This document shows positions 1 through 64,000 of a DNA stretch of 64,000 nucleotides, piece after piece. Source of the stretch: Malania oleifera. Taxonomy: Eukaryota; Streptophyta; Magnoliopsida; Santalales; Ximeniaceae. The notes beneath the pieces are model-generated. The model searched no databases. It saw only the letters and a list, made by a program, of their open reading frames with translations, and was not told the DNA's origin. The stretch covers positions 16,770,049 to 16,834,048 of the forward strand of contig NC_080422.1 in the NCBI RefSeq assembly GCF_029873635.1. The letters are read 5' to 3'. Made by a program: the position numbers and the translations under genes. How positions within the stretch are numbered: position 1 is the first letter of the stretch; the number at the start of each line of letters is the position of its first letter.

Positions 1-3000
1 GGGCTTTTTCGCGTCTTCCTTAGAACCAAGTCTCCGGGCTGGAAATTTTGCACTCTGACGCGATTGTTGTAGTATTTTGCTATCCTCTGTTGGTATGTTG
101 CAACTCTTAGACTAGCCTGATCCTGTCTCTCCTCCAGCAGGTCTATTTCTGATCTGAGCTCTTCATTGTTGGTTTGCTCGTTAAAGTATTGCCTTCGCCA
201 GGAGGGGATCCCTTCTTCTACTGGGATGACCTCTTCTGTGCCAAAGACGAGCATGAACGGGGTTTCCCCTGTTGCCGCTCTCTTGGTGGTGTGGTATGCC
301 CATATGACGGACGAGGATTCCTCTATCCACCTGCCTTGCATAGATTTGAGTCGCGTCCTTAGGCCGTGCAGTATCATCTGGTTCATGTTCTCTACATGTC
401 CATTGCTCTAGGGGTGTGCCACTGACGCGAAAATGAGCTTAATAGATAAGTCCGAACAGAACTTTTTGAGGCGCTGATTACTCGTCAAAGCTGCGTAATT
501 GGGCATCGTAACCCGGGCTTTACGGTTTATATTTTTAATTAAATGTCCAAAATTGTCCAATATTTTAATAAAGTACCAAAATCATCATTCTTGAACTTTA
601 TTGCATTATTTATGAAGTTTTGATAATTTTTTGTTGCAGGAAAAATCTCGAAAACCAAAACCGATACCTGTTCGTATTTCGTGCATAACTTTTCCTTTTG
701 AGCTCCGATCGAGACGATTCAAATTTTTGGAGAAAGAGAAAAGGATTATCTACAACTTTTGTGTTTTGAGTTTTGTGAGAAACAAGCTCCAGAAGAGTTA
801 GATTTGCGATGAACAGAGAATGAAAAAAATGAAAAAAAAAAAAATATAACAATTCGGGTTGGGTCAAGTTGCCGAGTCAGCTCCAATTGGGTCAGGTTGA
901 GCCATCCGGGTCATGGGTTAGGGCAAGCCTCCCCTCTCCTTTATTTAAATTTCCCATTCTCCTTCTTTTCCCCTGTTGGGCGCTGTCCCTAGCCGTACCT
1001 CTTGCTCTGTTTTTACTTCTTGTCTCCTTTTCTCTTCTCTTAACCTCTCTTCCCTTACTCCTCCTTCTTCCCTAGCTCTTCCTCTTTATCTCTCACTTAG
1101 ATCCCCTTCCTCTCTTAATCTCCTTCTTCATCCTTCCCTCTGTTCTCTTTTCCTTTCAGTTCCCTATCCCTCCTTAACCCTTTGCAACTCGAAAGCCAGC
1201 AGCTCTTCTTGCTGTCCCAGCCACACTAGAGTTACAGCATACCAGCAGAGCAGCACCCATGGCAGCCACCATACCAACCCCAGACCTCCTATTGCTGCAC
1301 AGATTTGAGCCAAAGAACAGCCGCCTCTGTTCCATGTTCGAGCAACAACTCTGGAGGACTTCCCTGCAATCCGAGACCTCCACCATCTGCTGCCATGGCC
1401 GAGCTCTCATGCTCTCTCTCTCTTATCTTTTCTCTTTCTTTTATTATTACTAATTAATTAGTTGATTATTGTTAACTTTTTATTTGAGTTTATTGTTATT
1501 TTTAGATTTTGAATATTATTTGGGGTGTTTCATTATTATTGAAGTTTAATTGTTTTTTTTTTTAATTTTCTTTCAGTTAAATTTTTTTCCGTAGATTAGT
1601 TTAATATTCCAAGTTATTTAAGGTTTGATTTTTAGTATGTGTGTGAGTGTTTGATTGACTTTCTATTGCATGTTTTATTTCTTTATTTGTAGTTGCCATC
1701 TTTAATAATGCGTGTTTAGGTATTTCCTTAAGTAGACTAGGATTTCCATACTTGTTTTTTTTTAATTTAGTGAATGTTAGTTTTAGGGTTTTTAAATTAC
1801 GTGCCATTTAATACATCAGAAGTAAAATTGAACAATCTTTAAAATCTCGAATCTGAACCAAGTTCAGTAACCTTTTTGTTTTCGATTGGTCGAACGTAAA
1901 ATCTGAGATTAAACGCATTCCCTGAGGAGACGATCTGGCCCTTGGGCTGAGTATTACACGACAGAACTCCTATACTTGGGATAGCTTCCGAGCTGCTCAT
2001 TTTTTGAGTGAGTCAAGCACTCGTTGTCGAACTGCCTCCTATGGTCGGTAACTATTGCCCATGGGATTCTAAATCGGCAAACCACTGATATCCACACGAA
2101 GCATGTAATGTCTCACTCTGTTATGGTGGCTAGGGGTTTGACCTCTACCCACTTAGTGAAATAGTCGATCGCTACCACCAAAAACTTTCTTTGACCAGTT
2201 GCCTGCGGTAGAGGTCCCAACATGTCTATTCCCCACTGGGCGAAGGGGCAGGGACTAGTAAGAGGGGAGAGGAGATTAGATGGTACGTGTGGTACTACTG
2301 CGCATCTCTGACACTTGTCGCATTGTTTGACGAGTTTGAGCGCATCTTTCTTCATCGTGGGCCAGTAAAATCCCTGCCGCATGGCTTTGTGGGCTAAGGC
2401 CCTATTGGCAAGGTGGTTTCCGCACACTCCTTCGTAGATTTCCCTTAGACAATGAAGGTATGGCAGTGTTAGGGATCGTCTGTATAGCTCTCGGCCTATC
2501 ATCGTATATCTTGCTGCCTTCCTTATCACTTTTAGAGATTCCTTGTTGTCCTCTAGTAGGGATCTGTCGTGGAGGTACAGGAATAGAGGCGCCCTCCAAT
2601 CCTCCTTGCTGATTTTAGATTCCAACGAGTTAATTATGTCCTCCTCATATGAGGGCTTCCCTATCCGCTCTAGATAAATAGTGTCCTTCCATTCCGAGCT
2701 GGTTGCTAAGGACAATTTAGCGAGTGCATCGGCCTTTTTGTTCTCAGCCCTTGGTACGCGTTCTATATCGAAATGAATGAACGCTTTTGCGTATTCTTGG
2801 GCCTTGGCGAGATACTTCTTCATTTTTTGATCCCTAACCTCAAATTCTCCTTTCAGCTGCTCTACCACCAGCTGGGAATCACTTAATACCTTGAACTGTG
2901 CCACCCCTAGTGCTTTTGCCAAGCGTAGACCTGCTAACAAAGCTTCATACTCCACATCGTTGTTGGTTTCTAAGAACTCTAATTTTAGTGCGAAAAGAGT

Positions 3001-3550
3001 TTCACTGCCGTTCGAGGCTAAGAGGATGAATCCAGCTTCCCTTCTAGTCATGTTAGACGACCCATCAATGTGTAGCGGCCATACATCTGACTTAGCAGCT
3101 GACTCGGGGAGCCTTTCGGCTGTGTAGTCAACGAGCACTTGGGCCTTGACAGCGGGCCTTGGTTGGTATTGTATGTCGAACTCACTTAATTCGATTGACC
3201 ACTTCATCATCCTTCCCAAACTCTCCGGCCGCTGTGGAATCTGTCTCATTGGCAGGTTTGTTAAGATAATTATCTTGTGGGTCTGAAAGTAGGGCCTCAA
3301 TTTTCATGCAACACAAATGATGGAGAAGGCCACTTTTTCCGCCATACAATAGTTTTTTTCAGCCCCACTCAGCACCTTACTAGTATAGTATATGGGCTGA
3401 TGCCTTCGGCCTTCTTCCCGTACCAGGACCAAGCTGACGGAATTTTCCGTAGATGCTATATATATAGGTAGAGGTCTTCTCCTATCTTTGCCTTCATTAA
3501 AAGGGGTGGGGAATCGAGGTACTGCTTAAGTTGTTCGAAGGCTTTGGCCT
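1..3550 (-). pseudogene. Element T: RNase H, Tat-type second RNase H, and integrase
   Basis: Reading right to left: the usual RNase H (about 3250-3550), then a second RNase H (about 2700-3130) in which the four acidic residues of the active site can be seen in HIDGSS, VEYEALL, LSDSQL and KKADALA contexts. The integrase zinc-binding region follows (His-His and CDKC, about 2290-2420), then the catalytic core (WGIDMLGPLP, about 2120-2250). After D1 the integrase resumes at 474 and continues to the window edge, with the core end and the C-terminal FQPGDLVLR motif. The product would process and integrate element cDNA. It is broken. Confidence 0.85.
475..2015 (+). mobile_element. Solo LTR D1 (unclassified LTR family D) inside element T integrase
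   Basis: A 1541-bp TG...CA block interrupts the integrase of T; integrase coding sequence can be followed on both sides. It is homologous along its length to the block at 16349-17993 (shared start TGATTAC, shared end TTTTGAGTGAGTCA, and a shared segment ending in AGCTTCCGAGCT). The flanking pentamers GGCGC and AGCAC look like one old target-site duplication. It holds a CT-rich leader (about 930-1420) behind a TATA-like TTTATTTAAAT at about 940, which suggests plus orientation. No internal region of family D occurs in the window, so the superfamily is unknown. Confidence 0.75.
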
Positions 3551-4572
3551 ATTCCTCCCCCCATTCGAATCCTCCCTTCTTCCTTAATGCTTTGAAGAAA
3601 GGTAAGTCTTTGTTTCCTGAGTAGGAGACAAACCTGCTAAGGGAGGCTATACTCCCTGTCAAGACTTGGATCTCCTTCTTCGTCTGTAGAGCCTCCATTT
3701 CTAGTAGTGCTCTTAATTTGTCCGGGTTGGCTTCTATGCCTCTGTGGGTCACCATAAAGTCAAGGAACTTCCCTGCAGAAACACCAAACACACACTTTAA
3801 TGGGTTCAATTTCATTTGGTACCGGCGAAGGAGTTCAAACATTTCCCTCAGGTCTTTACAGTGCTTCCCTGCCTCCAAGCTTTTTATCAGCATATCGTCC
3901 ACCTACGCCTCCATTTTTTTTCCAAGCTGATCTTTAAAGATCCTGTTCACTAGTCTCTGGTACATGGCTCCTGTGTTTTTTAGCCCGAATGACATTACCC
4001 GATAACAATACAGGCCCCTTTTAGTGATAAAAGATGTTTTTTTCTTCGTCCGCTTGACTCATAGGGATCTGATTGTATCCCGAGTAGGCATCCATGAAGT
4101 TGAGGAGTTCGTGCCCAGAGGTTGAGTCCACCAGCTGGTCAATTTGGGGAAGAGGAAAGTTGTCCTTTGGGCACGCCTTATTCAGGTCCGTAAAGTTTAT
4201 GCAAGTGCATCATTTTCCGTTCATCTTCCTTACTAGAACCACGTTGCTCAGCCACTCCGAGTAGTCTACCTCCCTGACGAAGTTTTCTTGCACCAGCTTC
4301 GTCACTTCCTCGTCGATTATCTTGATCCACTCCATTGCGAAACTCCTTTTTTTCTGTTTCACAGGTTGGTGGTTGGGGTCGACCTGCAGCCTATGCTCCA
4401 TGACTACAAGATCGATGCCGGGTATGTCTGCGGCCGATTGGGCAAACACATCAGTGAATTCGTTCAACAGTTCGCTTAGCTCAGCTTTCAAGGTGTCGGG
4501 CAGGTGATTTTCGATCTGTACACTTCTCTCCTGGTGGCCCTTCAGGGGTGTGTGCATGATGTCTTCATCCAC
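3549..4572 (-). pseudogene. Element T: reverse transcriptase
   Basis: Two open stretches carry Gypsy reverse transcriptase. The upstream one (4210-4572) has the N-terminal part with the HRLQVDP and WLSNVVLVRKMNGK motifs typical of the Tat/Athila branch. The downstream one (3549-3902) begins in the YVDDMLIKS region that holds the catalytic aspartates and continues through KCVFGVSAGKFL. It lies between protease and RNase H as expected. The enzyme would copy element RNA into cDNA in virus-like particles. It is a fossil. Confidence 0.85.
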
Positions 4573-4658
4573 TGTACTGATCTAAGGATACTTGCCCCTT
4601 ACTTCTAAGTCCTCCACCTTTAGGGTTTCTCTTGCCTCTATCTTTCCTTTTAGAGTCA

Positions 4659-5024
4659 TTATATAGCAGCTCCGAGCAACTGCTTGACTCCCTTGATGAA
4701 CCTTGTCTTGTGTGGTGTAGGGAATTTGATTTTGAGGTGGTATGTTGACGTTACAGCCCGAACTGCATTAAGCAAAGGGCGGCCCAATATGATATTATAC
4801 ACCAAAGGTTGGTCGACCACAAGAAACTTTGTCAGCGTAGTAACTTGCTGTGGGCTCGTCCCCATTGTCACCGGCAGCGTGATTGTACCTAAGGGGTGAA
4901 CAACGTCTCTAACAAATCTGACTAGGGGAGTTGAGACAAGTTTGAGTCGTTCTTTACCGATTTTCATTCCGACTAGGACCAACCAGAACATGACATTTAC
5001 TGAGCTCCCATTATCTATCAACAC
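4659..5024 (-). pseudogene. Element T: aspartic protease
   Basis: The reading begins with MLIDNGSSVNVMF, where DNGSS matches the D-S/T-G-S active site of retroviral-type aspartic proteases as it appears in plant Tat elements. A later segment (YNIILGRPLLNAVRAV) matches the conserved ILGRPxL C-terminal motif. The domain would cleave the element polyprotein. It sits between gag and reverse transcriptase, with an unassigned spacer at 5034-5243. Confidence 0.8.
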
Positions 5025-5421
5025 GCGTTTGACTTAGTAATTCGCCACCAGTAGGGAGAGCACCAGTGCGTCATTATGTGACTGTTGTACCCTTTCTTCG
5101 TCTCCGCTGTCAAAGGTTATGTCGTCATCTTTTTTGTTTCGTTTGCTAATTGTTTCCCCCTTCTCCATCGAGAGCACCTGTTTAGCATATCTTTTACGAG
5201 CACCCATATTATCTCCTCCGCTAGAGGATCCTCCAAAGATCACCGCAATTTCCCCTACGACCTGCTCTTTCTTCTCTTGTACACTAGGCCTCCTCTACTC
5301 GTGAGGTTCCCTTTGTGGATCTTCTTTCTTTATAAACTTTGACAGGTATCCCCTTCTTCTTATTAGGGCTTCGATTTCTTTCTTCAACTGGATGCATTCC
5401 TCTGTGTCATGGCCATGATCC

Positions 5422-6686
5422 CTATGGGATGGCGCAGAACTTGGACATGTTTCGCTTGTGAAGAGGTGTTTTCATGAGTTTGGGCCACATGACATAGTCC
5501 TTCTTTCTTATCTGCATCAGTAATTCAGAGTGTGGTACATTCAAGGGAGCGTAGGTGGAGAACTTACTGGGTTGCCCTCTTATCTTTGGGCTTGCGTGTA
5601 GTGCACCAGTCTCGTGTCTTTTCGCGGATCTATAGGATTCTCCCGTCTCCCTGCTACTACTTTTCCTTTTCTGTTCTATGCGACTTCCTCTTGTGTCCAT
5701 CATCTCCTCCAAGTTGATGTATTTCTGTGCTCGAACCATCAGCTCCCCCATATCCACCGGCGGCTTTTTCCCTAGAGAGTATAAGAAACTTTCGGGCTAA
5801 AGAGTCGTTGTCAAGGCTGCTAAAGCTACCCCCATGTCTAGGTTGTGGATTTCTAGGGTTGCCATGTTGAAGCGGTGCATGAATTTCTTTAGAGTCTCTT
5901 CTCTCCTTATGCCATACTCATGAGATGGCCCGTTGTTTTAGCATTTCTCTAACTACTAAGGAAGTGTTCGATGAACAGTTGTTCCATCTCTGAGAATAAA
6001 CCGATCGATTCGAGTCGCAGAGTTCGGTACCAGTCTCTAGCAGTGCCCTTAAGGGTTGTTGCAAAAGCTCGGCACATGATAGCACCTAAAGCACCTTGTA
6101 GCTGCATCATGGTCCTAAAGGTGTCCAGATAATCAATTGGGTCGGACAAACCTTCGTACCTTTCGAAGGTGGGCATCTTGAATCTACTTTGCAGTGGAGA
6201 TTCCATGATCTCTTTATTGAATGGCGGCTCTGAGGACCTTAGGGACGCTTCCCCGTAGAAGGGTTTTGTTATGCCCTCTTTCATCATCTTTTCTATATGA
6301 TCTATTTTCTTGATTTTTTCTTCGAGCTCCGTGGATCTTTGTTGGTTGACATCTACGCTGTGTGCGTCCTCTACCTTCTTGTAGAGGTAGATTTTTTCCT
6401 CGTTCTCCTTTGGTTTGTCAGCTTTCTTGTTTGTACTGGGGCTCTCTTGTCGTTAGTGGAGGACGTGCCCTTCCTGACTCTTTTGTTGTAAGAGCTAGTT
6501 GAGCATATCCTTCATTTCCTTTTGGAAAGCGAGGAATTCCTCCCTGCTGACACCCGATGGTTGTGCGGATGTGGAGTGGATGGACTGGGATGATTCTTTT
6601 CTCGCGGCAGGGATGGAAGTAAAACTGTGTGAGGTCGGCATTGCCTGAATGTCGAAATTCGAGAGCAAGATATGATCGCCTCTCAA
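5422..6686 (-). pseudogene. Element T: gag
   Basis: Three open stretches (5422-5757, 5949-6287, 6495-6686) cover the capsid gene. The middle one shows the plant retrotransposon gag signature, with FERYEGLSDPIDYLDTF followed by a Cys-Arg-Ala-Phe segment and LKGTARDWYRTL. The gag starts just inside the primer-binding site, consistent with the first gene of a minus-strand element. It would form the particle shell. Broken. Confidence 0.82.
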
Positions 6687-6691
6687 AAGCA

Positions 6692-6711
6692 GGTTCCCAC
6701 AGACAGTGCCA
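6692..6711 (-). promoter_or_regulatory. Element T primer-binding site
   Basis: On the minus strand TGGCACTGTCTGTGGGAACC lies 5 bases inside the LTR end. It resembles the TGGCGCCGTCTGTGGGA sequence usual after Tat-type LTRs. It fixes the orientation of T and the inner LTR border. Confidence 0.75.
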
Positions 6712-6716
6712 ACTAT

Positions 6717-7155
6717 TGCAGGGTAAAATTAGCAGGGTTGCTCCTTCGACTTCCGCTGACCTGAAAGGGGAAGAGAAGAAAGGCTTGGAGAACCTGGGGT
6801 GAACTCCGGGGGATTACTCCGATGCCTAAGTAAGAGAAATGCTTTTAGAGAGGCTGAATGCAACAGTAGAATGAGTTGAATGACTTACCTTACCCTCTTC
6901 CTCGCCCCCTTCTTATAGGAGTTAGAGTTGACCCTTTGGTTGATTTGCCTTTATTGCGCGAGGCTTGAATTGCTCCCGGGTCATAAAGTGTTTGCGCACA
7001 TCACTCGACTATTTAAGCCGCTGGTGTAGATCTCTCCTCCTCTTTATTGAGTTGGAGTTGATTACTCTCGTCAGATTGTTTGACTTCCGAGGGGGGGGGG
7101 ACCATGGGCTAGGTGTTGTCTTGCTCTTATTGGCTAGTTTATTTTGGGCATATCA
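6717..7155 (-). repeat. Element T 5' LTR
   Basis: A 439-bp LTR. Read on the minus strand it begins TGATATGCCC and ends CCCTGCA. Its outer edge abuts Copia A RNase H coding sequence at 7156; the adjoining pentamer ATGTT is the expected target-site copy, whose partner would lie outside the window. It is homologous to the solo LTR at 57412-57839, sharing for example GGCTTGGAG and CTCCGGGGGAT segments. Confidence 0.8.
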
Positions 7156-9326
7156 ATGTTGAACCAGATTATGAGTAATATCACATGCTGCTTTATTGTC
7201 ACAATATAGTCGAATTGGTTGCCAAGGAGGATATCCTAAACCCCTCAAGAGAAGATTTAGCTATAATACTCCACAAACTCCAAGCGCCATGCCTCTAAAT
7301 TCAGCTTCTACACTTGATTGTGCAATAACGTTTTGTTTTTTGCTTCTTCATGTAACGAGATTACCACCTACAAAGGTGAAGTATCCTAAAGTAGAGCGCC
7401 TATCATCTATTGCTCCAGCCTAGTCAACATCAGTATATGCTTCCACGCTTTGATAATATTTGTTTTTGGTGAACAAAATTCCTTTTCCAGGAGCCGACTT
7501 TAGATATCTCAAAATATGCATAACAACATTCATATGGTGTTCTCCAGGATCATGCATAAATTGGCTGACAATACTCAATGCATAGGCAAGGTTAGGCCTT
7601 GTGTGCTAAGTACATCAATCTTCCTACAAGTCTCTGGTATCTCCTTTAGCAACTGGTACCTGATTAGACTCAACACATAATTTCAAACCTTCTTCCACTA
7701 GTGTATCACCTGGTTGACATGCTGACATACCAGTTTCTTGTAAAAAATCTAAGATATATTTTCTTTCAGTGAGAAAGATCCCTTTATCAAATTGGGACAC
7801 TTCAATTCCAAGGAAGAATTTCAAGGGACCGGGATCTTTCGTTTCAAATTATCTAGACAAGTACCTTTGTGGTGTTTTCCTTTCTTCAAGATCATTTCCT
7901 GTGACTACCATGTCATCTACATATACGATAAGTGCAATGATTTTATCTTGTCATTTCTTCAGGAATAAAGTGTGGTCTGAATTGCTCTGATGGTTGCCAA
8001 AGGTTATCATAGCCTTTGTGAACCTGCCAAACCATGCTCTTAGAGACTATTTCAACTTATACAATGATTTCTTTAATCTACACACCTTTTGACTATGTAT
8101 TTCTAGTATCATGCTTCCTAGTGGGAGACCCATGTAGACTTCTTCGGACAACTTGCCATGTAGAAAGGCGTTCTTCATATCAAATTTTTGTAATGGTCAA
8201 TCCACATTTGCAGCTAGAGACAATAGTACTCGAATTGTGTTGATTTTAGCTACGGATGCAAAAGTATCTGTATAATTGATCCCATGGGTTTGGGTGTATC
8301 CTTTTGCAACTAATCTTGCTTTAAAGCGTTCAATTGTACCATCTGCTTTGTATTTCACAGTAAAAATCCACCAACATCCAACTGGTTTCTTTCTTGATGG
8401 ACAATCAACAAGTTCCCACATTTTATTCTTCTGCAAGGATCTCATTTCCCCATTCATAGCATCTTTCCACCTTGGGTCAACTAGGGCTACACACTATTAG
8501 GAATAGATACAACAAATAATTAATTCAAAAATGACTGATTTGATTCTGACAAATGATGGTTGGACACATAGTGACTCATAGGATATTTAATTTTACTAGA
8601 AGGATCGGGTTCATATGTGGGTTTAGGAATACCTCTAGTGTGACGTTGTGGTAGCTGTTTTCTAACTAGTTCAGAAACATCCTCAGCTAGCGATTGGTTT
8701 GGTGTATTAGTTGCCTCTGGTATGAGGGACTCAGATGAGAGTGGAGCCACAACTTCAGTTTCTGGGTGTGCATCACCACTTTGGTTCAAAGTTATACCAT
8801 TCAAATCCAATTCACCCACTTCTTGATTGGACGACCCAGGTTGTAGGTGTTCATCACCACTAGCATCCAAATTTATACCACTTATTTCCAAGTTACCCAC
8901 ATCATGGTTGTCACTAGAAATGTGAACATCATAGTCTAGAGTCTGAACTTCCTCCTGGTACTCCCCTTGAAGTTTAGGCTCTGAGGGAAAATACGTGGAG
9001 TCTTCATGAAAAACAACATCCAAAGTAATAAACATTCTTTGAGTTGGAGGATAGTAGCATTGGTACCTCTTTTGATGAGTAGTGTACCCAAGAAAGACAC
9101 ATCTCAATGCTTGAGGTGTCAACTTGGTGCGTTGATGCATATGAAGATGTACAAATGCTACACAACCAAAGACATGGGTAGGTAAGTTTGTAACAGTTAG
9201 AGCAACAATCGCTTTAGAAAGAGCTTGGGATGGTGTCTGGAAATTAATAGTGCTAGAGGGCACTCGATTGATCAAATATGTGTATAAGTGAGTGCTTCAC
9301 CACAATAAGATAACAACATTTGAGCT
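7156..9326 (-). pseudogene. Copia A, 3' half of pol: integrase end, reverse transcriptase, RNase H
   Basis: Reading right to left: the end of integrase (INRVPS, about 9240-9326), the integrase C-terminal part with VFGCVAFVH and RCVFLGY, a variable linker (8520-9000), reverse transcriptase with [15 protein letters not shown] (8197-8457) and KFFLGIEV followed by ILDFLQETGM (7624-7824), then RNase H ending at the YCDNKAACDI region (about 7156-7230). The order integrase before reverse transcriptase is Ty1/Copia. Element T interrupts it on the left and Copia B on the right; the rest of this element continues at 34520. Old and broken. Confidence 0.87.
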
Positions 9327-11317
9327 TGTGAATTCCAATGTTATCCCAAGAGGGGGGGGGGTGAATTGGGTATTTTCAAAAATCAAGTCTTTCAAGTTCT
9401 AATTTTGAAAACTATCAATTACAAACTTGCAATCCACTTAATAACTGGCTCAGTGTTTCATAATTAATCAATTTAATGTGTCTTTGTCAAGCATGCAATT
9501 TTACCTAATTACGCACAACCTTATCAAAGCTCAATTTATGCACAATAACAGATAATTTAAATGCAAGCGGAAATTAAAAGGAGTTAAGGGAAGAGAGAAG
9601 ACAAACACGATTTTTACGAGGTTCAACCTACCCCAGCCTACGTCCTCGCCTTGAGCAACCCACTTAAGAATTCCATTAAAAATCTGTTCCTTTAACTGAG
9701 ACAGAGCTTCCCTTACAATCCACTGCTTACAAGAAGTATAACTTCCTTCTTAACCCTGGTTCATAGCCCGAATAGTGAATACAATATAAAAATTACAATT
9801 TTTGCAAAACTCAAATTGCTTCTAACCAAGCTAGTGAGTACAATGGAAATTCTAGTACATACTCATATGATAAAAGTTTGAAACTCAATATGTATGTATC
9901 AATATGATCTTTATATGAAGAATGAGATGTTTCACAAATCTACCCTTTAATTAATATCTCTCAAAAATGATTTTATAAATAAATGTTTTGGAGAAACTTA
10001 GAGTTCTATTTTAAAGAATTTTATGCAAGAATATAACTAAGATCCTTTTTAACATAATCTTCAATAATATGTAGATCTATGTTCTTGCTATCAAATAATT
10101 AGTAGACATAAATCTTTGAATAAAAATATAACTGTGAATCTTGCAAAGATTTAAATAAACTACTTAAAAGATACTCCTAAAAAATATGTATTTAGAAGCT
10201 TTAAAAATTTAATCAACTAGTTTCTGCAATAACAAAATATCAAATCTTTGGATGAAAATAAAAACTTGAATATCACAAATATTCAACCTTTAGCAAAATC
10301 CTTTCTCAAATAAATTTTTCAAGTAATAACACACGGATTTTCCGTAACACACAGATTTTCCTTCTTATAAAGATAGTAGATATATGAGTATGAAAAACAA
10401 CTTTGAGGTATATATATATTGGAATCACAAACCAACCACTTATTAATCAAACCTCAGTCACCAAGGAATGCTCGCAAGATGTGTAGATGAAATTCCTTTA
10501 AAAAGCTTAGATGATTTGCCCAAAGAGTATAAATGCAGTAGAGTATTGGAAAATTCTTTAAAGTGGAGGCACACTTAGCACAAGATCACAAGATTAGTCT
10601 CTCTCAAGTGTTCTTCTTGTGTCTCCAGGGTTTAAGGTGTGTTTAAATAGTGTTCTCACTCTCATATTAAATTCTAGCCATCGGATCATTTAAAAATAAA
10701 GGTTTTACGCCTGTGTCTGCACTAAAATGTCATTATGCGCTGCGACCTTCATTGACGAATGGGTACGTTCGTCGATGAGTGTACAACACACGTTCGTTGA
10801 CGAGGCCATGAGTTCATCGACGAGAGCACTGTTTGAACTTTTTGGCCTCTCGGTATTTTTTCGTTGACGAGACAACATTGTTCATTGCCGAGTGGCCTTC
10901 ATAAGTTCGTCGACGAGGCCAAGGGGTTCATCGACGAGGCAACTAAAATTTACCTCAAAAAATTTATTCAATCTAGAACTAATGTAAATGAATATTTCAT
11001 GAAATGCATGAGTCCTAAGGTCAGTATAGGGAATGTTTAAGCTTCAAAGTGTGTCATATAAAATATGTACATACATTCAATTCTAAATGCCCATTCCCAT
11101 TGAAGATCTTGAACTTGTAGTTTGCTTTGTCATCCTTTCATTCTTCTAGTTTCATGGATTAAGTCAAGTGATATGTACTTTAGGTTCCTCGTGGCTTCCA
11201 TACAAGTTTACCGTTCGTGCATTCTAAATCATGATCTTGTTCCCAAACTCAATTGCATATGTCAAATACCAAGTGATTTGTGATTATCAAAATAGGATTG
11301 GACTCATAGAATCAACA
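9327..11317 (-). repeat. Copia B 3' LTR
   Basis: A 1991-bp LTR. It carries the CAAGAGGGGG-GTGAATTGGG segment common in SIRE-like LTRs. A minus-strand TATA-like TATTTAAA lies at 10642-10649 and a palindrome cluster lies just upstream of it (10740-10950). It ends at ATCAACA (11317), directly followed by a purine tract on the minus strand. Confidence 0.88.
10740..10950 (-). promoter_or_regulatory. GTCGAC-core palindrome cluster in Copia B 3' LTR
   Basis: About eight copies or near-copies of the 10-bp palindrome TCGTCGACGA occur in about 200 bp (for example TCGTCGATGA, TCGTTGACGA, TCATCGACGA). Most differences are C-to-T or G-to-A at CpG. The cluster lies about 95 bp upstream, on the minus strand, of the TATA-like box. 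Function unknown. Confidence 0.7.
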
Positions 11318-12209
11318 ATCTCTTCCTTTTTGATGATGACAAACACATGAGCAAAAATGGGTTACGCCTAAAAAGGCTCCCCCTCAAATAATGCATATTT
11401 TAGAATTCGACAATATAACAATATAGTTTACACACAATAAAGTTCATACACATTATAGAATATGCAGTATTTTTACTAGTACAACTTCTCCCTTTTTGAC
11501 TTTTGGAAAAATATCCCCCTTTATTTCAAAAGAAAAGAAAAAAAAAATTGCCTACTAACTTCTCCCCCTTTTGACAAAGGAAAGCAAAGCAACCATTTTT
11601 GCTTACTAACTTCTCCCCTTTTTGACATCAACAAGAAAGGTATAGAAAAAAATTTTTTCTGACATAAATATACTTTATCTTTGCAATCAAAATACATTTC
11701 AACCTTTACGTGTCAAAATTGTGTCACGAAATATATCTTCTTGTGTTATTCGAATTACTTCTCCCCCTTGCTAATGTAAATCTATGTTATTGAATCAAAT
11801 TTCAATGTGAACATACACAGTATTTTAACTTACATAGACATGGATAAGCAAATCAGTCCATTAAAGTCCTAAGGTTTATGTGAGCACCAACATATGTCAT
11901 GTGTCCATAAAAATTTAACATGCAATAACCATGCTCTAAGTTTAATACCAAATGTGAACAAATTTTCCAAATGTGAAAATTTTAACCAATTTTTAATTTT
12001 AATGTAACTTGCTTCCCCTTAATTATATAGTCTAATGTGACTTTAGGCAACTTCTCAACTATGCATCAGACCTAGTTCCAGTCTAATTTGGATAAACCTA
12101 TCCTTCGAAAGTGGTTTTGTGAATATGTCTACCCATTGTTCATTTGTGCATATAAACTCAAGTATCACATCTCCTTTTTGCACATGGTCATGAAGGAAAT
12201 GATGTCTAA
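11318..12209 (-). other. Copia B 3' untranslated region with repeated polypurine-like boxes
   Basis: No coding sequence is seen on the minus strand between the RNase H end and the 3' LTR. The stretch directly inside the LTR (11318-11331) is purine-rich on the minus strand and is the likely polypurine tract. Four or five further boxes of the form AAAAGGGGGAGAAGTT (minus strand) occur at about 11375-11390, 11483-11500, 11557-11575, 11608-11626 and 11756-11770. Confidence 0.6.
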
Positions 12210-14113
12210 TTTATATGTGTTTAGTTCGTGAATGTGATATAGGATTCTTTGAGATACTTATTGCCCTTGTATTATCACATCTTATAGGAACTGTGTCATT
12301 GTAATGCCCCGACCCTATATATGGCCCCGGAGTGCTACTACACCTGTATAATACACCTGTCTTTGATAAACATACATGTACAACCCGCCCTAAAAAGGGA
12401 CATACAGGTGTTTCATACTGATCTGTAATCTCATGCACATCGTAAAAAATAAACATTCTTATGAAATCTATAAGACAAACCAGAGTTTCTAACTGTATCC
12501 TCACATACATATGATCGTGCTTAAAACATAACATATTCTTACAATTCCCCAAAAAGACATTTTGAACTAAGTTTATTACATATACAAAAAACTTACGTAA
12601 TCTATACACAATACAACACTCCAAGTCCCTCTAGAAACTAAGACCAAAGTCCTGTAGGACCTAAAACAAAGGTTGTATGTTGGGGTGAGACACTTCTCAC
12701 TAAGGTAGAAGATATTACATCAGTGTGTGACAATACATATTCAAACCAGTAGAAAGCAGTTACATATTAAGCGTATTCTCAATATTGTAATATAGGAGAT
12801 ATTTATATATTTCCCGCAATAGATAATTCAGCATTGCTACAAGCAAGAATTCCCGAGGTTAAGGTAGCGTACAGGCACATACACTGTACAATCCCTACGC
12901 CCGGTACTCAAACCTGTGACATGCCCATTTTAGTTTTTAAATCATGTATGTGCATATTTAGAACACCACCCAGCTTAGAAACTTCATAACAAATGCCAAC
13001 ACTGCCCTTTGGCGCAGGTTATGTGATCATAAATTCCTGAACAAACCCTACCCTATGCAGATTATGGTTACTATAGTCCGACTGAACCCATCTGGTCCAT
13101 TAATCCACCAGTGACACACACCTACCCAGCCGACTATCTTGATACCCACACTGAAAATCATATGTGTGGTTGCACTGTATCTAGAAAATAGCAACAGAAC
13201 CATGCTTAAGCATTTTAAGGCTTCATATAACGTTGAGCTTTTTAAGGCTCTCATAGTAACAAGCTGCGGTCCCAATATCATTTATATAATTTACAATAAA
13301 ACAATTAACTTGTTTCCAATTATAAATCACCTGTACAGTTCCAGTATTTTCACAAACTCATTCATTCATACTATGGTATAAATCGACACACACACCCTCG
13401 GTTTAACCCTTTTCACATATAAAGCTCGGTATATAACCGACACCTATTTTACACATTTTCAGATAGCAAAATGGAACTTCAGTTCCCATAGTTCATATAC
13501 GTATTTAACCAGATTTACATATTCCATTTCATATCATATGCCACACTCATTTGGACAAAAATACGCTATATATAGTATATGACTCAAAAAGTAACATTTA
13601 AACGGAAAACAAGGGATTCAAGCATGTCCTACATTATGTTTAATGCAAATAAAGAAGTTTTGAAAAGTTTGGAGATCATACGCCAAAACCCTCATTTTTA
13701 GCAAAACCGTAGAATCATAAAATCGACATTTTTACCTGGTGAAACTTTGCAAATAAGCAGTCTATACGTGCATAAAAACATGAGCTAACTTTTTGGCGGT
13801 TTAGTTTTCTAAAATGACTAATGTAAACAAATCCCCTTACCTTTCCCTGAACACTAAAACGCGAACTACACGGCTCCAAAACAACGAACCGAGTTTTTAG
13901 AACCTAAAAACCAAAGAACAATACTTCAATATAATCCTATTTACTACAGATCTACCAAACCAAAAACGAACTTAGACCATTACCTTGATTTTGGGATAAA
14001 ACCCAAAAATCCTCAAAATGAAGATCCAATCTACTATAATCGAAAAAGTTTTCCCCCTAGTCCATGTAGTAACGTCGGATCGTTGATTCGGGTGACGAAT
14101 AGCGACGAATCAA

Positions 14114-14115
14114 AG

Positions 14116-14187
<72 letters not shown>
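14114..14187. repeat. (GATA)n then (GA)n microsatellite
   Basis: About nine GATA units run into about twenty GA units inside the element C 3' LTR. The partner LTR has only short GA runs at about 22985-23035, so the expansion arose after insertion or differed between the LTRs. Confidence 0.9.
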
Positions 14188-14190
<3 letters not shown>

Positions 14191-14249
14191 TTGTGATTTC
14201 TTAACCATTAAGCAACTAAAAATGATATTAATGGACCCCTTGACCCGAT

Positions 14250-14460
14250 CAAATTCGTCGACGAATTGTGCCTTTGTCGACGAGCCATAGAAGGCTCTTT
14301 GTCGACGAACCTCTTCCCTCGTCGATGAACCCTAGTCTAACACTTTTCCTATCGGTCGGGATCTTTTCCTCGCTGAGGCATTGAATTTTTGTGATGAAGC
14401 ACAGAAGGGCCTTCATCGACAAGAACCTTGGCTTTGTCGATGAAGCCTACTAAAATTACC
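14250..14460 (-). promoter_or_regulatory. GTCGAC-core palindrome cluster, element C 3' LTR
   Basis: Copies include TTCGTCGACGAA, TTGTCGACGAG, TTGTCGACGAA and CTCGTCGATGAA. The matching cluster in the other LTR (23098-23310) ends about 20 bp from a minus-strand TATA-like sequence. Confidence 0.7.
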
Positions 14461-14768
14461 TTTTTACCTTTTTATTATTTATTTCCTTAATTTATAGGTT
14501 CGGGTCTCTACAATCTCCCCTCCTTATAAAAAATTTGTTCTCAAAATTTGTTAATTTTTTCTAAGCATAACCTTACCTTATGACTCAGTTCTACAGAAGA
14601 GTTGGCAGCCACCCACATAGCGGCTCTGACCCAAGTTTATTACATACCCTCACATATGGCGGAGAAATATCATAGTTACAATGTAATGCTTTCGGGAGAT
14701 TACAATACACATACAAAACTCTCCCAAAAATCATATCTAAAATAACCTGAACCACCTATTCTACTTAC

Positions 14769-15194
14769 CTATCTAACTCTAACTACTCTGAATAACTGAG
14801 AGTACTTCTGGCGTATCTTTGACTCTAATTCACATGAAACTTCCTCCACTGCGTGATTAAGGCATAATACCTTCACCAATGGTATCTTCTTAGTTTGTAA
14901 CTGTTGCACCTTCTGATCTAATATTTGCACCGGAACCTTCTCATATGCTGAAGCATCACTAATATTTAGAGGCTCGTAACTCAACACGTGCAAAGGATCG
15001 GGCATGTACTTCCTCAGTACTGATACGTGAAATACGTCGTGAACTCTAGATAGTGCTGGGAGTAATGCCACTCGATAAGCAATCGGACCTACCCTTTCCA
15101 GGATCTCAAATGGCCCAATGTACCGAGGGCTTAGTTTCCCCTTCTTCCCAAACCTCATTACTCCTTTTATCGGAGCAATCTTTAGGAATACCAT
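14769..15194 (-). pseudogene. Element C: integrase C-terminal part
   Basis: The start matches the integrase region FLKIAPIKGVMRFGKKGKL, followed by SPRYIGPFEILERVGPIAY and HDVFHVSVLRKY. The end, PLVKVLCLNHAVEEVSCELE, has the W-x-E-like segment of the chromodomain-like tail of Tekay elements. The same module recurs in element G at 52054-52480. Such tails are thought to steer insertion to heterochromatin. Confidence 0.85.
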
Positions 15195-15542
15195 ATCTCC
15201 AGCCTCAAACTCGAGCTCTAATTAGTGAGTATTTGCATAACTCTTCTGCCAACTTTGAGCTACCTTGATCCTCTCTCTAATCAGTTGACCTTCGCAGAGG
15301 CCTGCTGAATCAGTTCCGGTCCAAGTATCTACCACTTGCCTACTTGATGCCAGTACAACGGAGACTGACACCGATGACCATACAATGCCTCATATGGTGA
15401 AATCTCTATACTAGCTTGGTAGCTGTTATTATACAAAAATTCCACAAGTGGTAGGTACGTATCCAACTGTTCCCAAAATCTGTACATATGCCCACAACAT
15501 ATCCTCTAATGTTTGAATAGTTCTCTCAGACCGTCCATCCAT

Positions 15543-16348
15543 CTATGGGTGAAATGACGTATTGAATGTAAGTGACGATCCCAAGGCATCCTGTAGACCC
15601 TTCCAGAATTGAGAAGTAAAACGTGGATCTTGATTTGAAACGATAGAAACTAGGATACCATGGAGTCGTACAATCTCCTGCATATATAGCTCTGCCAACC
15701 TATTCAGAGAATAACTAACTCTGATTGGAATGAAATGTGTAGTCTTTGTCAGTCGAGCACATATAGCATTCTGCCCATGCACCGCCATAAGTAACCCCGA
15801 TACGAAATCCATCGAGATATGCTCCCATTTCAACTTGGGAATGTCAAGTGGCTGAAGGGGTCCTTCTGGCATCTGGTACTCTGCTTTGACCTGTTAACAT
15901 GTCAGACACTGTTCTATGAAATGGGCAATATCTTTTTTCATGCTCGACCACCAGAAAGATTCCCTCAGATTTTTATACATCTTCATACTTCTTGAATGTA
16001 TAGTGTAAAACGAACGATGTGCCTCGTCCAGAATGACCTGTTTAATCTCAACGTCATTCGGTACACAAACCCTGTTGTGGAATCTCAATATACCATCACC
16101 AGAGATATTGAAATTCGGTTTTAAACCACTATGTACCCCTTCCACAACCTCTACCATCTCTTCGTCTTCCTTCTGAGCTGTTCTGATCCTCTCCCGTAAG
16201 GTCGATTGTACCACCAAGCTAGCAAGAAGAGTCCGGTGATTTCCTTCCACTACTTCCAAGCCTAACCTTTCTAGGTCCATACAGATCCGATGCTGAACTC
16301 CTATTGCTGAGACTGACGTATCAACTGACTTTTGACTCAGAGCATTAG
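15543..16348 (-). pseudogene. Element C: integrase zinc-binding and core regions
   Basis: The zinc-binding part (HRSFYTIHS-RSMKMYKNL-FWWSSMKKDI-CLTC) lies at about 15894-16060 and the catalytic core (LKWEHISMDFVSGLL, later SNQDPRFTSQFWKGLQ) at 15543-15872. The upstream border is the insertion point of D2. Broken. Confidence 0.85.
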
Positions 16349-17192
16349 TGATTACGTGCTTAAACTGCGTAATTAGGTGGTTTAATTCATGCAATGAGAC
16401 TTACATTTATAATTAAATACCTAATTATTCTCAATATTTCAACATCGTGCCATATTTATAATATTTGGATTTTATTGAGTAATTTATAAATTTTTGGTGT
16501 TTTTTTATCGCAGAGAAATTATTGGAAGCTAAAACCGGCACCATTTCGTAATTCACATAATTTTTTCGCCTGAACTATGATTGAGATGATTTGAAACTCT
16601 GAAGAAAGATGAGAAGATTATCTATAATTTTCATGTTTTAAGATTCGAGTGATACGGGCTCCAGGACGGTCAAAATTAGAAAAAGGGCAATTATTGGAAG
16701 CGAAAATCAATACTATTTATTTTGGGCGTAACTTTCTTGTTCAAGCTCCAATCGATACGATTCAAAATTTTGGGGAAAGCTGAGAAAGAGTTATACAACT
16801 TTCGTGTTTTGAACATGAGAGATACAAGCTTTAGTATAGTCGAAATCATGCTTGTGCGCTGAAAAACAAAAAGGAAAAAAAGAAGAAGCAAGGAAGGGAA
16901 ATAATTAAAAAAAAAAAATTTTGAAGTGGGTCAGGTCTTGATGTGACCCGGCCATGCAAGTGGGCGAGAAGAGGCACTGGGGCATGAAGATGTTGGCTGG
17001 AATATTAATTTGGAGGTTTTCTTTTTGGGGGGATTTTGACAAGTCAAAGGAGAAGGGATGTAGGGTTTTTTTTTATTTTTTATTTTAAAAAAAAAAGGCT
17101 TCTTTAGCTTTTCTTGAGTTTTTTTTTTTTTTTTGGGGGGGGGGGGGGGAAGCAGCGGCTGGGGGCTAAAGGAGGCTCTTCACGGCTACCAG

Positions 17193-17239
<47 letters not shown>

Positions 17240-17361
17240 TCTCCTTCTCCTTCTCTCTTTTTCTTTGCTCTTTATTTAATTAGTTGTTTATTTACTTGTT
17301 ATTTAAATAAAACTTTGAATATTTAATTTAAGATAATTATTGCATTAAGTACTTGGTAAAG

Positions 17362-17407
<46 letters not shown>

Positions 17408-17993
17408 CTTTTAAATACTTGTTTAATTGTTACTTCCAATTGTTTTTTTTTTGGTTTTAAAGTTTTTATTGGAATTTTACATTCTTATTGGGTTATAAAT
17501 ATTAAATTTAGTGGTCTTCTTTTTTTATTTAATAGTATTGTTGGCATAAACTTAGGTTGAGAATTATTCTCATTATTAAATTAAGTTTTGTTATCTTAAA
17601 AGTCTCTTTTCAATTTAAATATTTGTTGGATTTTAGTTGTCTTAGTTATTATTGTGTTCTAGTTTATTACTTAATTTGTTAAATAGTCAATTTTGTTATC
17701 GTCTATTTTATTGTACCTGTTTCTTTTTTCTTGTCATTAATTTAGTGCATGTTAGGTTCATAAATTAAATTTCACGTTGTTTTAATTTCGTTACAAAATC
17801 TCAAAAATTTCAGGAAACTGAATTTGAACTATGTTCAGTAAATTTTTATTTTCTTAATTTCTTTTGGAATTACACAAGTTTGAAATTAAAATGCATTCCT
17901 TGAGAAGACGATTTGGCTCTTGGGCTAATTATTACATGACTGAACTCTAATACTTAGAATAACTTCCGAGCTCTTTATTTTTCGAGTGAGTCA
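16349..17993 (+). mobile_element. Solo LTR D2 (family D) inside element C
   Basis: A 1645-bp TG...CA block flanked by ATTAG (16344-16348) and ATCAG (17994-17998), one target duplication with a single difference. It splits the RNase H end (reading ANVVAD) from the following ALSQKS. It is homologous to D1 at 475-2015. Inside are two TC-rich microsatellites (17195-17236 and 17365-17404) and a poly-T/poly-G run near 17118-17150. This is the deepest nesting level in the window. Confidence 0.85.
17195..17404. repeat. Two (CT)n microsatellites in D2
   Basis: Long CT runs at 17195-17236 and 17365-17404. The CT-rich leader is shared in weaker form with D1 and may be part of the transcribed leader of family D. 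Confidence 0.9.
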
Positions 17994-19431
17994 ATCAGCT
18001 ACCACATTTGCTTTTCTTGGATGATAGCTAATGGTACAGTCGTAGTCCTTTATTAACTCGATCCATCTACACTGTCTCATATTCAACTCCTTCTGGGTGA
18101 AAATGTATTTAAGTCTTTTATGATTAGTCAAAATCTCGCACCTTTCACCGTACAAGTAGTGCCTTCGGATTTTCAATGCAAACACTACCGCTGCTAATTC
18201 CATATCATGTGTCGGGTAATTCTTCTCGTAATTTTTGAGTTGACGAGAAGCATAAGCAATCACCCTTCTCTGCTGCATTAGAACACACCTGAGACCTTTC
18301 TTAGAGGCGTCACTGAAGATAACAAATCCACCATCCCCAGATGAAATGGTCAATATGGGAGCAGTAACCAGTCGCTGTTTCAGCTCCTGGAAACTCAGTT
18401 CGCACTCATCTGTCCAATCATACTTCACATTCTACCTCGTGAGTAGTGTCAAAAGACTTGCTAAATTGGAGAACCCTTCTACTAACTGTCAGTAGTATCT
18501 TGCAAGACCTAGAAAACTTCTAACCTCCAAAACATCTTCGGTCTCGTCCTGTCCACTACTACTTCTATTTTACTCAGATCCACTGATACCCCTTCTTTGG
18601 ACACCACATGCCCTAGAAACATAATCTGTTCTAGCTAGAATCGCATTTCTTCAGTTTCATGTATAACCTCTTTTCTCTGAGCATTTGTAGTATCAATCTC
18701 AAATGAACTTCATGTTCTACAGCATTCTTGGAAAACACTAGGATGTCATCTATAAATATCATGACAAACTGGTATAAGTATTCATGAAAGACCCGATTTA
18801 TCAGATCTATAAATGCCGCAGGTGCATTCGTCAAACTGAAAGGCATAACCATAAATTCGTAATGACCATACCGGGTTCGAAAAGCTATCTTCAAAACGTC
18901 CTCTGCTTTCACCTTTAGACCCAGATCGTAGATCGATCTTAGAGAAGATCCGCATGCCTTTGTAGCTGATCAAATAGATCATCAATCCTGGGTAGCAAGA
19001 ATTTGTTATTTATCGTCACCTTGTTAAGCTCTCTATAGTTGATGCACATCCTTATCGACCCATCATTCTTCTTTACAAATAGCACTGGTCCTCCCCACTG
19101 TGAAACACTTGGTCGAATGTACCAGTTGTCTAGTACCTCCTATAGCTGCTCTTTCAACTCTCTTAATTTCTACTGGAGCTATACGATATGGAGCTTTCGA
19201 TATTGGCGATGTACCTAGAATCAATTCTATTACAACCTCCACCTCACAATCTGGAGGTAATCCTAACAGGTCCTCTGAAAACACATCTAGGAACGCACAT
19301 ACTATAGGAATCCCCTTCAATTTACGTTCTTCTTCCGGCGTGTCTTTCACAAACGCCAAATATCCTAGGCATCCCTCTAGGAGTAACCTCCTAACATGCA
19401 TAGCTGAAAGGCTCTGTGATGCTGAACGCAC
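17994..19431 (-). pseudogene. Element C: reverse transcriptase and RNase H
   Basis: Reverse transcriptase covers about 18500-19431, with the conserved protease-to-RT entry (VVIELILGTSPISKAPYRIAP), [22 protein letters not shown] and the [10 protein letters not shown] catalytic motif. RNase H (17994-18428) has [26 protein letters not shown] and [18 protein letters not shown]. Order and motifs are Ty3/Gypsy chromovirus. Broken. Confidence 0.87.
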
Positions 19432-19596
19432 ACACGACCTTAAGAACTTAAATTCCTACTCTCCTAGAGGTCTAAATACCACTTGTCTCCTGTGGCTATT
19501 GATGCTGGCATAACTGGCATATAACCAGTCCATCCTTAGGATAATATCAAAGTCATACATCTCAAATACAATAATACTGACTAGTAGTACCCTCTC

Positions 19597-19944
19597 CTAA
19601 ATTTTTACTAGAAAGTCACGGATTACTTTACTACATACGACTACAGACCTAGATGGCGTAGCCACTACCACTTCATAATCTAACTGTTGAACCTCTAACC
19701 CACATAATTTAATGAATCCTAGGGAGATAAAGGAATGTGTTGCCCCTAAATCGAATAATATAACAGTTTTATGAGAAAGCATGTAAATGATACCTATGAC
19801 TACATCACCAGCGTTCTCTAAGTCTCTTGGAGTCAGGGAATACATCCTTGCCTGGACTGTACCCCCTATTGACCACCACACTGCACCTGTGTACCTCCTT
19901 TGTATGGATGTGGTCAGGCTCCATCGTTCCTCAGTATGCGACAA
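19597..19944 (-). pseudogene. Element C: aspartic protease
   Basis: The motif ILFDLGATHSFISLGFIKLCG carries the D-x-G-A-T-H-S-F form of the active site used by plant Ty3/Gypsy proteases. The same protease sequence type appears in elements F and G. Confidence 0.83.
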
Positions 19945-20790
19945 TCTCTTATTCGATGTCCCTGATTACCACACCGAAAGCAAGCTCATGTACACCACCT
20001 ACACTCTTCGGAGTGCCTAATACCACACGTAGGACAAACAGGAGTGGATAAGGTACTCTAAGATGTATCACCGCTGCCCTTCTTCCAGGTGCCCTGCTTT
20101 ACACCAGAGTAAGAATTGGGAGGTGCTGGCCTCTTCTTCAGAACCTAGACCTCTGCGTCCTCCAGAAAACTCTACTCTGCTACAGTGGCTTTTTCTACCA
20201 GAGTAGCAAAGTCCTACAACTTCAAAATCGCTGTCTGCCTCCAAATTTCCTTCTTCAGGCCCCTCAGAAACTTCTAGGCCTTCATTGTCTCATCGAGTAT
20301 CATGAATGGAGCAAATCGGGATAGCTCCTAGAATCTGATGGCGTACTGCTGAACTGTCAGCTGCCCCTGTGTCACACTCATAAATTCCTCCATCTTCACG
20401 TTTCTGACTATGGCCGGAAAGTACACCCACTATCTCTCTGCCTCCCTTGATAACTTGAACGTTGCAAAGGTTACTTTCTGCTTCTCTGTGCAATTCAGAA
20501 CATCCAGGATCTTCTCGATCTCTGGATCCAATTCTCAGCTCGAATCGAATATGCACTTCCTATGAAAACAAAAGGTTTCAGTCTAGTGAGCTGGTCAATA
20601 GAACAACCCAACTTAGCCATAGGGCAGTCCTACCCCCTATTCATTTGCATCACCTCAGCCGTAAGCTACTGTGTGAAATCTCGTAGTATATTCATGGAGT
20701 TGCTGCCAGCCTCGTGGTTGGCTCCCTCGCTACTATTGCCTTCCACGTTGGCAGTATTATCCCTGGACTCCATCCTGAAGAAGTAATTTA
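19945..20790 (-). pseudogene. Element C: gag region
   Basis: The space between protease and the 5' untranslated region. Minus-strand translation shows a zinc-knuckle-like Cys/His segment at about 19930-20020, and scattered gag-like sequence to about 20790, but no long open stretch. Position and weak similarity to the gag of elements F and G support the call. Confidence 0.6.
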
Positions 20791-21173
20791 AGAAAATCGA
20801 TTAGAAGCTTAATACCCTAAGTATCAACTAATACTACAACACTATAGATTCAGTTCCCTAAATCCACATTCCTACTATTGACGTACTTAGATAACTTAAC
20901 ATTTTCATTCTAACTCAAGTTCCGCCCTTCCACTCAGAAACAAAACTGTCGATCGATTGCCATGATTTTCTGAACCTTTTGATTGATCCAGAAAAACACA
21001 GAAGTCTATCAATGGATTTCTGTCTTTAGGTATACAAATCTAAACTCAAGATCCTTTTCCCATCCTAAACTCTGGTATAGTTTAATCTACAGAACCTAGA
21101 ACCTAACAACCTAAGCTCTGAATATTTCCCTAACCAGGTAGTGTGAACCACATCACACTTCTGGCTGACTAAG

Positions 21174-21185
21174 GCTCTAATACCA
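21174..21185 (-). promoter_or_regulatory. Element C primer-binding site
   Basis: Minus-strand TGGTATTAGAGC lies two bases inside the 5' LTR. It is one base off TGGTATCAGAGC, the initiator-methionine tRNA complement common in plant LTR elements. Confidence 0.8.
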
Positions 21186-21187
21186 AC

Positions 21188-23351
21188 TATAACGCGCCGG
21201 CCCTATATATAGCCCCGGAGTGCTACTACACCTGTATAATACACATGTCTTTGATAATCATACATGCACAACCCGCCCTGAAAAGGGACATACGGGTGTT
21301 TCATCCTAATCTATAATTTCATGCACAGTAGAAAACATAAACATTCATATGGATTCTATAAGACAAATTGGAGTTTCTAACTGTATCCTCACATACATAC
21401 AATCGTGCTTAAAATATAATCTGTTCTTACAATTCCCTAAAAATACATTTTAAACTAAGTCTATTACATATAAAAAACACTTATGTAATCTATACACAAT
21501 ACGACACTCCAGTCCCTCTAGAAACTAGGACCAACGTCTTGCAGGACCTGAAACAAAGGTTGTATGTTAAGGTGAGACACTTCTGAGTAAGCTGGAAGAT
21601 ATTACATTAGTGTGTGACAATATATTCAAACTAGTAGAAAGGAGTTACATATCAAGCATATTCTCAATACTGTAATATTGGAGATATTTATATATTTCCT
21701 GTAATAGATAATTCAACATCGCTGCAAGCGAGAGTTCTTGAGGTTAAGGTAGGGTAGAGGCCCATACAATGTACAAACCCTCCGCCCGGTACTCAAACTT
21801 GCGACTTTACCCATTTCAGTTTTTAAATCATGTATAGGCATATTTAGAACACCACCCAGCTTAGAAACTTCATAACAAATGCCAACACTACCCTTTGGCA
21901 CGGGTTATGCAATCATAAATTCCTAAACAAACCCTACCCTATACAAGCACTTATTAGTCATTATGGTTACTATAGTCTGACTGAATCCACCTAGTCCATT
22001 AATCCACTAGTCGCACACATCTACCCAGCCAACTATCTTGATACCCATACTGAAAATCATATGTGTGGTTGCACTGTATCTAGAAAATAGCAACGGAACC
22101 GCGTTTAAGCTTTTTAAGGCTCTCATAGTAACAAGTTGCGGTCTCAATATCATATATATAATTTACAATAAAACAATTAAATTGTTTCCAATTACAAATC
22201 ACCTATACAGTTCCAGTATGTTTACAAACTCATTCATTCATACTATGGTATAAACCGACACACACACCCTCGGTTTAACCCTTTTCACATATAAAGCTTA
22301 GTATATAACCAACACTTGATTTCTACATTTTCAGATAGTAAAATGGAATTTCAGTTTCCATAGTTCATATATGTATTTAACCAGATTCACATATTCCATT
22401 TCATATCATATGCCACACTCATTTGGATAAAAATCCGCTATATATAGTATATAACTCGAAAAGTAACATTTAAATGGAAAACATGGGGTTCAAGCATCTC
22501 CTACGTCAAGTTTAATACAAATAAATAAGTTTTGAAAAGTTTGGAGATCGTACGCCAAAACCCTCAACTTTACCAAAACCGTAAAATTGTAAAACTAGCA
22601 TTTTTACCTAGTAAAACTTTGCAACTAAGCAATCAATGCGTGCATAAAAACATAAGTTAACTTTTTAGCGGTTTAGTTTTGTAAAATGACTGATGTAAAC
22701 AAATCCCCTAACCTTTCCCCGAGCACTGAAACATGAACTACACGGCTCCAAAACAACGAACTGAGTTCTCAGAACCTACAAACCAAAGAACAATACTTCA
22801 ACACAATCCTATTTACTATAGATCTACCGAACCAAAAAAGAACTTAGACCCTTATCTCTATATCGAGATAAAACCCGAAAATCCTTGAAATGAAGATCCA
22901 ATCCGCTATAATCGTAGAGGTTCCCCCCCCCTTGATCCACGTAGTAACGTCGGATTGTTGATTCGGGTGACGAACAGCAAAGGATCGAAGAGAGAGAAAA
23001 AAAGAGAGTTTGTCGGCTTTAGAGAGAGAGAGAGCTTTTGTGATTTATTAACCATTAAACAACTAAAAATGATATTTATAGACCCCTTGACCCATTCAAA
23101 TTCTTTGAGGAATTGTGCCTTCGTCGACGAGCCACAGAAGGCTCTTCGTCGACGAACATCTTCCCTCGTCGACAAATCCTAGTCTGATATTTTTCCTATC
23201 GGTAGGGATCTCTTCGTTGCCAAGGCTCTGAATTTTGGTGACGAAGCCCTGAAGGGCCTTCGTCAACAAGAACCTTGACTTCGTCGACGAAGCCTGCTAA
23301 AATTACCTTTTTCTTATTTATTTCCTTATTTTATGGGTTCGGGTCTCTACA
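21188..23351 (-). repeat. Element C 5' LTR
   Basis: A 2164-bp LTR parallel to 12300-14512. It carries the stem-loop motif (21570-21592), a TATA-like box on the minus strand at 23074-23080 and a palindrome cluster at 23098-23310. Confidence 0.88.
23098..23310 (-). promoter_or_regulatory. GTCGAC-core palindrome cluster, element C 5' LTR
   Basis: At least seven copies or near-copies of TCGTCGACGA (for example CTTCGTCGACGAG, CTTCGTCGACGAA). The lowest copy lies about 20-40 bp upstream, on the minus strand, of the TATA-like TATAAAT at 23074-23080. Confidence 0.72.
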
Positions 23352-23356
23352 GTCAT

Positions 23357-25865
23357 AGTGTAATCCAAAATCCATAAGTTATTGTTTCGTATAAAGCATT
23401 TGAGCACAACAACTTCCAACTGCTATATATTTTGCCTCAGGTGGGGAAAAAGCAACTGAATTTTGCTTCTTTGAAAACCAAGATACAAAAAATGTCCTAA
23501 GAAGTGACACGTGCTGCTCGTACTTTTTTTGTCCACTTTACTACCAGCAAAATCTGCATCTGAATAGCTAGTAATCTCAAAAGAAGTATACTTAGGATAC
23601 CATAATCCATGTTCAATGGTTCCAATCAGGTATCTCATTATTCTTTTGATAGCTAGTAAATGGGACTTTTTAGGTGCAGTCTGAAATCTTGCACATAAAC
23701 ATACGCTAAACATTATGTTAGGCATGCTGACAGTCAAATATAGTAAGCTACCAATCATCTCGCGATATAGCTTAACATCTACTGGTATACCTTGTTTATT
23801 TTTGTCTAATTTTAAAGAAGAGCTCATAGGTGTTCCTAGAATTTTACCATCTTCCATATTAAACCTTTTGAGCAAGTATCTAATGTACTTTGATTGATTT
23901 ACAAAAATTCTATGTTTTTCTTATTTGATTTGAAGTCCTAGGAAGAAATTAAGTTCTCCCATCATGCTCATCTCAAATTTATTTTGCATACACTTTGAAA
24001 ACTCATTACACAACTCTTCATTTGTTGCTCCAAATATGATATCATCTACATATATTTGTATTAGGAGTAGATTTTCATCTTTAACTTTTATAAAGAGTGT
24101 TGTATCAATCTTTCCTCTAGTAAATCCATTTTCCAGTAGAAAGCTGCTTAGCCTTTCATACCAAGCTCCAAGCGTTTGCTTTAAACCATACAAGGCTTTA
24201 GTTAGTCTATAAACGTGATTTGGATGCTTATGATTTTCAAAACCTAGGGGTTGTTCTACATATAGTTCTTCACTGATGTAGCCATTTAAAAATGTGTTTT
24301 TGACATCCATTTGATATAGCTTGAAATCCTAAAAGCAGCATAAGCTAACAGCATTCGAATGACTTCCATTCTAGCTACAAGTGCGAAGGTTTCCTCAAAA
24401 TCTATTCCTTCCTCCTAGCTATATCCCTAAGCTACTAGTTTTGACTTATTTCTAACAAATATTCCATGTTCATCTTTTTTGTTCTTATATATCCATTTTG
24501 TTCCAATAACTGTCTTATCCTCAGGTCTAGGAACTAATGTCCAAACTTTATTTCTCTCAAACTGGTTTAATTCTTCTTGCATAGATATTACCCATGATTC
24601 ATCCTCAATTGCTTCACTCACATTCTTAGGTTCTTCTTGTGACAAGAAAGCAAAATGACTAATCATATTTCTAAATGAGGATCGAGTAGTCACTCCACGT
24701 GATGGTTCTCCTATAATTTGATCTATAAGATGATTCTTTATGTACTTCCATTTTCTAGGTATTTCATTAATCTCTTTTTATACTTGATTATCTTCAGAAA
24801 ATGTGTCCTTGACTTCATTTCTCTTGTTTGAGTTATCTTCAATAGATAATTTTTCAAATTCTTTATTAATCTCAATTTCATTCTCATCAGTCTTTTGAGC
24901 AAATGGATTGGATTCATTGAATACAACATGAATGGATTCTACAACGATTAATGTTCATCTATTATATATCTTGCAAGCTTTACTATCTAAGACATATCCT
25001 AAAAAAATACCTTCATCAGATTTCACATCAAACTTTCCTAAATGTTCATTGTGTCTAAGTACAAAGCATTTGCAGCCAAAGACATGGAAATATGAGATGT
25101 TTGGTCTATGGCCATTCCATAATTCATATGGAGTCTTATTTAGAGATGGTCTAATCAGGACTCTATTTAGAACATAATAGGCGGTATTTACTGCTTCAGC
25201 CTAGAAGTACTTAGGTAGTTTATGTTCATTAAGCATATTTCTGGCCATTTCTTGTATAGACTTATTCTTTCTTTCAATTATACCATTCTGTTGAGGTGTT
25301 CTAGGAGCTAAAAAGTTATGTGATATTCCTAATGAATCGCAGTATTCTTCCATAGCTTGATTTTTAAATTCTCTACCCCTTTCACTTTGGATTTAGTGAT
25401 AGTATATCCTTTTTCATTTTGTATTTTCTTGCATAGTTTAATAAATTGTTCACATGCTTCATCTTTGTGACCTAAAAATATTACCCATGTAAATCTTGAA
25501 TAATCATCAATGATAACAAATGCATATGATTTTCCTCCTAAACTTTGAGTTGAGGTTGGACCAAATAAATCTCTAAGTGTAACATTTGCAGTGACCTAGT
25601 AGTGGAGATTACTTTCTTCTTCTTAAAACTAAATCTTGTTTGTTTTCCTAATTGACATGCATCGCAGATTTTATCTTTCACGAATTTCTTCTTAGGCAAT
25701 CTCTTAACTAAGTTTCCTTTAACTAGTTTTGATATTAAGTCCATGTTTGCGCTTCCTAATCTCCTATGCCAAATCTAACTAATTTCATTCATAGCAGAGA
25801 AACATGCCACATGTTAAGAAGTTAAGTTATCAAAATTGGTGGTATATACATTTTTATGACGCTTA
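23357..25865 (-). pseudogene. Copia B: integrase, reverse transcriptase, RNase H
   Basis: Reading right to left: the pre-integrase region (25538-25868, with ICDACQLGKQTRFSF), integrase (about 24930-25540), reverse transcriptase (about 23880-24700, with WTLVPRPEDKTVIGTKWIYKNK, MDVKNTFLNGYISEELYVEQP and LIQIYVDDIIFGATN), then RNase H (23357-23860, with SYSDADFAGSKVDKKSTS). The last RNase H residues lie beyond element C at 12210-12299 (IPIRCDNTRAI). Ty1/Copia order, SIRE-like sequence. Broken. Confidence 0.88.
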
Positions 25866-25882
25866 ACACAGTACAAAAAATA

Positions 25883-26400
25883 AGGTTATTAGTGACGGTT
25901 TTGAATTAGTCGCTATATCTGCTGTTACTAATACTTATTAGTGACGCATTTTTCAAACTGTCACTAATAATAGAGTATTAGTGACGGATTAAAACCGTGA
26001 CTAAAAAGCCTAAGTCCGTCACTATAAATTCTACACCGGCTCGATAAAAAATCGTCACTAAAGTTATAGTATTAATAACGGTTGTAAATTCATCACTAAT
26101 GCTCTACTATTAGTGACTGTTTGAAAATCATCACTTTTGCTCACAGGCAACTATTAGTGACGGTTTTCAAACTGTCACTAATACTCTAAAACCATCACTA
26201 TTGCTCACAGGCAACTATTAGTGATGGTTTTCAAACCGTCACTAATACTCTAAAACCGTCACTAATACTATATTATTAGTGATAGTTTGAAAACCTTCAC
26301 TAAAACTCTTTTAAAAAAGGCAATTATAAGTGACAATTTTGAAACCTTCACTAATACTTAAATTGGACAATAAGTAGTGACAATTTTAAAATTATCACTA
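25883..26400. repeat. CACTA element E left subterminal repeats
   Basis: Some fifteen direct and inverted copies of the motif TTAGTGACGGTTT, often as head-to-head pairs able to fold into hairpins. In known CACTA elements such arrays bind the element's accessory protein. Confidence 0.82.
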
Positions 26401-27103
26401 ATAATTTTAAAACAATTTTAAATTATTTTTTTTCCAATTATTAATTCCTATAAAAATCTGTAATACATTTTTGTATACGTAACATTAAACCATAATTGCT
26501 AAAAAATTCATAAATTATTCAAAATTCAAATTCAAATTTAAATAAAAGTACAAATATATTATACAAATTTAAATTTAAATACAAATACAGTATACAAATT
26601 CAAATTCAAATTCATGGATTCACCATGATGGTGATGCGAGCTTCGACAGTACTGAGAGACCATGGCTGCACAGGCGGCTATGGCTTGCTGCAGCGTCATT
26701 CTTGAGGGCGAAGTTCTCGAACAAGCGATCACCATCTACCTGTACAGGGTTTGAGAGAGAGAAAGGGCTAAGAAGGAAAGTTAAGGTTGGGGTGGAAATG
26801 AAACGATCGTGGCCTATGTTGGGAAGATTTACAATAAAACAATAAAAACATAGGAAAATACATCACTGCCAAATTCATCACCGCACGCAACGACTCTCCA
26901 CAAGGCCTCGTGTTTGGATCTCAACATAATCATAGGAAATTAAATATTATTATTATCTACTTTATATTTTAAATATTATTTAATTACTAAATAATTTAGT
27001 ATAAAATTTAATAATAAATTCCTTTTAAATTCATTCATATCCAAATTTAAATCCTAAAATTCATATTTATTAAAACCCAAACTATGTTTGATTGTATGTG
27101 CAC

Positions 27104-27162
<59 letters not shown>

Positions 27163-27417
27163 TAAAAAAATAAAAAATTAGGCATTGAATTTTTTATAAT
27201 AGACAAGTAAATGAACTTTTAATTGTCAAAAAAGGAATTGCTTTTGGATACCATATATAATATATGATTTCTCTTCACTAAAAGATTGTTCTACGGTGTG
27301 TTTCTGAGCATGGAGCTTTTAGGGGAGAGAAAATTTTCCTTCTATTTACATTTGACATTTGATACAAAAATTAATCACAAAATTTCTACTTACAGTGACG
27401 ATTAGAAAGGGGCAAAA
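26400..27417. other. Element E interior, AT-rich, with one GC-richer insert and a (CT)n run
   Basis: Mostly AT-rich sequence without a gene. 26610-26830 is clearly richer in GC and reads on the minus strand as an open stretch (…DGDRLFENFALKNDAAAS…), which could be a captured exon of a gene I do not recognise. A (CT)n microsatellite lies at 27107-27155. Confidence 0.4.
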
Positions 27418-28113
27418 TTATCTGAATTGAGAACATCTCTTTAGCACTTCTTGGTGCTTCATATCCTTCTTCAATATCGTCAAAACGCCTGATTGCTTCT
27501 CAACATTCTCAACAAGAAGCTTCAGCAAAGGAACCTTAGAAAGGGTTCTGCATGATCCCACATTGATCAACTTCTTCTGCACCAAGTAACAACCAAGAAC
27601 TGAAGTGCAACATAAGTGGCGGCCCAACATATGCTTGACTACGGTTCAATTTAAAATGCAAATGCTTACTGTTGTAAAATTATTTCTCTTTCATTTTTTC
27701 TATTGAAGTATAGAATGGTTTTTGTTAACAAGATTTTTATTTTACCTTTTTAAACAAAGAAAGAGACAAAAACAAAAACGAAATTCAACTTGAGAATTGT
27801 GGTGTTTGAATATTGCCCATTAACAAAACAACCCATGTGCACGGCTCCCACTAAGAGGAGCCTTGCCCCATTTATGGATGCAGTAATTCCCATATTCAAA
27901 CAATGATGGGTGAAAACCTTTTAACATATTTGTACAAAAAAACAAATCAATAATAGGACCAAGCATATTAAAATGAGCTGAGATGCCTACCTTTGTGCGT
28001 GTTAGCGCCACATTAATCCTGTGCCAGTCTCCAAGCAGGGAAGAAATGCAATTCCTTGGATTTTCACTAGATCTTACAAAGGAGACCAATATGCAGTCCT
28101 TGTCTCTCCCTTG
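27418..28113 (-). pseudogene. DNA2: Captured 3' end of a DNA2-type helicase/nuclease gene
   Basis: Two exon pieces on the minus strand match the C-terminal helicase part of plant DNA2 (JHS1), a replication and repair enzyme that trims Okazaki flaps. Exon piece one (28113-27991) reads QGRDKDCILVSFVRSSENPR then LLGDWHRINVALTRTK, the helicase motifs V-VI with the arginine finger. A GT donor follows directly (27990-27989). After 414 bp an AG acceptor (27578-27577) opens exon two (27576-27418), reading KKLINVGSCRTLSKVPLLKL and ending in a stop after RCSQFR. About 93 codons remain of a protein of well over 1000 residues, so nuclease and ATP-binding parts are absent. The kept intron shows capture of genomic DNA, not of an mRNA. 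Confidence 0.82.
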
Positions 28114-28118
28114 CACAA

Positions 28119-29280
28119 TCAAATTATCAAACAGATCACTAATGAAACATGATAGTGTAGCCCAATTGGTTTGTGAGGATAGAAAACATCATTTAACTTC
28201 ATGAAATTTCCCAAAAAAAAAAAAAGAGGCAGCTGCATAATATCTATCATAGCCAAAATATCACCGCCATACTTTGCAATGCCAGATCTATAGGGACATG
28301 CTCCAATGCTACAGAGTACGTGTTCTGGGATGGGTTCCATCCCTCTGAAGCTGCCAACGAGGTCTGTGGGGAAGCATGTTCACATGTTCTGCACATACTA
28401 TAATAAGTACAATCCTTCACTAAGGATCAAGGAACTATTCATTTTATTATTCAAACAATAAAAACATAACTTCAATTCAGATAAAACAATTTTAAAAAAT
28501 CCTTTTTTATTTTTCGTTTTTCGTTTGCTCGGGAAAAAACAGTTAATAATTAAATAAATATCAAACATAAGCAGAACCAATTATAAATGCACTCCCAATC
28601 AAATAAAAAACGACAATTCCACAAAATACTCAAAACAAATTATATATATTATATTGCATAAATCTTTCTTTTAAGGTAAAAATTTGCATAATTCTTACCA
28701 AGTGAAAGTCGATGACTGCGCGAGAGCAGCAACGGCAATAGCAGCTACAACGAACGGAAGCAATGCCGATAGAGCTTGCGAAGAATCCGTCTTTATTAAG
28801 TGAGACACACCCCTAGTGACTCCCCCACAAAGGTTGAACGAAACGTCTCCATTTGCACTATGGGCTACGATTGGATGGAAGAAGGGCGTCGAAGTCGAGC
28901 AGGTGACTGGCTTAGCATGGGGGAGAACGAGAGAAGAAGGAGAGGTGTGGTGGGGGAGGGGAGAGAGAGAGTGAAGATGGGATGAGGGAGAGTTGGAGAG
29001 AGAGAGGGAAGATTTCGTGGGTTTGCAGGAAGGAAATGAGAGAGGACTGTGATGGTGGCCATTGGAGGCTGAAAGAGAAGTTTTGGGGCGCCGGCGGGAG
29101 GGTTACCAGCGAGGGATGAAAGAGTGAAGGCAATGGTGAGTGTGGGATGGAGGAGTGAGGAAAGAGGGGCAGAGGGAGGAGTTAAATGAAATTTGGGGAA
29201 AGAAAAGATGGTAGGAGGGAGAAGGAAGCAGGAGTAGAAGAAAAAAGAAATTAAGGCGGGGATTTCAGATTTTGAGCATC
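28119..29280 (-). other. Element E interior: further possible gene-derived sequence
   Basis: Upstream of the DNA2 piece the minus strand has a short open stretch (28119-28340, with IPEHVLCSIGACPYRSGIAK) that I cannot assign and that could be another captured exon. 28690-29270 is GC-richer, with minus-strand CT-rich leader-like sequence and a GTAAG donor-like site near 28700; it looks like a gene 5' end, but no product is recognised. The rest (28400-28690) is AT-rich. Confidence 0.35.
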
Positions 29281-30470
29281 AATGACGGTTTCAAAACCAT
29301 CACTAATACCCTATTATTAGTGACTGTTCTCCCAAACCGTCACTAATACCCTTATCTAATTTGTTTTTTTTATATTTTTTAAATAAAAAAACTAGTAGTG
29401 ACGGTTTCAAAACCGTCACTAATACCCAATTATTAGTGACGGTTCTCCAAACCATCACTAATACCTTTAACTAACTTTTTTTTTTTTTAAATAAAAACAC
29501 TAGTAGTGACAGTTTCAAAACCGTCACTAATACCCTATTATTAGTGACGGTTCTCCCAAACCATCACTAATACCCTTACCTAATTTGTTTTTTTATATTT
29601 TTTAAATAAAAACACTAGTAGTGACAGTTTCAAAACCATCACTAATACCCTATTATTAGTGACGGTTCTCCAAATAGTCACTAATAGCTTTAACTTTTTA
29701 AATAAAAACACTAGTAGTGACGGTTTCAAAACCGTCACTAATACCCTATTATTAGTGACGGTTCTCCCAACCCATCACTAATATCCTTACCTAATTTTTT
29801 TTTTAATATTTTTTAAATAAAAACACTAGTAGTGACGATTTCAAAACCGTCACTAATACCCTATTATTAGTGACGGTTCTCCAAACCGTCATTAATACCC
29901 AATTATTAGTGACGATTCTCTCAAACAGTCACTAATACCCTTAACAATTTTTTTTTATTTTTGAAATAAAAACACTAGTAGTGACGGTTTTAAAACCGTC
30001 ACTAATACCCTGTTATTAGTGACGATTCTCCCAAACTGTCGCTAATACTTAACTAATTTTTTTTTATTTATTTTTCAAATAAAAAACTAGTAGTGAGGGT
30101 TTCAAAATCGTCACTAATACCCTCAATTAATTTTATTTATTTATTCATAAATATTAGCAGTGACGGTTAGTTAATCGTTACTAATAAGTGAGTTTTAGTG
30201 ACGAATTTAATCCACCACTAATACCCTAGAATCGTCGCTAATATTTTCCCGGAAAAATTTTCACGCGAAAATTGTTTATCGCGTTATTTTTAGTGATGAA
30301 AGTATTAGTGACGGTTTTAAAATCGTCACTAATAGTGTCGTATTAGTGACGGCTGCTAAAACCGTCACTAATGCTTACACTATTCATGACGGTTCTTAAA
30401 AACCGTGATTAATACAACACTATTAGTGACGGTTTTAAAATCGTCACTAATACTTTCGTCACTAAAAACT
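29281..30470. repeat. CACTA element E right subterminal repeat array
   Basis: A tandem array of units starting CTAGTAGTGACGGTTTC at about 29391, 29501, 29616, 29711, 29826, 29976 and 30088, so 95-150 bp apart. Each unit has two inverted pairs of the TTAGTGACGG motif separated by a T-rich spacer. It is much longer and more regular than the left array. Confidence 0.85.
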
Positions 30471-30484
30471 TATTTTTTGCAGTG

Positions 30485-32523
30485 ACAGTGAATAGAATTT
30501 TGTTATCAGTTTTATATTCAACAATGCACTTGTCATGTTCAAAAAATACTTTATAACTTTTATCACATAGTTGACTTATACTCAATAAGTTATGTTTTAA
30601 ACCATCAACCAATAAAACATCATCTATGATAAGTGATGGATCGTTACCAACTTTACCTACTCCTATGATTTTTCCTTTTGCATTGTATCCAAAAGTGACA
30701 AATCCGCAGTCCTTTGGTGTGATAGATGCAAATTCATCTTTATCCCCAGTCATATGACGTGAACATCCATTATCCATATGCCATCTATCTTTTGAGGAGG
30801 ATGATCTCAAGCACACCTACAATAGACATTTAAGTAACTATTTTTGGTACCTATTTTTTCTTGGGTCCATAAGGGTTAGTGCTTGAATCTCCTTTAACTC
30901 ATCATACCTTTTTCATTTTAACATCTTTGTTCTTTAAAGGACAATCAAATTTTATATGACCCATCTTTTTACATTTAAAGCATGTTGTATATTTATTATG
31001 GCCCATAACCTTTCGATTCTCTTACAAAATAACCCATGAAAAGATGTTTTTGTTTCAAATTCTCCTTTATGTTAAAACCAAGTCCTTTTTTATCAAGGGA
31101 ATTTCTCTATGCCCCAAGAAGTCTTTCAAAGTTATTATGGCTCTCTGTGAATTTATAAATAATTTTAGAATTGTCTTTCAAACTTCTTTCCAATTCCTCA
31201 ATTTCCAAATCCTTTTCTTTTATCACAGATGCATGGGACTCATTCTGTTTTTCAATAAGCTTTGAGAGTTCTTTTACTTTACATTTCAAGTCAGAAATTT
31301 TCTTAATTTTCTTCTCAAGAATTTTTAAAGTGTACAAATATTCTTGTTGCAAATCATTATAAGAAAGTATGCCATTTTCATTTTCAGAATTGCTGTAATA
31401 ATAAGAAGATGCTGAGAAAGATGATTGTACCTCAAGGTCATCATGTGCCATTAGACACGGATTGGCTATCAGAACATTACTAGACTCAGTGTCTAAACTG
31501 CTTGTGTTGTGCGTGTCCCAACCGAATTTTGGAGCCTTCTTCTTTTTCTTGGAGGCTTTCATTAGTTTAGGACATTGATGTGTCCAACCTCTCTGCAACT
31601 ATAGCAAGTTGGTGGATCTTCCTTCTATTTTCCTCTTGCTAGACACTCCTTTTTTCTAATTTCGAGTTTTGAAATTTTCTGTTAAACTTCTTATTCTTCT
31701 TCAGGAACTTTCCGAACTTCCTTGTTAGCAAAACCATGTCATCTTCTGATTCTGAGTCACTTCTTTCACTAGAGTTGCCAGAAAAAGCCTTGAGAGTTGT
31801 TACTCTATTTTCTTTATTCTACTCATTTTTCCTCTCATTTATTTCTAGCTCATAAGTGATGAGCGATCCGATCAGTTCATCTACTGACATCTCTTTCATA
31901 TTCCTTCCTTCGGCTATAGTAGTAGCTTTAGCTTCCCAAACTGGCGGTAGTACCCTAAGAATTTTCCTGACTCATAAATAGGGTAAGATTTATCAAGAGC
32001 ATTTAATGAGTTCGTGATGTGTGTGAATCTAGTGTACATGGATTGAATAGACTCATTAGCAATCATTCTAAATGCCTCATATTCACTAGTAAGCATATCT
32101 ATCCTACTATCTTTTACTTAGTGCCTTCATAAGTTACTTCTAATTTTTCCTATATCTCTTTAGTAGTTTTACAGGCCATTACCCTATTAAAATCATTAAC
32201 ATCTAGTGCACGGTATAGAAGGTTTATTGCAGTAGCATTTATTTAAACAGATTTCCAATCATCATCAGTATACTCATCTTCTATCTTAGGTACATTTACC
32301 TTATCAACTACTTTCATAGGAACATGATTTCCTTTAAAAACTATTCTCCACACGTTCCAATCAACATTTAAGAGATATATACTCATCCTTCGTTTCAAGT
32401 AGGTGTAATTTACACTACAAAAGATTGATGGTCTAGTGGACTAGTGTCCTTCACCGAATGGGGCTACACTAGTGTGTGCCATTGTGATTTTTACAAAAAT
32501 AATAGTTAAGTATATGTAAATCT
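30485..32523 (-). pseudogene. Copia B: gag and protease
   Basis: Protease and linker at 30485-30816 begin with DRWHMDNGCSRHMTGDKDEF, the Copia form of the region holding the active site, and continue with the conserved GVGKVG segment. Gag lies at 30900-32500; a zinc-knuckle remnant (GWTHQCPKL) sits near 31570 and a long heptad-rich, charged coiled-coil follows (31107-31400), typical of the large gag of SIRE-like Copia elements. Broken. Confidence 0.85.
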
Positions 32524-32535
32524 GCTCTGATACCA
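32524..32535 (-). promoter_or_regulatory. Copia B primer-binding site
   Basis: Minus-strand TGGTATCAGAGC, the initiator-methionine tRNA complement, two bases inside the 5' LTR. Confidence 0.88.
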
Positions 32536-32537
32536 AA

Positions 32538-33580
32538 TGTGAATTGCTTTGTTATCTCAAGAGGAGGGTGAATTGGGTATTTTCAAAAATTAAGTCCTTC
32601 AAATTTTAATTTTGAAAACTATCAATTACAAACTTGCAATCTACTTAATAACTAGCTCAATGTTTCACAATTAATCAATTTAATGTGTGTCTTTATCGAG
32701 CATACAATTTTACCCAATTACCCACAACCTTATCAAATGCTCAATTCATACACAATAATAAATAATTTAAATGCAAGTGAAAATTAAAAGGAGTTAAGGG
32801 AAGACAAACACGACTTTTACAAGGTTCGGCCTACCCGAGCCTACGTCCTCGCCTTGAGCAACCCACTCAAGGATTCCACTAAAAATTTGCTCCTTTAACT
32901 GGGACAGAGTTTCCCTTACAATCCGCTGCTTACAAGAGGCGTAGCTTCCTCCTCAACCCCGGTTCATAGCTCGAACAGTGAATACAATATAAAAATTTCA
33001 ATTTTTGAAAAACTCAAGTTGCTTCTAACCAAGTTAGGGAGTACAATAGAAATTATGGTACATACTCATATGATAAAAGCTTGAAACTCAATATGTATGT
33101 ATCAATATGATCTTTATATGAAGAATGAGATGCTTCACAAATCTACCCTTTAATCAATATCTCCCAAAAATGATTTATAAATAAATGCTTTGGGGAAACT
33201 TAGGGTTCTATTTTAAAGTATTTTATGTAAGAATATAAACTAAGATCCTTTTTAACTTAATCTTCAATAATACGCAAATCTATGTTCTTGCTATCAAATA
33301 ATTAGTAGACTTAAATATTTGAATAAAAACATAACTTTCAATTTTGCAAAGATTTAAACAAACTACTCCTAAAAAATATGTATTTAGAAGCTTTAAAAAT
33401 TTAATCAACTAGTTTCTGCAATAACAAAATATTGAATCTTTGAATGAAAATAAAAACTTGAATATCACAAATATTCAACCTTTAACAAAATCGTTTCTCA
33501 AATAAATTTTTCAAGTAATAACACATGAAGTTTCCTTCTCAATAAAGACAGTAGATATATGAGTATGAAAAACAACTTTG

Positions 33581-33620
<40 letters not shown>

Positions 33621-34514
33621 ATCACAAACCAATCACTTATTTATGAAACCTCAATCACCAAGGAATGCTTGCAAGATGTGCAGATGAAATTCCTTTGAAA
33701 AGTTTAGATGATTTTCCCAAAGAGTATAGATGTAGTAGAGTATTGAAAAATTCTTTAGAGTGTAGGCACACTTAGCACAAGATCACAAGATTAGTCTCTC
33801 TCAAGTTTTCTTCTTATGTCTCTAGGGTTTAGGGTGTGTTTAAATAGTGTTCTCACTCTCAGATTAAATCTTGACCGTCGGATCATTTAAAAATAAAGGT
33901 TTTACGTCCATGTCCGCACTGAAATGTCATTATGCACCACAACCTTTGTCGATGAATGGGTATGTTTGTCGATGAGTGTATAACACTCGTTCGTTGATGA
34001 GGCCATGAGTTTGTTGATGAGAGCACTATCTGAACTTTTTGGGCTCTTCATATTTTTTCGTCAATGAGACAACACTGTTCATCACCGAGTGGCCTTTATG
34101 AGTTCATCAACGAGGCCAAAGGGTTTGTCGACGGAGCTGCTAAAATTTGCCTTAAAAAATTTATTCAACCTAGAACTAATGTAAATGAATATTTCATGAA
34201 ATGCATGATTCCTAAGGTCAGTCTAGGGAATGTTTGAGCTTCAAAGTGTATCATATGAAATACGTAAATACATTCAATTCTAAATACCCATTTCCATTAA
34301 AGATCTTCAACTTGAAGCTTGCTTCTTCATCCTTTTATTCTTCTAGTTCCATGGATTGAGCCAAATGATATGTACTTTAGGCTCCTCATAGCTTCCATAC
34401 AAGTTTACCGTTCATGCATTCTAAATCATGATCCTGTTCACAAACTCAATTGCATAGGTCAAATACCAAGTGATTCGTTATTATCAAAACAGGATTTGAC
34501 TCATAGAGTCAATA
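32538..34514 (-). repeat. Copia B 5' LTR
   Basis: A 1977-bp LTR matching 9327-11317. It has a minus-strand TATA-like TATTTAAA at 33839-33846, an (AT)n run at 33582-33616 that is absent from the partner LTR, and a palindrome cluster at 33945-34140. Its outer end is followed by the target duplication GAGCT. Confidence 0.88.
33945..34140 (-). promoter_or_regulatory. GTCGAC-core palindrome cluster, Copia B 5' LTR (decayed)
   Basis: Same position as the cluster in the 3' LTR, but most copies have lost their CpGs to TpG or CpA, leaving forms such as TTGTCGATGA and TTCATCAACGA. Confidence 0.65.
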
Positions 34515-34519
34515 GAGCT

Positions 34520-35835
34520 TTTATCAATAAAGCACAGACAACCTCCAATAAGTGACAATTTTTCCACTCATCAATCCCATTTTGTTGGGGTGTATAGGTA
34601 AAAGTAGTTCAATGAATGATTTCGTGTGCTTCCAAATATTGCTGCAATTCAAAATTCAAATATTCTCTTCCATTGTCACTATGGAGGACCTTAACTTGTA
34701 CATTGTATTGAGTATGAATCATTTTATGAAAATTTTGAAATAACACGTTCACTTCTCCTTTGGACTTCATCAAGCACACCCAAGTCATCATGGTACAATC
34801 GTCAATAGAAGTAACAAACCAACTTGATCCACCCAAGGTAGTGACTTTGGATGGACCCCAAACATCAGAATGTATAACCATAAAAGGTACTGAACTTTTA
34901 TTCAAAGTTAATGGGAATGAAGTACAATGACTCTTCGCAAGTTCACAAACATCACATTTAAAACTAGCAACATCAAATTTTGCAAATAAAGTAGAAATAA
35001 TTTCTTGAGATAACCAAAAGAAGTATGCCCCGGACGTTGATGCCATAACCAGATGTCAGATCTTTTCTTTTCTCCCTAAGAACCATCCACCTTCAGATCT
35101 TGACCCAACTTGTGTAAACTCTTTGATATCAAGTCCAGGTAATATAACTTCCCTCACCTAACACCACAACCAATCATCAGCCGCTTTCGGAAGTCCTTAA
35201 ACACACAAAATTAAGGCCAAAAAATTACAACACAAAATAAGGCAGTGGTTATTTGGGAAACTGACAAAAGATTATAATTCAAAGATGGAACAACTAAAAC
35301 AAAATCTAAATTCAAAGTGTCAGTGAGGGGCAAAGATCCTTCCCTAATAACTGGGGTTGAAGTACCATTGGAAGTGGAAATGGATATTTGTGAAGACAGT
35401 TTAAGGGTTGAGACTTGTCTAGAATCAAATGTCATATGATTTGTAGCACCAGAATCAATTATCCATGCACCATTAGAAATAGGTGTAGACATATGTAAAA
35501 AACTTACCACCATTACTTGCGACTGCTACCTATGCCGAGACCTTTTCAGTAATCTCATACGCCGCATTTGTTTCAACAATCGCAACAGTAGTGGTCTTCT
35601 TGGGATTCCACTTCCGTGGATCATGGTTGTGATCCCACCATTCTAGATATCCCACAAGTTCAAAGCATTGACTTTTGGTATGACCAGTTTGATTACAATG
35701 AGTGCATTTATAGGTGGATTTGTCGGCTCCATTATTTGTCTTATGATGACTGGACTTTATTCAAACCTGCTAGTTTTGAGGAGGTTGGTATCGAGCCACC
35801 ATGGCTGAAGCTTCAAATTTTTCAAGGTCTCCATT
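34520..35835 (-). pseudogene. Copia A: zinc knuckle, protease, integrase N-terminal half
   Basis: Reading right to left: gag end with a CCHC knuckle (CTHCNQTGHTKSQCFELVGY, about 35640-35710), protease (35211-35513, with WIIDSGATNHMTFDS), the pre-integrase zinc region and integrase core (34609-35046, with CDVCELAKSHCTSFP, VIHSDVWGPS, LHSDNGREYLN). The sequence continues on the far side of Copia B at 9326. Ty1/Copia; broken and older than every element inserted in it. Confidence 0.87.
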
Positions 35836-36212
35836 TGTTGACTTTTTGAGTCCGATCTTGTTTTGATTATGACAAATCGTATGTATCTTATTTGTGCATT
35901 TAGTGTATGAACAGATTAAATTGCAATATGGAGGCCATGAGGCTCTTAAAGTTCACATCACATGACCCATTATATGGCAAAATTGAAGAGTAAAAAGTGA
36001 AGACATTTAATATTTTAGTTGTGATGCATTTAGATTGAATTGTACATGCATGTCTTACTTGATCTAACGAGAAGCTCGATATCGACCATAGATTGACCCT
36101 AGGAAAATCTATTTTTATGGAAAACCTTTGGCTTAGAAAGATAAATTTTATACAAAAGGTTTGAAATGTTTTTGAGGTCAAAAGAGGGCTAAATCTCAAA
36201 TTTCTCAAGGGG

Positions 36213-36440
36213 CTAGTCGATTGGCTGTTAAAACTAGTCAACTAAACAAAACAAATGGCCACAAATCATTTTTTACAAGCCCAGTCGACTAGACTTCATG
36301 TCATGAAGATCTGGCAGACCAGGTCAATGGTCCAGCTGATCAAATCGCGCGAAAAAGGAAATCGCCTTTAGGCTAGTCGACCAGACCTCGGGCCAGTCAA
36401 CCGAACCTCAGCTCAGTCGACCGAAACTCTCGGGTTGAGC
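36213..36440 (+). promoter_or_regulatory. AGTCGACT-type palindrome cluster in solo LTR H
   Basis: Repeats of the form CTAGTCGATTGG, CTAGTCAACTA, CCAGTCGACTAG, CTAGTCGACCAG, CAGTCAACCG and CAGTCGACCG occur within about 230 bp. The core GTCGAC is the same as in the other LTR families, but the flanking bases differ. Confidence 0.65.
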
Positions 36441-38324
36441 CTATTTTGAGCAGAAAACGGCCACAAAATTTTAAAATAAATTATTATTTTATTCCCAACA
36501 ACCATAAAACGGTCATATTTTGAAAATGCCTGTAAATATCAAGCCCAAAAGACTTGAAACAATTTTTTTTCATATCATAATATATTCTTACATATTTAGG
36601 CATTTCATTTACTCATTTTCTCAAAAATAAAAGAGCATCTACTCTCTCTTACTCATTTCTTTGCAAAAAAAAATATATTGAGAGAAAACCGTAGCTTCTC
36701 TTACACTTGTTTTTGAAAATAATTTTTGGAGATATCATTTATTGCTCTTAGATCTTTGAAGTATTTATTGTAGATTTATTTTTTACATCAAAGATCAACT
36801 ACTCTTATTTACTCTCTTCATTTCAAAAAAATTTTTGAGAGCAAACCCTAGTTTCTCCTAATCTTTTCTTTGAAAATATTTATGGAGAAATCATTTATTG
36901 CTATTGAATCTTTGAGTATTTATTATACATACTTTTTACATCAAAGATTAACTACTCTCACCAACTCTCACTTATTGCAAAATCTTTTGTGAGAAAACAC
37001 CCAAACTTTATTGAGCTTCAATCTTATCTTGTGAGTGTGCTTTAGGTTTTTCATTGTAGAAACTAACTTATTGAAAAAGCATTTTATTGTACACAAAATA
37101 TCATTCTCATTTGTATTTGCAATTTGGGTATAGAACTGTGCCAGACGTGGGATATTATTTGGAGTGGTGGTTCCGCCTATAAGGAGTGGTGTAACGGGTG
37201 GTTTCGCTTGAGTGAAGAAGTGGTGTTGTAATGCCCCGAACTCTTAAACCCGGGTCTGATGCGTTATACCTGATAATATCCTGATAGATCATAATCTATA
37301 ACATACGCAGCGGAAAACATAAATCATAATCTCCATATATAACATATACCATAATACCAAAGTTTTCTATTTTCTATCTATAAATCCATAAAAACCAACC
37401 ATCACCTGCATTTCCATAAATACATACATCTCCAAAACAACTCAATATGTTCACAAACATTCCTTTCATAACTGACTTAAAACATAAAGACATAAAACAT
37501 AAATTTTATACATCCCAAAATTAACATAGAAATATACCCTTTTCTTTTTCTATTCCCCAATAATGCTATAAAAATCTCGAACTCTTAAAGCTCGATCTCG
37601 AGGAAATCCTGACAAAGAAAAATTCATATTCGGTTGAGACACATCTCAGTAAGGGAAGAAACAATATATTAAAACAGTGTGTGACCAACATGAGTTTATA
37701 ATCAATATAAAATTTAACATTTGAAGATATTTAACATAATTTATGAAATCATTTTCTATACCTAATCAATCACATGCAAATATTTAACCCATGAGATTAT
37801 CCGAGAATAGGGGTGTTTACCTGCCCATACAAGTAGCACCCCTCTGCTCTAATATTTAGGCAACCCAAAGGTCGCAGGTAAAGCATACCAGGGCACTCAC
37901 CTTACTCAGTAAACCCTCAAGTGATAAATTGATCTCGTACTCACACAGTTCATACAAAAGTTTATCGGCAAAAGACCTAAGGATAGGGAAATCTACCTGC
38001 TCATACAAGTAGGTTCCCTCTGCCCTAGTACGTTATGCGGCTACTGCCACATCTGTAGCTACTAGTGCACTCGCCTTACTCAGCAAGCCTCAGGCAAAAG
38101 GTACGTTTCGCCCAATCGTAACATGTTCTACGTACATACATACTTCTAATATCATAATACATCATTCTTTCTATCATTATTCAATCATACACATCTGTTC
38201 ATATTCATGGCTTAACATTGCATTGCATTTCACTTTAAGTGACTCTTTCTCATTTTACATTGTTCACATTTCACATTTCATTTGCATTTCATTCATTTTC
38301 CTTTTCATTTCATTTCATTTCATA

Positions 38325-38540
38325 CTCAACATCTTTCAGCTATTTTACCCAGCATCTTTCAGTTGTTTTACCCAACATTTTTTAGTTGTCATACATTTAC
38401 CCAGCATCTTTCAGCTGTTTTACCCAACATATTTCAGCTGTCATACATTTACCCAACATCTTTCAGCTGTTTTACCCAGCATATTTCAGTTGTTTTACCC
38501 AGCATTTTTCAGCTGTTTACCCAACATATTTCAGCTGTTT
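38325..38540. repeat. Minisatellite in solo LTR K
   Basis: About nine to ten tandem copies of a 20-27-bp unit CATCTTTCAGCTGTTTTACC and variants, some with an extra TCATACATTT block. The open readings across it in all three frames are a by-product of the repeat. Confidence 0.88.
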
Positions 38541-39466
38541 ACATGATTGCATTAACACACACAAGTAGTACAGTTTATATCATATTTCATTCACAATGCA
38601 TTACTTACTTAACCTGTATCTCATACATTTAACATATATTTGCACAGAATCTCATTTCACACAGTTTAGCAATAAAATTCATACATTGCCTGTAAAATAA
38701 GCCAATCAACATTTAATATTTATATACTGAAAATACATTTCATTCCTTACATAATTACCCTAAAAATATTTTTTCACCTTCATCAGTTCATTTCGCATAT
38801 ACATATCTAATAAACAACCTTAAACTCGGAAAAATATAATTTAATCAGTTGGCATTTTACCCATACCAAAACATATACACGTATATATAACACAATTTAT
38901 TTTTCATTAAATTCATAAAAATTCTGATTTAATATATATTTTTCCCTATCTGATTTCTTGAACTACACCAACAGGAACTCCGAAAAATACATGCGGCGTT
39001 CACCCAGACCCTAAATCAAAAATCCTAATTCCATGTAATTAATCTTGAATAAAATATTATTTTAATATTTCTTAAACCCAAAAATTCTAAATAAATAAAT
39101 ATACCCTTAAATATAGCCAAATTATCAAATTTCTCAAATCCCACTCTCGCTTTGGAGTAGAGCCTAGAAAACCCCAATTGAAAAATTATCTACGCCAAAA
39201 TGTCGATGACGACGACTATGACCCTGTGGTGGTACCTGATCGTCGATTTAATGGAAGATTTAACGAGAAATTGAGAAATTAGGAAAAAACTGTCTTACCC
39301 TAGGAATGGTGCCTACGCCGCTCCCATGACAAATTTGCTCCAGTAGAAATGTCAGTGGTGAAGTTAGGAATCCAACAACACCTTTTATTTCTCGATCAGT
39401 CAAATATCCATTGAGAAATGAGGGGAGAGGGAGAGAAGACAAAGAGGCAAGACGGTGGCACGCAGA

Positions 39467-39546
39467 GGCTGAGAGAGAACTGAGTCCAAAAAGATCAGAT
39501 TTCAATTTAGAAATCTGATCTTTCTGGACTCAGTTCTCTCTCAGCC
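39467..39546. repeat. 37-bp near-perfect inverted repeat
   Basis: Left arm 39467-39503 and right arm 39510-39546 are reverse complements with one mismatch, separated by 6 bases (AATTTA). The DNA or its transcript could form a long hairpin. Part of the right arm (CAATTT-GAAATCTGATCTT) is repeated directly after it at about 39549-39569. Confidence 0.92.
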
Positions 39547-39656
39547 TTCAATTTGGAAATCTGATCTTCAGATTGCAATGCAATCTTAGATATCCACTTA
39601 TTATTATATTAATATTTTTTATATATATATATATATATAATTCTTTAACTTATAAC

Positions 39657-39699
<43 letters not shown>

Positions 39700-40182
39700 T
39701 AATTTAATATACATATCTTTATTTTAATTTTTTTTCCCATACTATTCATTTTTATTAATTAGTTCAATAATATTTAATTAATTAATTAATAATTAGTCTT
39801 AATTTTTTTTTCGTTATTTTTTTTTGTACTATTTCTTTTTACTTGTTTATTTAATACATTAATTTAATAATGTTAAACTACTTAATTGATTAATAGTTTT
39901 AATTTTTGTTTCGAGTTATTACAGGTGTAACAAGTGGCTTCGTCTTGAGGCAAGGGCGTAGGTGGAGATGGCTAAACCTTGTATGCTTACATTTATTTTG
40001 TTGTGATTATTATATGTTTAAAATATTTGCATACTTAAATATATGTGGCATTTCAAATCAATTGAAAAATCCTAAGCTTGAGATATTCTGGTTGTGTTTT
40101 AAAAATAGGATATAACTTGAGCTAGGATTTTAAAATTTTCAATTTAAACCCCTCTTGGGATTACACCAAAAATCACACCATT

Positions 40183-40480
40183 GGTTGTTGTGTGCCAAAC
40201 AAATTCACGGCGGACCAATGTATAACATTGTTCTAATTCGAGAATAGGTTCCTTTCTCAAAATTTCACCGCGAATTTGTTCAAATTGAGCATCTAGTCTA
40301 GCAAGAAAATATGCACCCTTTGTCATTGAACTAATTTTCGGTAAGCTTCAATATCTTTTTCACTCTCCATAATCACATTGTCACGATGATCCAACTCATA
40401 AAAAATCTCGGTTATTTCTCCATAATACATAGAGAGTACTTTGTCATTCTATTTGGCAAAGAAAGCCTTTTGATTTAAAG
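40183..40480 (-). pseudogene. Copia A: gag, middle part
   Basis: The minus strand reads FLARLDAQFEQIRGEILRKE then LEQCYTLVRREFVW, the conserved middle of Copia gag (UBN2 type). Upstream codons reading AFFAKQNDKV continue across element F to 45477. It is bounded by solo LTR H and element F. Confidence 0.87.
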
Positions 40481-40548
40481 TGAAAGAACCCGAATTTGTA
40501 TTGTACCGGATAAGTATGTATAAGAGGGGTAAAATGGGAATTCTGCAG

Positions 40549-40745
40549 ACTTCATCGACGAGGCCATAATTCGTCGACGAAGGTAGTGGATTTCTCATCG
40601 ACGAAATTCAGAGCCTCGTCGACGAGAAAGAGCCAAGAGGCGGTAAAAATTGGAAATATCAGGGTTTGTTGACGAGGCCATCGGTTCATCGATGAATTTT
40701 GTGAAGACTTCGTCAACGAGAAGACCAATTCGTCGACGAAATCCC
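40549..40745 (+). promoter_or_regulatory. GTCGAC-core palindrome cluster and TATA box, element F
   Basis: Eight copies or near-copies of TCGTCGACGA in under 200 bp, at least four of them perfect. The last copy ends about 20 bp before the TATA box at 40761-40768. This is the best-preserved cluster in the window. Confidence 0.78.
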
Positions 40746-41599
40746 TCGGGTCAAAGGTCTTTATAAAGATATTTTGGGCTTGCTTCATTGCTAAGTTTTG
40801 GTTTCTCTCTCTCTCTCTCTCTCTCTTCGATTCCTTCACCGTTTGTTGCCGGATTTACAAATCCAAAGTGATAGCGAGGATCAGCGAAGGATTCTCTACG
40901 TTTCAACTGGATCGAAATCTCGATTCGAGCGTTTTTGGGTTCGGGCCAAAATCGAGGTAAGGCTCGGTTTTCATTTCTGATTCGGTATGTGTATAGTAGT
41001 ATGAATTGTAAGTATGTTTAGTATTGTGGTTTGTAGATTTCAAAGTCTCGGTTCGTAGTTTTGAGGACCGTAGAGTTCGTAGTGGATTTCGGGTTAAGGT
41101 AAAGGGATTCTATTTATATCAGTTCATTTTTGAAATCAGGATCCGTAAGCTTATAGGCTACGATCGTATGTATGTTTTGACCACTTATTTTGGGAAATCT
41201 ATTGGGTAAAAATGCGGGATTTTTGGGTTACAGTTTTTCGGGAAAATTGAGAATTTCGAGTATCATCTCTACTTTGGTTAGAAAACCGCTTGTCTTGTTT
41301 AAAACTTTATTATTGAGGTGACTGTAATCCATATTTGCATAAACTGTATACTTGGAATTGTAAACAATATGATTTTCCGTAAACCATATAAGTGTGGTAC
41401 GTATGAATGTATGTATGTTGTTCCAGATATTTGTGAAACAGCTATGTGGCGATTTATTACTGTACGCTAAAATGAAATGATTTCAGGTTTTGTGAAATCA
41501 GCTAGTGGCAGCTAATTACTGTACGCCGAGAGTGGCTGGCTCTATATCTAGGGTGTGAAATATCACCAATATGGTTCGGCTGGTCACCAAAGGTATGAT

Positions 41600-41915
41600 C
41601 TACACCGTTTGTAGCAATGGATTCACAGTGGGCCTAGGTCGTCGCAGCGTAGTTGTCACATGGCAATGTAATCGGGGTGAGACTAGGTGACCTTGTGTAG
41701 TTGTGTATGTAGCAATGGATTTACTATTGGGCCTGAGTCGTAGATCTTCGTAGTTGCATGTGTAGAAACGTAATCACAGTGAGACTGGGTGACCTTGTGT
41801 AGTTGCGTATGATGCAATGGATTCACCATTGGGCCTTGATCGTCATAGTGTAGTTGCGTATTTAGCAATGTAATCAATGTGAGACGAGGTGACCTGGTGT
41901 AGTTGCGAACTAGTG
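41600..41915 (+). repeat. ~100-bp tandem repeat in element F LTR
   Basis: About three units marked by GTGAGAC-AGGTGACC at 41677, 41779 and 41879, each followed by GTGTAGTTGCGTATG and ATGGATTCACNATTGGGCC. It lies in the presumed leader between the TATA box and the stem-loop. Confidence 0.85.
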
Positions 41916-42879
41916 TAACGACACTGACTGTATGTATGTATGTATGTATGTATGTTGGGTATCGTATGAATTGGAATGATTTTTGTGAAAATACTGGAAC
42001 TGTATGGAAAAGTATGAAACTGTATGAATTGTTTCAAACTGTATCGTATATATAGTGTTATGACGTATGTAAAATAACACTAGTATGCCACACACTGATA
42101 TAAACTACTTTCTTCTTTACTAAGAGGTGTCTCACCCCGAAAGTACGAACAATATTTTTTAGGGCCTTCAGGTAGCGGTAAGTAACATCCTAGCATCGGG
42201 AAGCAAGGGGTGTCATAGCTACTGCTAGTACCTTTTAGGTATGAGTTTTGGTATCCAGGTTGTCGGGATGTTTTGTAGACACCTGGGGTACGTTTGTATT
42301 ATGGGAAGGTGTATCCTAGCGTGTATAAATTAGACTTTGGTATGATAATGTTATTGTATAAAAAGATTGTATTCCGCTACGTATTCTGGATAGTATGGAT
42401 GGTTGTATGTATGTATATAGGGCATCTGTATACCCCACGGGGTCAGATCCTCATTGTATGATGTATCATGTATGTTTTTAATTGATACAGAGATAGGTTA
42501 GGTTCTTAAATTCACCCCCGGGTCCCATTTCCGGGTTCAGGGCATGACAGCTTGGTATCAGAGCTAACTAGGTTGTTAGGTCTTGTATACTTGGTTAGGA
42601 GTATTGTTAAGTATGTACCAAAGTATAGGATGTAGGGAATGGGTAGTGTTGATCGAGGGTTGTTCTGTTGCTAGATTGGGATTTGTCAGCGGTGTTCCAT
42701 GTTTTTCCTAGGATGATGATTCTAGTAAAGGCAGGGCAGACCATTGACGACTTTCGTGTCAGTGTGACAGGACAGGCTTAGATCTGTGGGAGTAGTAGTT
42801 GACATGATTAGGTCTATGATTGTGTTAACTGTGTACGATATAGGAATTCTAACCGATTCCTATTCTGTTTTCAGTATGA

Positions 42880-44918
42880 AGCCCAAGGATAACAACTTGG
42901 AAAGTGGTTCCGAGGAGACAGCTAGCGATGAGTCTCCTTCTATGTCTCATGGTTTGGCGAGACAGGTGATCCGAGAGATTGGGTAGAGTGTTAGGAGACG
43001 CGAGAGTTCTCCTACTGATGTGGGGTGTACCATTGAGAGGTTCACACGCATGCACCCTCTGACATTTACTGGAGGACCTGATTCGATAGTGGCGAAGGAC
43101 TAGGTCGAGAAGACCGAGAGGATTTTGGAAGTCCTCCATTGCACTAAGAAGCAGAAGGTCTTGTATGCTACCTTTCAGTTGATTGGGGAGGCAAGGCGAT
43201 GGTGGACGGCAGTGAGCCTGATGGAGAGGCAGAGAGCTGGTCCATCTAGCATGACGTGAGGTCATTTCAAGGAGGTATTTTTTCGAGAGATACTTTCCGG
43301 TCTCCACTTGGGATGCGAAGGCCGATGAGTTTTCAGGCCTAGTACAAGCTACTTTGACTGTGCAGAAGTATGTTATCAGATTTATCGAGTTGTCTTGATT
43401 CGTACCGTACTTGGTTCCGAATGAGCACGAGAAGGCTCGAAAGTTCGAGAGGGGTCTGAGGAAAGACATCCGCCGTCTTGTGGGGATGCTGCAGATCCGT
43501 GAGTTCTCTGTCCTGGTGGATAAAGCCACCATAGTTGAGACCGACCTTCGGGGAGATGAGGTAGTACAGGTTCAGGGGAAGAGGCCAGTATCTTCTGGTT
43601 CTCAGAGTGGTCCTCAGCAGGGACATTGGAAGAAGAAGAGCTATAGTTCTGGTTATCGGCAGAACACCGATCGGTTAAGTTCTCAGGGGGATCCATCCTC
43701 CGCACCGTGTGCTAAGTGCCGTAAATGGCACGAGGGTGAGTGTCGACCTTTTTGGGGTGTTTGCTACAATTGTGGCGAGTCGAACCACATGGTGAAGAAC
43801 TGTCAGGAACCGAGGAGGATTATGCCTGCACTGAGACAAAGCAGTGGAAGTAACCAGGTGCCTCGGGTGAATTATCAGGCAACCACGGCTCCGGCAAGAG
43901 TATATTCACTTACTTCAATAGATGTAGAACACGCTAGGAACGTGGTGACAGGTACCATGTTATTGCTTTCGAATAAAGCTGTTGTGTTATTTGATTTGGG
44001 GGCAACCCATTCGTTCATATCTGCTAGTTTTGTGAAATTGTGTGGGGTTGAAACCCAACTTTTGGAGGAATGTTTGGCTGTAACTACGCCGACTGGGAGT
44101 ATAACGATTTGTAATAAGATGTTAGGAAACTGCCTGGCTGTGATTCAGGAGAGACTGTTACCGGCGAATCTTGTAGTATATGACATGTCAGTTTTGATGT
44201 CATATTGAGAATGGATTAGTTGTTCTCTAGCTATGCGGTAATTGATTGTCGTAGGAAGGTAGTAGTGTTCAAATCTCCTAGCAAGCAAGAGTGTGAGTTC
44301 GTTGGATCGTGTGTTCATTCTACACCATAGATTCTATCAGCTTTACAGGCGAGGAGGTTACTCTTAGATGGTTGTCAGGGGTACCTAGCTTGTGTGAAGG
44401 AACCGCCATGAGATGAGTTGAGACTCGAGGATATTAGGGTAGTCGACGAGTTTCTGGATGTGTTTCCTAATGAATTACCCGGTTTACCTTCGAATCATGA
44501 GGTGGAGTTTACGATTGAGTTGCTGCCTGGTAAGGCACCAATCTTTAAAGCTCCTTACAGGATGGCTCCAGCAGAACTTTGGGAGTTGAAGGAGCAATTG
44601 CAAGAATTACTAGACAGGGGATTCATTCGACCTAGTGTTTCGCCATGGGGAGCTTGAGTACTATTTGTGAAGAAGAAGGACAGGTCAATGCATATGTGCA
44701 TTGATTACCGCAAGATCAACAAAGTGATGGTGAAGAACCGTTACCCTTTGCCTCATATAGATGATCTTTTTGACCAACTGCAGGGAACGTAGGTCTTTTT
44801 GAAGATTGACTTGCGGTCAAGATATCATCAGGTGAGGGTTAGAACAGAGGATGTGGCAAAGACTGCTTTCTGAACCAGATATGGCCACTACGAGTTTTTG
44901 GTCATGCCGTTTGGTTTG
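42880..44918 (+). pseudogene. Element F: gag, protease and start of reverse transcriptase
   Basis: Gag (about 42880-43815) has the capsid segment and a CCHC knuckle CYNCGESNHMVKNC near 43761-43802. Protease follows (about 43890-44210) with VLFDLGATHSFISASFVKLCG. Reverse transcriptase begins at about 44418 with [17 protein letters not shown] and [20 protein letters not shown], and runs to VMPFGL near 44918, where the element passes into LTR sequence. Broken. Confidence 0.87.
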
Positions 44919-45471
44919 AACTGTATGGAAAAGTATGAAACTGTATGAATTGTTTCAAACTGTATCGTATGTATAGTGTTATGACGTATGTAAAATAACA
45001 CTGGTATGCCACATACTGATATAAACTGCTTTCTTCTTTACTGAGAGGTGTCTCACCCTGAACGTACGTACAATATTTTTCAGGGCCTTCAGGTAGCGGT
45101 AAGTAACATCCTAGCGTCAGGAAGCAAGGGGTGTCGTAGCTACTGCTAGTACCTTTTAGGTACGATTTTTGGTATCCAGGTTGTCAGGATGTTTTTGTAG
45201 ACACCTGGGGTACGTTTGTATTATGGGAAGGTGTATCCTAACGTGTATAAAATAGACTCTGGTATGATAATGTTATTGTATAAAAAGACCATATTCCACT
45301 GCATATTCTAGATAGTATGGCTGGTTGTATATATGTATATAGCGCATCCGTATACCCCACGGGGTCAGATCCTCATTGTATGATGTATCATGTATGTTTT
45401 TAATTGATACAGAGATAGGTTAGGTTCTTAAATTCAACCCCAGGTCCCATTTCCAGGTTCAGGGCGTGACA
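44919..45471 (+). repeat. Element F 3' LTR, terminal part only
   Basis: It matches 41995-42549 of the 5' LTR, including the stem-loop (45038-45060) and the end. Confidence 0.88.
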
Positions 45472-45476
45472 TAAAG

Positions 45477-45557
45477 CAAGGACTTGTAACTCATTTGCGC
45501 CATCATAAAATGCTTTGGAAAGAGCATTCCAAATATCACGTGCGGTGGGTAAGAGGA
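45477..45557 (-). pseudogene. Copia A: gag fragment between elements F and G
   Basis: The minus strand reads LLPTARDIWNALSKAFYDGA then NELQVLAL, a conserved Copia gag segment. Its downstream part continues at 40480 across element F; its upstream part is not found beyond element G. Confidence 0.85.
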
Positions 45558-45634
45558 TGTGACGAATCGAATAATAATGGTATTTAAATAATAAAGAGGA
45601 AGGGAAATGGAAACAGAAACAAAAGGAGGCAGCA

Positions 45635-45875
45635 AACGTCGACGACATTACACTTTGGGAGTAATAACTGACGAAATTTATCAGGTCCTCGTCAACGAAC
45701 ACAGGGGATTCGTTGACGAGGGTACAAGAGGACCTCATCGACAAAGCCAAGTTTCGTCGACGAGAAGATACCGAGAGAGAATTTTTGGAAGTCTAAAATT
45801 TGTCGATGAGGGTGCAGGTTCATCGATGAACTTTCTACAAGACTCGTCGATGAAGTGACGTGTCTCGTCGATGAA
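45635..45875 (+). promoter_or_regulatory. GTCGAC-core palindrome cluster, element G 5' LTR
   Basis: Nine to ten copies or near-copies of TCGTCGACGA, for example ACGTCGACGAC, TTCGTTGACGAG, TTCGTCGACGAG, CTCGTCGATGAA. The last ends about 10 bp before the TATA box. Confidence 0.75.
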
Positions 45876-46624
45876 TCCAGCTCTATAAATAGCCTAAAAC
45901 TCGGATTTAATTGCAGAAAATCAGAAATCTCTCACTCTTTCTCTCTCCCTATGATTTCTCTCTCCTCTCTCTTTGATTTCAGCTCCGTCGTTCGCCGAAT
46001 CGACGATCTGAGGCCACCACGACGCTCTTGGGGAAGTTCTCTCCAAATCTGCTGGAGCGGATCGTTGGTGGAAGCTAGTCGAAATTCATCCCTCAGTTGG
46101 GGTAAAGCTTTTTATGTCGAATTTGGTCTTACTGTAGTTATAGGAAATGATATTCACATGAAAATACCGAAGTTTAGTTCTGTGAGTTATTATTTTTAGG
46201 GAGTTGAACGGGGAACCGTGCGAGTGCAGGGCTGAAAATTTAGGGGGTTTCTTTCGATGTCAGGTAAGGGAATAAACTAAAGCAGTTATTTTCCATTCAA
46301 ATTATTATTATTTATCAATAAATAAATTTTCAGGAAAGCATTTATTATATCAGTATATTATGAAGGAAATGCACATTTGGGAAAATACTGCTATTATGTT
46401 GAAATGTATATATAGGTATGAGATGCCAGAAATTATGATTTTAGAATATAAAGTATGGTTTATACAGCAAATATGTGGCATGAATATTACTTTACGTGAG
46501 ATGTATTATGATATGACTATGTTATGAATAAAACATGTTTTCAAGAATATGAATTATTACATTACAAAATGATGTTGAAAATACATAATAATTGATTTAT
46601 TATTCAGAATAATATGTATAAGAT

Positions 46625-46765
46625 ATTCGGTGCGAGGCCGTGATTGATAGTAGATGCGAGGCCATGTTTTACGTATGATTTCGACGCGAGGTCTTATTTG
46701 TTAAATGTTTGGCATAAGGCCGTATTTATGAAATGTTCAGCGCGAGGTCATATTTATGAAATTAT
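46625..46765 (+). repeat. ~30-bp minisatellite in element G 5' LTR
   Basis: Five units containing GGCGCGAGGCCGT-TTTAT-AA or variants. The 3' LTR copy (about 53798-53975) has an extra partial duplication, so unit number differs between the LTRs of one element. Confidence 0.8.
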
Positions 46766-48049
46766 AGAAATGCTATCAATCTATTTATGTTAAACGCTAT
46801 ATTATCATGTATTAAATGTCATCAAAACCCGAATGTTAGTTTAGTTCAGTTCAGGAGCATGGTACCATAGCTTATAGATCAGATATCAATGGTCAGATTG
46901 GTGCTAACCACCCCACGAGGGGGTGGGAGATGGATAGTCGATGTGGCTTTTAGTGTAGAGTGTAGACGTCCACCTAACAATTCAGACCAGGGTGTGGCAG
47001 GTCCATCGTACTTACAGACATTTTTGACTTGACAGTGGTCGGCCAGCCATTGTCGGGTCCCGCGTTCGGACTGCACAACCCGTCATGGGGGTAATACATG
47101 ACATCAGCTAGCTATTAATCCTAGGTATGTTTTTAGCATTACTAGTTATATCAGATAATTATGATTACTATGATGTATTAGAAATATGAAAGTATATGTT
47201 TTTGCAATTATTAAATGACGAATGTTTTCTGGTATGAAGTTTATACTATATATCTATATTATCATTAAGTATTCATGTTGCGACACAGCTGTATTTAGTT
47301 TATTTTCTTTTACTGAGAAGTGTCTCACCCTCGAACATTAAATGATTTTCAGGGAATCCAAAAAGACCGGTGGATGGAGGCCGTCGTTGAGATAGAGTGG
47401 TACTACCCTGTTAGGAGGGTAAGTTCTAGTCTAGGGGCAAGAAATTCATATTTTAGGTCCCTAGACATGAGTGTATTTTTGGGAATTTTTGGAAACAATA
47501 TATAAATATTGTGCTTTGGGGTTACAGTTAACTATAGTATTTTGTATTTTGTGGTAATGAGGTTGACTGTTTTGTTTATTTTGTATTACAGTTAACTCTA
47601 ATATTTTGTATTTACACTTACTGCTACCTAGGTTCCGCTATGTATGACAGGTGTCCTCGCTACCCAAGAGTTCGGGTTGACTGTTTTGTTTATTTTTCTT
47701 TTCTTATATGAGTATATAAGCAAGTCGTTACAGTTTGGTATCAAAGCCTACAATACTAGGTTCTGTAGACTTTAGAATGCAGCAGTAATAATACCAGAGT
47801 ATAGGATAAAGGGATTTTAGGTCTAGTTTTGTAGTCTAGATGTAGGACTTTCGTGGTGGTTTGTGTGATTTTCCTAGGGTGACGATTTTAGAAAAGTCAT
47901 GGTAAACTATCGTCGGGTTGGGTATCTAGGTTGCAGGATTGAACCTTGAATTAAGATCAGAAGAGATGAATTAATTAGGAGAATATATTATATGAGTTGG
48001 ATGATATATATAGATAAGGGATTCTGAGTTTATTTATTTATTTTTCAAG

Positions 48050-49491
48050 ATGGACCCTGGTGGCAGTAGTGCCCATGCTAGTGGGAATGAGGGTGCTAGA
48101 CCCTCAGGCGCTGCGGGTAGTGATTCGGATGCCGTCTTACGCAATGTGGCACAACAGGTTATGGCAGAAATAGCTAGGAGTTTGAGGGAACAGGGTGGTT
48201 CATTGGTAAGCCACAGTAGCTCGATAGAGAAGTTCATTAAGATGAATCCTCCGGCTTTCTCAAGGGGAACAGATCCTGAAGTCGCTGAAAATTGGGTGTA
48301 GAAGATAGAGAAAATATTTTCGGTGTTGCAGTGTTTAGAGGAGCAGCGGGTGCTATTTGCTACCTACATACTGACTGGGGTGGCTAAGAGATGTTGGTCG
48401 GCGGTGAAACTTTTAGAGCAGCAGAGGACGGTACCCGTGGAGATGACATGGGAGCGGTTCAAGGAGACATTTATTGACAGGTATTTTCCAGCCTCGTCTA
48501 GGGAAGTGAAGATTGAGGAGTTCCTGAATTTGAAGCAAGGACAGCAGATCGTACATCAGTATGCGGCGAGGTTCATCAAATTATCTCGCTTCGCTCGTAC
48601 ATCATACCAAATGAAGCAAAGAAGGTACGACAATTTGAGAGAGGCCTGAGGAGAGAAATATTGAAGTTGCATGATTTTGTTGAGGTGGTGGATAGAGCCA
48701 CTATAGCAGATATTGGAGAGCGGTTATAGGTTGAGGAGCAGAGGCAGAAGAAGAGATCCACACCTTCTAGTTCTCATTAGGGAGTCGGCCATGGTTCGTG
48801 GAAGAGAGATGGCTACTACAGAGATCGGAGGCAGGAGACCAAGAATCGCGGTTTCTAGGGTGTGCAACCATCTCCAGCTTGCCCGTCTTGTGAGAAGAGA
48901 CACCTGGGGGAGTGTCGTGTCGGGCGAGGTGTCTGTTATCAGTGTGGAGAGCTAGGACATATGATTAGGGACTGTCAGGCTCATATTGGTGTTGCTCCTA
49001 CTCCTAGACCTGCTCGAGAAGGCTACCAAGCGCCACGTGGAGGCCAACAACGAAATATGGCCCCAGCCAGGATTTTTGCTTTGACGTCGGGTGATGCTGA
49101 GACAGCCGGCGATGTGGTGACATGTACGATTAATATATTTTCATTTAAAGTTATTGCACTATTTTACTCAAAGGCTACGCACTCATTTGTATCTTTGGGA
49201 TGTGTTAAGTTGTCTGGGGCTGAAACACAGACATTAGATGTTGAATTATTAGTAGCTACGCCAACCAGGTCAACGGTGAGATGTAGTAGGGTACTCCGTG
49301 GTTGTCCAGTTGATGTTCAAAGGAGAATTTTATCTGCTGATCTAGTGGTGCTAAATATGCATGAGTTTGATATTATTTTTGGCATGGATTGGCTAGTAGC
49401 TAATTTTGCCAGTATAGACTTCCATGCGAGAGAAGTAATTTTTAGACCGCCTGGAAGATCAGAATTCGGATTTATAGGGTCACGAGTGTAA
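48050..49491 (+). pseudogene. Element G: gag and protease
   Basis: Gag starts at MDPGGSS (48050) and carries FIKMNPPAFSRGTDPEVAENW, a capsid segment (TWERFKETFIDRYFP) and a CCHC knuckle CYQCGELGHMIRDC (about 48932-48973). Protease follows, with the active-site region KATHSFVSLGCVKLSG and IIFGMDWL towards its end (49360-49395). Broken. Confidence 0.87.
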
Positions 49492-49557
49492 TCTCTACCT
49501 CGGATGGTTTCAGCTGTTTAGGCGAGGAGACTGCTCTTAAGTGGTTGCCAGGGATTC

Positions 49558-50950
49558 GTGGCCTTCGTGAAGGAAACAACAGGGAATGAAGTGAAGCTCA
49601 CCAGTACACCAGTAGTAAAGGAGTTTACTAATGTGTTCCTAAATGAATTACCGGATTTGCCACCTGATCGAGAGGTAGATTTTCCTATTGATCTACTTCC
49701 AAGTACAGCACCGATCCCTAAAGTATCGTACCAAATGGCGCCAGCAGAGTTGGAAGAACTAAAAGATCAGTTGTGGGATTTTCTTGCTAAGGGCTTCATA
49801 TGACCTAGTGTATCTCCGTGGGGAGCTCCAGTGCTGTTTGTGAAGAAGAAATACGGGTCTATGAGGATGTGCATAGACTACAGAGAGATTAATAAAGTAA
49901 CCATCAAGAACAAGTATCCTCTACCCCATATAGATGACTTGTTTGACCAGCTCCAGGGTACACGAGTATATTCTAAGATCGACCTCAGGTCAGGCTACCA
50001 TTAGGTAAAGGTGAGAGCAGAAGACGTATCGAAGATAGCTTTCAGGACCAAATATGGGTATTATGAATTTCTTGTTATGCCATTTGACAAATGCTCCTAC
50101 GATATTTATGAATTTGATGAATAGGATTTTTCATCCATATTTAGATCAGTATGTTGTTGTTTTTATTGATGATGTACTAGTCTATTAGAGAGGCTATGAG
50201 GAGCATGAGATACATTTAAGGCAGGTTTTGCAGATGCTTAGGTAAAAGAAGTTATATGCAAAGTTTAGCAAATGTGACTTCTAGTTCAAGAAAGTTGTGT
50301 TTTTGGGGCATGTTATTGTAGGAGACGAAATTTATGTGGATCCTAGTAAAATTGATGCGGTAGTGAATTTGGCTAAACCGAGGAATGTACAGGAGATCAG
50401 GAGTTTCTTGGGGTTAGCTAGTTATTATCTTTCATTTCGTTGAGGGATTCTCAACTTTATTAAGGCCTCTGACACGACTGACTAGGAAGAATTTCATATT
50501 TGAATGGGACGACAGCTGTGAGTAGAGTTTTCAGGAATTGAAGCAGGGGCTAGTCACAGCTCCAGTACTGATCATGCCGTCTGGGGGTGAGGGTTATACT
50601 ATATACAGTGATGCATCCTTGAAGGGACTTGGTTGTGTATTGATTCAACATGGTAAGGTAGTGGCGTATGTGTCTAGACAGTTGAAAGAGTATGAAAAGA
50701 ACTACCTTACCCATGATCTTGAACTGGCTGCAGTGGTACAAGCATTGAAAATTTGGAGGCATTACCTGTACAGTGAGCAGTATGAGATTTTCTCCGACCA
50801 CAAAAGCTTAAAGTATTTCTTCACTCAGAGGGAATTGAATATGAGACAAAGAAGGTGTTTAGAGTTAATTAAATATTTTGATTGTACTATCAATTACCAC
50901 CCAGGGAAAACAAACGTGGTAGCTGATGCACTGAGCAGAAAGTACGGGGA
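49558..50950 (+). pseudogene. Element G: reverse transcriptase and RNase H
   Basis: Reverse transcriptase runs from FTNVFLNELPDLPPDREVDF (about 49620) through [13 protein letters not shown] and DDLFDQLQG to the catalytic region near 50160. RNase H (50538-50945) has [48 protein letters not shown] and NVVADALSR, with the acidic residues in place. Broken. Confidence 0.87.
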
Positions 50951-50999
50951 ATCAGCATTGGCAGTTATGGAGATCCAGCGTCCAATCATGATAGATCTA

Positions 51000-52480
51000 G
51001 AGAGACTCAGCATTGAATTGATAGAGAATAATTCTCCAGTACGTATCGCCAGCCTAGTGGTACAGCCTATTCTGTAGGAAAGAATTAAAGATGCCCAGAA
51101 AGAAGACCCAAAATTAGTACAGGTGATGGACAGAGTGCAGAGTGGTCAGGGTGAGGAATTCTGTATTTCAGATGACGGATCTTTACGGTTCCGTTCTAGA
51201 TTATGTGTTCCTGCTGATGCTGACATTAGGAAGACTATTTTAGAGGAGGCTCACAGATCTTTATATACAGTTCATCTTGGCAATATGAAAATATACAGGG
51301 ATTTGCGAGAGTTTTATTGGTGGAGTGGTATGAAGAGAGAGATTGTCGAGTATGTAGCCCAGTGCTTGACATGCCAGCAAGTAAAAGCTGAGCACCAGAG
51401 ACTGGCAGGTGAGTTGCAGCCATTATTTATCCTAGAGTGGAAGTGGGATCATATATTCATGGACTTCGTTTCAGGGCTGCCGTCGACATCACATGGCCAA
51501 AATGCGATTTGGGTGATAGTAGACCGGTTGACTAAGACCGCCCTTTTATCATCTATTCCCTCAACCTTTTAGCAAAGATTTAAATCCAGGAGATAATTCG
51601 TTCTCATGAAGTGCCTGTATCTATTGTATCAAATCGAGACCCGCGTTTTACGTCACAGTTCTGGAGAAGCTTGCAAGATCTCTATTGTATTAGGTATCAC
51701 TTAGCACGACATTCCATCCTCAGTTAGATGGGCAGACTGAGAGGATGATACAGATACTAGAAGATATGCTCTGAGCAAGTGTATTAGATTTTGGGGGTAG
51801 CTGGACTCAGTTTATGCCATTGGTAGAGTTTGCGTACAATAACAGTTACCATTCTAGCATCGACATGGAACCATTTGAAGCTCTATAAGGTAGAAAATGT
51901 CATTCTCTGTTATATTGGGACGAGATGGATGAGCGACGAGTTGTGGGACCAGAGCTTGTAAAGCAGGCGTACGATAAGGTTTGACTCATTAGGGATAGAA
52001 TCAGTGCAGCTCAGAGCCAACAGAAAAGTTACGACGATAATCGCTGCCAGAATTTGGAATTCGATATTGGTGACCATGTATTTTTGAAAATAGCTCCATT
52101 AAAAGGAGTCATGAGGTTTGGAAGAAAGGGTAAACTTAACCCTAGGTTTATCGGTTCGTTTGAGATTCTAGAAAAAGTGGGGCCGGTAGCCTACAAGTTA
52201 GCTTTGCCACTTACACTATCTAAGATGCACGACGTATTTCACGTATCTATGTTGAGGAAATACGTCCCAGACCCTTCTCATATTATCAGTTATGGTAAGT
52301 TGGAGCTCAGTAATTTGCTAGTCTATGAGGAGGTACCAGTGCATATTCTGAATAGTAAGGAACAGGAACTACGTAATAAGAAGATTCCTCTGGTAAAGGT
52401 TCTATGGAGGAATCACACAGTAGAAGAGGCTTCTTAGGAGCTTGAGGAACAGATCAAACAGAAATACACACAATTATACC
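51000..52480 (+). pseudogene. Element G: integrase with Tekay-like C-terminal tail
   Basis: The zinc-binding part (EEAHRSLYTVHLGNMKIYRD then CLTCQQVK) is followed by the core (WDHIFMDFVSGLPSTSHGQN, then SNRDPRFTSQFW). The C-terminal part (52054-52437) has VFLKIAPLKGVMRFGRKGKL, HDVFHVSMLRKYVPDP and the tail KIPLVKVLWRNHTVEEAS, the chromodomain-like end of Tekay elements. Confidence 0.87.
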
Positions 52481-52748
52481 AAGAAGTCCATATGTGATTA
52501 AGAAATGTGAGTAAATATGTAATGTTTCTTTTGCAGGTACATGTAATATTCTAGTAGTAGGTGGTATTTTAGTCTTGGGGGAATTTTCTTTTGGTTTATG
52601 TAATCTCCCAAGACTTGAAATATAATCACGGTATTCCTCCGCCATAAGTGAGGGCAAGTAATAAAATAAGTAGACCATTTTTCTTTAAGGGATGATGAAT
52701 TATATAAATAGTAAATTTCGAGGACGAAAATTTATAAGGAGGGGAGAA

Positions 52749-54895
52749 TGTGACGAACCAAATAATAATGGTATTTAAATAATAAAGAGGAAAGGGAAAT
52801 GGAAACAGAAATAGAAGGAGGCAGTAGACGTTGACGACATTGCACTTTGGGAGTAATAACTGAGGAAATTTATCAGGTCCTCGTCGACAAACACAGGCGA
52901 TTCATCGACGAGGGTACAAGAGGGCTTCGTCCACGAAGCCAAGTTTCGTCAATGAGAAGATACCAAGAGAGAATTTTTGGAAGTCTGAAATTCGTCGATG
53001 AGGGTGCAGGTTCATCGATGAACTTTCTACAGGACTCATCGATGAGGTGATGTGTCTCATCGACGAATCCGGCTCTATAAATAGCCTAAAACTTAGATTT
53101 AATTGCAGAAAATCAGAAATCTCTCACTATTTCTCTCTCCTCTCTCTTCGATTTTGACTCCGTCGTTCACCGGATCAACGATCTGAGGCCACCACGATGC
53201 TCCTAGGGAAGTTCTCTCCAAATCTACCGAAGCAGATCGTTCGTGGAAGCTAGTTGAAATTCATCCCTAAGTTGAGGTAAGGTTTTTTATGCCAAATTTG
53301 GTCTTACTGTAGTTATAGGAAATGATATTCACATGAAAATATAGAAGTTTAGTTCTGCGAGTTATTATTTTCAAGGAGTTGAACGGGGAACCCTGTGAGT
53401 GCAGGACCGAAAATTTTAGGGGGTTTCTTTCAGTGTCAGGTAAGGGAATAAACTAAAACAGTTATTTTCTATGCAAATTATTATTATTTATCAGTAAATA
53501 AATTTTCAGGAAAGCATGTATTATATCAGTATATTATAAAGGAAATGCACATTTAGGAAAATACCTGCTATTATGTTGAAATGTATATATAGGTATGAGA
53601 TGCCAAAAATTATGATTTTAAAATATAAAGTATGGTTTTATACAGCAAATGTATGGCATGAATATTACTTTACGTGAGAAGTATTATGATATGACTATGT
53701 TATGAATAAAACATGTTTTCAAGAATATGAATTATTACAGTACAAAATGATGTTGAAAATACATGATAATTGATTTATTATTCATAATAATATGTATAGG
53801 ATATTCGGCGCAAGGTCGTGATTGATAGCCGGTGTGAGGCCGTGTTTTACTTATGATTTCGGCACGATGCCGTATTTATTAAATGTTTGGCACGAGGCCA
53901 TATTTATGAAATGTTCGGCGCAAGGCCGTATTTATGAAGTTATAGAAATGCTATCAATCGTGCCGTATTTATGAAGTTATAGAAATGCTATCAATCTATT
54001 TATGTTAAACGTTATATTATCATGTATTATATGTTATCAGAACCCGGATGTTAGTTTAGTTCAATTCAGGAGCACGGTACCATAACTTATAGATCAGATA
54101 TCTATGATCAGATTGGTGCTAACCACCCCACGAGGGGATGGGAGATGGATAGTCGATATGGCTTTTAGTGTAGAGTGTAGACATCCACCTGGCAGTTTGG
54201 ACCAGGGTGTGGCGGGCTCATCGTACTTATAGACATTTTTGACTTGACAGTGGTCGACTAGCCATTGTCGGGTCCTACCTTCAGGCTGCACAACCCGTCA
54301 TAGGGGGTAATACATGACATCAGTTAACTATTCATCCTAGGTATGTTTTCAGTATTACTAGCTATATCAGACAATTATAATTACTATGATGTATTAGAAA
54401 TATGAAAGTATATGTTTTTGCAATTATTAAATAATGAATTTTTCTAGTGTGAAGTTTGTATTGTATATCTATATTACTATTAAGTATTCATGTTGCGACA
54501 CAACTGTATTTAGTTTATTTTCTTTTACTGAGAAGTGTCTCACCCCAAACATTAAATGATTTTTAGGGAACCCAGAAAGACCGGCGGATCGAGGTCGCCT
54601 TTGAGATAGAGTGGTACTACCCCGTTAGAAGGGTAAGTTCTAATCTAGGGGCTGGAAATTCATATCGTAGGTCCCTAGACATGAGTGTATTTTTGGGAAT
54701 TTTTGGAGACTATATATAAATACTGTGTTTTGGGGTTATAGTTAACTCTGGTATTTTGTATTTTGTGGTAATGAGGTTGATGATTTACACTTACTGTTGC
54801 CTAGGTTCCGCTGTGTATGACAGGTGTCCCCACTACCCATGGGTTCGGGTTAACTATTTTATTTATTTTTCTTTTCTTATATGAGTATATAAGCA
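52749..54895 (+). repeat. Element G 3' LTR
   Basis: It matches the 5' LTR from TGTGACGAA to TATATAAGCA. It includes a palindrome cluster (52830-53065), TATA box (53076-53082), minisatellite (53798-53975) and stem-loop (54526-54545). Confidence 0.88.
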
Positions 54896-54900
54896 TTAGT

Positions 54901-57119
54901 TGAGATCACACATCATAATTTGTCTCATTGCTTATAATCCATGCCTTGAAGGATGAACCTTTATGAAAAATAAGATGTAGTCACAATTCTTGACTTATTT
55001 GTTTAATTTGTCATTCACACAAGAACTTAGTTTCTTTTATACAGTCAACAACACAACTGTTTAAACAATCAAGTTACCAATCAATTAACCAAACCAATTA
55101 TCCAAAGCATAATATTCAAAATAAGATATATAAGATACAAGATTTCAGCTCTTGTTTATTTGCAATCCTGAAAATATGAAAGTTTGATTCAAGCCCTGTG
55201 GTTAACTGCCATCTTTTTGATAATGAATTAGCTTTCTCAAAGTGATTTTCAGCAAAACATTCACACTCTTCCCAAAATTTAGAATTTAAATAAACTCTTA
55301 GTAAATTTATCTTTGGGTGTTAACCAAGTAATGTACTCCCTTATGGTTTTCGCAAAGTATGGTTTAGTCAATGTACCCCCTTTCGGTTTTTGCAACCCAA
55401 ATCAAACTAGACTTTAAGTTTACTTGATTTCCAAATATACGTAGTATATATGATTAAGAAATTAAATCATCCATGTAATTTATATGTGCTGAAAATAAAG
55501 AGTAAGCGAAAGAGAGAGTGAGACCAGGATTTTTACGAGGTTTGGCTTATACCCAACCTACGTCCTTGCCTTTGGCAAACCACCAAAGGATTCACTAAAA
55601 CCAGTTCCTTTATTGGGCGGAACAACGCTGTTTACACACTCCTTCAATAGGCTAAAGCCTACCTCTCTAAGTGATATCCCCTCACTCGATCACTCCTTTA
55701 ATTAGGCTAGAGCCTGCCTCTCTAAGCGATATCCCCACATTTAGCCAACGATCCAAATAACCTTGAACCTTCTATATCTACAAGATACAAATCAAATAGA
55801 TGTACAAAGAATGCTCTCAAATATAGCTGATTAGTACAATTCAAAACTATATACTTCAATGTGATTCACAATATGTAATTCAGATTGAAGCTCTAGAAGT
55901 ATTTCACCGTATAATTCTTTCAATGAATGAAAGAATTAGTAGTTGTAGCATAATATCAGTGAGTAGAATTAGCAAGAACTCGGTAAGCTTTGTGCAATTT
56001 GAGAGCAAGAGAGAGCTTTGAGAATTTCAGAACAATTGAAAAAGATTTTGCTTAATTGAATTCTTGGTTTTTTTAAATCAATTTAACTTGGGTGTATTTA
56101 TAGATGTAGAAAAGTATCTAACTTGTTCCCCAAGTTTACTTTGAGTAGGATCCAAGATTTAAATAAGTTTGAGCATCAAGTAGTTGAATATTTCAAAATA
56201 TGTCTGTTATGTATTTTAAATTTTTCCACAAGACAACTGACTGTGAGGTCCCTGGCAGTTGCCTGTCAGTGTATTATACGTATAAAATGCACAAGCAGTA
56301 AGATGGCAGTCGCCTGTCAACAAGGGAGTCAGATGCCTGTCACTGAACAACTAGGTTTTTAAATATGACTAGAATTATGGCAGACGACTGTCAAAGCACA
56401 GGCAATTGTCTCAAGTTTCACTGACAGTCACCTGTCAAGTTCTAGACAGTTGACTGTCATGTTTTTTCTGTCTATTCATTTAAAAATTTTTAACATGGCA
56501 GTTGACTGTCCAAGTGCAGTTAGTCGCCTATCAAGCATTTGTTTCTTGTTTTAAAATATTTTTGTTCTCCCTCTTCTTTTCTTATTTAATCTTTGGAATA
56601 TCAATTTGTTTTTCTTTAAAAAATAAGTTCTAAGACTTAAAACAAGGTTCCTAGGTCTCTTTGCCTAAAGAGTTTCAAAATGAAAATACATACTTGAATT
56701 ATATTTGAAGTACTTACAAAGCTTGTTCTAAAGACTCATTTGACTCTTCTTTGCTTTGAGTTCTCTTTATTGCTGAGCTTCAATGTCCTGAATTTGATGT
56801 GAGCTTTCAAGATTTATCTCTCTTGATTTTTCAATATTACTTTAGATTTTGAGCTTCATTGATCTTTGAGCTTTGCATGTTGATCACTTGAGCTTTCATT
56901 CTTGAAGCTTTTTCATTAATATCAATGATCTCACGATCTTCAAGTTTAATCCATGCCTTAAACTTGATATACTCATCCTTCTTTGAAGTACAAGCTTTCA
57001 TGAATTCTTTAACCTTGCATTCATCATTGAGTCTTGAAAAGACATCATTAAACAAAGCATGTTAAGTTCCACTTGTTTGTTAGCATCACACCAAGATGTT
57101 AAGCCTTGTATGGCCAACA
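54901..57119 (-). mobile_element. LTR I, probably a solo Copia-type LTR
   Basis: About 2.2 kb without coding sequence. It has the ACGAGGTTTGGCTTATACCC-AACCTACGTCC segment seen in the LTRs of Copia B, on the same strand, so minus orientation is likely. A minus-strand TATAAAT lies at 56097-56103 and a palindrome cluster at 56236-56522. The pentamer TTAGT at 54896-54900 recurs at 57122-57126, a possible target duplication that puts the right end within two bases of 57120. Its start coincides with the loss of the element G LTR end. Confidence 0.6.
56236..56522 (-). promoter_or_regulatory. GACAGTCGACTGTC-type palindrome cluster in LTR I
   Basis: Eight or more copies around the form GGCAGTTGACTGTC (also GGCAGTCGCCTGTCA, GGCAGACGACTGTCA, GACAGTCACCTGTCA, GACAGTTGACTGTCA). 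The element is longer than in other families, but the middle is again GTCGAC or its TpG form. Confidence 0.65.
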
Positions 57120-57411
57120 CTTTAGTTTAAACAATGAAAGGAGCAGAGAAGGATATGTGGATTGGGGTGGTTTGGCTGATTTATTATGACTGAAATTTAT
57201 GCTAATTTAGACAAGTTCACTCTTACATTTCCGCCCCTCGTGGTTGAAACAGCTTATTTAATAATTTGAGTTGTGGGTTTCTCTCTTTCTTTTTTCTTTT
57301 CATATCAGTTAATGGTAAATAGCATTGATCAAAATGAATATGTACAATATATAATGGGCATAGCCAGGCAAGGGAGTGCCAAGATCCCAATCAGAAGATC
57401 AAATCTGTTGC
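57120..57411. other. Short stretch of unassigned DNA
   Basis: No repeat family or gene recognised. It ends at the target-site copy of the following solo LTR. Confidence 0.4.
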
Positions 57412-57839
57412 TGCTAAAAATTGAACGACCTTCCAGATCCCTGATCACGACCACCTGAAAAGAGATAAATAAGCAAGGCTTGGAGGACCTGGGGTGTACT
57501 CCGGGGGATCTCTTCGATGCCTAAGTCAGGGATTAACTTAAGAGATTTTTTATACAACAGTAAAGTAGAGTTTAGAATGAGATACCTTAACCTCTTCTCT
57601 GAATCCCCATTTACAGCGATGGAGTTTGACCCAAGGGTGATATGTCATTTATTTGAAAATTATGTTGTGAGCGTGAATCGCTCCGGTTATTACAGTGTTG
57701 ACTTAAATTACTATGGTCATCATGGCGTTGGCGTCAATTACTCTGGCCGAGTAGTTGACTTGGGTGGTAACTTCCCTCATCAATGTTGGGCTCTAGTCTC
57801 CTTTGAAGTTATGGTAGGTTATATATTTGGGGTATATCA
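57412..57839 (-). mobile_element. Solo LTR of the element T (Tat) family
   Basis: A 428-bp TG...CA block with a perfect target duplication GTTGC (57407-57411, 57840-57844). It aligns along its length with the element T LTR at 6717-7155, including GGCTTGGAGGACCTGGGGTG and the outer end GGGTATATCA. Confidence 0.85.
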
Positions 57840-57843
57840 GTTG

Positions 57844-57950
57844 CCCCCCCCCCCCCCCCCCCCCCCCCTCTTTCAATTTCAAATTTTTGAAGCTTATTTC
57901 CAAAGTTTGAAAGTTGTTGTTGTCGTTTTTTTTTTTTTTTTTTTTTTTCC
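57844..57950. repeat. Poly-C and poly-T runs
   Basis: About 26 C (57844-57869) and, after 55 bases, about 22 T (57927-57948). Such runs are common sites of assembly error. Confidence 0.85.
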
Positions 57951-57989
57951 GGTCAAGCTGCTCTTCTTGAGGCATTTTGGGATTCTGGT

Positions 57990-58372
57990 GGCTTAATGAG
58001 TCATGCACTTTTTTTTTTTGTTTCTGGTTTAATGAGTTGTGCCCATATTTTGGGCCGTTTCTGGGCCTCACGAGCGTTGCTTGTTAGTTGGGTCGATTCT
58101 TTTTTCTTAATGAGTTATGCTCATTTTTTTGGTAGTCTTCTGGCCTCACGAGTGTTGCTCGTCAATTGGGCCAATTCTTCCTTTCCTAAGGAGCTGTGCT
58201 CATTTTTTGTGCACTCTTATGGCCTCGTAAGCGTTGTTAATCAGTTGGGCTGATTCTTCTTTGCCTAATGATTTGTACTCATTTTTTGGGTAGTCTTCTG
58301 GCCTTACGAGCATTCCTCGTCAGTTGAGCCGATTCTTCCTTTCCTAATGAGTTGTGTTCATTTTTTGAAAGT
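57990..58372 (+). repeat. ~80-bp tandem repeat, about five units
   Basis: Units begin TTAATGAGTTGTGCTCATTT or variants near 58028, 58108, 58187, 58266 and 58346, and contain GGCCTCACGAGCGTTGCTCG and TTGGGCCGATTCTTC. A partial unit precedes. Probably the remnant of a tandem array inside an LTR, but no LTR ends are seen around it. Confidence 0.85.
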
Positions 58373-58379
58373 TACAGAT

Positions 58380-59294
58380 GCTCGGTACCGCAGCTTAAAG
58401 TTTATACGGATCAGAGTGCACCCACACTGTTTACAGAGTAGTTATTTATGTTAGTGGATTTCTCCTGAGTGCACACCTGGTTCCGGACCAGGACTTAATA
58501 AGGAAAATCTCACTTAAAGTTTACGTACGTTGATTTAGTTTGGTCGGCCAGCCAGCTAAGTCCAGTCTTCGGACCGCACAACCCAGTCATGGGGGTAAAC
58601 ATGACTTACGGCAAACAGGCCTAAGGGTGATTTTTATAATATATGTTTATACATATTTAATTACGTGTACAAAGTTACTGATGATTTGAAGGAAAAGTGT
58701 AAGTTTACGTGAAAAGGATCATTTTGGTGCTTAAATGACGATCTAAGGAAAACGTATAAGGAAAAGTATATGTATGTTTATCATTAAATATTTTTACAGT
58801 TTTAAAGTTAAAAGTTTAATTTAACAGTTATAGTATATGATTATAAAAATTTACTGTTGAAATTGATGACAAAAGTTTTATGCAGGAATTTTTAAATTTA
58901 TGTTTATTCTAAAAGCAGTCTTGAAATTATAGTATTAAATATTGTTTTACGAAATTCTTTAAAAGCTCATTTTGGCCACACACTAATAATAATCTTATTT
59001 ACTTACTGAGCGTCGTCTCACCCCAATCATATTTTATTTTAGATAACTCTGAAGGACATGTCAGAAATCAGGCTTAGCAAGCATGCGGGTGGGGATTAGA
59101 AAAATAAAGATTTATTTAGAAACATTAGTATGATTTCAGATATTTACGTTTGTGTAATTTTTTTCATTTGAAATAAGTGATTGTAACATGAATAATTAAC
59201 GCTCTGGTTTGAATAAAATTGAGTTTATTTGCTTCCGCTCTAAATTAGTAGTAAAAAGTTAATATCCCAGGCCCCTCGGGGTCGGGGTGTTACA
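58380..59294 (+). mobile_element. Partial Gypsy-type LTR, plus orientation
   Basis: It resembles the last ~900 bp of the LTRs of elements C, F and G: a GGTACCGCAGCTTA segment and GGACCGCACAACCCAGTCATG as in G, then the stem-loop TGAGCGTCGTCTCACCCC (59006-59023) and the end GGGGTGTTACA (59294). The first half is missing. Confidence 0.72.
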
Positions 59295-59490
59295 CCACTA
59301 CCCACACAGGGTACATAACACGGCCCACATAGGCCCCATTATCCACATAGGATATAACGTGGCCCACACAGGCACCACTACCCACACAGGGTACATAACA
59401 TGACCCATACAGGCGCCATTATCCACACAGGATATAACGTGGCCCACACAGGCACCATTCCAGCTTCCGCAATACGTAGCCCACACAGGC
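59295..59490 (-). repeat. Minisatellite of ~32-35-bp units
   Basis: About six units alternate between CACTACCCACACAGGGTACA and CATTATCCACACAGGATATA forms, so a ~66-bp higher-order unit is visible. Confidence 0.85.
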
Positions 59491-60886
59491 ACCACTATTC
59501 ACCAGTATCCAATCCCCATGACCTACCCGTCATACATCAATAGAACAAACTCCTCGACCTGCCAATGTCCTACCCCATATAAATGACAATATGACAAGCT
59601 CCTTGATCTGTCAACGCCATATCATGATTTATATTTAGGCAATATAACAACCTCCTCATGCCAACGTTATATTGAGATGCATACGAATAACCAAACCAGT
59701 TAGTTCACACAGACGCATCAATGCATTTTCACATAGGAATCCAACATATCAATTCATTTCTCACACAGTATCCAACAAATCAATACATTTCCACACATGA
59801 GTCAAACATAACAATTCATTCATCATGTCATAATCATTCCAAACATCTCCACATGCAAACCCAAATATCACAGTAATTCATATTCAATTTATTAGGAAAA
59901 ATTACTCCCATGTCACACAAATTTAATATCATATGCAATTATCCCAATTATAAATCTTAAACAAAATCATCATTTTCTAGTACTCAGACGGTTCTAAAAA
60001 TCATATAGATAAATAATAAATTTCATACGCTCGTAAATAACCAGTTCACCTTAATAAAAACTGATATAATTTTATTCCTCCTTACCTGATTTCCTGAACC
60101 ACGCCTACAGGGCTCCTAAGATTATACCCGCAGCGCTCACCCAAACTCTGATTCAATCAAATCAACCCCAATAAAATATTATTTTAACCTTTCCCTAATT
60201 ACAATAATTAAATAATAATTAATTTCTAAATAACTCATCTAATTTTGTGGCTATTTCTACAACGGTCCCAGGAGAAATCCGCTCCGCTAGATTTGTAGAG
60301 AATCATCCCTAGATTCTCGTGATAGCGTCCGATCGTCAATTTGACTTAAAATTTAAGAAAAATTGAGGCAAGAATGAGAACTTACCTTACCCCAGGAGAT
60401 ATGTCCTTGTTACTTCTATAACAAATCCACTTCAGTAGATATGTCGATGGCGGATAATGGAGTCTAGTGGTATTCTCGGATTTTCAATTGGGCGAGAATT
60501 TACCGCGAAATTGTAGAGAGAAGAGGAGTGGAGAGCGTGAGCTGAGAGAGTTTTTTTTTTTTCTTTCTTTCTTTCTTTCTCTTCTTTCTTCCTTCCGCCG
60601 CGTGAAGCTTCTTCTTTTTTCCTTTTTAATTCTTTCCTTTCCTACTTTGTTCAAAACTTAACCATTAAGTTTCCCTTTTTTTTTTTTTCTTTCCTTTATC
60701 CTTACCTTTCCTTTTATATATATTTATATATATATACTTATATATACTTACATATATACTTATATATATATATATATATATATATATCCAAAATCATCAA
60801 ATTTCTTAATTCAATTAATTTTCTTAATAATAATAATAATTTTTTTAATTAATAATTATATATTTTTTATTTTGGATCGTTACAAG
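59295..60886 (-). mobile_element. Partial Gypsy-type LTR, minus orientation, with a minisatellite
   Basis: It ends GGATCGTTACA at 60886, so on the minus strand it starts TGTAACGATCC. The segment at about 60080-60170 parallels solo LTR K at about 38950-39020 (GATTTCCTGAACCACGCC, GCGCTCACCCA). The left edge starts inside a tandem repeat of CCCACACAGG-containing units (59295-59490) and meets the end of the preceding LTR. (TTTC)n at about 60560-60595 and (AT)n at 60716-60787 are inside. Confidence 0.7.
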
Positions 60887-61440
60887 GACCATGACAAATC
60901 TTAAACGGCAATAACTCCCTAATTAATACTTGCCAATAAACAACCAATAATTTATAAGACCTCAAATCTAATTAGAACTCCTAAGTTTACAAAACTAATA
61001 TAAAATTTTCTCGTTGACCAATTCTGTATTCCTTTTCCATAGAGCTCCTCATTAATGATATCTTTTTCTCATCCACCTACTAACCAGCTGGAACAATTAA
61101 TAGTCAAGACAAATTTAAATAGTGTATTTACATGACCTGTGGTCGTGGTCTCCCTATGCGAATGCGAATGCTGATGTGGAATTTTATGACTTGTGAACGA
61201 AATGGCCATGTACAAAATTGAAGGGGTCCATTGATGACGACATGAATGCTCAAGATTTCCCCAGTTCGTCCTTTAGAGGGACATTTGAATAACATTATCC
61301 ACAATTCAGAACCAGCCCAAATGTTATCTGGTGTAGAAGTTGGTTGGTGTTATGCTCTTCCAACTTAACTACTCCCTCAATATTAATTGAGGTGAGGGGA
61401 GGTTGTTTTAGTCATTCCAATCTTAAAGCTAATTCTGCTC
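60887..61440. promoter_or_regulatory. Upstream region of the CYSTM gene
   Basis: No repeat family recognised. It is the DNA between the last LTR end and the TATA box of the CYSTM gene, so it holds at most about 560 bp of native promoter. No specific operator is claimed. Confidence 0.45.
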
Positions 61441-61450
61441 CTTTCTTCTA

Positions 61451-61458
61451 TATAAATA
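61451..61458 (+). promoter_or_regulatory. TATA box of the CYSTM gene
   Basis: TATAAATA, 130 bp upstream of the start codon. At the usual plant spacing the transcript would begin near 61480-61490, giving a leader of about 100 bases. Confidence 0.65.
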
Positions 61459-61587
61459 TAGTAAAGAATGCATTTCCCTCTGGCTGTGATAATCCTCAAA
61501 AGAGAAATTTGGGTGAAAGCAAAAACACTCGTATTCCTTTCTCGATTTCTGCCTTTTATCTGCTGTAAGTGATATCAGGGAAAGAAA

Positions 61588-61960
61588 ATGGATGCACCAC
61601 CACAATACCAGGATATGTCATACTACGATCATGTCCAAAGGCGCCGCGAGGAGAAAGGCTGCCTGTATGCTTGGTATGTTACCTTCTTTCCTTCCCTTTT
61701 TCAGAATTTTCCCTTCCAATATTTCATATGCTCTAGTGGCTTGTCATTTCTTTTTTGCTTTTGAATGGTGGAGAAGGGTATGAAAAGAATGATGGTTGAA
61801 CAAATTCAATCATGTTGAATGATATGCTTAAGCAAAGTTGTAATGGTCATGATGCTGGTGTTGTTTATTTTGATGCAGTCTGTTTGCACTGTGTTGCTGC
61901 TTCTGCTGCGTTGAGACCTGCGAGTGCTGTTTGGATTGCATCTGCTGTTGCTGTAATTAG
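61588..61960 (+). CDS. Small cysteine-rich transmembrane (CYSTM) protein, two exons
   Basis: Exon 1 (61588-61673) starts at ATG and reads MDAPPQYQDMSYYDHVQRRR then EEKGCLYA; a GT donor follows (61674-61675). The intron is 205 bp and ends in TTTTGATGCAG (61878). Exon 2 (61879-61960) completes a Cys codon across the junction and reads LFALCCCFCCVETCECCLDC then ICCCCN and stop TAG. The 55-residue product has a hydrophilic, Pro/Gln/Tyr-containing head and a C-terminal module with 15 cysteines. This is the layout of the plant CYSTM family, tail-anchored plasma-membrane proteins linked to stress and metal tolerance. Frame, splice sites and length all fit an intact gene. The exact family member and regulation cannot be told from sequence alone. 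Confidence 0.9.
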
Positions 61961-62200
61961 ATCATACACAACTGAAAAAATGGGCAGGCTGAATAAAAAA
62001 AAATGGGTCTCCAATTTGATGATTATCAGTGTAACTTGAGATTGTGCAGTAGGGGTTGGATGATTCATCATTTTTTCTTTATACCAGTAAGTGAAGCCAT
62101 ACCAATTGGCAAATCTGCATAAGCCTCTGTCGTATGAAGAGGGAAATTAAAGTACTTAGTTGAGCTAAGAACTAGAGAACCTGAAAATAAATATAAAAAA
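61961..62200 (+). other. Likely 3' untranslated region of the CYSTM gene
   Basis: Polyadenylation-like AATAAA occurs at 61992-61997, only about 35 bases after the stop, and at 62186-62191. The second is the more usual distance. No terminator is proven. Confidence 0.45.
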
Positions 62201-62797
62201 AAAAAACAGCAGACTCGTGACTTTATTTAATTTTGTAAAAGAAAAAATAGAGTCCTTAATGTCTAAGAAACCGAATGATGCGAGAATTTGATTATCGATA
62301 TTTGAGGCATTGGGCACCTTGCAAATTTCAATTCGTGTGTCCAAATTTCAATTTCAAGAATCAAGAATCAAGTCAAATCACAATATTTGATAGAAAATTT
62401 GAATAAGTGAATGACATTTATACGTGTACAACAAATAAAATTGTAAAATATATCGAGATTTCAACAAATATGAACTAATTGTCTTTAAAACAAGTTTTGT
62501 GAGTTTGAGTCCGGCCATTATATTTCGACTCAAACATATATTCGTAAAAAAAGGTAATCTAGCTATATACAAAAGATATTGTTCTTTATTAAGTATTGTG
62601 TGAACCTAGTTTTTGTGAGCTATATTTTTATAACACATATTGATGTGTCATTTTCAAAACAAAAAAGATATCTCTAACTAGTCGTGGATCCAAGACGTGA
62701 GGTCAATGGGAGTTGGTTCACGCATGATATACTTTAAATTTTTTTAAAAAAATGCAAATTTTTTTTCTTACTATTATTCATTCATAACCATACATTA

Positions 62798-62843
<46 letters not shown>

Positions 62844-64000
62844 ACAATTTAGACATAACATTAGAGCTCTAGTGAAAAAAAAAAACTCAAACTTTCACTA
62901 TGGATTTCTCCTCAATTGGATTTCCAATTTTTGTCAATTGAGTGAATCCATAGTCCACATAGGGCCTATGTAAATCCACCCATGTATTTTTGAGTCATGT
63001 CATATTCATCATCTATCATAGTTTGAGGTTATCATCATCTTTACTATAGTATTCATCTTCAAACATGACGATCTCATCTTACTCCTTTTCTTCTTTATCT
63101 CCTTATTCATCAATCATTTCAACTTTTATCTTTTTCAACATCTTTGCCTTTTTCCCTCCGATCAAACTATAAGCTTCTTCATCGAACATAATCATATATT
63201 TGACATTACAACGTGAATAAAACTTACTTTTGAAACACTATTAACAATTAAATTACTTGGTAAAAACATAGAAAGTCTTAATCACACAATTCATTCTTTT
63301 TTTTTCTTTGCCTACTATGTGCAACTCCATCATCTTAAAAGCAGTTATTGATATCAATCTCTTGAGCAGCTTCTGGTATGCAAGTGCTCTCTTTTTTGTG
63401 ATCCATTCATTATTAGACTCTATCAAATAAATAATAGGACAATATGTTTCAGTACTGCTACACTTACCTACCAAACATCACACTTTTTCTTACTCACTGC
63501 TTTAAACAGTTGTACTATATAGATAATACAATACTCACAAAGTAGTGAGTAAATAAAAAGGTAATATTAAGCAGGTAAGTGTAGCATTTCTATATATTTA
63601 ATCACTTTGCTACCTTCTTTAATTAAATGTTGTACTTACAAAGACTAGAGCATTTGTTCTTTGTTGTTCCAACCATATTCTTCTTCTTCTTCTTCTTCTT
63701 CTTCTTCTTTTTCATAGTGGAGATGATTTACATCCTATTGCTACATATAAGCCTTCGAAGTCCTTGCACTCCTCTCCATATCTCTTCCAACATAAAGCCA
63801 CACACACTCACACAAATGAACAAACACCATATGACTTATATCCATGGTTATGAAATATAAACTAAAAAAATTAAAAATTGAAAAAAAAAATTATTGCAAT
63901 TAAATATCCTAAAACATGAAGTTGCTTGTTGTGTCTTATTAAAGTAGCCATGCTTATGCCAACTATTATCTCAATTTTTTCTTTTAAACTTCTTCGATAT
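62200..64000. other. AT-rich intergenic DNA
   Basis: I see no gene or recognisable transposon. Microsatellites are present: (TTA)n at 62803-62841 and (TTC)n at 63678-63712. Short open stretches (for example 63253-63474 minus) have no recognisable product. Confidence 0.5.

Follow-up and report, generated by a model that had tools for sequence, protein, structure and literature searches.

Palindromic, CpG-containing repeats upstream of the TATA box are known from the Sireviruses, where these RM boxes occur in at least eight copies per element (Bousios et al. 2010, PMC2829016). In the parts of that description covered here, their core is CGG-CCG (12/13) or ACAATCGATTGT, with Tnd-1 as the published departure from the CGG-CCG core; among Copia elements the boxes are described as specific to Sireviruses and absent from the classic ones, and a common binding factor for the palindromes could not be named (PMC2829016). 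The palindromes of maize Sireviruses (Bousios et al. 2016) are taken here from passages of two other papers, according to which hotspots of small RNA mapping lie over the LTR palindromes, and the palindrome occurs in Helitrons too (PMC10760457, PMC5311732). A third system is that of the VANDAL elements, in whose non-coding DNA the VANC motif YAGTATTAY, which is non-palindromic, forms same-orientation arrays (PMC5735166, in the part used here).

In the window, the whole 64-kb stretch of Malania oleifera DNA analysed here, the Copia family B and the Ty3 families C, F and G carry arrays that resemble RM boxes in being palindromic CpG repeats, at least eight in number and clustered shortly upstream of the TATA box. 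They differ in that the core is TCGTCGACGA, not CGG-CCG or ACAATCGATTGT, and in that the same array is found in Ty3 elements, so that the confinement to Sireviruses does not hold; the fixed eight-site layout is also not described for RM boxes in the covered parts of that paper (PMC2829016). With the maize palindromes the arrays share a location in an LTR cis-region and strong predicted folding, but the sequence is a different one (excerpts of PMC10760457, PMC5311732). As in VANC-bound arrays, a short motif lies in non-coding DNA of a transposable element, often within tandem repeats; VANDALs, however, are DNA transposons with a VANC protein of their own, and their motif is non-palindromic and in one orientation (PMC5735166, in part). 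The comparison with VANC made in an earlier note on this DNA is a loose analogy, and the closer precedent, which that note did not name, lies in the palindromic repeats that Sireviruses carry upstream of the TATA box. In limited literature searches, with sources covered in part, we found no report of RM-like palindromic CpG repeats upstream of TATA in Ty3 elements, and the matches listed for the motif held nothing on plant LTR palindromes. The kind of array is known from Sireviruses, and these limited searches suggest that what is new here is the other core, the near-fixed layout and the presence in Ty3 elements.

Eight-box arrays upstream of the TATA box

The earlier note had pointed to clusters with a GTCGAC core, and the counts bear this out: with at most one mismatch, TCGTCGACGA is matched 32 times in the window (9 exact), compared with a mean of 0.37 and a largest count of 2 in 100 dinucleotide-preserving shuffles. 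All but one of these matches (31/32) lie inside the seven clusters first pointed out, the remaining one being at 44440. When two mismatches are allowed, the 3347 bp of the seven module regions hold 52 matches and the remaining window 12. Of the 1024 palindromic 10-mers, only three, all of them AT-only, rank above TCGTCGACGA, which leads those bearing a CpG. The core within it is GTCGAC, not the CGG-CCG of the RM box.

Aligning 56 boxes, eight from each of seven LTR copies, gives the 12-bp palindrome YTCGTCGACGAR as consensus; the left flanking letter is Y and the right one R in 56/56 boxes. Perfect boxes number 9/56, and 47/56 are either perfect or changed by CpG decay only. Within three mismatches of the consensus are 55/56; the exception is box 3 (14388) of the C 3' LTR (C1), which has five mismatches, was missed by the three-mismatch scan and is placed by register only. 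The weakest boxes are the third and fourth of C, the eighth of the C 5' LTR (C2) and the third of B.

In element F the module occupies 40552 to 40739 on the forward strand, with boxes starting at 40552, 40571, 40595, 40616, 40666, 40686, 40710 and 40730; three are exact, three have one change and two have two, all changes being of the CpG type. This agrees with the claim of about eight palindrome copies before the TATA box of F. The same palindrome was said to recur in clusters of B, C and G, and each of these does hold eight in-register positions, making seven LTR copies in all. On the reverse strand the modules are those of the B 3' LTR (B1, 10749 to 10937), the B 5' LTR (B2, 33946 to 34134, where no exact box is left), C1 (14255 to 14443) and C2 (23102 to 23290); on the forward strand they are those of the G 5' LTR (G1, 45689 to 45874) and the G 3' LTR (G2, 52881 to 53066). 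Apart from box 3 of C1, these positions come from the box scan. A possible ninth box lies upstream in G, at 45636 and 52828, and is without the YT start of the other boxes.

The layout is approximately 20-25-20-47-20-25-20 bp in every family: 21-25-21-47-20-25-20 in B, 21-25-21-48-20-25-19 in C (taken from C2), 19-24-21-50-20-24-20 in F and 21-25-19-46-20-24-21 in G. Summed over the seven gaps, B differs from C by 2 bp, from F by 7 and from G by 5, while C and F differ by 7 bp and F and G by 10 bp. Of 200,000 layouts in which eight boxes were placed at random over the same span, 0, 1 and 0 came as close to C, F and G, respectively, as B does, although a further 1 bp of difference was allowed; the model behind this comparison is a simple one that leaves out functional constraint on spacing. 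When B's own gaps are reordered, 8, 24 and 40 of the 5040 permutations are as close to C, F and G.

The module consists of two halves of four boxes each. The two halves match as a direct repeat in B1 (0/1000 shuffles as good), B2 (5/1000) and C1 (3/1000), and the direct repeat is unclear in C2 (113/1000), G1 (76/1000), G2 (108/1000) and F (42/1000). No copy has inverted similarity of its halves in the shuffle comparison, and we reject an inverted-repeat origin. By hand reckoning of helical phase, 20-21 bp correspond to about two turns; neither 25 nor 47 bp makes a whole number of turns.

Downstream of box 8, the TATA box follows after 9 bp in G (TATAAA at 45884 to 45889, forward strand), 21 bp in C2, 22 bp in F (40762 to 40767, forward strand) and 99 bp in B; in C1 the TATA itself is altered. 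The gap thus measures 9-22 bp in the Ty3 elements and 99 bp in B, so the two superfamilies have no fixed distance in common. Of the proposal that the module holds the same promoter position everywhere, the location upstream of TATA stands for all families, and a constant distance does not.

Pattern searches of other collections gave little. A first pattern matched three stretches of 69-70% G+C in a viral contig collection, which we judged to be non-plant. A second, with stricter spacing, matched 0 viral and 0 genome contigs (and only 1/7 modules of the window itself), and a third, looser one, which recovers 4/7 window modules, matched 0 viral contigs and one genome contig. The latter belongs to Flavobacteriaceae, has 36% G+C and no box within one mismatch, and was judged to be a chance match. 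Protein searches of the viral contigs, starting from a piece of Ty3 RNase H and from one of Copia RT, also led to no confirmed relative. The collections scanned do not consist of plant genomes, and the negatives therefore say little.

Box decay and predicted folding

Of 83 changes in the boxes, 71 are CpG decay and 12 of other kinds. Sites whose CpG is gone from both LTRs of a pair are 8/24 in B, 5/24 in C and 4/24 in G, where 6.5, 5.0 and 4.6 are expected if the sites were intact at insertion and lost independently; the counts fit elements that were inserted with intact boxes and then decayed independently. Boxes with every CpG present in at least one LTR copy are only 1/8 in B, four in C and five in G. 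Silenced copies would lose their CpGs through methylation.

Between families, box identity is 0.79-0.89 as read and 0.94-1.00 when CpG decay is counted as consensus, a correction that leans to the consensus; spacer identity is 0.60-0.79 after gap alignment, a value raised by free gap placement. The boxes are conserved above the spacers, which suggests selection in active copies. Within silent copies we see no sign of occupancy, since box CpGs decay about as fast as the other CpGs of the LTR: the ratio of sites intact in both copies to sites lost in one is 21:30 in boxes and 61:89 elsewhere, sums from which TA and other changes are excluded (4 within boxes, 35 outside). On these counts we reject a protection of box CpGs.

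The folding of the modules bears on the possibility that transcripts of the boxes form hairpins that feed small RNA production, the array being a trap that marks the LTR for methylation. All modules do fold better than their dinucleotide shuffles (z -2.3 to -6.0), and the small RNA hotspots over maize Sirevirus LTR palindromes (PMC10760457, PMC5311732, in the parts covered) are what such a trap might produce. However, when the boxes are kept and the spacers shuffled, the excess falls to z 0.1 to -1.6 in 6/7 modules, with C2 at -3.6, so that the structure is mainly a by-product of the repeated palindromes; a trap alone also leaves the retention of boxes in active lineages unexplained. We give this reading a minor share of our confidence. 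On the same shuffles we reject selection of the spacers for hairpins, except possibly in C2.

Host elements and a probable shared origin of the module

Self-BLAST places the LTR pairs of B at 9327-11315 and 32538-34512, of C at 12302-14515 and 21190-23354, and of G at 45553-47722 and 52744-54895. B and C are minus-strand elements with the target site duplications AGCTC and ATGAC, respectively. Element F, whose ends and target duplication (TAAAG) were read from the flanking sequence, spans 40481-45471; its 5' LTR runs from 40481 to 42549 on the forward strand, and it is internally deleted, with only 44918-45471 left of its 3' LTR. Tandem repeats of about 102 bp are seen in the F LTR at 41606-41907. 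There is also an apparent three-deep nest at 8523-35055, in which a Copia element is seemingly split by B, and B by C; the outer Copia is represented by an integrase core (34612-35055) and an SH3-like piece (8523-9296).

A Pfam scan covered 20 of the 45 ORF pieces of at least 110 aa, and no domain beyond retroelement ones was above the cut-off. RVT_2 and Pol_BBD were found in B, SH3_Tf2-1 and a Ty3-type RNase H in C and G, and RVP_2 in C and F, the F pieces being protease and zinc knuckle. C, F and G may be chromoviruses of the Tekay type, G with a possible chromodomain-like tail.

B has the hallmarks of a Sirevirus. Its linker carries polypurine tracts AGGGGGAG upstream of the 3' LTR (11377 to 11768, minus strand), in three exact copies (11377, 11562, 11761) and three with one mismatch, and its terminal polypurine tract has two changes, AGGAAGAG. 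The Sirevirus 5' junction CA / ATTGG / TATCAGAGC is present as ACA-TTTGG-TATCAGAGC with one difference in the 5-bp gap, the primer-binding site lying at 32524 to 32532 (minus strand); TATCAGAGC by itself is not diagnostic, as it is exact in F and within one mismatch in C and G. A C-rich stretch near the LTR 3' end, seen by eye in both B copies, corresponds to the C-rich integrase signal, and the RM-box trait of at least eight palindromes upstream of TATA has its counterpart in the eight boxes of each of the seven LTR copies (1/56 degenerate). Judged from these sequence features, B is a Sirevirus-like Copia element. Between its coding pieces is an array of TAGTGACGGTTT/AAACCGTCACTA palindromic repeats (29283-30468), perhaps similar to the repeats that lie subterminally in non-autonomous CACTA-type elements.

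C, F and G are, by sequence comparison, related Ty3 elements. The internal DNA of F matches C (65%) and G (69%). Through the module and the TATA region, C1 aligns with F at a score of 98 (shuffle maximum 28), an alignment that takes in a CT tract, and C2 with F at 67 (maximum 29); the rest of the C and F LTRs scores 114 (maximum 31, with a reverse-strand control reaching 46), and close to the 3' end of the LTR there is a short segment that G has in common with C (41, maximum 33) and with F (46, maximum 33). CT-rich tracts are seen on the sense strand just past the TATA region at 40804-40826 in F, 14114-14187 in C and 45935-45980 in G. Since the three are related and their LTRs partly alignable, common descent suffices to explain the module among them. 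The earlier note had called the families unrelated, their LTRs otherwise unalignable, and whole-LTR descent insufficient; the first of these statements fails for C, F and G, and the other two survive only for B against the Ty3 families, where similarity is confined to the module and no score outside it is above the largest of 30 shuffles (the F sequence before the module being too short for this comparison).

Inside the module, the central spacer of B1 (10824 to 10860, minus strand) resembles its counterparts in C2, F and G1: when every stretch of equal length in the other LTR is scored, those within the module among them, only 1/2127, 4/2035 and 9/2118, respectively, are as good. B thus shares with the Ty3 modules both spacing and central spacer, which favours the exchange of a single homologous module. 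One of the two routes offered by the note, independent gain in unrelated families, is not supported, given the kinship of C, F and G and the layout and central spacer that B has in common with them.

The main rival to a shared origin is convergence, in which a Sirevirus and a Ty3 lineage each built the array under one host complex that requires these sites and distances. The greater similarity of boxes than of spacers would be expected from it, and so would the poor keeping of register by the short spacers. With the box-flanking letters fixed, 8 (B1-G1), 12 (B1-C1) and 32 (B1-F) of 2000 shuffles are as good, and the similarity is not significant for B1-C2 (279/2000) and B2-G2 (275/2000); of 720 permutations of spacer order, 76 (B1-G1), 394 (B1-C2) and 109 (B1-F) are as good, compared with 40 (C2-F), 247 (C2-G1) and 59 (F-G1) among the Ty3 modules. 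The evidence is mixed, and the short spacers alone leave the register unfixed. The upstream flanks are in part without match. For the 22-bp flank upstream of B1 box 1 (10938 to 10959, minus strand), 22/1909 and 9/2192 stretches are as good with C1 and 21/1909 and 48/2132 with G1; similarity is absent between B1 and F (1031/1909) and between F and G1 (825/2053), and weak for B2-G1 (58/1931, 113/2132) and C1-G1 (283/2192). Against convergence, the flank of B2 does resemble that of C2 (4/1931 and 4/2143), and the central spacer of B1 resembles those of C2, F and G1 as given above. We consider convergence unlikely.

One observation goes against the reading of a shared module: the Ty3 central spacers (as-good stretches 58/2035 for C2-F, 20/2118 for C2-G1 and 77/2118 for F-G1) are only modestly alike, and less so mutually than to that of B, which is not what simple descent among them would lead one to expect.

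A separate repeat, such as a miniature transposon or satellite with eight boxes that inserted into several LTR families, would account for a bounded segment shared by B and Ty3 LTRs that are otherwise dissimilar. However, inspection of the module edges by eye brought up neither terminal repeats nor target duplications, and the window holds no free copy, its outside-module matches (up to two mismatches) being scattered; this origin we regard as improbable.

We think it probable that all the clusters represent a single homologous cis-regulatory module, ~190 bp long (~210 bp with the upstream flank) and shared across superfamilies. The module may have crossed between them by recombination or template switching, or both may have taken it from a common source; its two halves could stem from a tandem duplication.

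A putative binding array and its implications

The 12-bp palindrome, the eight sites, the near-constant spacing and the position upstream of TATA make a binding array for a dimeric factor our best functional guess. The module would act as an enhancer array to which a homodimeric nuclear factor binds, with paired sites about two helical turns apart; these pairs, together with the 9-22 bp (Ty3) or 99 bp (B) to the TATA box, suggest promoter-proximal dimeric binding. From the earlier proposal of a binding array gained independently or exchanged, we retain the dimeric array as best guess and favour exchange over independent gain.

The reading we find hardest to credit is, by analogy with VANC, an anti-silencing array on which a protein of the element or the host would remove methylation: there is a dense array of a short motif in non-coding DNA of transposable elements, and the half-duplication is reminiscent of the way in which VANC motif arrays grow in tandem (PMC5735166, in part), but only retroelement domains were above the Pfam cut-off (20/45 ORF pieces), box CpGs are lost as in the rest of the LTR, and the spacing is near-constant, not variable.

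Regulatory regions of LTRs are usually treated as lineage-specific. With a sample of four families in one window, our judgement is evenly balanced on the wider proposition that a ~210-bp eight-site promoter module moves as a cassette between Ty1/copia and Ty3 elements and places several families of a single plant genome under one DNA-binding factor. The sequence YTCGTCGACGAR is a precise bait for seeking such a factor. If true, a near-fixed eight-site module in two superfamilies would mean that control regions are exchangeable between them.
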